Source: a virus
IMG/VR virus record: IMGVR_UViG_3300034198_019349
Location: 1-38,344 of that record
DNA length: 38,344 nt
Direction: 5' to 3' (one strand)
Part shown: one piece after another, positions 1-38,344 of the stretch
Layout: each line of letters opens with the position of its first letter
Numbering within the stretch: the first letter of the stretch is position 1
Translations under genes and position numbers: made by a program
The notes under the pieces: generated by a model
Told to the model about the DNA's origin: nothing
Database searches by the model: none
Seen by the model: only the letters and a program-made list of their open reading frames with translations

Positions 1-20
1 ACAAAAACCGTTTCTACTAC

Positions 21-329
21 ATGTTACAACAGATGCAAGCAAACAGATGGAGAATCACAGCAATCGTACTTGGATTGTTTTTCTTTATCATCCTAGGAAT
101 AAACGTAGGAGTCTTCACGGGACAGACTGTTAGTCAAGACTGGAAGGAAATGCTTCTTATCTTATTAGGAGCGTTCGTTGGTAACTTAAACAAAGTAGTA
201 GACTATTGGTTTAATTCAGAAGATAGAGACAAGATGTTGATTCAAAAAGTTGACGAAGAAGATGGAGTATCTCTTTCTAACGTTACTGGAACAGCAGATG
301 ACTCTGAAAATACAGATATCGAAGGATGA
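21..329 (+). CDS. Small two-helix membrane protein, holin-like
   Basis: The protein is 102 residues from the ATG at 21. Two hydrophobic segments (about residues 12-32 and 43-60) are followed by a charged, acidic tail. The segment ending the second helix (GNLNKVVDYWFNSEDRDK) resembles the end of the last helix in several phage holin-like membrane proteins, where an aromatic DYxF/W motif precedes a charged tail. This is family-level resemblance only. The reading frame is open to the left edge (Lys-Asn-Arg-Phe-Tyr-Tyr before the Met), so the true start may lie outside the window and the gene may be 5'-partial. Its stop overlaps the next ATG (ATGA), so it is translationally coupled to the exported-protein cassette. 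It could be a holin or an inner-membrane partner of that cassette. Confidence 0.6.
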   Translation: MLQQMQANRWRITAIVLGLFFFIILGINVGVFTGQTVSQDWKEMLLILLGAFVGNLNKVVDYWFNSEDRDKMLIQKVDEEDGVSLSNVTGTADDSENTDIEG

Positions 330-1069
330 GAAAACTAGCAGTTATTACACTAGCACTGATTCTATTTAGTTGTAAAACTCTACAGGCCCAGCCTCCACAA
401 AACGGTGGAGGCATAGGCACTGTTAAGACAGAACAGTATCAAGCGGATTTCGAAAAGAAACAAGACATTGATGTCGTGGCTAATTACACAGACACGATAC
501 AGGTTCCTATTCAGTTATTAAAGATTGGAATCAATGCAGAGCTCTATGAGATGTATCCTGAGCTCAAGGACAAGAGAGTCGGATTAGGTGTCACAAACAT
601 CGTGATTGAATACTTGGAGTATACTAATCGATTCATCTTCACGGAAGAGAAAGAAGATATCAAGCAAAGGATGATTGCCCAAGACAAGGCCTCAGATAAG
701 GGGATCTCATCAAACGAGATAAACGTTAAAGGTAATATAGTTTTAGCAAAGTATTTTGTTTACATTGAGGTCTATGACTTCTCAGTATCCGAAGACGAAG
801 TAGTAAAAGTAAACGGTCAACAGACAACGACTCAAACTACTAGATTGGGATTACAAATAAAGTTTGTTGACGCAGAAACCAGCCAAGTGATAGTTGGTTC
901 TGGATTAGGAGAAGCAGTTACTGTAAAGACTGAATCGATTTTGGGAGACATCTCAGATGAAGTTAAATTCAACCAATCAACGATAGGAATAAGCACAAAA
1001 AAAGCGCTGGAGACGGCATCATCTAGAGTCGTTACACGACTCATAAGCAAGGGTGTATTTAAGAATTGA
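326..1069 (+). CDS. CsgG-like outer-membrane lipoprotein (curli-type secretion channel family)
   Basis: 247 residues. The N-terminus is a signal peptide with a possible lipobox (LFSC, Cys16), followed by an alternative signal peptidase I site at A21/Q22. The mature part matches the CsgG/HfaB pattern: VGLGVTN at 85-91, then RFIFTEEKEDI from 102, a central strand segment ending in YVYIEVYDF-like residues, LGLQIKFVDAETSQVIV, and a C-terminal helix of the type KKALETASSRVV. CsgG is a lipoprotein that forms a nonameric outer-membrane channel for unfolded curli subunits. Shorter relatives only contribute to envelope complexes. I see no CsgE or CsgF homologue nearby. Start is fixed by ATGA overlap with the gene before, and its stop overlaps the TTG of the next gene (TTGA). 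A CsgG-family gene is unexpected in a phage; whether it forms a pore cannot be told from sequence. Confidence 0.68.
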   Translation: MRKLAVITLALILFSCKTLQAQPPQNGGGIGTVKTEQYQADFEKKQDIDVVANYTDTIQVPIQLLKIGINAELYEMYPELKDKRVGLGVTNIVIEYLEYTNRFIFTEEKEDIKQRMIAQDKASDKGISSNEINVKGNIVLAKYFVYIEVYDFSVSEDEVVKVNGQQTTTQTTRLGLQIKFVDAETSQVIVGSGLGEAVTVKTESILGDISDEVKFNQSTIGISTKKALETASSRVVTRLISKGVFKN

Positions 1070-2730
1070 AAATAAAAACTCTCATATCTTTACTTCTTCT
1101 AGCAATAGGGACATCTAACCTTATTGCGCAAACTTACAATTATAGTTACTCGGATCCTTGTACAGGAAACACAAAGACGATAGTCGTTCCTATAAATGGA
1201 GATGTGACTGTAGGTTATTATGGATTCGTAGAGACCTTTTCATACACAGATTTTAATGATGGAACTTTTGATACTTGGACAAACTCTGTTTTTTCCCAGT
1301 TTCAAGGATCACCGTGTGCCGAGATAGTCGGCATAACTAGCACGGTGACGATCGCCCAAAATGCGGCATTCAATGTTGTGAACATATTGAATTCGTTAAG
1401 CGCCTTGTCAGATTTTGCTGGGGCGTCTGGTGCAACTGACCTACTGACGGGAAGTATAGGTGCCGCTTCTAACTCTTCAGGTTCATCTGAAGAAGAGGAA
1501 GAAAATAATGAAGGTAATGGAAGCTCAAATAATCAAACGGGTCAAACCTCTACTGAATCAAATCAAGTCGGCTCAGGAGCAAGCGGAAGTGGAGGAACTG
1601 GTGGATCAACTGGAGAAAGTCCTGCTGGAAATGGAGTGGGAACTTCAACTCAAACTGGATCAAATGAGACAGGAAGTACATCGACTGGCCAGACTCTAGG
1701 TTCGACTGAACCGAACCAAATCGGCGGAACTAGTACTGAATCAAATAATCAAACGACTAATGGAAATAGTAATGAAGGCAATGGCTCTGTTAACTCTGGG
1801 GGTTCTAGTGTTAATGGGAGCAGCGGGAATAGCAGCGGAAATAGCGAGAACAATCAAGAATCGCAACAAACGGAAGTAAATAATACTGAAACTAATCAGA
1901 CTCAAAATGGAAATGGAAATACTAGCACCTCTAGTAGCACTACTAGCTCTAGCGGCTCCTCTTCTTCTGAAGGCAGTGGACCACCTAATAACGAAGAGAC
2001 GCCAAGCCAGACAGAAGGACAAGGAAAAACAAACATAACGGCTGGAGCAGTCAAGACCGTGAATGCTAATAAGGATAACGGAAATGGCGCGCCTACTGTG
2101 ATTGCATCAAGCGATTTCGTAGGTTTTAACTTTAAGAACTCTGAAGTAACTACTGGTTTAAAGCTAACTGGTGGATATCATTCGTTACGATGGGACGGAC
2201 TTAGAGCACACGGTGTAATGGTAGATTATGTTTCTGCTTTAAAGGGTCCAAACACAACTGCGTATTACGCATGGGTAAAACCAAAATCAATATCAATGCT
2301 TTCTTTGACAGGAACTCTTGGTTTTGAAGGCAGAGGATCCCTGTATGGGACAATAGCTGGGGGACAGATGTTATTGTTTCCCAAGATAAAAAACCTTAAG
2401 GCAGTCTATATGGGAACCATCTCATACGGTCAAGTCTATAAGACTCCTTTTATAGGAAGCGCCTTGATTGCAGGAGGAATGTACGACATAAGGTTATTTA
2501 AAAGGATTGACATAAAACTAATGGGACTTTTCGTTTACGTTCCATACATTAGCTATTATAACGACCTTGTCTTGAAATCTCCATATGTTGTGATTCCAAG
2601 CTTAGGTACGAATATCTCAATAACAAAGAGATTTAAGTTTAATATAAACGCCGGTGGGGCATGGGCGATAAAAGAGAAAGCCTTAAATTATACGATAACA
2701 TGTGGAACAAGATTATTAATTGGACAATAG
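1066..2730 (+). CDS. Exported protein with Ser/Asn/Gly-rich segment and C-terminal outer-membrane barrel-like domain
   Basis: 554 residues from a TTG overlapping the previous stop. A signal peptide ends NLIAQ, with Gln at +1. Residues about 22-134 form a small domain with two Cys (C37, C83 region). Residues about 135-325 are low complexity: Ser, Asn, Gly, Thr, Gln and Glu with almost no hydrophobics, and degenerate units such as TSTESNQVG, STEPNQIGG and TSTESNNQT. Residues about 345-554 alternate hydrophobic and polar residues in roughly ten strands separated by short turns, ending in ITCGTRLLIGQ, which is typical of an outer-membrane beta-barrel. The flexible region would lie between the N-terminal domain and the barrel. 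I do not recognise the family. Location next to the CsgG-like gene suggests a shared envelope complex, but that is inference. Confidence 0.75.
   Translation: MKIKTLISLLLLAIGTSNLIAQTYNYSYSDPCTGNTKTIVVPINGDVTVGYYGFVETFSYTDFNDGTFDTWTNSVFSQFQGSPCAEIVGITSTVTIAQNAAFNVVNILNSLSALSDFAGASGATDLLTGSIGAASNSSGSSEEEEENNEGNGSSNNQTGQTSTESNQVGSGASGSGGTGGSTGESPAGNGVGTSTQTGSNETGSTSTGQTLGSTEPNQIGGTSTESNNQTTNGNSNEGNGSVNSGGSSVNGSSGNSSGNSENNQESQQTEVNNTETNQTQNGNGNTSTSSSTTSSSGSSSSEGSGPPNNEETPSQTEGQGKTNITAGAVKTVNANKDNGNGAPTVIASSDFVGFNFKNSEVTTGLKLTGGYHSLRWDGLRAHGVMVDYVSALKGPNTTAYYAWVKPKSISMLSLTGTLGFEGRGSLYGTIAGGQMLLFPKIKNLKAVYMGTISYGQVYKTPFIGSALIAGGMYDIRLFKRIDIKLMGLFVYVPYISYYNDLVLKSPYVVIPSLGTNISITKRFKFNINAGGAWAIKEKALNYTITCGTRLLIGQ
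1468..2040 (+). repeat. Low-complexity Ser/Asn/Gly/Thr-coding segment with degenerate short repeats
   Basis: This in-frame stretch encodes about 190 residues composed almost only of S, N, G, T, Q and E (residues about 135-325 of the barrel protein). Degenerate units containing T-E-x-N-Q recur at least three times (TESNQVG, TEPNQIG, TESNNQ). Codons vary between copies, so these are old, diverged repeats and not a fresh tandem expansion. Such stretches are prone to length change between relatives. Confidence 0.7.
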
Positions 2731-3875
2731 CATTAATCCTGTGTATAGAAGTCAATGCACAGCCATTCACCTATTCAGGATACGTATATGGAGCAAATGA
2801 CCAGGGACTTTCAAACGTCCCAGTATATCTTTATGGAAAGAGGACAGACCCGTATGATGTTACTTTTCCAGCATACAACACAGCAGCTGCCTTTAATGCT
2901 GGAACAGTTATCCCTTCATCTGATGATGCTACTCATGGGCCTTTTAATATAGGTTTTACTTTTAACTTCTTTGGAAACAACTATACTCAGTTTTACGTAG
3001 GATCGAACGGATGGATTGGATTTACAGCAGCTCAGACTACTGGTTATACTGCAGCATACATCCCTAACGCAGGCTCACCGAGAAACGTGGTCATGGCAGA
3101 TTGGGAGGACCTTTATCCCGGTGGAGCAAACATCTATTATACTACGATCGGTACTGCACCGAATCGGAAGCTAGTAGTTTCATTTAATGCAGTGCCCCAC
3201 TATAGCTGTAGAACAAACCTTCACACCTTTCAGTTCGTTCTTTATGAGACGACAAATGTGATTGACGTAAACTATCAAGCCAAGCCGCTATGCGGTGCAA
3301 ATAACGCGACTGCCGGTCTAGTCAATGTAGATAACACGAATGTTGTGCCGGTCGGAGGGAAGAACGCTTCACAATGGAGCGCTACTAACTATTCAGTAAG
3401 ATACACGCCATCTGCTGCAGAGACTGTGTTTACGCTAAAGGGCACGTATTACACAAACGTAAACGGGCAGTATACAATGGTTCCTAACTTGGACGCACAG
3501 TCCTATCAGTTTCAAATAAGACTAGAGTCAGTGAGCATCCCAACGCCATCTGTGACTGATGCAAGATATCCGTTGATCATGAACATTAATAACATTGCAA
3601 TGAACTCTAAGTTATATTATCTTGAAGACGTTAACGAAGACGGTCGAGTGACTGTTTCTGATTCTTATTTAATATATGGAAAGATTTCCGGTAGGTTCAC
3701 GAGTTGGCCTTCCCCAAATTACAGGATATTTACTCCTACTGAATGGAACTTAATAAAGGTCGGATTAACTAACGTAAAATCGACTTATCCAGGAATACAA
3801 TCAATGACTATTTCTTCCCCAGTCAGTGGAGGATCTACCAACTTCTACCTAATAAGAACTGGCTATACAAACTAA
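2700..3875 (+). CDS. Exported multidomain adhesin-like protein with dockerin-like calcium loop
   Basis: 391 residues from the ATG at 2700; this start is preferred to an in-frame ATG 39 bases upstream because it places a clean signal peptide (TIALILCIEVNAQ) at the N-terminus, with Gln at +1. It overlaps the previous gene by 31 bases. After cleavage there is a SGYVYGANDQGLSNVPVYL segment like a CarboxypepD-regulatory beta-sandwich, then a domain with FNIGFTFNFFGNNYTQFYVG and a strand-rich core seen in Bacteroidota surface proteins (nidogen-like), then a loop DVNEDGRVTVSD typical of dockerin/EF-hand Ca sites. No type IX C-terminal sorting domain is evident. Likely located at the cell surface or in the periplasm; the ligand is unknown. 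Confidence 0.75.
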   Translation: MWNKIINWTIALILCIEVNAQPFTYSGYVYGANDQGLSNVPVYLYGKRTDPYDVTFPAYNTAAAFNAGTVIPSSDDATHGPFNIGFTFNFFGNNYTQFYVGSNGWIGFTAAQTTGYTAAYIPNAGSPRNVVMADWEDLYPGGANIYYTTIGTAPNRKLVVSFNAVPHYSCRTNLHTFQFVLYETTNVIDVNYQAKPLCGANNATAGLVNVDNTNVVPVGGKNASQWSATNYSVRYTPSAAETVFTLKGTYYTNVNGQYTMVPNLDAQSYQFQIRLESVSIPTPSVTDARYPLIMNINNIAMNSKLYYLEDVNEDGRVTVSDSYLIYGKISGRFTSWPSPNYRIFTPTEWNLIKVGLTNVKSTYPGIQSMTISSPVSGGSTNFYLIRTGYTN

Positions 3876-3885
3876 CCCAAACTAA

Positions 3886-4473
3886 ATGAAACAATTAATT
3901 TTATCCTTATTTCTACTACCTTTAATGGTAGCTGCACAGAAACCTTTACGTGACTCAATTTACATTAAAGCAACGACTTTTGAGGTAGTCTATTCTGAAA
4001 AACTCCAACAACCTAAATTCGTTAGATACACAGTTCAATGCGGAGACGGTACTGCTTCTAGATCAGGAATGGACTTTTATACTTGTGATTCTATATTGAC
4101 GTCAGACAATAAGGACTACGAAAAGAACCAATACGACAAGGGTCATATGGCACCAGCAGCCGACTTTAATTGCACTAGAGACATGATGTATTCGACCTTT
4201 AGCTATCTAAACTGTTCTCTTCAACAAGAAAATTTAAACCGAACTACTTGGAGACTATTAGAAGCTAGGGAAAGAGAATTGGCTAAGACTAACAAGAACG
4301 TCGTTGTCGAAATAAGATGCGTCTATTCTAAAAACTCAATAGTTTTACCAAGCGGTGCAACTATCCCAGACGGTTATTATAAGACTATAAAATACGGCAA
4401 GACTGTTGAGAAGTATTACTTCAAGAATGAGAAGCCGCTTTTCACTGACTACACAAAATACAAGATAAAATGA
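3886..4473 (+). CDS. Exported DNA/RNA non-specific endonuclease (beta-beta-alpha metal type)
   Basis: 195 residues. Signal peptide LFLLPLMVAAQ, with Gln at +1. The NUC1/EndoG-type active site is visible: YDKGHMAPAADF with His87 as general base (family motif DRGHxxPxxD), followed by YLNCSLQQENLNRTTW, which matches the family pattern N..PQ....N...W (N109, N118, W122). These enzymes cut single- and double-stranded DNA and RNA using one Mg ion. The domain is complete though the protein is a little shorter than typical members. Export would place it in the periplasm or outside, so the phage genome in the cytoplasm is not exposed. It could degrade extracellular DNA or DNA of a competing phage during entry. 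No immunity protein is evident next to it. Confidence 0.9.
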   Translation: MKQLILSLFLLPLMVAAQKPLRDSIYIKATTFEVVYSEKLQQPKFVRYTVQCGDGTASRSGMDFYTCDSILTSDNKDYEKNQYDKGHMAPAADFNCTRDMMYSTFSYLNCSLQQENLNRTTWRLLEARERELAKTNKNVVVEIRCVYSKNSIVLPSGATIPDGYYKTIKYGKTVEKYYFKNEKPLFTDYTKYKIK

Positions 4474-4922
4474 GAAAACTAACCTTACTGTTCAGTACTG
4501 TTCTACTTAACTTAATCGTAAACGCCCAAGAGTGTGTCTATGTCGATTCAGTCTATTCTACTGCCAAGCTTAGAGAGATGGGAAACAGGGACATTCGTTT
4601 TGGGATCAAACAGATTGTTGAGGACGAGCTTTCTGAAAAATATTGCTTGGGTCAAGGCTCGGACATAGACGTTGAAGTATTCTATTTTGGAATACCTAAA
4701 CATACGATTAGAATAGTAGGAGTCGAAAAGACTAATCAGATAACCCAAGTAGGAGTTCGCATCTACTATAAAGGGATCAAGTATGAAGGGATCGGAGAAT
4801 CTGACGTTGAAGTAAGAGCAGTGATGATCGAACTAGTCGATAATAAAGTTCCATTCGATAAGATGACAGTGTCATCGGCTCTAAAAAAAGCAATACATGA
4901 AGCAATTACTAGCATGCCTTAG
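4470..4922 (+). CDS. Exported protein of unknown function
   Basis: 150 residues, starting in an ATGA overlap with the nuclease gene. Signal peptide TVLLNLIVNAQ, then ECVYVDSVYS, so Gln is at +1. The mature part has an alpha/beta composition: several strands (DVEVFYFGI, TIRIVGV, TQVGVRIYYKGIKYEGIG) and a C-terminal helix (SSALKKAIHEAITSM). The strand pair followed by an A/K-rich helix is loosely similar to the end of the CsgG-like protein in this cassette, but I would not call them homologous without a structure comparison. Coupled on both sides by overlaps, so it is probably needed in fixed proportion to its neighbours. Confidence 0.7.
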   Translation: MRKLTLLFSTVLLNLIVNAQECVYVDSVYSTAKLREMGNRDIRFGIKQIVEDELSEKYCLGQGSDIDVEVFYFGIPKHTIRIVGVEKTNQITQVGVRIYYKGIKYEGIGESDVEVRAVMIELVDNKVPFDKMTVSSALKKAIHEAITSMP

Positions 4923-5352
4923 TTTACTTATTACTCTAAACGTTTGTTCTCAAATAAAGGTGGATGATGTTGGAGATAGTTGGAAAGACAGTGTAAATGC
5001 TGCAATCGAAAAGATAAAGACCTCTGACACCTTCTATCATGTCTTTCTAAAAGCCAATTGTAATCACATAAGCTATACACTAGCTAACTTCTCAACGACT
5101 GAAGGTGACTCAACTATACTGATCTCTACTAAGCAAATGAAAGCTGGCTATGTTAACGATATCGCGGCAACTCTAGTACATGAGTCTCTACACCTTTATC
5201 TAAAGAGATTACATTTAACTTTGACTGAGCGTGAGGAAGAATTAATGTGCTATAAGTTTGAGTTGATGTTTCTATTTTGTGTCATTGATGTCGAGGCCTG
5301 GCTCATATCTAATGCAGTTATCATGGTAAACCATTACTCAGGAGATAAATAA
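4897..5352 (+). CDS. Exported HExxH-motif putative metalloprotease
   Basis: 151 residues, overlapping the previous gene by 26 bases. Signal peptide LLITLNVCSQ with Gln at +1 (Cys17 could instead be a lipidation site). The motif AATLVHESLHLYL gives H95-E96-xx-H99, the zincin zinc-binding helix, and acidic residues about 15-20 positions later (EREEELMCYKFE) offer a third ligand. The segment before the motif (STTEGDSTILISTKQMK) resembles the edge strand of zincins. The rest of the protein is small for a protease, so it is either a minimal enzyme or a derivative. The substrate is unknown. No inhibitor or propeptide can be seen. Last of the six exported proteins in the cassette. Confidence 0.65.
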   Translation: MKQLLACLSLLITLNVCSQIKVDDVGDSWKDSVNAAIEKIKTSDTFYHVFLKANCNHISYTLANFSTTEGDSTILISTKQMKAGYVNDIAATLVHESLHLYLKRLHLTLTEREEELMCYKFELMFLFCVIDVEAWLISNAVIMVNHYSGDK

Positions 5353-5356
5353 ATCC

Positions 5357-5722
5357 ATGAAGTACATTAAATTATTTGAAGAAATAGTCGTAAAAAGCAA
5401 GCATGGTCACGTTTTTAAGTATGAAAGTGATGAAAAGACAAAGTCTATCATGAACCTAAAAAACCTACCTAGAGAATACAAGGAAGAGGCATGTAAACAC
5501 ATTCAGTATGTCACTAATGCTAAAAAAGGAAAGGTTACTGGTCTTACATTACATCCAGATCTTAAGGCTAAGATCAAAGAAGGCGGTTATCCAAGCGGAT
5601 ACAATATGGGAGTAGATAAGGACGGCTGGTTCATTCACACGCACAGAGCTAGATGTAAGAGTCATCCAAAACCAGACGGAATCACCGCAAAAGAAATGAA
5701 GTTTATCGATTCGACAGGTTAA
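5357..5722 (+). CDS. Small phage protein with T4-type N-terminal leader-like peptide
   Basis: 121 residues beginning MKYIKLFEEIV, close to the N-terminus of the gene at 7766-8251 (MIKYLKLFEDFA) and of the general type of the T4 internal-protein targeting peptide (MKTYQEFIAEA). The body is basic: segments include LPREYKEEACKHIQYV, GKVTGLTLHPDLKAKI and DGWFIHTHRARCKSHP, where alternating His/Arg/Cys near the C-terminus could bind metal or nucleic acid. It has no signal peptide, unlike the six genes before it, and starts 4 bases after the previous stop. Its 3' end overlaps the convergent helicase gene by 20 bases. Function unknown; the reading frame is convincing because of its neighbours and the shared leader. 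Confidence 0.65.
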   Translation: MKYIKLFEEIVVKSKHGHVFKYESDEKTKSIMNLKNLPREYKEEACKHIQYVTNAKKGKVTGLTLHPDLKAKIKEGGYPSGYNMGVDKDGWFIHTHRARCKSHPKPDGITAKEMKFIDSTG

Positions 5723-7268
5723 CTGTCTTCTTGGCGATCTCAAACTTTTGTTCTCTGTAGATCTCTTCCCTGACTTTTGAATGTTTTATAGAATAACCAT
5801 CTAAGCCATCGACTAGATCCCAAACAATCACGTTATTTTTCTCAGCAAGCTTACGCATGCCTCGACCGATTGCCTGTCTTAAGGTGATTTCTGCCTTAAT
5901 GGACTCTGCCAAGATTATGTGGTGTAGGTTTTTAGAGTCGATCCCTGTTGCAAAGGTACCGTAACTCGCAACTATTATCACCTCGTCTTGTGACTCAAGC
6001 ACGACCTTAAACTGATCGCGATCAACTGAATCTACTTCTCCGTCTATGTAAAAAGTATTTTTATTCCATTCTAGTAACTTAGACTGAATCATCTTACCGT
6101 ATCCGTTTTTAACATCAGAAAAGAGGATCAGTGTGTTTTTGTTTACCTCTCGACAGAGGTCACTAATATAGTCTAATCGCTCTTTGCTCTCAAATATTAT
6201 TCCTTTTTCGATTGATAGCATGTCCCTTCCGAAGTCCTTAGGATCCCTGTACATATCCTTACCTGTCTCCTTTAAGTGCCAATACTTTTGGATTTGTGGA
6301 TCGCTTTCATTGTATTTAAGGCTCACCATCTCGATCTTGATGTTTGGAGAATATCCATTATCGATTAGGTGTTTGGCTGAAAGAACCATGACCAAGGGTC
6401 CAACTGTTTCCTGTACTCTAAAGAAGTCCGAAAACTCTTCGTCGATCTTAACTGTTCCAGAAAGTCCTAAACGATACTCCCAATTTATACAAGAAAGAAG
6501 AATGTCTCGAATTGAGTTTCCTTTAGACTTGTGAACCTCATCGACTTGAACGATTGAGAACTTGCTAAATATTTCAATAGGTAAATTGACTAGACTTTGG
6601 TATGTTGAGATCACGACCTCAGCTTCTTCAAACTTTTCTTGAGTAAACTTTTCTTTTCCACCTATGGATAAGACGTTCCATTCCTTACCTGGCTTGGCAT
6701 ACATCTCAAACTTCTCAGCAGTCTGACCGACTAGCGAAACGTTTGGAACTATGATTAAACTCTTCTTTTCTTTTGAGATCTTACCGCCATCCCTTAAGAA
6801 GGAATTGTATATGTAAAAGATTAGAGTCTTTCCAGCAGAGGTCGCAAGCTCTTCAGTACAGAATCTATATTTGATTGCCCTAAATGCCCCTTCGATCTGA
6901 TAGTCTCTAGGAACTATCGGTAATCCCCTTTCATCAATGATGCCTTCTAGTAAGTTAGACACATACTTTAGATAAAGATCTTTTGAGATGGTGGGATTAA
7001 CGAATAGATCAGAGCCTTCGATCTCACATTCATATCCGTACTTGTCACAAAAGTTATAGATCTCCTTCCACAGGCCGATTGCTATCTCTCCGTTCTTAGT
7101 TATGAATGCGTCCATTCCATCCCAGATACCCCTATCGACTAAAACGTTGAATGCAGCTTTCTTAGATTTCTTTTTAAACGCGCTGAAGAGCGCTGTCCTC
7201 TCTTGATTTAGAGTGGTCTCTACCAATTTAATGAACTTCTTATCTTGGGTGACCTTGAACTTTAACAC
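5703..7268 (-). CDS. uvsW: UvsW-like SF2 DNA/RNA helicase
   Basis: 521 residues from a GTG four bases after the upstream stop. The N-terminal 90 residues match the UvsW-specific domain (GIWDG...GLWKEIYNFCDKYGY compare T4 NWDGR...QIKKFCDNFGY). Helicase core motifs follow: RDYQ at 121-124 (Q-motif region), ATSAGKT at 142-148 (Walker A), DEVH at 243-246, LGLSGT at 268-272 (motif III), and QAIGRGMR near residue 465 (motif VI). T4 UvsW unwinds R-loops and branched DNA, ends origin-dependent initiation and drives late recombination-dependent replication. Length agrees with T4 UvsW (about 500). It lies downstream of a UvsY-like gene in a two-gene unit, as expected for recombination functions. Confidence 0.93.
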   Translation of the reverse strand: MLKFKVTQDKKFIKLVETTLNQERTALFSAFKKKSKKAAFNVLVDRGIWDGMDAFITKNGEIAIGLWKEIYNFCDKYGYECEIEGSDLFVNPTISKDLYLKYVSNLLEGIIDERGLPIVPRDYQIEGAFRAIKYRFCTEELATSAGKTLIFYIYNSFLRDGGKISKEKKSLIIVPNVSLVGQTAEKFEMYAKPGKEWNVLSIGGKEKFTQEKFEEAEVVISTYQSLVNLPIEIFSKFSIVQVDEVHKSKGNSIRDILLSCINWEYRLGLSGTVKIDEEFSDFFRVQETVGPLVMVLSAKHLIDNGYSPNIKIEMVSLKYNESDPQIQKYWHLKETGKDMYRDPKDFGRDMLSIEKGIIFESKERLDYISDLCREVNKNTLILFSDVKNGYGKMIQSKLLEWNKNTFYIDGEVDSVDRDQFKVVLESQDEVIIVASYGTFATGIDSKNLHHIILAESIKAEITLRQAIGRGMRKLAEKNNVIVWDLVDGLDGYSIKHSKVREEIYREQKFEIAKKTVNLSNR

Positions 7269-7271
7269 AAC

Positions 7272-7706
7272 TTATAGACCCAATGTTTTTTCGATATCTA
7301 ACCTAGTCTTTATTCCAAAGATGATGTTATCAATCGTCTTAATAGATTCGTTATAGAATGAGACTTGATTTTCAAAAAGCTCAAGAGATTCTTTGGTGCT
7401 TGAAGTCTTTCCTTCAATCACGACAGTCTTTTCGTTAGACTGGTATCTGATCTGTAGGTTTTTAGAAAGATTCTCCATCTCAGAGGCGCGTTCTTCCCTA
7501 AACTTCTTGCGTAAAGTAGTTATGTTTTCTAAGAGAGTGTGATTGTCCTCAAGAAGACGCTGTCTAAGAGAAAGCATGTTGACTTGCGCTTCCTTAAGAG
7601 TCTTTAAGTTACTAAGTTTTTCAATGTTTTCATAGATCTCAACAGATGTAGTTGCTCTGCTGTCACTAAACTTTTTAGCTATTTTCTTCTTGGTCTCTTC
7701 GTTCAT
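7272..7706 (-). CDS. UvsY-like recombination mediator (tentative)
   Basis: 144 residues, strongly helical and charged, with a predicted coiled segment (about 25-85). The C-terminal helix pattern (SLELFENQVSFYNESIKTIDNIIFGIKTRL) resembles the last helix of UvsY proteins, where a run of hydrophobic residues ends in an IKxR-type motif. T4 UvsY is 137 residues and loads UvsX recombinase on gp32-coated ssDNA. Size, helical make-up and position next to uvsW support the call; sequence similarity alone is weak, so it remains tentative. A TAATAAAT motif lies 18 bases upstream and a terminator just before that, so this gene and uvsW seem to form their own transcription unit. Confidence 0.5.
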   Translation of the reverse strand: MNEETKKKIAKKFSDSRATTSVEIYENIEKLSNLKTLKEAQVNMLSLRQRLLEDNHTLLENITTLRKKFREERASEMENLSKNLQIRYQSNEKTVVIEGKTSSTKESLELFENQVSFYNESIKTIDNIIFGIKTRLDIEKTLGL

Positions 7707-7724
7707 TTGACTTACCTTAATGTG

Positions 7725-7732
7725 ATTTATTA
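7725..7732 (-). promoter_or_regulatory. Putative late-type promoter motif TAATAAAT
   Basis: The minus strand reads TAAATAATAAAT here, 18 bases before the start at 7706. The same octamer lies 16-19 bases before three plus-strand genes (9491, 15795, 36400). It resembles the T4 late promoter TATAAATA in composition and in lacking a -35 partner. Confidence 0.5.
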
Positions 7733-7747
7733 TTTAGATTTATACTC

Positions 7748-7764
7748 AAAAAACCTAAGAGGTT
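7748..7764 (-). terminator. Rho-independent-type terminator after the 7766-8251 gene
   Basis: On the minus strand, directly after the TAG stop, AACCT-CTT-AGGTT forms a perfect 5-bp stem with a 3-base loop, followed by a T run (AGGTTTTTTG). The stem is short, so efficiency may be moderate, but position between a stop and a new promoter motif supports it. Confidence 0.55.
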
Positions 7765-7765
7765 C

Positions 7766-8251
7766 CTATCCTGCGAAATCAATGAATCTATATAAGTTAG
7801 AACCCATTTGAAAGTGGTCCTCATTTTCCATATCAACAGTATCTAGTGAGGTCATTATCTCGTTTCCAATCACTGCTGAGTTACCGTCCTTAAAGTAATA
7901 CTTAGCGTATTCTTCTCCCTGTCCTCCGACAATCATTGCTTTAATTTTATACTTTTTGTATATTTCAGGTATTGACTCCAAAAAAGGCTGTTCTTCTTCT
8001 AGCTTTATGAAGACTGATGGGTAGCCTATGAGCTTTCCATCCTTGGAGAGAAAGGCTTTTTGATGAGCGTATACATGGTTATAGAACAACTTTGACTTTG
8101 CAGCTAAATAACTGTCTTTATTCATGAATATGATTATTGCAAACGGTAATCTATTTTGAATAGTATCACGAACGTCGGACCAAGAAGGAGCGAAGCTCTC
8201 CCCATTCTCTTCTTTAGCAAAATCTTCAAACAATTTAAGGTATTTAATCAC
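7766..8251 (-). CDS. Hypothetical phage protein with leader-like N-terminus
   Basis: 161 residues from a GTG start. The first residues, MIKYLKLFEDFAKEE, resemble the leader of the gene at 5357-5722. The body is alpha/beta: LPFAIIIFMNKDSYLAAKSK, then VYAHQKAFLSKDGKLIGYPSVFIKLEE, KAMIVGGQGEEYAKYYFKDG and a final helix with YRFIDFAG. I recognise no family. The GGQGEEY turn following a hydrophobic strand is the only striking local feature. Ends at a terminator hairpin. If the leader is a capsid-targeting peptide, this would be an internal virion protein. Confidence 0.6.
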   Translation of the reverse strand: MIKYLKLFEDFAKEENGESFAPSWSDVRDTIQNRLPFAIIIFMNKDSYLAAKSKLFYNHVYAHQKAFLSKDGKLIGYPSVFIKLEEEQPFLESIPEIYKKYKIKAMIVGGQGEEYAKYYFKDGNSAVIGNEIMTSLDTVDMENEDHFQMGSNLYRFIDFAG

Positions 8252-8305
8252 AACAGGGTTAAAACTTTTTATTATTTATCAATAAAATATAGTATAACTA
8301 TTGTC
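8252..8305. promoter_or_regulatory. Divergent intergenic region with late-like motif and inverted repeat
   Basis: These 54 bases separate two divergent genes. On the minus strand TAATAAAA lies 15 bases before the GTG at 8251, one base off the octamer seen elsewhere. TTTTATT (8267-8273) and AATAAAA (8281-8287) form an inverted repeat with a 7-base spacer. On the plus strand an A/T-rich leader (TATAGTATAACTATTGTC) runs to the ATG at 8306. Confidence 0.4.
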
Positions 8306-8866
8306 ATGGCACAAATAACTAAAATATCCGTATTCGATTTAGATGAAACAATCGTAAGAATGCCGAGCTATACTGCTAGTAAGCAAGTCGAAGCATCTAC
8401 TGAAGGAAACTTTTCATTTCCGACTCCATATTCATTCTATGATCATCCATCATCGATGGATAGATCCTTACACAACATTCAATTCATCTCGCCAGTCTTA
8501 GAAGATTGGAGACTCTCTATACATGATGCGAGCAGTAGGACTATATTAATAACACATAGAACAGAAAACCTAAGGGCATGTGTTCACACTGTGCTAAGTC
8601 CAGCTGGATTAGAATTTGATGCAGTATATTGCTTAGGCCGAGCGACTGAAAAGTTCGACACTCTCATTAAGGAGCTTGAGGAAAATCCCTCAATAAATGA
8701 AGTCAGCATATATGAAGACTCTTTAGAACAGATCATAAAATATAAAACTGGCTTTGAGTCACTAAGTAAATTTTATGACGTTAGGTTTTATTTTGTAGAC
8801 AAGTCAAAGGTCATTAGACTTTATAACTTTAAGGTAGGAGAAAAAAGAAGAATTGAATTGATATGA
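8306..8866 (+). CDS. HAD-superfamily phosphatase, SAK RNA-repair-like
   Basis: 186 residues from the ATG at 8306; a longer in-frame start at 8156 would overlap the divergent gene and adds no recognisable sequence. Motif I is VFDLDET (D11, D13), motif II is the Thr in ILITHRTENLR, and the acidic pair IYEDSLEQI is the late metal-binding motif. The arrangement (cap-less, THR then YED) resembles the HAD domain of the Swiss-army-knife RNA-repair family, which trims phosphates at nucleic acid or nucleotide ends. Its stop overlaps the ATG of a P-loop kinase (ATGA), so phosphatase and kinase are coupled, like the two halves of T4 polynucleotide kinase but as separate proteins. A plain nucleotidase is the main alternative. 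Confidence 0.72.
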   Translation: MAQITKISVFDLDETIVRMPSYTASKQVEASTEGNFSFPTPYSFYDHPSSMDRSLHNIQFISPVLEDWRLSIHDASSRTILITHRTENLRACVHTVLSPAGLEFDAVYCLGRATEKFDTLIKELEENPSINEVSIYEDSLEQIIKYKTGFESLSKFYDVRFYFVDKSKVIRLYNFKVGEKRRIELI

Positions 8867-9456
8867 TAATTTTAGTAGAAGGACATAGACACAGCGGTAA
8901 AACTTTTTTAATGGAAGAGTTCTTTAAAAGGAATAAGGATCCAAAGATTCATTATTATAAGTTTCAATTTGCAAAATACATTGATTCATTAGGGTTTAGG
9001 GACCAAGAGACTGGACCAGGTGTCCACTATTTTAGCATAGCGAACGTGATGACCATCTTAGAACTAAACCAATCTCTATTAAAGGACGAAGTCATCGTCT
9101 TTGATCGTTGCATATTCTCAGCATATGTATGGTCGATATATCGAGAAAGAATGGAAAAAGGTAGGTTAATCGATGAGTTTGAAAAGATCTTAAAGAGCGA
9201 TCTATGGCAAAACTGTAAGATTCTATATGTCAGTCGAACTGCTGATATAAAGACTGGAGTTAGAGAGAAAGATTACTTTGGAAACTTTGAGAATGCAGGC
9301 GCTGAAAAACAGCTCTTTGATGAGCTCTTTAGTAAATTCATCGAAACAATAGACAGCACAAAAACAGCTAATCGTCTTATTAGATTTACAAACAACTTTG
9401 ATCAGTTGAGTGAGGATAGGTTTACAGCTATATTAAATCAACTGGCAAATAGTTAG
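8863..9456 (+). CDS. P-loop nucleoside/nucleotide kinase-like protein
   Basis: 197 residues. Walker A is GHRHSGKT (G7 to T14). VIVFDRCIFSAYVWS matches the DRxxxS element of deoxynucleoside and thymidylate kinases. A lid-like segment, SRTADIKTGVREKDYFGNFE, supplies Arg and Lys residues for phosphate binding. Length agrees with dNMP kinases (about 200). Substrate cannot be read from sequence: dTMP or another nucleotide, or a 5'-OH end if it works with the coupled HAD phosphatase. It starts in a four-base overlap with that gene. A late-type promoter motif follows its stop. Confidence 0.72.
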   Translation: MIILVEGHRHSGKTFLMEEFFKRNKDPKIHYYKFQFAKYIDSLGFRDQETGPGVHYFSIANVMTILELNQSLLKDEVIVFDRCIFSAYVWSIYRERMEKGRLIDEFEKILKSDLWQNCKILYVSRTADIKTGVREKDYFGNFENAGAEKQLFDELFSKFIETIDSTKTANRLIRFTNNFDQLSEDRFTAILNQLANS

Positions 9457-9464
9457 GTCTATTT

Positions 9465-9472
9465 TAATAAAT
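9465..9472 (+). promoter_or_regulatory. Putative late-type promoter motif TAATAAAT
   Basis: TTTTAATAAATAA lies between the kinase stop and the ATG at 9491, with 18 bases from the octamer to the start. The leader is A-rich with no Shine-Dalgarno. Same motif and spacing as at 7725, 15771 and 36373. Confidence 0.55.
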
Positions 9473-9490
9473 AACAAAAAATAGAAACCA

Positions 9491-10033
9491 ATGCCAAAAC
9501 TTAAAAAGTTTTCACAATTTGTAAATGAGGCGGAAGTAATGAATGTTCCACTTAAAGGGTATCCGGCTGACCAAGTCATCGAGAGAATAGAAGAATTGAT
9601 GGAAGCTCTTTCTGATGGAGTAAAGTTTGGAGTTCCTTCTGATTACTTAGGTAGGGCAACAACATACAAGGACGCAAACTCAGCAATCCAAAGAATCAAG
9701 GACATAAAACACTACTATGATAGTAAGGCAGAAGACGTAAGATTTTACTGCTGGTCAATAAGCTATCAAGGAACGTGGAAGGCAACTAAAAACTTAAGAG
9801 CCAAGATAGAAACTGCAGGCGGATTCGGAGAACAACCGAACAATCTTAATTTAAAGAAAGTAGTTGATTATTTTATTGAGAACGCTGAAGACTCTGACAA
9901 TGTTGAAAGCATTGTAATAAGCATAGACTCTCCTACTGTTAGAAAGTCGATGCAAGTCACAAAACCTGCTGAGTCTCAACCTGCAGTAGAACAACAGCAA
10001 CAACAACAACCTACTGAAGAACAAGGAGTATAA
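9491..10033 (+). CDS. Hypothetical protein with leader-like N-terminus and poly-Gln tail
   Basis: 180 residues. The start MPKLKKFSQFVNEAEV has the same F..F..EA layout as the T4 internal-protein leader (MKTYQEFIAEA). A helical region follows (DQVIERIEELMEALSDGV), then a strand-rich part with RFYCWSISYQGTW and a C-terminal Q-rich tail (EQQQQQQPTEEQ). I recognise no family. It is preceded by the late-type motif and starts a run of plus-strand genes to 15748, so late expression and a virion role are plausible but unproven. Confidence 0.65.
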   Translation: MPKLKKFSQFVNEAEVMNVPLKGYPADQVIERIEELMEALSDGVKFGVPSDYLGRATTYKDANSAIQRIKDIKHYYDSKAEDVRFYCWSISYQGTWKATKNLRAKIETAGGFGEQPNNLNLKKVVDYFIENAEDSDNVESIVISIDSPTVRKSMQVTKPAESQPAVEQQQQQQPTEEQGV

Positions 10034-10037
10034 AAAT

Positions 10038-11897
10038 ATGTCTGGTATAAACCATCTTAAAGAACTTCAAGAAAAGAAGGGCGATGCCTTTTTAAACGGC
10101 CTCTTGAATAACTATGTGATTATAAGCGAAAAGGTCAATGGAGCTTTCTTTGGAATAAAGAAGACTAAAGATGATTCCTTTAAATACTTTAAAAAGAATG
10201 GAGAGATCACATATGTGGATCGAGTTCTAATGCAGTATTATAACCCAGCAATCAGCTTTTTTGAAAGTCTTCCTCAACCGAAAAGAGAAAGGATCCCATC
10301 TAACTTCTTTTTTGGATTTGAATACTTTAATCGAGGAGACCACAGCAACTTAGTCGGGAGACCATTAAAAAACAATCTGATTCTTTCATATATTCAGAAG
10401 TTAGACGATTCAGGAAACGTTATTGAAACGCTACAGTCAGAAGAGCAGTTAACAAAGTGGGCAAATTACTTAGAAGTAGAGCAGCCTCCAATCATATTTG
10501 AAGGTCGCATAGACGACGAACAACGAAGAGAGATGTTGGACTTTGTCTATTCTGACGAATCTCAATTAGAGGAAAAGTTTAAGACTAGATCTTTTACTAA
10601 ACACATTGTCGCTATTCTTTGTCCAGAAAAGACTGTAGAATTCGGAGATAGAGAGATAGAGACTCTGATATTTAGGTTTTTTGGAGTGGACAATAATGAA
10701 GAGCACTCATACTTAGCAAAGATGGTTGACCCAATGTTTCAAAAGAAAAAACAAGAAAAGGGACCAGTTAAAAACATGTCACAGGATTACATTTGGTTGA
10801 TTGCAATTGACTTGATGAATCACTTTGAGATGTATCAGCCTGAGGAACTTAGAGCAGCCTCACAAGAAGGATCGAATTACGACCAAAAATACATAAACCT
10901 AATCAATAAGATTTATAAGGACTTTATGAAGGAATATTCGGTAAAATACGATGGCCTTGAGCTTGAAGTACCTGAATACTTACAGAGACCTGAATTTGCA
11001 TTAAACATACCTTTGATAGGAGACAGTTCAGTGATTTCATTGATAAAGAAGAGCACGGTGAATGCTGAGATTTATAAGGTACTGTTAAACTTCTTTAGAA
11101 AGCCTCGCAAGCGTTCTAGTTCTGGATTCTTTACACCTGATTTGATTTCGCAGTTGAACCTAATTGTACAGAAGGTTAGAAACATTGTCCTAGGCGACGC
11201 GATATATGAGGGTCTGTTTCCAAGCTTTAGTCAGTTCATCTCTTCACCAGACGACAAGCCGCTACTTAGTGAGACTGAGTATGCTAGCCTAGAGGAAAAA
11301 AAAGAACCGACGAAGGTAAACATAATGGTTGGCCAGTTTCAACCGATCACTAGAGGACATTTACAGGCAGCAGAACAGCTAAAGAACAAGAACGGTAAAC
11401 CTGTCGTTTTAATAGCTATTCATACGAATAAAAAGACGAAGGGAACTCCAATATCTAAGAAGTTTCTTAACGTGATGCTAAGCAAGATTCAACAAGCAAA
11501 TCCTGAAATCATAAAGGACTATCGAATAGTTGACAGCGGTCTCATCGATGATGTTCTTAAAGCATTGGCGCCTGACTACTCTCCTATACTTTGGGGAACG
11601 AGTGGAAGACGTTTACACGACTATGCAATTCAGTTCGATTACATTAAAAAGAGAAATGTTCCTATCCGAATGTCAAAAGATTTTAACTTAGTTGAGATGC
11701 CTAGTTTGGTGAAATCGGAAGAAGTCTTGGATGCCATTCGAAACTCTGATTTTAACGAATTTAAAAGGTTAACACCGGAAACCATACATTCTGAGTTCTT
11801 TAACTTACAAAGAGAGCTTGGAGTTTCAACACCAGTTAATGAGTCAAACGACTCTAGACTTAAGGATAAAAGCTTCAATAAGGAAGAACTTCTTTGA
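10038..11897 (+). CDS. Ligase-like adenylating domain fused to NMNAT-like nucleotidyltransferase
   Basis: 619 residues. Near the N-terminus, ISEKVNGAFFGIKK places K32-V-N-G35 like motif I of RNA ligase 2-type enzymes (EKxxGxxF). FFFGFEYF (E95) may be motif III and IIFEGRID (E155-G156) motif IV-like. The C-terminal domain starts near 427: IMVGQFQPITRGHLQAAEQL carries the [T/H]xGH motif (T438-R-G-H441) of NMN adenylyltransferases, with TPISKKFL and LVKSEEVLDAIRN later. The usual Arg of the second NMNAT motif (ISxxxxR) is not obvious. Ligases of this superfamily use ATP or NAD to seal ends, and NMNATs make NAD. The middle region (about 170-420) is unassigned. The ligase part is less certain than the NMNAT part; tail-fibre or other nucleotidyl transfer is possible. 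Confidence 0.7.
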   Translation: MSGINHLKELQEKKGDAFLNGLLNNYVIISEKVNGAFFGIKKTKDDSFKYFKKNGEITYVDRVLMQYYNPAISFFESLPQPKRERIPSNFFFGFEYFNRGDHSNLVGRPLKNNLILSYIQKLDDSGNVIETLQSEEQLTKWANYLEVEQPPIIFEGRIDDEQRREMLDFVYSDESQLEEKFKTRSFTKHIVAILCPEKTVEFGDREIETLIFRFFGVDNNEEHSYLAKMVDPMFQKKKQEKGPVKNMSQDYIWLIAIDLMNHFEMYQPEELRAASQEGSNYDQKYINLINKIYKDFMKEYSVKYDGLELEVPEYLQRPEFALNIPLIGDSSVISLIKKSTVNAEIYKVLLNFFRKPRKRSSSGFFTPDLISQLNLIVQKVRNIVLGDAIYEGLFPSFSQFISSPDDKPLLSETEYASLEEKKEPTKVNIMVGQFQPITRGHLQAAEQLKNKNGKPVVLIAIHTNKKTKGTPISKKFLNVMLSKIQQANPEIIKDYRIVDSGLIDDVLKALAPDYSPILWGTSGRRLHDYAIQFDYIKKRNVPIRMSKDFNLVEMPSLVKSEEVLDAIRNSDFNEFKRLTPETIHSEFFNLQRELGVSTPVNESNDSRLKDKSFNKEELL

Positions 11898-11930
11898 TTT
11901 TTTTGATATAATAAACTATCAAAAAAAATC
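11896..11930. repeat. AT-rich inverted repeat between two genes
   Basis: GA-T7-GATA (11896-11908) is answered by TATC-A8-TC (11917-11930), giving a 13-bp near-perfect stem with one bulged base and an 8-base loop TAATAAAC. It begins in the stop codon of the ligase/NMNAT gene and ends 10 bases before the next ATG. The loop resembles the late-type motif. No T run follows on the plus strand, so a simple terminator is unlikely; it may set mRNA processing, or start access for the phosphoesterase gene. Confidence 0.55.
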
Positions 11931-11940
11931 CCGTTTTCAT

Positions 11941-13506
11941 ATGAGATTTAAAGAATTGACTGAAGATGACAAGATCCAAATTAGCGAAACCTACTTTAAC
12001 AAAGAACTTTCTTGGGATAAGCGAATGACTTCGCTCGCTGAGCAATATAGCGTTGCTCGCAGAACGGTAGAAAAATGGGTATCACGTTTAGGACTAACTA
12101 CTAGAGCACAAGAAGACTCGCCTCAACTAAAACTAGCAAAAGCCAAAGCTTTTAACAAAAAGAAGAAGCGCTTCATAATAACTTGGGCGCAAAACGATAC
12201 TCCTGTCCATGAGAGATTTGTTTCAAACATGGAGACGTATGCCGATTTCATAAATGCAGACATTCACGTGATTGCAGGTAGATACAAGAATCCAACATCA
12301 GTATTTACCGATAAGAAGTATGATGTTTGGTCAAAACGAATAGAGAAATACTTAGACGCCAATCGTCATGACATCCATAAGTATGTATCGATAATGTCAG
12401 ACGTAAAGATCCAGCCTACTGCGGTTAATCCAATGACTGGTTTACAAGGAATGAGTGGAATCAATTCATGTGTGTTCGGTTCACCAAAAGTACAGATGGA
12501 AATGATTCCTGTGTTAGAGGGAAGCGTACCTAAAATGATGATGTCGACTGGAGCATGCACAATGAAGAACTATACTGATTCTAGAGCAGGTAAGAAAGGA
12601 GAGTTTCATCATACTTTAGGCTTTGTTATAGTAGAGATAAAGAACGAAGAAGTCTTCTTCATGAGACATGTGACTGCTACTGAAGATGGTAGCTTTAGCG
12701 ACCTTTTTTATAAAGTTTCATTTTATTCTGGAGAAAGCCAAGTAAACGAAGTGAATCGGGTCTCTGCGATAGTTTGGGGAGACCTACATTACGGTCATCA
12801 TGATCCACAAGTATTCGAGTCTACCATCGAGTTGATGGAAAAGATAAACCCAGACCATGTCATTCTACACGATGTATTCGATGGCAAATCAATTAGCCAC
12901 CATGAAGAAAAGGATCCATTCATTCAGTATCAAAAGGAAATGGAAGGTAGTAATTCTTTACGTAATGAGATTGAAGACCTCTTAGAAGGACTCGAAGCGT
13001 TTGAGGACTATAATACAGTCATCGTTCGAAGCAACCACGATGACTTCTTAGATCGTTGGCTGAAAAACACAGACTGGAGAAGAGCAGTCACTCCTAAAAA
13101 CTCACTAGAGTACATGAAGTACTCAGCTGCCATCTTGAGCGGAGACGCACCGAACGGTGTAATACCGTGGGTGATAAATAATAAATATCCCCACTTCGTA
13201 ACATTGGGACGAAGTGATAGTTATATGGTTAACGGTTGGGAATTGGGTCAACATGGTGACATCGGTTCTGGAGGAAGTAGAGGATCTTTACAACAATTTA
13301 GAAACCTAAACACCAAGATAGTTGTAGGTCACTATCACTCGCCCGGTAGAAAAGATGGAGCACTAGCTGTAGGAACCTCAACTCATTTAAGAGTGGGTTA
13401 CAACATCGGAGCCAGTGGATGGTTGCATTCTCACGTAATCATTCATGAGAACGGAAAGGCTCAACATGTTAACCTTATTAAGGGAGAGTATACTACCCTA
13501 AAATAA
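11941..13506 (+). CDS. HTH-metallophosphoesterase, possible T5 A1-like DNase
   Basis: 521 residues from the ATG at 11941; a longer in-frame start at 11818 lies inside the previous gene and is rejected. Residues about 25-53 are a helix-turn-helix of the type in transposases and small terminases (WDKRMTSLAEQYSVARRTVEKWVSRLGL). Residues about 275-480 carry all calcineurin-like motifs: GDLHYGH (D281, H283), HDVFDG (D311), SNHDD (N365, H366), GQHGD (H438) and GHYHSPG (H464, H466). Such enzymes hydrolyse phosphodiesters with two metals; phage members include DNA nucleases such as SbcD/gp47. The combination with an HTH and the length recall the T5 A1 nuclease, but I cannot confirm that. The middle part (60-270) is unassigned. 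Confidence 0.78.
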   Translation: MRFKELTEDDKIQISETYFNKELSWDKRMTSLAEQYSVARRTVEKWVSRLGLTTRAQEDSPQLKLAKAKAFNKKKKRFIITWAQNDTPVHERFVSNMETYADFINADIHVIAGRYKNPTSVFTDKKYDVWSKRIEKYLDANRHDIHKYVSIMSDVKIQPTAVNPMTGLQGMSGINSCVFGSPKVQMEMIPVLEGSVPKMMMSTGACTMKNYTDSRAGKKGEFHHTLGFVIVEIKNEEVFFMRHVTATEDGSFSDLFYKVSFYSGESQVNEVNRVSAIVWGDLHYGHHDPQVFESTIELMEKINPDHVILHDVFDGKSISHHEEKDPFIQYQKEMEGSNSLRNEIEDLLEGLEAFEDYNTVIVRSNHDDFLDRWLKNTDWRRAVTPKNSLEYMKYSAAILSGDAPNGVIPWVINNKYPHFVTLGRSDSYMVNGWELGQHGDIGSGGSRGSLQQFRNLNTKIVVGHYHSPGRKDGALAVGTSTHLRVGYNIGASGWLHSHVIIHENGKAQHVNLIKGEYTTLK

Positions 13507-13516
13507 TTGAGGCTAA

Positions 13517-13714
13517 ATGTCAGAGCACGAAAGTAGAAAAAACTACAAAAAGTACATAAAAGGACAGGAACCGTTGGAAAATGCGGTCATTCAACATCCA
13601 GAAGAAAACGAGAAGACTTCAATATATGATTATGTAAAGGGTAAGGTAAAAAGAAACTTTTGGGTAATACCTTACGATAGATTCAAGAAGCAGATAAATA
13701 AGAAAAAGGACTAA
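13517..13714 (+). CDS. Small basic protein, unknown
   Basis: 65 residues, rich in Lys and charged throughout, with no hydrophobic segment. The ORF is bounded by the phosphoesterase gene ten bases upstream and the next ATG directly after its TAA, which fits phage gene packing. Segment SIYDYVKGKVKRNFWVIPYDRFKKQ is the only part with aromatics. No family recognised; reality is supported by position and lack of overlap. Confidence 0.55.
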   Translation: MSEHESRKNYKKYIKGQEPLENAVIQHPEENEKTSIYDYVKGKVKRNFWVIPYDRFKKQINKKKD

Positions 13715-15748
13715 ATGATGAGTTTTGCCGAGTATCTTAACCAATGGATGAAGAATAACGCTCTTTTTGAAAAAACAAAAGACGTTGCTGCTGAACCTCA
13801 GACTGATGAGGACAAAGACAAGGAGAAAAAAGGTGAGACTGGCGATATTTCTGACCTATTTACGATCATAAAGGAAAAGATTGGGGGAGACATCAATGAT
13901 AATGATGCTAGAAACACCTCATTTGAAGCCATCCGTCAGACGTTAGACGGCTTGGATCCAGACCAACTAAGTAACTTAGAAAAGTCAAAGGAATTGGCTG
14001 TGCTTGTAAAGAAGATGACTGAAGCTCAGCGACTTCCTTTTATTCAAGCATACCTCAAGAACCTTAGAAGTAACTTAAATAAGATCTCTTCAGAAAAGAG
14101 AAAGTTTAAACATGGTGAAGACTTTAAAAAGTTCTATAATCTTAAAGCTAGAGAGTCATTAGCGATTAACCGCATCTATAAACTATACACGATATTTAAT
14201 TACTTAGAAAAACAGCCGGATTCTGACTTAGAAACAGCTACGTTGCTTTCAATACGAGAAACCGGTAACAAACTAAGAAAGAAAGGTGAGGAAAGGACTT
14301 TTTCAATCTTAGCGATTGGAGGTTTTGACGAGGGCTTAGAGAGCAATGAATTTGAGGTAAAATACGAAGACGATACTACTGAAAAGATGACCAAAGAAGA
14401 GGTCAAAAACCTTATCAGAGTAGATGATGAAGGAAAAGAAGTCGAAATAGACGTTAAGATCGCAAAGACTATGAAGGACGTGATTAGAAAGCTGTCCAAG
14501 TCTAGTGAGGATGCGATAAAGAAAGAGGTTGCAGAGTCTATTGAAGAAGACATTAAAAAGATTGATGAGATTCCAGACACCGAAGAAGGTAGGGAATCAT
14601 TGGAAATAAACTGGAAGCCGTTGATCGACGTTCTTGGCGCAAGAGAAGCAATTCAACCCGCGATTGAGAAAAAGGAAAAGACTTTACCTCCTCCAGTAAA
14701 ACCAAACTGTAAGAAGAAGCTAATAATTAAGAATAAGCTTTTTTCTGGATTAAACTCTTGCCTCTTACCTAAGGTGCAGAACGGAGAAGTTCTTCCTCCA
14801 GGAGGAGATTACTATAGACTGTTTAAGACCCTAGAGAAACAGAACACAGTATGGATGGATTTTTCAATAAAACAAGAGATGCCAGACGGAGGGATACGCT
14901 CCCAATTCAATGCTGGACCTAGAACAAAGGAAAGCGGAGCAGAGGAAGACCAATTATCTTATCTAAAACTATGTAAGAGATGGATGACTCAATACATTGA
15001 GAGCGATGTAGACTGTAGCCTTTCTGAAAAGGACCAGACTCAAACTATCACTAAGCTTGAGAACATGGCAAAAGAGAAGGAACGCGAGATCAGAAACTAT
15101 TACATCTCAAAGGACATTAACATGGGTAACTTTAAGGGAATTCAGCTAAAACCAGACGTTAGGCTACCTCTTTATACTAGAGTTAAGTTAGCAGTTAGCG
15201 AAGAAGATAGGATCGCAGAGAGTCCATTAAGAAACGTTCTAAAGGGACTCGGCCAGATAGCAATAGGTCTTTTATCTGGAATACAAGATAGAGGAAACCC
15301 AGAAATAGCTAGAAGAAATGCAGCTCAAAACAAGGCGATCTTTAATGGGATCTTAAACATAGTTAGAGGCGGAGTGACAGCAGTCGGTGGAAAACAGGCA
15401 GGTCGAGACTTCGATAAGGGAGTAGAGAAGGTTACTAAGACTCTCCGAACAGACGCTGCTGGACTAAGTCAATACAAAAAAGACGAGGGTCCAAAGTTTT
15501 TCAAATCGGCTGAGGGCAAGACCGGTAGAGAGCGTCCTCTTAGAGAAGACATGCTTTCAGTGGCAGACTCAGGTGCACCTGTGATAAATCCAGAAATGCC
15601 AGGTCAAACTCACCAGACCCCAGGAACCCTGCCGGCAGATACTACTGATCCACTATTCCTAGCTGGTCCTGGTAAAAAGGTCTCCAAAAAGAAGAAGAAG
15701 TTCGGTAAAAAGGTGATGAACTTTGGAGATTTCCTGAAAGATAAGTAA
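13715..15748 (+). CDS. Large Lys/Glu-rich phage protein, probably virion-associated
   Basis: 677 residues. Starts MMSFAEYLNQWMKNNALFEK, leader-like with an L-F-E element. The first 330 residues are helical and very charged (DEDKDKEKKGE, KEEVKNLIRVDDEGKEVEID, KKEVAESIEEDIKKIDEI). A compact segment at about 340-480 has Cys and aromatics (CKKKLIIKNKLFSGLNSCLLP, CKRWMTQYIESDVDC). A Gly/Ala-rich stretch follows near 505-570 (GLGQIAIGLLSGIQ, GILNIVRGGVTAVGG) that could be membrane-active. The C-terminus, KKVMNFGDFLKDK, again resembles the leader type. No family recognised. Possible roles are an internal/ejected protein or a tail component, because the next genes are tail and baseplate genes. Directly abuts the previous gene. 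Confidence 0.7.
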   Translation: MMSFAEYLNQWMKNNALFEKTKDVAAEPQTDEDKDKEKKGETGDISDLFTIIKEKIGGDINDNDARNTSFEAIRQTLDGLDPDQLSNLEKSKELAVLVKKMTEAQRLPFIQAYLKNLRSNLNKISSEKRKFKHGEDFKKFYNLKARESLAINRIYKLYTIFNYLEKQPDSDLETATLLSIRETGNKLRKKGEERTFSILAIGGFDEGLESNEFEVKYEDDTTEKMTKEEVKNLIRVDDEGKEVEIDVKIAKTMKDVIRKLSKSSEDAIKKEVAESIEEDIKKIDEIPDTEEGRESLEINWKPLIDVLGAREAIQPAIEKKEKTLPPPVKPNCKKKLIIKNKLFSGLNSCLLPKVQNGEVLPPGGDYYRLFKTLEKQNTVWMDFSIKQEMPDGGIRSQFNAGPRTKESGAEEDQLSYLKLCKRWMTQYIESDVDCSLSEKDQTQTITKLENMAKEKEREIRNYYISKDINMGNFKGIQLKPDVRLPLYTRVKLAVSEEDRIAESPLRNVLKGLGQIAIGLLSGIQDRGNPEIARRNAAQNKAIFNGILNIVRGGVTAVGGKQAGRDFDKGVEKVTKTLRTDAAGLSQYKKDEGPKFFKSAEGKTGRERPLREDMLSVADSGAPVINPEMPGQTHQTPGTLPADTTDPLFLAGPGKKVSKKKKKFGKKVMNFGDFLKDK

Positions 15749-15770
15749 GACTTACTCTAGGTTCAAACTC

Positions 15771-15778
15771 TAATAAAT
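15771..15778 (+). promoter_or_regulatory. Putative late-type promoter motif TAATAAAT
   Basis: TAATAAATAA followed by an A run lies in the 46-base gap after the Lys/Glu-rich gene, 16 bases from the octamer to the ATG at 15795. It would drive the tail/baseplate block to 22242, whose genes are otherwise tightly packed. Confidence 0.55.
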
Positions 15779-15794
15779 AAAAAAAAGAACATAG

Positions 15795-17759
15795 ATGGGT
15801 AATCGTTTAAATGGAGGAGCAAATGGTGCTTCATTTGATGCAGTAAATGCTGCTCAGAACGCAATAACTAGCTTATCTGGTAAAAAGTCTTATGATACTA
15901 AGGTTGATGGCGGTACAGACGGTGCGGCAAACCAGCCGATTCGTATAGTTGCTACTGAATCTCTATTCAACCCATTTAACGTATTTAGATATTCAAAGTT
16001 TGCAAAAGCAACGGCTGGACCCGGCGGAGGCACCGGTAATCCGGGAAACATTGACCTTGATCCATATCAGTTAAAATATGAGAGGGCTGGAGACATTACA
16101 GATAACGTTGAAGGCTTACTTAAAGGTAAGACTCCAGGTGTTCTTAGACAGGAAGCAAAGGATTTTCACAATCCAAGTGCAGTCAAACTCGTACAATGGG
16201 CAAATGAACAGGCAAAGGACTCTAAAAACTCAGCAGGACCGATTTATCCTTATCCATACTCAATAACTGATTTTCTCTGGTGTAAGTATTATGGAAAGAT
16301 ACCTAATAATAGGTTGATTACGTTAAGAAGATACCCAGTCCCAGTAGAAGATAACTTAATGATATCAAAGGAGAACTTACCGTTAGTTCCTATTGCGCAG
16401 GCCGTCACATGGTTCGGAGCAGACACCGGAAACAAACTAAGCGAAGTATTGGCTCTTAGTTGGGGACTAAGTTGGGAGAATAAGACTGCAACTGTTCAAG
16501 ACGTTGAAGGAAATGAAGTTAAAGTAGAACAATTACTAGACGCTGCAGGTATTCCAGCAGAGTCGACTGCGTTAAGACAGGCATTGATTGCGACCTTAGG
16601 CGATGCTCAAAACATAGGAATGGCCGCAAATGGAATGGATCTAAAGGCTCAAGAATATGATAAAGCGTCATATGGAGACAATGGTCCATATTGGAACAGA
16701 GTATTGGGGCCAGTCAACGTGATTGACTCTACACAGATTAGAAAACGTGGACTTGAATTTGGAGGAGAAGGCAAGGGGATAAGCATTGACTTTGAATACA
16801 ACCTCAGGACTTGGTCAGGAGCAAATCCTAAAATGGCTTTTCTTGACTTGCTTGCTAACTTTCTTTCCCTAACATATAACAGCGCTCCTTTTTGGGGAGG
16901 AGGTATGCGATACTTTCAACAGACTGGTTTCTTGGCTCCTGGTTTTAACACAGATAACTTGGAAAAAGGGAATAACGTGCAGGGAATGATTGATGTCATG
17001 AGCGGAACTGGCGCACAATTTCTAGGAGCAGCAAAAGACCTTAAGTCTTGGGTGGATAACATACAGACACAGTTAACTGGCGCAGGTGGTGATGTTGATG
17101 CAATTACAAATGTGCTTAAGACGAGCGCTGAAAACTCTAAACTAGGTCAGATCTTTGCAGGAAGCAGACTCAGTGGGGTGACTCAAAAACCTCTCTTGAT
17201 GAGATCGTTATTGGACGGTAGAGCAGTCGGTGAATGGCACATGATGATAGGCAATCCGATGGAACCTCTTGCAGTGATAGGAAATCTGTGTTTAGACTCA
17301 TGTAGCCTAACCTTTGGTGATGAACTTGGAGAAGACGGTTTTCCAACAAGTATGAAATTTACAGTGACTCTAAAACACGGAAGACCTCGTGCAAAACAAG
17401 ACATTGAATCTATGTTTAACTTGGGAGGAGGTCCTTTGACTTCATCTATGTTGGCACAACCTTCTAGTGCTTCAAACACTCTAGGAGAAAATAACTCTAT
17501 TAGAATGAGTAGCTATTACGGGCTACCTATAAATACTCAAGAGATATCGAAGGCAGCCGACACAGGAACAGCTAGCCCTTCACAAACTACGAGCACAGAT
17601 AAGACTGACTATTCAACGTCTGCATTAAAAGACAGGGATACTGCATCGACTAACTTATCTAACTATTTTAAACCTTCAGTGGAAAGAGCGTATGGAGCGA
17701 ACTTTGCAAACTCAAACATTTTGCCTAGTTATTTCTTTAATAGAGTTACAAAAGATTAA
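15795..17759 (+). CDS. Tail/baseplate-associated structural protein
   Basis: 654 residues, first gene of the baseplate block. Gly/Ala/Asn-rich at the N-terminus (NRLNGGANGASFDAVNAAQ). The middle has LITLRRYPVPVEDNLM and ISIDFEYNLRTWSGANPKMAFLDLLANFLSLTYNSAPFWGGG as clusters of aromatic residues. The C-terminal part GEWHMMIGNPMEPLAVIGNL, followed by CSLTFGDELGEDGFPTSM and TVTLKHGRPRAKQDIESMF, has a strand-turn-strand layout and a basic RPR element, as in phage structural proteins that attach to the tail tube or wedge. I cannot match it to a named T4 gene. Codon use and composition equal the neighbouring structural genes. The last 100 residues are Ser/Thr/Asn-rich and probably flexible. Confidence 0.7.
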   Translation: MGNRLNGGANGASFDAVNAAQNAITSLSGKKSYDTKVDGGTDGAANQPIRIVATESLFNPFNVFRYSKFAKATAGPGGGTGNPGNIDLDPYQLKYERAGDITDNVEGLLKGKTPGVLRQEAKDFHNPSAVKLVQWANEQAKDSKNSAGPIYPYPYSITDFLWCKYYGKIPNNRLITLRRYPVPVEDNLMISKENLPLVPIAQAVTWFGADTGNKLSEVLALSWGLSWENKTATVQDVEGNEVKVEQLLDAAGIPAESTALRQALIATLGDAQNIGMAANGMDLKAQEYDKASYGDNGPYWNRVLGPVNVIDSTQIRKRGLEFGGEGKGISIDFEYNLRTWSGANPKMAFLDLLANFLSLTYNSAPFWGGGMRYFQQTGFLAPGFNTDNLEKGNNVQGMIDVMSGTGAQFLGAAKDLKSWVDNIQTQLTGAGGDVDAITNVLKTSAENSKLGQIFAGSRLSGVTQKPLLMRSLLDGRAVGEWHMMIGNPMEPLAVIGNLCLDSCSLTFGDELGEDGFPTSMKFTVTLKHGRPRAKQDIESMFNLGGGPLTSSMLAQPSSASNTLGENNSIRMSSYYGLPINTQEISKAADTGTASPSQTTSTDKTDYSTSALKDRDTASTNLSNYFKPSVERAYGANFANSNILPSYFFNRVTKD

Positions 17760-17764
17760 AAGAC

Positions 17765-18352
17765 ATGCTAATAAGTAAATTACTATCTAGAAAAAAGAGA
17801 TTCACGACTGCGGTCGGAGACATAATTGATGACCTAATAAGCTCAACATTCACATATCCAGAAAGAATGTCGACACTGGGTCCAGTAAGAATCAAAGAAG
17901 ATGAAGCAATGCGACCTGACCTGTTAGCTAACCGTATTTATGCAGACAATACGCTATGGGATATACTGTTAAAGTTTAACGGGATATCTAACCCATTTTC
18001 GCTTTTGCCTGATGAGATTCTTTTTGCTCCACAGATGCAGATAATCATGAAAAGCGCAACTAACCCTAAGACTGTTCCTGAAAAGGGAATGGAAATAGAC
18101 GCAAATGCAAATGAGAAGAAGCTAGTCAAACCTAGAAACAATACTGATGTTAAGCGACTTGATGCCCTTAGAAAAAAGGTCAAAGAATTAGTTCCGCCCA
18201 ACGTTAATAAGACTGGGGTTAAAAACATTGTGACTCGAGACGGACTAGTTGTTCTTGGAGGAAGCATGTCACAGTCTAGTGAAGCAAACAAGAGCGGATC
18301 ATTAAGTCGATCTAGGGTAATAACTAACCTAAACAACACTACTAACTTATAA
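17765..18352 (+). CDS. Baseplate wedge protein, gp53/LysM-like
   Basis: 195 residues. Segment 45-95 (RPDLLANRIYADNTLWDILLKFNGISNPFSLLPDEILFAPQ is its core) has the pattern of T4 gp53-type wedge proteins and LysM tail proteins: a short-lived helix LANRIY, W-D-I-L-L-x-x-N-G, N-P-F and then a D/G-x-x-L-x-x-P strand. T4 gp53 joins wedges around the hub. The C-terminal half is basic and probably disordered (Lys-rich to about 150, then Ser/Asn-rich). Lies five bases after the previous gene and one base before the next, so part of one block. Confidence 0.62.
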   Translation: MLISKLLSRKKRFTTAVGDIIDDLISSTFTYPERMSTLGPVRIKEDEAMRPDLLANRIYADNTLWDILLKFNGISNPFSLLPDEILFAPQMQIIMKSATNPKTVPEKGMEIDANANEKKLVKPRNNTDVKRLDALRKKVKELVPPNVNKTGVKNIVTRDGLVVLGGSMSQSSEANKSGSLSRSRVITNLNNTTNL

Positions 18353-18353
18353 G

Positions 18354-19826
18354 ATGGCACTAGATCAACTCATACTGACAACATTAGATCCTAAGTTAAG
18401 CTTGGTAGAATTGACAGATATCGATGATTCTAACACAACAAAGTCATTAGCTATCTTAAAGAAAACTGATAATAGACCAACTACTGCTCAAACTGCTGGT
18501 AGAGATGAACCGTTTATAAAAATAAACGGGTATTCGGTCCTTAACATAGAATATTTTACAATAGATGAGACTGGATTCGTGCCAAGCGTGACATTAATCT
18601 TCACAGATGCATCTGGTGAATTTAACGGAAACTCATTTCCTAAGACTAACATGATAATGAGTTCTTACATAAAGGTAGCAAATGAAAAGTTTAAACCGTT
18701 ACGCCAGGACTGGTTAATAACATCAATCAGGGCAATGCCCGGTCAAAAAGGAAATACTGACATGGGCTCAGGTGGAATTGAGTATATCATAAAGGGAGAG
18801 CTCTTCATACCTAGGCTCTATAACAATGTTTCTAAGAGCTATTCGAAGGTCAATTCTAAGGATGCCTTATTTAAGGTTGCAGAAGAGTTAAAAATCGGGT
18901 TCGCTGAAAACTCAGTAAAGCCAGCCGATGTTATGACTTGGATAAACTTCAATACGAGTCCATCGAACTTTATACGGGATGTGATAGGTCATTCTTATCA
19001 GGATGAAGACTCATTCTTTACTGCATTCATTAACAAGGAGTATTGCTTAAATTACTTAAACATTAATGTGCAGATGCAACAAATGGAATCAGATGATACT
19101 TTCACAACTCATCTTAATCCTGGGTCAATTGACATGAATGCTCTTTCTAAGGCAGAAGCGACTGATGCTACTACTTTAAACTTTCTTACCACGCTTAGTC
19201 AAAGTAAGGGAAAGCCTCATTACATAGTAGACATATCGATGCTTTCCGACCAGGGTCAGATTTTAAAGAAGAACGGTTATAAAAAGAAGGTCTATTACTA
19301 CGACCACTCACTAGACGCTGAGCCAGTAGATAAGTTCATTGACTATTTTGTGGCTCCTACAAACACGATTGGGTTGCCTGAAAGTCAGATACTCTTACCT
19401 GAATCTGAAGGATTGAGCGAAGTAGGTCTTAAGAAATGGATGAGCATTGAGTATGGAAACACTCACGCGAATTGGAATCACGCAAAGGTTGCAAATGACA
19501 TTAACCTAAAGGAGCTAGAAAAGGTACAGCTTAAAGTATCATTAAATGGAATAAGCTTTCAAGTCATTAGGGGATCAGTCGTTCCGCTAATCATAACACA
19601 AAGAGTGGCTCAACAGATTAGAAAGGACTTTGAGCAAGACAAAGCTAGTAACCCTAAGAACTTAACACCAGAAGATGAGGTTCCAGACACACAGCTAAGT
19701 GGTAAATACTGGGTAAAGGGTGCTAAATATAACTACGACGGTGCGACCAAGGAATTTAGCACTGAACTAATTTTAGCAAGAAGAGAATGGATTCCAACTA
19801 AAAAAACAACGACGCCGCATGTATAA
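18354..19826 (+). CDS. Baseplate hub protein, gp27/gpD-like
   Basis: 490 residues. INGYSVLNIEYFTIDETGFVP begins a beta domain; EYIIKGELFIPRLYNNVSKSYSKVNSKDALFKVAEELKIGF matches the hub pattern in which a strand of type G-x-L-x-[IV]-P is followed by S-Y-x-x-x-[ST]-S-x-x-[AL]-[LF] and a helix. MTWINFNTSPSNFIRDVIGHSYQDEDSFFTAFINKEYCLNYLNI is the characteristic WIN...F..D...HAY..D.SFF..FID.YY.LNY region of T4 gp27-like and gpD-like hubs. The hub would hold the spike encoded three genes on (20987). It overlaps the next gene by eight bases. No lysozyme or protease domain is seen. Confidence 0.62.
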   Translation: MALDQLILTTLDPKLSLVELTDIDDSNTTKSLAILKKTDNRPTTAQTAGRDEPFIKINGYSVLNIEYFTIDETGFVPSVTLIFTDASGEFNGNSFPKTNMIMSSYIKVANEKFKPLRQDWLITSIRAMPGQKGNTDMGSGGIEYIIKGELFIPRLYNNVSKSYSKVNSKDALFKVAEELKIGFAENSVKPADVMTWINFNTSPSNFIRDVIGHSYQDEDSFFTAFINKEYCLNYLNINVQMQQMESDDTFTTHLNPGSIDMNALSKAEATDATTLNFLTTLSQSKGKPHYIVDISMLSDQGQILKKNGYKKKVYYYDHSLDAEPVDKFIDYFVAPTNTIGLPESQILLPESEGLSEVGLKKWMSIEYGNTHANWNHAKVANDINLKELEKVQLKVSLNGISFQVIRGSVVPLIITQRVAQQIRKDFEQDKASNPKNLTPEDEVPDTQLSGKYWVKGAKYNYDGATKEFSTELILARREWIPTKKTTTPHV

Positions 19827-20955
19827 CTTTTTTAACGTAGCTAGAAACGTAAGTAACTTTAGAAGAGGTTACGTTACTGATCCATACGATGAACCTACTT
19901 ATCTGAGCTTTGGAATCGATTTTAGCTTTAATGGCTTGGACCCAACTCATGTTAATTCTCTATGGGCAAGTCCTCTTTTCCAAATAGGAAGCAGAGCTAC
20001 TCCATATTCTGCAAGAAGCTACTTGGGATCAATCGGTAGAAATGATATGGAACACTCACTAGGAGCATTTAGAGACCTATTGGAATACGTTTCGACACAA
20101 GCTCCTTGGTACTTTCAAAGCATTTCAGGTTTGGATAAAATGTATGAGGCAGCAACTAACATGAATGACGCCAAGAAATACGATCAAATATTAACTATTG
20201 AAACCCTAGAGGCAGTAGACTTGAGGATAACTCAGCTTGCAAACCTATATCGAGCAGCGATCTATGACAAAGAGGCGATGCTGACTAGAGTACCTGAAAA
20301 TCTAAGGTGGTTCACGATGGAAGTTTGGATAGCTGAGACTAGAAACATTAGGTTTGAGATTCCTGGAATGGCAGGCAACGTTGCAAACGTCCTAGGTATA
20401 AACACAGCAGCAATAAATGGTGTAGGCAGCAAGATAGCTTCTTCGCTGAGTGGACTTGGACTGGCTGACGATGCAAACAGCACAGTAAAGCAGTTTGGAT
20501 TCATGAAGTTTAAGTGTAGGCAATGTGAGTTTGACTTTAGCGGAAGTTTCGCACCAGGTAATAAGATAGAGGTCGCAACAGGTAATGTACCTAATAATAA
20601 TTCCTTTGCAATAAAGGTCGGTTACTTTGAAGAAGAGAGCGGATACTATGATGGAACCAAGTTATACGATGGTCCAGAAAAGAATAAGATCAATAACCCG
20701 TGGAAGCTTAGCGACATCTCAAGAGACGGCACTAACTTACTTAACACTGCAGCCGGTCTGCCTGTCGTAGGTAATTTCGCAGCCAAGGGAATAGAGGCAA
20801 CTGTTAATGGATTAAAAAACATAGGCGGTCTTACTAACAAGGTGACTGAGCCGATTGCAAACGCATTATATGCTCCAGTAAAAAACCTGGGAGACATCTA
20901 CCCTGACCAACAAAGATCAGCACCACCGACTAACTTAGGAGACGTCTATGAATAA
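19819..20955 (+). CDS. Tail tube/baseplate-family protein, unassigned
   Basis: 378 residues. Its core (about 85-275) contains WYFQSISGLDKMYEA, then ENLRWFTMEVWIAETRNIRFE, and FKCRQCEFDFSGSF. This order (helix, long strand with an aromatic/acidic pattern, and an EFDFS strand) is seen in tube-fold proteins that stack on the hub, such as tail tube and tube initiator proteins. The last 110 residues contain N-P-W-K-L-S-D and hydrophobic/Ala-Gly repeats (LNTAAGLPVVGNFAAKGIE, then PIANALYAP) and are probably a separate extension. The exact T4 counterpart (gp19, gp48 or gp54) cannot be decided. Sits between hub and spike genes and overlaps the hub gene by eight bases. Confidence 0.55.
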   Translation: MYNFFNVARNVSNFRRGYVTDPYDEPTYLSFGIDFSFNGLDPTHVNSLWASPLFQIGSRATPYSARSYLGSIGRNDMEHSLGAFRDLLEYVSTQAPWYFQSISGLDKMYEAATNMNDAKKYDQILTIETLEAVDLRITQLANLYRAAIYDKEAMLTRVPENLRWFTMEVWIAETRNIRFEIPGMAGNVANVLGINTAAINGVGSKIASSLSGLGLADDANSTVKQFGFMKFKCRQCEFDFSGSFAPGNKIEVATGNVPNNNSFAIKVGYFEEESGYYDGTKLYDGPEKNKINNPWKLSDISRDGTNLLNTAAGLPVVGNFAAKGIEATVNGLKNIGGLTNKVTEPIANALYAPVKNLGDIYPDQQRSAPPTNLGDVYE

Positions 20956-20986
20956 AACTAATTCAAACATTAAGATATAATAAGAC

Positions 20987-21658
20987 ATGAGCAGAAACCA
21001 CGACATAAACTCTAGAGACTTTGAAGACCTATTGGACAAACAGTTCCTAGGAATAATTGTGGACATCGACGATCCTAGAAAAGAAGGCAGAGCCAAAGTA
21101 AGAGTTGCAAGCATATACGACGAGATTCCAGTAGAAGACATTCCATGGGCCTTTCCGAAAAACAGAGGAACTGTATTTGGGCAAGCTGGCAAGGGAGGAG
21201 CGGTTTCCATTCCTAAGCTAAATTCAGTAGTTGGAGTAGTCTTTGATAACGGTAACCCATATTCACCAGAGTTCTTTTCCTTACAGGAATTAGCGGACGA
21301 TGTTAAGGGTGAACTCGACACTGAGTACGCAGGCAGTCACATAGTTCTATTTGACGGAGACCAAGAATTAAAACTGTGGTTTAGCGTGAGTAAAGGTCTG
21401 ACTCTCTCAGTAAAGGGAGCAAGCATAAACTTGGCTCCGGATAATCTAATAACTGTGAAGACTGATAATAAGGTCGTAATAGATTCACCAAATATTGAGC
21501 TTGGAGCAACAACGTCAGCAGCAATTTCAGAATACGTATTAAAGGGCGAGACTTTTCTTCAACTCTTTAACTCTCACGTACACCCGTCAGCTGGTGCACC
21601 ACCTACTCCTCCTCTTATAGCCGATGTGGTGATAAGTAAAACAACAAAAACTAAATAA
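20987..21658 (+). CDS. Central spike protein, gp5/gpV-like, without lysozyme
   Basis: 223 residues. Residues about 20-97 are the OB-fold of gp5/VgrG-type spikes: FLGIIVDIDDPRKEGRAKVRV, then WAFPKNRGTVFGQAGKGGAVSIPKLNSVVGVVFDNGN. Residues 115-180 form a short beta-helix-like region with repeated V/I-D-x-P/N-x-I-x-L strands. The C-terminus LKGETFLQLFNSHVHP...GAPPTPP is the usual end of these proteins, where a membrane-piercing tip attaches. T4 gp5 has a lysozyme domain between OB fold and helix; this protein has none, like most other contractile-tail phages. The gene starts after a 31-base gap. Confident as a spike; the tip (PAAR-type) protein is not in this window. Confidence 0.85.
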   Translation: MSRNHDINSRDFEDLLDKQFLGIIVDIDDPRKEGRAKVRVASIYDEIPVEDIPWAFPKNRGTVFGQAGKGGAVSIPKLNSVVGVVFDNGNPYSPEFFSLQELADDVKGELDTEYAGSHIVLFDGDQELKLWFSVSKGLTLSVKGASINLAPDNLITVKTDNKVVIDSPNIELGATTSAAISEYVLKGETFLQLFNSHVHPSAGAPPTPPLIADVVISKTTKTK

Positions 21659-21660
21659 GG

Positions 21661-22242
21661 ATGGCAATAGACGATCAAACAAAAGCGGTAACTGAATTAG
21701 GTTCGCTTGGAATAGATATCCCTGGACTAAATGCAGATTCGGTGATTGAAAATATCATAAAAAAGGACGAGACTCTTGGTAAATACTTGAAGATGATTGA
21801 TTCAGCTAAGGCTGAAAAGATTGAGAGAGGAATGACTAAAGAGGAAGCAGATAAGGCGGCAGAAGATTCAAAAAAGGAGGTCATTGACGAAGTAAAGAAT
21901 AATCTTAAACCTTCAGTAGAGGAAGACATCATTAAAATGAAACAGGAATATAAGACGGCAAAGGAGGCATTAGACTCTATTCCAGTTGAGGTTCAAGCAA
22001 CGGTCGCGACTGCTGCACTACCTGCCGCTCTTCCACCAGCTGTGCCTAATCCAACTTATACATTAGGAATTGCCTTACAAACCAAGAAGAATCTACTCAA
22101 GACTCTAAATATTGTTCTTTCTTCCTTGACTGCGGTGCTGATGATAGCCAATAAATTAAAGTTTGAGCTACCTGAAGCAGTGCTCACTTTGGTTAAAACA
22201 CTCGGAACAGTCACTAGCGGTCTTTCCGCAATCCCAGGCTAG
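21661..22242 (+). CDS. Helical protein with hydrophobic C-terminus, last gene of the baseplate block
   Basis: 193 residues, starting two bases after the spike gene. The N-terminal half is a charged helical region (SAKAEKIERGMTKEEADKAAED). A Pro/Ala linker (AALPAALPPAVPNP) leads to a hydrophobic helical C-terminal part (LKTLNIVLSSLTAVLMIANKL and VLTLVKTLGTVTSGLSAI) that could insert in a membrane or pack inside the tail. No family recognised. Candidates are a tail-tip or ejection protein. Its stop shares the CTAG with the convergent gene at 22239, so there is no room for an intergenic terminator. Confidence 0.65.
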   Translation: MAIDDQTKAVTELGSLGIDIPGLNADSVIENIIKKDETLGKYLKMIDSAKAEKIERGMTKEEADKAAEDSKKEVIDEVKNNLKPSVEEDIIKMKQEYKTAKEALDSIPVEVQATVATAALPAALPPAVPNPTYTLGIALQTKKNLLKTLNIVLSSLTAVLMIANKLKFELPEAVLTLVKTLGTVTSGLSAIPG

Positions 22243-22838
22243 TTAGTATAGAGATTCTCTATTCCCTCATAACGATAGTGTTTGTTCAATAAAGAGTCTG
22301 AGTGAACTGATATGAGTCGGTTTCTAGGAATCACTAGTTTTCTAAAGTTTTCTAAGATCATTCTAAACCTAGGTTCATACCAGGCCGGTCCGTGATTATT
22401 TAAGGATATGTGATTTAAGTCTTTCCAAAAGTGGCTAGGTTCGCTCCATTTTAAAGAGATGCCAGCCAAATAAAAAGTTGCAGTCCTATCCATTAAAAAC
22501 TGAGACCTAAATAGTGAGATTGCAGTTGTGACTGAGTCAGGAAAATTGGCAGGATTCGGTCTAGGATAAACTTTTACCCAAGGCGGTACTTGTACACTAT
22601 TCTTCTTAGAGAATGTGAGCCAGTCGCTACTAAAACACCTAGACTTTGAGGTCAGTGCTTTTACTACGTCAGGTCTCTTTTCAAGTTCCTTAAGTATCTC
22701 AAAGTCATTAAAGAAAAAGTAATTAGGAATGTGTTTAAGCCAGATCCTATTTACGCCAAGTGTGATGACATCCTTTTGGAGACGAGAAAAGTCTATCTCA
22801 TTTATTTGAGGGTCGTTTCCCAATACTAGAACTCTCAT
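22239..22838 (-). CDS. DUF115/sialyltransferase-like Rossmann protein
   Basis: 199 residues. The N-terminus MRVLVLGNDPQINEIDFSRL, then VITLGVNRIWLKHIPNYFFFND, follows the pattern of MptE/DUF115-type and bacterial sialyltransferase-like proteins: V-L-G-x-G/D-P-S/Q-I, then I-x-L-G-V-N, then an aromatic strand ending in D. The same order occurs in the gene at the opposite end of this cluster (34697-35311). Enzymes of this shape transfer sugars from nucleotide donors, or bind nucleotides. In a cluster with NeuA and NeuB, a nonulosonic acid transferase is a reasonable inference but not shown. Last gene of the minus-strand cluster; starts in ATGA overlap with the HAD gene. Confidence 0.55.
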   Translation of the reverse strand: MRVLVLGNDPQINEIDFSRLQKDVITLGVNRIWLKHIPNYFFFNDFEILKELEKRPDVVKALTSKSRCFSSDWLTFSKKNSVQVPPWVKVYPRPNPANFPDSVTTAISLFRSQFLMDRTATFYLAGISLKWSEPSHFWKDLNHISLNNHGPAWYEPRFRMILENFRKLVIPRNRLISVHSDSLLNKHYRYEGIENLYTN

Positions 22839-23134
22839 CCCTTTAACCAGTCTCTAGCGTTTATTGCCTTGTCGTCAATGAAGACGTCAAATGCTGGTTT
22901 ATCGAGTCTTAGCTCATGGTACTTTACACCAGCATATTTCAGCTGTTCCTCAGTAAGGATTCGCCAGTCTTTACCGGTAACCGCACCACGAGCAGTCCAC
23001 AATACGATAGTGTGCCCCTCTTCATAGAGAGAGTTTACTTTAGCTATTGCGTCAGGCATGCCAATTGCTGTGTGATAATCGTCCTTGACTACTAATTCAA
23101 ATATGGTGTCGTCAATGTCAATAAAGTAATTCAT
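22835..23134 (-). CDS. Small HAD-superfamily phosphatase (capsule-biosynthesis type)
   Basis: 99 residues. Motif I FIDIDDT (D6, D8) and motif IV FDVFIDDKAINARDW are complete; the centre VLWTARGAVTGKDWRILTEEQL is the motif-II Thr with the GxDW pattern seen in small HAD phosphatases linked to capsule and sugar-nucleotide clusters. No large cap domain. It probably removes phosphate from a sugar phosphate, possibly Neu-9-P or a related intermediate if NeuB makes a phosphorylated product, but that is inferred. Overlaps both neighbours: ATGA with the gene after it and 17 bases with the gene before. Confidence 0.85.
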   Translation of the reverse strand: MNYFIDIDDTIFELVVKDDYHTAIGMPDAIAKVNSLYEEGHTIVLWTARGAVTGKDWRILTEEQLKYAGVKYHELRLDKPAFDVFIDDKAINARDWLKG

Positions 23135-23423
23135 CTACCTTTATGTTTTTTTCCTTCTTATATTCTTCCCAAGTAGAGCTGTCCATCATGTCAGGAAACC
23201 TTTCGCCTTCGTTACAGGATTCCTTAACATATAGCTTTCCTGGAACAGAACAACCGCAGAAGACACAGTACTCATTTTTAATACAGTCAGCTCGGCAAAC
23301 CCAGCTTCGATAGATCACTTGCTCCTTTTCGTGATATGGGATCAAGTCGATATGATCGCCAAGCATCTTTAAGTTACCTTCAATGAATTGAAGTACGTTT
23401 TTAACTGTTATTTTTTTAGACAT
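23118..23423 (-). CDS. Cys-rich small phage protein
   Basis: 101 residues. The centre has CRADCIKNEYCVFCGCSVPGKLYV..C, eight Cys counted in the protein's middle third as closely spaced pairs, the typical look of a zinc-binding knuckle. A helical N-terminus (VKNVLQFIEGNLKMLGDHIDLI) and acidic C-terminus (WEEYKKEKN) flank it. I recognise no named family, though similar CGC-type short proteins recur in phages. It overlaps the gene upstream by 16 bases and the HAD gene downstream by 17. Confidence 0.65.
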   Translation of the reverse strand: MSKKITVKNVLQFIEGNLKMLGDHIDLIPYHEKEQVIYRSWVCRADCIKNEYCVFCGCSVPGKLYVKESCNEGERFPDMMDSSTWEEYKKEKNIKVDELLY

Positions 23424-23548
23424 TCTATCTTATTTTTTGTCTCAATTATCTTATTTTCTAGCCACTTTATGTACCAACCGTCTAAGTATGATCGCATGAT
23501 CAATTCACGTTCTAAACGGTCTAGGTATCCCACGAGGTCCTTAATCAT
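23408..23548 (-). CDS. Very small protein coupled to neuB, unknown
   Basis: A 46-codon frame from an ATG overlapping the NeuB stop (ATGA) to TAA at 23408, overlapping the Cys-rich gene by 16 bases. The sequence is helical: MIKDLVGYLDRLERELIMRS, then YLDGWYIKWLENKIIETKNKI, with alternating Leu/Ile and charged residues and a Trp pair. It fills the only gap in this part of the cluster, and overlapping on both sides is the rule here, which supports reality. Too short for a family call. Confidence 0.5.
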   Translation of the reverse strand: MIKDLVGYLDRLERELIMRSYLDGWYIKWLENKIIETKNKIECLKK

Positions 23549-24432
23549 TTTCCTCTGAGCGTTTTTCTTTTTTCTAACTCAGACGGTTTAACTTTCCGGG
23601 CTCCATATCCTCCACGAGAGGTCTCAATGTCCCTTATACTCTTTACCAATTTAATGAGACCTTGAGGTTCAACTGAGGCCATCTGATCACTACCCCAAAG
23701 AGTCCGGTCTAACGTTATGTGACGTTCTATCCAAGTTGCACCTATTACTGAGGCAGCGATTGTAGTTGTCAACCCAAACTCATGACCAGAATAACCTATT
23801 TCAAACCGCCTATCGAACTCACCAGCGATGTGGTTAAGATATATGATGTAGTCTAGGCTGAGCTCGTTAATTGGCGCAGGATAGGTTGAATTAGTGTGAA
23901 AAACTACTCCAGGATGAGCCGTCATTATCGCTAGATCAATCTCTCCTTGATTGCTCATACCGGTTGAGATTAAAACGTCATCACAACAGTCGTTGGCGTA
24001 AGCAAGAAGTTCTAAGTCAGTGATCTTAGCGGATGGAATCTTTACCATTACACCAGATTTCCCATTGGGTAGAAGAGTATGATACCTTCTCATGAAATCG
24101 ACTGAATCCTTGTCCCAGACTGAAGCAAACCAGCTAATGCCTTTTTCCCTGCAGTAATCGTCGATCTCATCGTATTCCTTTTGCCACATCTCAATGTCAT
24201 TCTTGTATTGTAGATAAGTAGTCTCTTCCTTTCTCCACGGAACTGATTTTGGTCTTGCCATTTCCTTTTCAGGTACACAAACAGCTGGATTTCTTTTTTG
24301 GAACTTCACATAGTCACAGCCTGCAATCACAGAAACGTCTATTAGTTTTTTGATGTTTGCCATGAAGCTATCTGGGCTGGAACCATACGCGTAATTTATT
24401 CCAATTTCAGCAATTATCTTTACTTTTTCCAT
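23545..24432 (-). CDS. neuB: N-acetylneuraminate synthase family (NeuB-like)
   Basis: 295 residues. Starts VKIIAEIGINYAYGSSPDSF with the expected AEIGxNH-like strand (Tyr replaces His), then CDYVKFQKRNP; later VKIPSAKITDLELLAYA, LISTGMSNQGEIDLA, FHTNSTYPAP, IGYSGHEFGL and ATWIERHITLDRTLWGSDQMAS, all NeuB barrel elements (PEP and ManNAc-like substrate binding). NeuB of bacteria is about 340-350 residues with a C-terminal antifreeze-like SAF domain; that domain is absent here. The barrel usually needs the SAF of the partner subunit, so activity may be altered. Makes a nonulosonic acid from PEP and a hexosamine. Pairs with NeuA at the other end of the cluster. Confidence 0.9.
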   Translation of the reverse strand: MEKVKIIAEIGINYAYGSSPDSFMANIKKLIDVSVIAGCDYVKFQKRNPAVCVPEKEMARPKSVPWRKEETTYLQYKNDIEMWQKEYDEIDDYCREKGISWFASVWDKDSVDFMRRYHTLLPNGKSGVMVKIPSAKITDLELLAYANDCCDDVLISTGMSNQGEIDLAIMTAHPGVVFHTNSTYPAPINELSLDYIIYLNHIAGEFDRRFEIGYSGHEFGLTTTIAASVIGATWIERHITLDRTLWGSDQMASVEPQGLIKLVKSIRDIETSRGGYGARKVKPSELEKRKTLRGK

Positions 24433-25250
24433 TCGTCATAGGGTATTTCAAATATGTTTTCACAAGACTTGAGTCTAATCTTGCCTAGGGAAGGGAAGAT
24501 GATCTTGTTGAAATCTAGTTCAGGTTTTTTGTGACTAACTCTATTTATGCTATCGATGAGAGTATTTGCGCTTGCTCTCTTAAATATTGCTCGAGTAGTC
24601 GCTTCATACTTTATCTTAAGATCCTTTCTCACAGTTTCCATGTGATGCATGGTGATAAACTCATGGTCAAACTCATGAGTAGTCTTTACATTGGAAGCTA
24701 TTCCTCTAGTCGGATCACATTTTACAAAAAATCGACTAGTCATGGCAGACGATTCGTCGACCTTACAGATGAAAGGTACTCGAGAAGGGTCATATCCTCT
24801 ATGTAGAGTAGGAAGCTTTACATAATTTATGAATCGAGCAGCAGTCAAGCCATAATCGTTTTTCTCGACCTCTGACTTGGCATTCGCAAACTGTTCTTCT
24901 ATGTAAAACTCATCAACATCCATACAAAGATAGTGAGTGCAGCCCTTTTTAATGGCGCTCTTTAGGCCAAAGTATCTTTTTTCCCTCTCATAGGTCTTTG
25001 CTTTAGCTATTGAATTGGCTAAGCTGTCCCTTAATGGAGTAAAATTAGAAAACTTACTTAGTTCATCGACTAAACCACTAACCTTTAGGGAATTTAGAAT
25101 GATTAGGTCCTCGTTTTTTATTGGGTGACCGAACCAAGATTCAGTCTGATAAACTACTTGTATATAGTCTACGTGTTTTCTTATCTGTTTGATTGAGTGC
25201 TCTAGGAGTTCTACTCCATCAAACACTATATAGGATACTCCAAGTTTCAT
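24420..25250 (-). CDS. GT-A fold glycosyltransferase-like protein
   Basis: 276 residues. Starts KLGVSYIVFDGVELLEHSIK, then YIQVVYQTESWFG, and has a DxD-like element in HYLCMDVDEFYIEEQF, where the metal-binding acidic pair of GT-A enzymes lies. The middle is basic (KAKTYEREKRYFGLKSAIKKG). FITMHHMETV adds a His pair. Resembles glycosyltransferase families with MDVDEFY (GT2/GT92 type). Acceptor unknown. Overlaps NeuB by 13 bases, and its ATG touches the stop of the dehydrogenase gene upstream. Confidence 0.7.
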   Translation of the reverse strand: MKLGVSYIVFDGVELLEHSIKQIRKHVDYIQVVYQTESWFGHPIKNEDLIILNSLKVSGLVDELSKFSNFTPLRDSLANSIAKAKTYEREKRYFGLKSAIKKGCTHYLCMDVDEFYIEEQFANAKSEVEKNDYGLTAARFINYVKLPTLHRGYDPSRVPFICKVDESSAMTSRFFVKCDPTRGIASNVKTTHEFDHEFITMHHMETVRKDLKIKYEATTRAIFKRASANTLIDSINRVSHKKPELDFNKIIFPSLGKIRLKSCENIFEIPYDEWKK

Positions 25251-26068
25251 TAGTTTATGATATTAGTTTTATCGGGTCTCATCTCGTTTCTTTCTATTAT
25301 AGTTGCCTCCAAGACCTTAGATGGAGTTTTGTATTTCTTCATATATTTAAGTAGTGCACTCGTGTCCTTTGGAAAACAGGAACCTCCATAACTTAGGAGC
25401 CCGTCTGGACCGGGCACTTGCGTGTGCATAGGATTTATCCAATCGTTTTCTAACATAAGATCCCTAACTGATTCGTAGTTACATCCCATCTTTTCACAAA
25501 GTAAATAAATCTCATTAAAGAACTGAACTTTAACTGAATAGAAAGAATTAGCAAAGATCTTCATGCTTTCAGACTCAGTAGAAGTGCAGACAGATATTTT
25601 AGCATCTGGATAAAACTTAGAATAAAAATCAACTGCTTTTTTTAACTGGCAGCCTCCACATGAAGGTCCAGTCCCTAGCACAATATGGGATTGATTATTA
25701 AAATCTACAAGAGCAGTACGCTCAGTTAAAAACTCAGGATTGTGTATTATAGAAAGACCTGAAAATACTCTAGAAAGATTAACGGTAGTCTCAGGTTCAA
25801 CTGTGCTCTTTAGCACAACTAAACCCGTAAAACTTTCAATTGCTAAAAAAGTTAAAGTCTCGACGATTGCTGATTTGTCGTATTCTGCCGTACTTTCTTG
25901 ATAAGGAGTCGGTAGAGATAAGAAGATTATATCTGAGTCTAGACACGACTCTAGAGAACCTATTTTTTTATATTTGTCATAACCAATTAAGTCAGTCACT
26001 CCTTTCTGTTTAAAGCTTTCAAACATTGCAGAGCCTACGAAGCCAAGTCCAATTACTGCAACTTTCAT
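25250..26068 (-). CDS. UDP-glucose/GDP-mannose dehydrogenase-like, C-terminally short
   Basis: 272 residues. NAD motif VIGLGFVGSAM at 5-15, then FLSLPTPYQE, VLKSTVEPETT, HNPEFLTERTA at 109-119 and the catalytic site YGGSCFPKDTSAL with Cys231. These enzymes oxidise UDP- or GDP-sugars to uronic acids. Full-length members have about 390-440 residues with a third, nucleotide-binding domain; here the protein ends near residue 270, just after the central helix, so that domain is missing. It might be inactive alone, or may use another protein for sugar-nucleotide binding. The start is an ATG overlapping the upstream stop. Confidence 0.85.
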   Translation of the reverse strand: MKVAVIGLGFVGSAMFESFKQKGVTDLIGYDKYKKIGSLESCLDSDIIFLSLPTPYQESTAEYDKSAIVETLTFLAIESFTGLVVLKSTVEPETTVNLSRVFSGLSIIHNPEFLTERTALVDFNNQSHIVLGTGPSCGGCQLKKAVDFYSKFYPDAKISVCTSTESESMKIFANSFYSVKVQFFNEIYLLCEKMGCNYESVRDLMLENDWINPMHTQVPGPDGLLSYGGSCFPKDTSALLKYMKKYKTPSKVLEATIIERNEMRPDKTNIIN

Positions 26069-26700
26069 TTTATTGTTTTGTTATTTTTAAATATTGTAAA
26101 CTCAGTAAGATCCCGATAGCCATTTACCTCATGTAAATCACTATTATGATCTGGATAGTTTTGCATTAGAGCTAATCCTTGAGCAGCTTCTTGAGGAGTC
26201 ATATACATATTCCAACCAATACTTGTGATATCGTCTTCTTTATAGAACTTTTCGCTTCTACCTTCATATCTTGCCTTTTTAAACCACTCAACCGCAACTG
26301 GATCACTGGTTAATATTGCTCCACCTTTTCCTATTCCAAGCTTCTTCTTTATGTGAAATGAAAGACACATAAAACTATCTGGAACGTACATATTTGAAGT
26401 AAATCTCTTCGCTGCATCATATATCGGATAGGGAGAAAGCTGATATGCGCCTGTCCATTGATTAGCTTGAACACTACAGTCAAATACGACTTCACCACCG
26501 GCTTGTAGTATACTCATAGGAACGGAAAGATATGTGTGTGATGGAATAGTTACTGCTTTTACTTTTAGATAAGTGCAGCACAAGAATAGAGCGCTCGTAC
26601 AGCTATCTACTGCAACTGCATACTTTGAGCCAGTATACTCAGCAAGTTCCTCTTCGAACATTTGAACTATCTTATAGGGATTGTGTATTTTGATCGGCAT
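26065..26700 (-). CDS. DegT/DnrJ/EryC1/StrS-type aminotransferase, short
   Basis: 211 residues from the ATG at 26700 (an upstream GTG at 26724 adds eight residues). FEEELAEYTGSKYAVAVDSCTSAL is the family start, IPSHTYLSVPMSILQAGGEVVFD the core, YDAAKRF (D95) the PLP-ring aspartate and SFHIKKKLGIGKGGAIL contains the candidate Schiff-base lysine (K119 by alignment). Normal family members are 360-400 residues; this one ends after the large domain, with TPQEAAQGLALMQNYPDH as the last family-like helix. It would transfer an amino group to a nucleotide-linked keto sugar if functional, or be a reduced form. The overlap with the acyltransferase gene upstream is 29 bases with this start. Confidence 0.8.
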   Translation of the reverse strand: MPIKIHNPYKIVQMFEEELAEYTGSKYAVAVDSCTSALFLCCTYLKVKAVTIPSHTYLSVPMSILQAGGEVVFDCSVQANQWTGAYQLSPYPIYDAAKRFTSNMYVPDSFMCLSFHIKKKLGIGKGGAILTSDPVAVEWFKKARYEGRSEKFYKEDDITSIGWNMYMTPQEAAQGLALMQNYPDHNSDLHEVNGYRDLTEFTIFKNNKTIK

Positions 26701-27244
26701 AACTTTGATTATTTTTTCGTTCACCTATTTTTTTAGCCGGACTGCCTACATAAATGCCCCAAGGATCTAGATCTTTGTTAACAAAGCTATTTGCACCTAT
26801 TACTGCACCTTCACCTATTTTAACTGGCATTATTACGCTTCGTGCGCCTATGTATACATCATTGCCTACTTCTAAAACACCACCTAGAGTCTCAGTCGAG
26901 CCTTCTTGTAATCCGTCTACCATAGTTAAGCCTTCTGCATGAGAATAGGTAGCAGATAAAAAAACTGTTCCTGGTCCAGTAGACACCCTATCACCAAGTA
27001 TAGTTAAACCTCCTCCCCAAAAAGTAGTGTGAGGTTGAACGTCTGTATTTTTGCCTATTTTAACTCCAGTACCACCAAAAATGAAGACGAAATCCCCGAT
27101 TCGACAATCGTCGCTGAGTTCAACGACTTGCGGTACTGTTATTTTTGCCATTGGATAAATCTTAACTCCTTTACCGCATGACTTTAATTTTTCTTTTACG
27201 TTTTCGCCCATAAATTCAAGGCCTTCTAGTTTTTCCATATTCAT
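26672..27244 (-). CDS. Hexapeptide-repeat acyltransferase (left-handed beta-helix)
   Basis: 190 residues from the ATG at 27244 (a TTG three bases upstream is less likely). Repeated [LIV]-G-x-x-[TSV]-x units are plain: IGDFVFIFGGTGVKIGKNTDV, LGDRVSTGPGTVFL, and VGNDVYIGARSVIMPVKIGEGAVIGANSFVNKDL, then IYVGSPAKKIGER, the classical end of the NeuD/WbbJ type. A His in TYSHAEGLTMV is a candidate catalytic residue. Probably acetylates an amino sugar, which fits the aminotransferase just downstream. Overlaps its neighbours by 29 bases at either side. Confidence 0.87.
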   Translation of the reverse strand: MNMEKLEGLEFMGENVKEKLKSCGKGVKIYPMAKITVPQVVELSDDCRIGDFVFIFGGTGVKIGKNTDVQPHTTFWGGGLTILGDRVSTGPGTVFLSATYSHAEGLTMVDGLQEGSTETLGGVLEVGNDVYIGARSVIMPVKIGEGAVIGANSFVNKDLDPWGIYVGSPAKKIGERKNNQSYADQNTQSL

Positions 27245-28259
27245 CAAACATTTTTTTTCTTTTTTTTATTAAGAAACTGAATTTATTAGATTCTTTTTCT
27301 TTTTTATAGTCAATTAGCATTTTTTTAAAATTATACTTCGGAGTCCAATTTAGTTCTAGTTTTGCTTTACTATTGTCATACACAAAACAGTCTATAAAAT
27401 TTGTTTTTTCGGGAAAGAATAATAACTCAATATTATTCGTCTGGTTAAACACCTCAATGATAGTCTTAATTTCTTCTAAGAGAGTTAAAGAATAGTTTGA
27501 AGATATATTATAGAGTCCCTTTGCAGAATCTGAAGTAATCGCACAGATAAATGCTGAAACTACATCTTTAACATATATTATGTCTCTACCTACGTGATGA
27601 TCGCCCCAAACCTCTATTGCTTTTCCTAAAATTGCACGATCGATAAAGGTTTGAAATCCAGTCCGTATTGGTGTACCTCCTTTAAATATGTCTAGGTGAG
27701 GACCGTATCCATAAACAGGAGGGAGCCTAAAAACTATTGAATTGATATTATAGCTTTCACTGTAATGTTTTACGCATTCATGTGCGCAACTTTCAGCTAT
27801 ACTAAACATTGAGTATTCACCGAAGTATTCTTGTGAGATACCATCTGACTCTCTTACTTTGCTCATCTTTCCCCAATGTCCTGATGTGTTTCTATGTGAC
27901 ATTGCATAAATTATCTTAGGAATATTTCTGTTTTTACAAAATTCTAAAACGTTAAGAGTACCTACTGCATTGATCTCAAGGTAATCTTTAGGCGAGTGCT
28001 TCATCGGGTCATAATTAGAAGGCTGCAGAGCAGCAAGTTGTATAACAGTTGTGCAGTCTGTACTGTCTATCTCATTGAATTTTTTAGAATCTCGCAAGTC
28101 TAATTGTAAAAACTCTATTTTTTTATCTAAATAATAATCAGACAGCATGTCATCTGAATCTATTGCTAATACTTGATAATTTTTATTTAGTAGAGAATCA
28201 ATTAGGTAGGTTCCGATAAAACCAGAAGCGCCGAAAATAATTATTTTATCTTTTTTCAT
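27216..28259 (-). CDS. NAD-dependent epimerase/dehydratase with Lys replaced in the active site
   Basis: 347 residues. Extended SDR fold: FGASGFIGTYLIDSLL at 9-24, DLRDSKKF, VIQLAALQPSNYD, then EINAVGTLNVLEFCKN, and VFRLPPVYGYG, IYVKDVVSAFICAI. These are the usual epimerase elements (UDP-sugar substrates). The canonical catalytic pair is YxxxK; here the candidate Tyr149 is followed at +4 by Ser153 (EYSMFSIAES), with no Lys. Other SDR enzymes can use a different pair, but this loss suggests altered chemistry or a binding role. The last 30 residues are very basic (KKEKESNKFSFLIKKRKKMF). Base composition is clearly AT-rich compared with genes on either side. Confidence 0.85.
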   Translation of the reverse strand: MKKDKIIIFGASGFIGTYLIDSLLNKNYQVLAIDSDDMLSDYYLDKKIEFLQLDLRDSKKFNEIDSTDCTTVIQLAALQPSNYDPMKHSPKDYLEINAVGTLNVLEFCKNRNIPKIIYAMSHRNTSGHWGKMSKVRESDGISQEYFGEYSMFSIAESCAHECVKHYSESYNINSIVFRLPPVYGYGPHLDIFKGGTPIRTGFQTFIDRAILGKAIEVWGDHHVGRDIIYVKDVVSAFICAITSDSAKGLYNISSNYSLTLLEEIKTIIEVFNQTNNIELLFFPEKTNFIDCFVYDNSKAKLELNWTPKYNFKKMLIDYKKEKESNKFSFLIKKRKKMFDEYGKTRRP

Positions 28260-28260
28260 A

Positions 28261-28938
28261 TTATTGTTTTTTTAAATAGTTTTTAGAATTAGGACCAACA
28301 TTAAAGATTAAATCCAATATGCTGACATTTCCAATAAATGAGCCGAATCTTTGCGGATATTCTAAGTAGCCTGAATAATCCATCCAGTTAACATTTATAT
28401 TATTTGATTTAAACAAGGCAGTATCTAAATAGCACGACGCAGATGGGCCAGATATGTATGTGTTTGCATTTAATTTTATGCAAGCATCAATTAACTTTGA
28501 ATTTCGATCACCAGTTAAACACAAGTCAGCTGACTCTATTATTTTAGTATCTATTAGTAAGATCTCACATATTTTTTTAATCAGGTTGACATTTAGGTTA
28601 GATAAAGAAGTAAAGTTTTCGTATATTTCAAATATTTCATCTTTATACTTTTGAAAAAATGGAGACTTAGAATAATTTAAAGTTAGTGCTTTTATATGCT
28701 TTTTTTCCCAGCCAGTCTGCATAGTTAAAGTTTCGTTTATTTTTTGGTACATAGATTCTCTTCTTACTGGAACAGTGAGCCACGATAGACCGTTTGCTGT
28801 TTTAATCAAGTTACGATTTCGCCAGTCATTTTTAGTATATTGAACTTCATCATAGATAACAAAAACATCAGCGCTTGCAATTAGATCAAAATATCCTCTC
28901 CATGGAATATAATTAGACTGACATATTGAAACCTTCAT
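28261..28938 (-). CDS. WbqC-family protein
   Basis: 225 residues. ICQSNYIPWRGYFDLIASAD, then FVIYDEVQYTKNDWRNRNLIKT, and LTVPVRRES are the signature of the WbqC family, where an N-terminal Q-x-x-Y-x-P-W-x-G-Y-F is followed by D-x-x-Q-Y. WbqC-like proteins are found in O-antigen and polysaccharide clusters of bacteria; their exact reaction is not established, though acylation or acetimidoylation of an amino sugar has been proposed for relatives. The middle of the protein is helical (FFQKYKDEIFEIYENF). The composition is AT-rich, with Asn/Lys/Ile heavy usage, as in its neighbours. Gap of one base to the epimerase gene. Confidence 0.88.
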   Translation of the reverse strand: MKVSICQSNYIPWRGYFDLIASADVFVIYDEVQYTKNDWRNRNLIKTANGLSWLTVPVRRESMYQKINETLTMQTGWEKKHIKALTLNYSKSPFFQKYKDEIFEIYENFTSLSNLNVNLIKKICEILLIDTKIIESADLCLTGDRNSKLIDACIKLNANTYISGPSASCYLDTALFKSNNINVNWMDYSGYLEYPQRFGSFIGNVSILDLIFNVGPNSKNYLKKQ

Positions 28939-28953
28939 TTAATCGTTATTATT

Positions 28954-29736
28954 TTATTTCCAAAAATCTAAATCTAACCAATTTTTAGAAGTTTCAAAAA
29001 GTTCTTTAACTTCAGTTGCAACGTCAACTCTAGTTTTACTGATGTATTTTTCTTCTTCTGTTATTAATGAGATTAAATGATCAACATTAAAATATTGAGT
29101 AAAATTAGGAGGAAGAAGGTCGCCTTTGCCTAATGTTCTGATTCCCATATGGCCGAGCTCCCACATAGTAGTGGTTCCTCCAGTAACTGCTGGTTTAATA
29201 TAGACAAATGCTTGAGGATATATTGAGTTAATTAAATAGTCTGATGTTTGGTTTTTTGTGAAGATTACTCTATCTTTACCATACTGGGAGATTAGCGGCT
29301 CTACTATTTCTTCCCACTTATAGTACGATAAGTCTTGTCTAGAAGCACCAAAATAGACATATATCTTATCTCCCAGTGGAACAGGTTTATATTTGGAATA
29401 GTCTTTAAGCTGAATATACACGTGTTTATGGGGAATATTATTTTGAGATAGAGTGTTAGATATTTCACCAGGGTGCATACAAGTAAAAGTTCTACCGTCA
29501 TTTATTACTTCCTGTAATCTTAAAAAATTGTTAGGTGTCATATCAGATCCACCTAAAACAAATAATCTAAATGATTTATGGGAAAGAAAAGCGTCAAAAT
29601 CTTCATTCTTATATAGACCTAAAAATATCGCTGGTAAATTAGGATCATAATACTTCTCTAATTTCCATTTACTTCTAAACTCTTTCCCGAAATATTTTTC
29701 TAAGGTTGAGGAAACTCTTGCTTGTTTTATCACCAT
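28954..29736 (-). CDS. GT-B-like glycosyltransferase, tentative
   Basis: 260 residues. The N-terminal half has FRLFVLGGSDMTPNNFLRLQ and TFTCMHPGEISNTLSQNNIP, and the C-terminal half has KIYVYFGASRQDLSYYKWE, FVYIKPAVTGGTTTMWELGHMG and LFETSKNWLDLDFW. The P-A-V-T-G-G-T-T-T-M-W-E-L element resembles the donor-binding motif of GT-B transferases (a Gly-Gly/Thr turn followed by an E on a helix). I cannot match it to a named family. Function inferred from context and fold pattern. AT-rich like its neighbours. Confidence 0.55.
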   Translation of the reverse strand: MVIKQARVSSTLEKYFGKEFRSKWKLEKYYDPNLPAIFLGLYKNEDFDAFLSHKSFRLFVLGGSDMTPNNFLRLQEVINDGRTFTCMHPGEISNTLSQNNIPHKHVYIQLKDYSKYKPVPLGDKIYVYFGASRQDLSYYKWEEIVEPLISQYGKDRVIFTKNQTSDYLINSIYPQAFVYIKPAVTGGTTTMWELGHMGIRTLGKGDLLPPNFTQYFNVDHLISLITEEEKYISKTRVDVATEVKELFETSKNWLDLDFWK

Positions 29737-29738
29737 TA

Positions 29739-30497
29739 CTATTTTATTTTATTTTTAGTAAGTTCTAAGCCTTTAAATTTATTTAAGATTGGGATCTTAT
29801 TAGTTAAATCAATGTTAGTTAACTGAAATATTTGAGATTCTTCCATAAAAAATTTCGATCGACTTGATATATTATTATATCCATCTGCGTCTACTCCATC
29901 ATCATGAAAGCGAGTATTTCTAAATTTAACTATCTTCTCTTTTTTAGAAAGCTCAGAAAATAGGAAACTATCAACGAGTCTTTTCCTAGTATTATCTGGC
30001 AGTGTCTTTATCAATTGTGTCGACCATGCCATGTTTAAGCGACACGGGTGTTTATAGAGTTCAGTAGGATTGAAGATAATAGTTTTATCTAATTCATACG
30101 AATAAAAGTATCCTTGTTGTTCATCATAATAATTACAGTTAATCTTTTTAAAAGCATCGCATGTCTCCTGAAGCCGTTTACTATGTGATAGACAATCACC
30201 AGCTTGAAGAATAAAACATAAAGTATTTGATGCTGCTTGCGCTAACATTTTCCATTTTTGTCCAAGTGGGACCCATTCGTCTAATTGAATGTAATGTATC
30301 TTAACACATCCTTTAGACTTTAAATCTTTTTCCCAAGACATAAATTTTTTAAGACCATAATAATCTCCTAAATTTTCCTCACATATTACTAACTCCCAAG
30401 GATATTGTGTCTCTTGATTAACTAGACCATGTAGAGCAAGCTCAACTATTTTTCCCATATTGTATAACGGAAGGGCAACTGTTATTTTAGGCTTCAT
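29739..30497 (-). CDS. GT2-family glycosyltransferase
   Basis: 252 residues. MKPKITVALPLYNMGKIVELAL is the GT2 opening, with ELVICEENLGDYYGL and SNTLCFILQAGDCLSH as nucleotide-sugar and metal region. The usual DxD is replaced by Q-A-G-D-C, so metal coordination may differ. RLVDSFLFSELSKKEKIV follows. A one- or two-base separation from the gene downstream and five from that upstream fit a transcription unit. Donor and acceptor are unknown. Confidence 0.72.
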   Translation of the reverse strand: MKPKITVALPLYNMGKIVELALHGLVNQETQYPWELVICEENLGDYYGLKKFMSWEKDLKSKGCVKIHYIQLDEWVPLGQKWKMLAQAASNTLCFILQAGDCLSHSKRLQETCDAFKKINCNYYDEQQGYFYSYELDKTIIFNPTELYKHPCRLNMAWSTQLIKTLPDNTRKRLVDSFLFSELSKKEKIVKFRNTRFHDDGVDADGYNNISSRSKFFMEESQIFQLTNIDLTNKIPILNKFKGLELTKNKIK

Positions 30498-30502
30498 GTA
30501 TT

Positions 30503-31216
30503 TTAAATTATTTGATAGTGAGAAAAAACACTGTATTTTTTTATCTTAGCTGTGTGTCTAGCCTTAACTATTTTTTGTACTTTTTTTCTATACTCTCCAC
30601 CGAAACCATATATGTTGTCGCTTGCAGTTAAACTATCTTTATGTAATCTACGTAAATAAGTAGCAGTGTTAGCATTTATTAAAGTTAGGCCGAGTATTTT
30701 AAATCTATTTTTAAGATCGCTGTCTGCTCCACAACGCCATGGTTCAAAACCGTTAATTGATACAAAATTGGATTTATTAAATATGATAACGCCGTCTGGG
30801 TTATATGTTTTTTGCTTTTCTTCTTTATGTGGATGAGTAAAGTTGCAGCCCATAGCAAAAACACAGGACTTATTTTCCAATAGACTTAAATTATGTTCAA
30901 TGAAGTTTTCTTCCATTATGTCATCTGCTCCGAATATAGAAATAGCTTGAAACTTACTTAATGATACTAGGGTGTTGAAGACTAAGTATGGGCCAGAGTT
31001 AACAGGAAACCATATTACTTTTAAATTTCTAATAGTGTCCTTAAATTTACTAACTTCAGCTAAAGTAGATGGGCACCCATCTATTCCAACTAATATTTCA
31101 TAATCGTTAAAATCTTCAAAATAGGTCTGATTATTAATGGAACTTAGACACTCTTTAAGATAGTCAGCAGCAGCATACGCAGATACTATAATCGATATCT
31201 TTTTTTTAGCTATCAT
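30503..31216 (-). CDS. GT2-family glycosyltransferase, paralogue of the 32528-34072 C-terminal half
   Basis: 237 residues. KKISIIVSAYAAADYLKECLSSI opens a GT2 domain; EILVGIDGCPSTL, AISIFGADDIMEENF (metal site DD) and WRCGADSDLKNRFKILG follow, ending TYLRRLHKDSLTASD. The C-terminal half of the gene at 32528-34072 shares these in the same order (EILVGIDNCESTL, FFDADDIM, WPCGADTEF, RRIHSTSLTQN), so they arose by duplication. Overlaps its upstream neighbour by four bases (ATGA). AT-rich. Confidence 0.8.
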   Translation of the reverse strand: MIAKKKISIIVSAYAAADYLKECLSSINNQTYFEDFNDYEILVGIDGCPSTLAEVSKFKDTIRNLKVIWFPVNSGPYLVFNTLVSLSKFQAISIFGADDIMEENFIEHNLSLLENKSCVFAMGCNFTHPHKEEKQKTYNPDGVIIFNKSNFVSINGFEPWRCGADSDLKNRFKILGLTLINANTATYLRRLHKDSLTASDNIYGFGGEYRKKVQKIVKARHTAKIKKYSVFSHYQII

Positions 31217-31938
31217 CTATTTTTAAACTTATTTTTTTCAGAAGTTCTCCTAGAATTGTATTCAGAATAGAGGTGTTCTTGTGAAAGTTTGGGAGGAGTC
31301 TTCTCCTTACTTCCAGGATTATGTCTGTCCATTTGTTCAGAATAGAACGGATCAGTTAAATATTGCTTGCTTCTTTTTAACTTAGTTAAGGCTGCCCTCT
31401 TACAAAACTCTCTGGCAAAATACCCCATCTTTAAGCCATCAGGAAGAGTAAATCCGCCAGCCTTTTCGAATAGCTCTCTACTTATTAAGGTAGAGCCCAG
31501 TCCTGTGCTTTGTCTAAAGTAAATATGATCATTGACTCTCTTAAGTTGAGTATCTTCTTTACTTATTGGAAAATTAAAGAAAGTGACCATTCCGCAGTCC
31601 TTCATCTCATTGAGTATTTTTATGCTTGAATGATCCCATCCTTTGTGAAACCACATATCGTCACATGTCATGACAAAGTAGTCAGAAGAAGTTGCTCTTA
31701 TCACCCTATTGAACGATTCAGCGCTACCTAAGTTTTCAGAATTTATTATAGCTTCATCAATCTTTCCTAATTCTTTCATTCCAAGAAGCCATTCGTTTGT
31801 TCCATCAGTAGAGTTGTCAGATATCACGAACAACCTATAGTCTACTTTAGTAGAAGCAAGTATAGACCATACACAAAGCTTTAAATATTCTAAGCGGTTG
31901 TATGTAACCACACATATGTCTAGTTTTTTAGAATCCAT
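31213..31938 (-). CDS. GT2-family glycosyltransferase
   Basis: 241 residues. LDICVVTYNRLEYLKLCVWS, LFVISDNSTDGTNEW, and YFVMTCDDMWFHKGWD give the GT2 nucleotide-binding and metal motifs (DNS, DD). GLGSTLISRELFEKAGGFTLPDG is the typical acceptor-side segment with GGF. C-terminus strongly basic (EYNSRRTSEKNKFKNR). Probably adds a residue to the glycan made by this cluster. Coupled to the gene downstream by a four-base overlap. Confidence 0.82.
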   Translation of the reverse strand: MDSKKLDICVVTYNRLEYLKLCVWSILASTKVDYRLFVISDNSTDGTNEWLLGMKELGKIDEAIINSENLGSAESFNRVIRATSSDYFVMTCDDMWFHKGWDHSSIKILNEMKDCGMVTFFNFPISKEDTQLKRVNDHIYFRQSTGLGSTLISRELFEKAGGFTLPDGLKMGYFAREFCKRAALTKLKRSKQYLTDPFYSEQMDRHNPGSKEKTPPKLSQEHLYSEYNSRRTSEKNKFKNR

Positions 31939-31940
31939 GT

Positions 31941-32528
31941 TTATTTCTTTTTTTCAATTACTGATCTATTTTTTCCATGTATCACCCACTTAGCATAGCC
32001 AACCGGAATAGTAATTACATTACCTGTTATTTCATACATCTGGCCGTGCTTTCTTTCAAAAATGTGATTTTCTACTTTTTCTTGACATAAAGAAAGGAAC
32101 ATTGAGCACCTTTGATTGCTATAGGGTTTAAGCTTAAGTTCTTCTCCAGTTTGATATAATAATTGTGTCGGTTGCGCTTGTATCAAAAAGGTTTTGTGTC
32201 TTTTACGATTTTCTAAGTAAAGCCTATGTATCTCCTCAACGTAGTTAGGAGACATATAATCGTCACAGTCATGTCTAGTCTGGATATTGATATTATTTTT
32301 GATTAGATAAGAGTGACACTCAGAGTTACTAAAGAGTGGAGTGAATGGATAGTCTAATTCAGATTTCAATATGTCTAGTGTTTCAACATTTGTGAGAATT
32401 ATCCACTCAAAAGCCTTTACAGTTTGAGACTTTAATGCAGGTATGAGTATCTCTTTGGTGATCTTTAAATATTCACCCATGAGAGAAAGGTCTGTAAAAT
32501 TTATCCTAGTTACTATTGAATGTTTCAT
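31941..32528 (-). CDS. Putative rhamnosyltransferase-like (GT-A) protein
   Basis: 195 residues. IVTRINFTDLSLMGEYLKI, WIILTNVETLD and TRHDCDDYMSPNYVEEIHRL resemble the putative rhamnosyltransferase family, in which T-R-x-D-x-D-D follows a long strand. It is shorter than the family average, ending after SMFLSLCQEKVENHIF and ITIPVGYAKWVIHG. No signal peptide or membrane segment. Shares a base with the upstream stop (TAATG), so it is coupled to the two-domain GT. Confidence 0.65.
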   Translation of the reverse strand: MKHSIVTRINFTDLSLMGEYLKITKEILIPALKSQTVKAFEWIILTNVETLDILKSELDYPFTPLFSNSECHSYLIKNNINIQTRHDCDDYMSPNYVEEIHRLYLENRKRHKTFLIQAQPTQLLYQTGEELKLKPYSNQRCSMFLSLCQEKVENHIFERKHGQMYEITGNVITIPVGYAKWVIHGKNRSVIEKKK

Positions 32529-34072
32529 TAAATCTGACTTATTTTTGAAGTTACTTTACGGATAGGGATGCTCCAATCTATCGTGTTTTTTATTCTTAGG
32601 TTTATCTGAGACCTTACATTAGAGTGATAACCTGTTTCTGGATTTTGAGTCAGACTAGTTGAGTGAATCCTTCTGTAGAAAAGAGGGGCAGTTATTATTG
32701 TGTCGTGTATCTTATTGAAGCTGCACCTTTTCATGAATTCAGTGTCTGCTCCACATGGCCAGTTTTGAAATCCTCCGATTCTATTGAATAGATTACTAGA
32801 TATAAAGAAAACACCGTGTGAAGGCTTAGGGTGAGGGGAGATCCTTTTAATTGGATCTTCTCCCTGATTAAAGTTAATGTATTTGAATCTAACTGGACTT
32901 GACTTGTTGTATTTTCTTAAGATTGATGAAACCATTGATGGAATCATGATATCGTCAGCATCAAAGAAAAGTATGTGATCATGGTTTACCATTTCACTAA
33001 GAGTGTTTCGCATGACGTATGCACCCAAAGAACTATTAGAATAAAATACCCTAAGGTTAGGGTATTTGTTTTTTATTTGATTAAGTCTTTTCAAAGTAGA
33101 TTCACAGTTATCAATACCGACTAAAATTTCAAGTTCTGCTGATGTCGTCTGTCTTATTATTGAATTTAAACACTCTTCTATATAAGCTTCTGCTTTATAT
33201 GCAGGTATTATTACTGAGACTTTAAAGTTTTTCTCAACGTCTGAGATAGAGACAGTAGACTTTATGTATTCTAGATTAGATGTCTTAGTAAAGACATTTC
33301 GGCGTTCAACGTTTGCAGGTTTATTAGTAGATAACTTGACTTTTCTGGCCTTATGTAACCACAACTGGTTTATTTTTGTGTGCAATGGACTGCTTAGCAT
33401 CTTTTCTTCAAAATGAAGGCATGCAAGTTCACTTAAATTGGCTTTAAGTTTTGTAAAATATCGATCTGAATAATTTGAAGAAGTTGATACTTTAGATGAA
33501 GGTATGAATTGTATAGAAGACGCTTTCTTAAATTCAGTAGAAAACGCTAAATCTATTTTTCTCTTTGAGAAAACGGAATCTTCCATCATGAGAGAATTAC
33601 AAATGTTAGTTAACATAGAAGACTTGTCTACGCTATCAGTTATGTAAAAAATAGAGGAAGAATCAGAATTTAATATTTGAGAAACCATTATTTCATGTTT
33701 GCTTAACATGAATTCGACGCTAGAAAGAAAGAGTGACCTGTGTGCCAAGTATAAAACGTTCCCATCTATTAAAAGCGTTCCTAACTTTAAACAGTCAATT
33801 AGGCTCGAAAAAACTTCTTTGCTATTTGATTTAATTGAAGAAATAGCTCTTGCTATTATTCTATCGTCAGTAATGTTCAATACTTCGATTTGAGGATAGA
33901 TCATTTTTATTTCAGATAGCGTCTTGGTTTTAATAGGAAGATCAGTAAATGTCAAAAGATAAACTGTTCCATTAAACCATTTATTGTGTTCTATGAAAGA
34001 CTGTAAACTGACCTTAGTCAGCATCGAAGTATCTTCAGATAATTCTATAGTTACACTTATATTAGTTGTCAT
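32528..34072 (-). CDS. Two-domain glycosyltransferase (unassigned N-terminal domain + GT2)
   Basis: 514 residues. Residues 284-490 are a GT2 domain: VSVIIPAYKAEAYIEECLNS, EILVGIDNCESTL, FFDADDIM (371-376), GGFQNWPCGADTEF and RRIHSTSLT. It is a paralogue of the 30503-31216 gene. Residues 1-270 are a second domain of GT-A look (ISVTIELSEDTSMLTKVSLQ, WFNGTVYLLTFTDLPI, IYPQIEVLNITDDR), possibly GT8-like, but its DxD is not clear. The N-terminal part may bind substrate and not catalyse. Overlaps NeuA by 11 bases. Confidence 0.75.
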   Translation of the reverse strand: MTTNISVTIELSEDTSMLTKVSLQSFIEHNKWFNGTVYLLTFTDLPIKTKTLSEIKMIYPQIEVLNITDDRIIARAISSIKSNSKEVFSSLIDCLKLGTLLIDGNVLYLAHRSLFLSSVEFMLSKHEIMVSQILNSDSSSIFYITDSVDKSSMLTNICNSLMMEDSVFSKRKIDLAFSTEFKKASSIQFIPSSKVSTSSNYSDRYFTKLKANLSELACLHFEEKMLSSPLHTKINQLWLHKARKVKLSTNKPANVERRNVFTKTSNLEYIKSTVSISDVEKNFKVSVIIPAYKAEAYIEECLNSIIRQTTSAELEILVGIDNCESTLKRLNQIKNKYPNLRVFYSNSSLGAYVMRNTLSEMVNHDHILFFDADDIMIPSMVSSILRKYNKSSPVRFKYINFNQGEDPIKRISPHPKPSHGVFFISSNLFNRIGGFQNWPCGADTEFMKRCSFNKIHDTIITAPLFYRRIHSTSLTQNPETGYHSNVRSQINLRIKNTIDWSIPIRKVTSKISQI

Positions 34073-34700
34073 GGATCTTTAAAAAGTCTTTTTCATAGTC
34101 AACATCAATCTTGTCTACGATCTCCCAAAAGAGAGTCTCGCTATCGTAAAGATTGTTGTTTAAGTTATCTATGCTTTTGGGCCTAAGTAAAACAATGAAG
34201 TGAGATAGCTCAAAACATTTTGGATAGTCCTGTCGACGATATATGTCATGTTTAACTATTTGCTTGCCCCTATGTCCTAGATCATACATGCAGAGAAAGG
34301 GGCTAGACTTAGCTGGCTTTTTACAGAGAAGCGAACTTACTGGCATTGCAGGTTCCATCATAATGTAAAAAGCAACGGCATCCATTATGTCAGTCCAGCT
34401 TCTTTCTGGATAAGTAAGATATAGTATCGCGACAAGCTCGTCATCAGAAACTTCCATTGACTCTAATGCATGGGCGACCACTGCCTTCATTGAAGTGACG
34501 TCTAATGCTAGATAATCAGGACGTTCGATACAATTAAAGCCAGCATTACTTGCCATCTTAAGTATCTTAGCATCGTCGCTCGTAACGTAAACATGTTCTC
34601 TAACTTCAGCTGGGATGGACTTGACTGCATACTTAAACAATATCCTATTCTTGTGTGGAAATCCCTTTGATCCCTCTCTAGCTGGAATGATTATCTTCAT
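34062..34700 (-). CDS. neuA: CMP-nonulosonate (sialic acid) synthetase, NeuA-like
   Basis: 212 residues. MKIIIPAREGSKGFPHKNRILF is the CTP-binding P-loop-like signature of acylneuraminate cytidylyltransferases, followed by VREHVYVTSDDAKILKMASNAG and IERPDYLALDVTSMKAVVAHAL, where YVTSDD and RP..LA are conserved. YLTYPERSWTDIMDAVAFYI is the typical strand-helix (family: LQPTSP.R...DI). The Thr-Tyr-Pro replaces the usual Gln-Pro-Thr, so detail differs. Activates the sugar made by NeuB. It overlaps the DUF115-like gene upstream by four bases (ATGA). Length agrees with short NeuA proteins (about 220-230). Confidence 0.9.
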   Translation of the reverse strand: MKIIIPAREGSKGFPHKNRILFKYAVKSIPAEVREHVYVTSDDAKILKMASNAGFNCIERPDYLALDVTSMKAVVAHALESMEVSDDELVAILYLTYPERSWTDIMDAVAFYIMMEPAMPVSSLLCKKPAKSSPFLCMYDLGHRGKQIVKHDIYRRQDYPKCFELSHFIVLLRPKSIDNLNNNLYDSETLFWEIVDKIDVDYEKDFLKIHDN

Positions 34701-35311
34701 AATTCTTTAAATTTTTCTAAAGAGATTTTTGGAATCTCTATCTTACTTATATCACTTAGGTTGTAGAGAGACGTTCCTCTTTTGGCTAGTTCGGTGACCA
34801 TGACTTGATATGCTGAGTTTAATCGCTTGAGATAGTTTGCCTTTATTAATGGGTGCATGCCGTCTTCTTGATTGTAAAAGTGTCCGTCTGTGAAGTCTAC
34901 TCCAAGTAGGCCGATGTTCTTAGCACCCATCTTATATGCCAAGCTGACTGCAACGTATGGAGAGTTTAAGAAGTGATCTATCTTAGAATTGCTGTCTAGA
35001 TTTCTAAGTTCTTTAGTACCTAAATCAAAGTGCACTAGGTTTGAGTGTCGCCATCCACTAGTACACGTAAAAAGGTATCTTGCTTTTGACTTTTGAATAA
35101 GCTCTTTACGTGGTCCATAAAACCTTCCAGGGTGGTCAGTTATTAAAAGATAGGTAGGATCAAACATTGCAGGTACATCATTAACACCGATTGTTATGTA
35201 GTCTTCATGTTGGCCCCTTATCTGTTCAAGAGATGTTCCGCAGCCGCACACAATGATCTTCTCCCCGTCATGTATCTTCATAAACTCCTTAAGGTTCTTA
35301 ACCAACGCCAT
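34697..35311 (-). CDS. DUF115/sialyltransferase-like Rossmann protein
   Basis: 204 residues from the ATG at 35311 (a TTG at 35335 would add eight basic residues). EKIIVCGCGTSLEQIRGQ, then YITIGVNDVPAMFDPTYLLITD, GAKNIGLLGVDFTDGHFYNQ and AYQVMVTELAKRGTSLYNLS match the DUF115/MptE pattern also seen in 22239-22838. Gly-Cys-Gly-Thr-Ser is the nucleotide-binding turn, and LLGVDFTDG is a second conserved strand in these proteins. A CMP-sugar transferase is plausible because the NeuA gene follows it with ATGA overlap. First gene of the minus-strand cluster. Confidence 0.62.
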   Translation of the reverse strand: MALVKNLKEFMKIHDGEKIIVCGCGTSLEQIRGQHEDYITIGVNDVPAMFDPTYLLITDHPGRFYGPRKELIQKSKARYLFTCTSGWRHSNLVHFDLGTKELRNLDSNSKIDHFLNSPYVAVSLAYKMGAKNIGLLGVDFTDGHFYNQEDGMHPLIKANYLKRLNSAYQVMVTELAKRGTSLYNLSDISKIEIPKISLEKFKEL

Positions 35312-35372
35312 GTAGAACTTTTTTTTCTTATACAATATAATATAGAATAGTTTAGAAAAAACTTTTAAATAG
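35312..35372. promoter_or_regulatory. Divergent intergenic region between glycan cluster and DnaJ gene
   Basis: This short region must hold promoters for both directions. Plus strand: TATAATATAGAATAG at 35334-35350, followed by an A run and TTTTAAATAG before the ATG. Minus strand: ATTATATTGTATAAG followed by an A run, close to the start at 35311. Neither matches the late-type octamer, so these may be early or middle type. No consensus -33 box of the Bacteroidota type is clear. Confidence 0.4.
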
Positions 35373-36347
35373 ATGGATCACTATGCGACTTTGGGTTTAA
35401 ATAAGAATGCTTCAATTGATGAGATAAAAAAGGCATATCGCCAGCTCGCAAAGAAGTGGCACCCTGACAAGAACCAAGGGAGCAAGGAAGCTGAAGATAA
35501 ATTTAAAAACATATCTGACGCGTACGTAGTATTATCGGATCCTGCAAAAAAGAAGCAATACGACGATAAATCGAACAGTTCCTTTAAATATGGGTTCGAC
35601 GATTTTGTTAATAGTTTTTCAGGATCTCAATTCAATGATTGGCGAAAAAGAAGCAACGATAAAACTAGACAGACTCAAGGCAGAACGCATTCGATGCCAA
35701 AGGTGACTACTGATCACCTAGACATAACTGTCGAATGCTATGTTCCTATTCGTGAGGCCTTTGCAGGAAAGAAGATAGAATTAGAATTCAAACGAACTAA
35801 GATAGGTTATGATAATGTACAAAGCTATTTTATGGAAGATGAACAAAAGACTATCGCCTTTGATTTTGATCTAAAAAAGATGCCATTCACAATAAAGGAA
35901 GAAGACGGCAAATACACAACGACAGTAAGGTTAGCAAAGCTCGGTAACGAGGAGATGCAAAACATAGTCAACATCTGGGGAGAAATGGAATCTATGCCGC
36001 TGTGTGGAGACTCTCTAATAAAGATATGGCTAGTAATGGAACAAAGCGTTTCAATAGATGACAAGAACGTGATACACAGGATTGAGGCACCATTTGTTTC
36101 TGCAATAATTGAAAACGAAAAAATTAAGGTTGAGGCGGTAAACGGTAAGAAATATGAAGCTAGCCTAAACTATCCTAAAAACCTAAGCAAAATAGAATTT
36201 TCGGTCAAAAATGAGGGCCTGGCCCTATCTAAAACAGAAAGAGGCAAGTACATAGTCAAAATAGACATAACTATGCCTCAAATAGAAGAAATGACTGATG
36301 AAATAAAATCTCAAATAAAAAATCTATTCGGACTTGTAAAAGAGTAA
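35373..36347 (+). CDS. DnaJ-like J-domain co-chaperone (type II/CbpA-like)
   Basis: 324 residues. J-domain at 1-67: [20 protein letters not shown], then KKWHPDKN (H30-P31-D32, the HPD that stimulates DnaK) and [15 protein letters not shown]. No Cys-rich zinc-finger domain follows; a short linker with G/F ([12 protein letters not shown]) leads to a beta-rich C-terminal part ([41 protein letters not shown]) that resembles the substrate-binding half of CbpA/type II DnaJ only in outline. It precedes the prohead protease gene by 52 bases, so it may help capsid or scaffold folding through host DnaK. Confidence 0.88.
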
Positions 36348-36372
36348 AACTCAGAAAAATTGACAATAGCTT

Positions 36373-36380
36373 TAATAAAT
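36373..36380 (+). promoter_or_regulatory. Putative late-type promoter motif TAATAAAT
   Basis: TTTAATAAATAATAAAAAAA lies between the DnaJ-like gene and the protease gene, 19 bases from the octamer to the TTG at 36400. The spacing equals that of the other sites and favours this TTG over the one at 36409. Confidence 0.58.
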
Positions 36381-36399
36381 AATAAAAAAATTTTAGGCT

Positions 36400-38344
36400 T
36401 TGTCAAACTTGAATTCAAAGAACAATGATTGGCTACTTATAGTAGAAAATGTTGGACAAAAGTTACAGGTTCAGAACGCTTCTCAAGGTGCAACTATTCT
36501 CGAGGGAGTTTGTGCTGTTTTTGGTCAAATGAACAATAACCGTCGCGTTTATGAAAAGGACGAATATCTTCCTCACTTAACTTACCTAACTGATAAGATC
36601 TCAAAAAGACAATTGGTTGGAGAATTAGATCACCCTCAAAACTTTGAAGTTTCTCTTAAGAGTGCTTCCCACATCATCGAAGCCCTAAACTACGACGGTG
36701 GAAACAAAGTAAACATCCGACTTAGAATCTTGGAAAACACGCCAAACGGTAGAATCGCTAAAGCGTTGATCGATGGTGGAGTTCAACTATCAGTTTCGTC
36801 TAGAGCAGCTGGTCAAGTAAACGAAAGCGGTAAAGTACATCTACAAAGAATCTTTACTTATGACTTAGTAGGTGAACCTGGTTTTACTGAAGCTGTTCTT
36901 AAATCGGCTAAAGCTGGAGTAAATGAATCACTTAAGCACAATTTTTCAATGGTAACTGAAAGCTATAATTCATTGAAAGAGAGTTCAATAATCAGTGCAA
37001 ACCATCTGGTAGACATCTCAGAAAGTTTAAATTTCGCAGATAATTACCAAGTCTATAAGATAAATAATTTAGAAAATGGCTCAGGAATATCATTCCAAGA
37101 AGCAATTAAGACACAAAAAAATAATGAAAGTATGTCTAATTATGTAACACAGGACCAAATGAATCAATATTCAGAAGTTCTTAAATCACAATTTAGTGGT
37201 CTTAAGCAAGAATTGAAGAAACACAAATCTGTCCTTGAGTCTGCTAATTCAAGCTCATCTGATTCTCAATTAGTAGGATTCGTAAATTACTTAGCTGAAC
37301 AATTAGAAGGCGTTGTAAATTACGCTGACTACTTATCAAATAAATTAAATGAGTCTATTCATTACACTGAGCACGTTGCTGAGACTACTAACAATGGGAT
37401 TGAGTACGCAACTTACCTTGGAGAAAAACTTAACGAGTCAGTTAATTACCAAGAGTATGTAGCTGGAAAATTGAATGAAAACATCAATTACTCTGAGTAC
37501 TTGAAAGAAAACTTAAACAGTTCAATCAAAACTTTAAATAACTCTGTAAAATACCAAAACTATTTAGCAGAAGAATTAGATAAAGGATTACAATACACTG
37601 AATACATTGCTGAAGGTGCAAACAGAACAATAGAGTTTGCTGAATATCTTGGAGAAAACATCAATGCTAATAGAGACTATTCTCAGTACATTGCTGAAAG
37701 ACTTGATCAAAACATCGGATATGCTGAATACATCGCTGAATCTCTTAACGGAGGAACAGTAGTAGGAGGAAGAAACGTTCTTGGTGGAGTTGCAGGATTA
37801 AACGAGTCTACTTCAATTGATAACTTAATCAATAAAGTAGATGCAGTTATCACTGAAGTTAACAGTTCTTCAGCTAAAGCAGTTCTTGAAAACAAATATC
37901 CTTTCTTAAAGGTTATGAACGAGAACAACAAGAAGTCTTTTCACGGATTAGATACTGATAGCAAACAAGCGATTGTTGAAGCTCTTAACGGTTCTCTATG
38001 GTTTAACGAAAACGACGTATTAGGAATCATGGAAGCAGTGCTTAACCATAAAAACGAAAACGTTGCTAACTATGTTAGATTCATGCCAGCAGATTACAAA
38101 TCATTATGGTCTGAAATGAACGAGAGCGAAAAGAATAGAATCCATGCTAAAGCTCAACTTTACACAGTAAACACTCCTTACCAAGCCAAAGCGTTTTGGG
38201 ACGAAATGGATCTAAGAGGAGTACAGTACAGAATTGAAGAAAACAAACAACAAAATAAAATGCAACAACTCAACGAAAGCCAAAGTACAGAAGGTATGAT
38301 GCCTGTTAATCAGGTAGTTGAGATGCAGAGAGGTTACTCTCAAA
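36400..38344 (+). CDS. Prohead protease (T4 gp21/S80 type) fused to scaffold-like repeat region, 3' partial
   Basis: Open from the TTG at 36400 to the window end (648 codons, no stop), with TAG at 36394 just upstream. Residues about 10-170 are the protease: NNRRVYEKDEYL, GELDHP with His78, IRLRILENTPNG and VQLSVSSRAAG with Ser133/Ser134; the conserved E-L-D-H-P and S-S-R are the S80 prohead endopeptidase motifs. T4 gp21 cuts scaffold and capsid proteins after [L/I]-x-E. Residues about 175-295 are a charged linker, 296-452 are about eleven 14-residue units (NYxEYLAEKLNE), and 470-620 are a C-terminal domain (YVRFMPADYKSLWSEMNESE, then AKAFWDEMDLRG). The fused part is probably the scaffold core. 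A TTG start with a late-type motif suggests tuned, late expression. Only seen in part. Confidence 0.85.
   Translation, partial: MSNLNSKNNDWLLIVENVGQKLQVQNASQGATILEGVCAVFGQMNNNRRVYEKDEYLPHLTYLTDKISKRQLVGELDHPQNFEVSLKSASHIIEALNYDGGNKVNIRLRILENTPNGRIAKALIDGGVQLSVSSRAAGQVNESGKVHLQRIFTYDLVGEPGFTEAVLKSAKAGVNESLKHNFSMVTESYNSLKESSIISANHLVDISESLNFADNYQVYKINNLENGSGISFQEAIKTQKNNESMSNYVTQDQMNQYSEVLKSQFSGLKQELKKHKSVLESANSSSSDSQLVGFVNYLAEQLEGVVNYADYLSNKLNESIHYTEHVAETTNNGIEYATYLGEKLNESVNYQEYVAGKLNENINYSEYLKENLNSSIKTLNNSVKYQNYLAEELDKGLQYTEYIAEGANRTIEFAEYLGENINANRDYSQYIAERLDQNIGYAEYIAESLNGGTVVGGRNVLGGVAGLNESTSIDNLINKVDAVITEVNSSSAKAVLENKYPFLKVMNENNKKSFHGLDTDSKQAIVEALNGSLWFNENDVLGIMEAVLNHKNENVANYVRFMPADYKSLWSEMNESEKNRIHAKAQLYTVNTPYQAKAFWDEMDLRGVQYRIEENKQQNKMQQLNESQSTEGMMPVNQVVEMQRGYSQ
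37285..37755 (+). repeat. About eleven 14-residue tandem repeats in the protease-scaffold protein
   Basis: Units such as NYADYLSNKLNESI, EYATYLGEKLNESV, NYQEYVAGKLNENI, QYTEYIAEGANRTI and GYAEYIAESLN recur every 42 bases, with one insertion (SSIKTLNNSV). Consensus: [N/x]-Y-x-E-Y-[LIV]-A-E-x-L-N-E-x-I. Codons differ between copies. A 14-residue period equals four helical turns, so a long rod-like or coiled helix is expected. Confidence 0.85.

Follow-up and report, generated by a model that had tools for sequence, protein, structure and literature searches.

A T4-like phage known from a virus record of 38,344 bases (the whole stretch analysed here, called the window) carries a cassette of exported proteins by which it probably displays a cohesin scaffold on its host through the host type IX secretion system (T9SS), docks one variable lectin onto it and exports parts with a CsgG-type complex. 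Sequences and structure models bring together export leaders, a T9SS tail, a cohesin domain, a dockerin-like module, a CsgG fold, an outer-membrane (OM) barrel and lectin heads in one conserved linkage. The component identities are well supported and sequence could hardly show a stronger linkage, while the function, that is T9SS use in vivo, cohesin-dockerin binding, the secretion route and the biological purpose, is what we infer. More tentatively, with the chances falling somewhat short of even, the cassette may represent an undescribed class of phage system, in which lytic T4-like Bacteroidetes phages build a cohesin-dockerin display with the host T9SS and a phage-only CsgG-type complex, swap lectin heads and re-target the infected cell before lysis.

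Layout of the cassette

The window encodes a UvsW-type helicase, a gp53-like wedge and a gp5-like hub. Six consecutive genes, g1 to g6, occupy positions 326-5352 on the plus strand. An earlier note, made from the sequence alone, had described them as an overlapping cassette of exported proteins in a T4-like phage, and all of its coordinates and junctions were exact on recheck. The gene g1 (326-1069) is joined to g0 by an ATGA junction (326-329) and to g2 (1066-2730) by TTGA (1066-1069); g2 and g3 (2700-3875) overlap by 31 bases (2700-2730, with the ATG of g3 at 2700), g3 and g4 (3886-4473) are separated by a 10-base gap, g4 and g5 (4470-4922) meet in a second ATGA (4470-4473), and g5 and g6 (4897-5352) overlap by 26 bases (4897-4922). 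A promoter and terminator scan gave matches no commoner than in shuffled sequences.

The cassette starts upstream of position 326 and is cut by the window edge, which truncates the 5′ end of g0 (3-329, plus strand), predicted to encode a small membrane protein with about two transmembrane (TM) segments and no signal peptide (126 aa in locus L001). Because the window starts inside g0, two genes further upstream are missing from it: a scaffold of about 636 aa and a one-helix membrane protein. Both are present in L001, the closest relative, whose g1 is 97% identical to that of the window and whose scaffold lies at L001:3347-5254; from the relatives, the scaffold is predicted to be present in the window's own phage as well. 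The earlier reading of a consecutive, overlapping export cassette was supported in part and is extended here; what it had missed, because it lay upstream of the window or was invisible by eye, was the scaffold with its cohesin and T9SS tail, the dockerin-like tail of g3, the homology of g5 to g1 and the two small membrane proteins.

In Bacteroidetes, most SPI substrates expose Gln after cleavage, the so-called Q-rule (PMC5837995). Each of the proteins g1-g6 has a hydrophobic leader ending in (A/S)Q, which corresponds to such a site. In a crude scan, Q-rule leaders were found in 82-100% of each exported family (scaffold and g1-g6; 51/52 for the scaffold) vs 8% of the other ORFs of the same loci, which rules out chance. 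Recurring across the families, these predicted leaders mark the cassette as an export operon fitted to a Bacteroidetes host.

Conservation and distribution

A sequence search with g1 yielded 58 IMG/VR loci and an alignment-based search at least 556 stretches, and gene order was established by ORF clustering of the fetched loci. The order was near-universal: scaffold (about 636 aa), one-TM protein (about 110 aa), two-TM protein (g0 or an alternative), g1, g2, g3, g5, with g4 between g3 and g5 and g6 after g5 in part of the loci. Among the 45 loci with at least 4.5 kb downstream of g1, g5 was present in 45, g2 in 44, g3 in 43, g6 in 34 and g4 in 22; the order g1, g2, g3, g5 on a single strand held in 40 of 43 loci, and a TM gene of the C9/C6 type was found in 43 of the 51 loci with at least 3 kb upstream of g1. 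The scaffold lay upstream of g1 in 167/170 loci, and the CsgG-like gene g1 within 2.5 kb of the scaffold in all 162 fetched scaffold loci with at least 2.5 kb of downstream flank; this linkage comprises 86 distinct sequence pairs, some contigs being counted repeatedly, so that locus counts exceed contig counts. The earlier note had named genes carried singly and scattered in relatives as what would speak against its reading; they are instead conserved as a unit, their order being kept in dozens of related phages.

The three loci lacking the typical scaffold (L054-L056) encode a diverged cohesin-like protein in its place. Together with L062 they form a deep branch that kept g1 and a g5-like gene, and whose cohesin-like protein has no detected T9SS tail; L062 also encodes an additional small lipoprotein (6204-6572). 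The nuclease gene fills the slot between g3 and g5 in roughly half of the loci; in others the slot is taken by different exported proteins, several of them barrel-like in composition (265-290 aa), such as those at L023 9364-10158, L051 9354-10169, L061 11516-12334 and L019 8250-9119.

A T4-type portal is encoded by 10 of the 11 large genomes tested (101-292 kb). Among 50,697 deposited phage records, isolates of Flavobacterium phage immuto were the only matches to g1, the scaffold, g2 and g5, and the host is known solely for this cultured relative (Flavobacterium sp. LMO8). In L024, L031 and immuto, the cassette adjoins DnaB/NrdAB genes and is not located with the late structural genes; such neighbours suggest that it would be expressed in the early or middle phase and not in the late one.

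The g1 family is phage-restricted: a host origin was rejected, since a single one of the 396 Bacteroidota genomes searched contained g1, on a phage-like contig in a MAG. A pattern scan for g1 in 84,980 species genomes returned three loci, one of them in a KSB1 bacterium. On that MAG contig (L063, 787-3588), a g1-like CsgG gene, a g2-shaped gene and a g5-like gene follow each other as in the cassette, next to a histidine-kinase gene. This trio may be the cellular equivalent of the g1-g2-g5 core; profile comparison gave no support for its g2-shaped gene as a true relative of g2.

The scaffold and the adhesin

The T9SS type-A sorting tail (Por_Secre_tail) was found in 29/29 scaffolds scanned (TIGR04183, 41.0 bits vs a cut-off of 23) and the Pfam Cohesin domain in 26/29 (best 9.5e-14). 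Dockerin_1 matched 19/29 at E<=0.1 (best 7.8e-5), the scaffold of L001 scoring 18.4 bits, below the Pfam curated cut-off of 22.9. When the scaffold profile was compared with the dockerin of a solved PDB scaffoldin, both repeats were covered (E 1.1e-3). We therefore speak of a dockerin-like module, a label that rests on this profile comparison and on the loop motif described below. In all 11 large phage genomes the T9SS tail exceeded the cut-off, and each genome encoded such a tail exactly once and dockerin-like modules exactly twice, in the scaffold and in the adhesin. The scaffold has two cohesin-like parts; the proposal that they are duplicates was rejected, as it found no profile support. 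Two adjacent ORFs make up the scaffold in immuto (L060, 9868-11692) and in L051 (3014-4903); the cohesin lies in the second, as does, in immuto, the T9SS tail.

The protein g3 consists of a variable head and a constant dockerin-like tail of about 165 aa (about 3378-3872), and has no T9SS tail of its own. The constant part is homologous to the dockerin-like middle region of the scaffold (hhalign 99.8%, E 2e-29) and contains in the window a predicted Ca-binding loop of the dockerin/EF type, DVNEDGRVTVSD, at 3627-3662; such a loop is present in 67 of 70 distinct g3 sequences. The best Dockerin_1 value for the adhesin was 5.9e-4, and the window's own g3 had no Pfam match in either head or tail.

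Lectin_C was recognised in 21/34 heads, Laminin_G_3 in 9/34, GEVED in three and PA14 in one (L048), and Ig_7 is another head type in relatives. The EPN and WND motifs, which are the Ca/sugar motifs of the Lectin_C fold, occur in 59/70 and 58/70 distinct g3 sequences, and the Lectin_C heads of relatives are, by sequence, C-type lectins. The term adhesin-like used in the earlier note is borne out for the family. The window head belongs to the type FTFNFFGNNYTQFYVGSNGW, which is common to L013, L036 and L061 and differs from the lectin heads of relatives. Heads are swapped while the rest remains constant: those of the window and L001 are mostly unrelated despite the 97% identity of g1, and pairs with at least 95% g1 identity (window/L001, L004/L013, L022/L028) often have heads that are largely unalignable or of different architecture. 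No reverse transcriptase (RVT_1) was detected in 11 phage genomes; a diversity-generating retroelement was therefore rejected as the origin of the lectin variation, and recombination is the more likely mechanism of head swapping.

CsgG-type proteins, barrel and exported enzymes

The g1 protein (247 aa) carries a lipobox (LFSC) and an AQ site. Direct Pfam, PHROG and PDB sequence searches gave no convincing match, Pfam CsgG being absent from the window g1, and its identity came from the fold and from an intermediate homologue. With the AF2 model, whose confidence was moderate (pLDDT 67), the best 19 PDB hits of Foldseek were all CsgG or CsgG:CsgF (best E 8e-8; TM about 0.4-0.47), and the KSB1 homologue (L063:787-1473; 34-37% identical) scored 25.7 bits against Pfam CsgG (cut-off 20.8). 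We thus assign g1 a predicted CsgG fold. The model shares its fold with the E. coli curli channel (PDB 4uv2/4uv3/6l7a) and has long strand pairs at the transmembrane hairpins of CsgG, although identity is 12-14%. A lipobox was found in 37/58 g1 ORFs, suggesting that lipidation is not universal; of the earlier description as a CsgG-like lipoprotein, the first half was upheld by the fold and the second applies to part of the family. The g5 protein, previously listed as unknown, is by profile comparison a short, exported homologue of g1 with a CsgG-type domain (hhalign 98.5%, E 1.9e-15). In contrast to the E. coli system, the cassette has no CsgE/CsgF, and it combines g1 with this short second copy and with a separate barrel, g2.

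The exported g2 protein has an N-terminal Cys-containing domain, a low-complexity, Ser/Asn/Gly-rich linker of about 200 aa and a C-terminal barrel (about 2080-2727). AF2 modelled the latter with 12 strands (pLDDT 84.7) and Foldseek matched it to OM barrels including EstA, NalP and FapF, in agreement with the OM barrel first proposed. The nuclease and the HExxH protein were likewise confirmed. The exported g4 is a predicted DNA/RNA non-specific endonuclease (Pfam Endonuclease_NS, 2.9e-24) whose DRGH-type catalytic motif is intact (DKGH at 4135-4146; D[RK]GH in 24/24 g4). The exported g6 carries HESLH at 5179-5193 with a conserved EE downstream; HExxH is present in 34/34 members, E114/E115/Y119/E122 are invariant, and Pfam SprT-like gave merely 0.03.

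A probable surface display and its alternatives

The arrangement that we favour would work as follows. During infection, the Sec pathway would export all parts. The host T9SS would carry the scaffold to the outer surface by means of its type-A sorting tail and anchor it there, where its cohesin would hold the one variable adhesin by its dockerin-like tail and perhaps also bind the dockerin-like module of another scaffold, forming a chain. The adhesin might leave the cell piggy-back on the scaffold or via a CsgG-type complex of g1 and g5, which would be held at the outer membrane together with the g2 barrel; this complex could export the lectin, the nuclease or g6, and the two small membrane proteins may connect it to the inner membrane. 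The nuclease and g6 would act in the periplasm or outside. The infected cell would end up coated with a lectin chosen by the phage, probably serving adhesion/aggregation or superinfection exclusion. Host-surface remodelling or exclusion, as put forward in the earlier note, is a plausible, if putative, function; our own preference would go to adhesion and aggregation of infected and future host cells, followed by receptor masking or exclusion of competing phages.

The main rival reading, which we consider unlikely, is a lysis module in which g1, g5 and g2 open up the outer membrane, small membrane proteins (g0, C6, C9) are holin- or spanin-like and a nearby endolysin completes lysis. A role of this kind has been proposed for the CsgG of the OM43 phage Melnitz (PMC9004378), and an endolysin (PG_binding_1 + GH19) lies within about 6 kb of the cassette in 33 loci (e.g., L013 1828-2658, minus strand); however, its strand and side vary, mostly opposite strand and upstream, downstream in others. 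Family searches of the cassette proteins gave no holin match, their sole trace being spanin2_3 in the C3 protein, which has a single TM and an acidic tail (E 0.023, far under the 80-bit cut-off). In several phages the cassette also neighbours replication/NrdAB genes, which argues against lysis; the cohesin/T9SS scaffold, the lectin heads and the nuclease would, moreover, have no role in it.

More doubtful still is a jamming of the T9SS, whereby the scaffold tail would compete for the host machinery, receptor proteins would be lost from the surface and superinfection would be blocked, lectin display being secondary. It would account for the single, strongly conserved T9SS tail per phage genome, but the tail alone would suffice, and the cohesin, the matching dockerin-like tail and the often-exchanged lectin heads would be superfluous in a decoy. 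Superinfection exclusion has already been suggested for the phage-encoded T9SS cargo of Cryophage (PMC7468147). Cryophage shares with the cassette T9SS type-A sorting tails on phage genes, a PA14 domain among them, and cargo that varies between near-identical phages; the passage on this cargo describes single enzymes or a PA14 protein and mentions neither a cohesin scaffold with a dockerin adhesin nor a CsgG pore or a barrel (PMC7468147).

We regard as quite improbable a curli-like fibre, either a scaffold chain or the Ser/Asn/Gly-rich g2 linker, that g1 would secrete and that would polymerise as in pelagiphages. Pelagiphages do carry curli (type VIII secretion) operons combining CsgG, CsgF, curlin repeats and FecR (PMC7029224; PMC9599517), and CsgG/F is found in the OM43 phage Melnitz (PMC9004378), which tempers the statement in the earlier note that lytic phages seldom carry an envelope/secretion set. 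Like the cassette, these operons (HTVC008M, pelagimyophages, HTVC023P-type podophages, Melnitz) are conserved multi-gene sets of exported proteins in which a phage encodes a pore of the CsgG family, g1 having the CsgG fold, and HTVC008M pairs CsgG/CsgF and curlin repeats with a PA14 head, as also seen on the adhesin of L048. However, whereas HTVC008M was positive in the same type of search (Pfam CsgG 4.8e-53, CsgF 4.7e-16, Curlin_rpt 5e-8), neither CsgF nor a curlin-repeat subunit (CsgA/B) was matched among the cassette proteins scanned; relatedness of g1 to pelagiphage CsgG was rejected for lack of profile similarity, and five HTVC008M proteins scanned contained no cohesin, dockerin or T9SS tail. 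By these markers the cassette is not a curli operon, although by analogy it may act in a comparable way, pairing a CsgG-type pore with an adhesive product at the surface. The HTVC008M proteins at L080 9560-11963, annotated as hypothetical, were identified as FecR and as a fusion of PA14 with curlin repeats, which places an adhesive head on a body of the curlin type.

Finally, although phage capsid decorations include Lectin and Ig-like domains, virion decorations or packaged internal proteins are highly improbable given the Sec leaders on every member, the T9SS tail of the scaffold and the OM-barrel and CsgG-type partners.

The display of a lectin on a cohesin scaffold resembles the cellulosome in having a separate surface-anchored cohesin scaffold and a partner with a dockerin-like module, binding in the cassette being predicted from sequence. 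Cellulosomes carry many enzymes and use S-layer or sortase anchoring, whereas the phage-encoded cassette has one scaffold with a T9SS tail and one adhesin, and its dockerin-like module is degenerate and below the Pfam cut-off, unlike that of cellulosomes. In the open-licence literature, we found no paper on phage-encoded cohesin-dockerin pairs; the nearest precedents are the pelagiphage curli operons and the one phage with T9SS cargo, neither of which uses cohesin-dockerin. To our knowledge, the cassette would be the first phage-borne cohesin-dockerin display system. What appears to be new and previously undescribed is the combination of interchangeable sugar-binding proteins on the infected cell with the host secretion machinery and a virus-made outer-membrane pore. 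The prevailing view of phages is that they mostly alter the infected cell from the inside; if a conserved cassette clothed the dying host in lectins of the phage's choosing, infected cells would become ecological actors that stick, aggregate and exclude rivals. Such a cassette would also offer a natural tool for surface display in Bacteroidetes, and it is directly testable in the cultured pair of Flavobacterium phage immuto and Flavobacterium sp. LMO8.

Other genes of the window

About 14 consecutive genes of sugar/LPS type, named by reading only, occupy positions 22239-35335 on the minus strand: a NeuB-like synthase, a nucleotide-sugar dehydrogenase, a DegT-type aminotransferase, an acetyltransferase, an epimerase, a WbqC-like protein, several glycosyltransferases and a CMP-sugar synthetase. 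Comparable sugar gene sets have been reported for bS21 phages of Bacteroidetes (PMC9723584). Unrelated window proteins at 5357, 8251 (minus strand), 9491 and 13715 share a similar short N-terminal motif (MKYIKLFEEI, MIKYLKLFEDF, MPKLKKFSQFVNEAE and MMSFAEYLNQW), reminiscent of the capsid-targeting sequences of T4 internal proteins.
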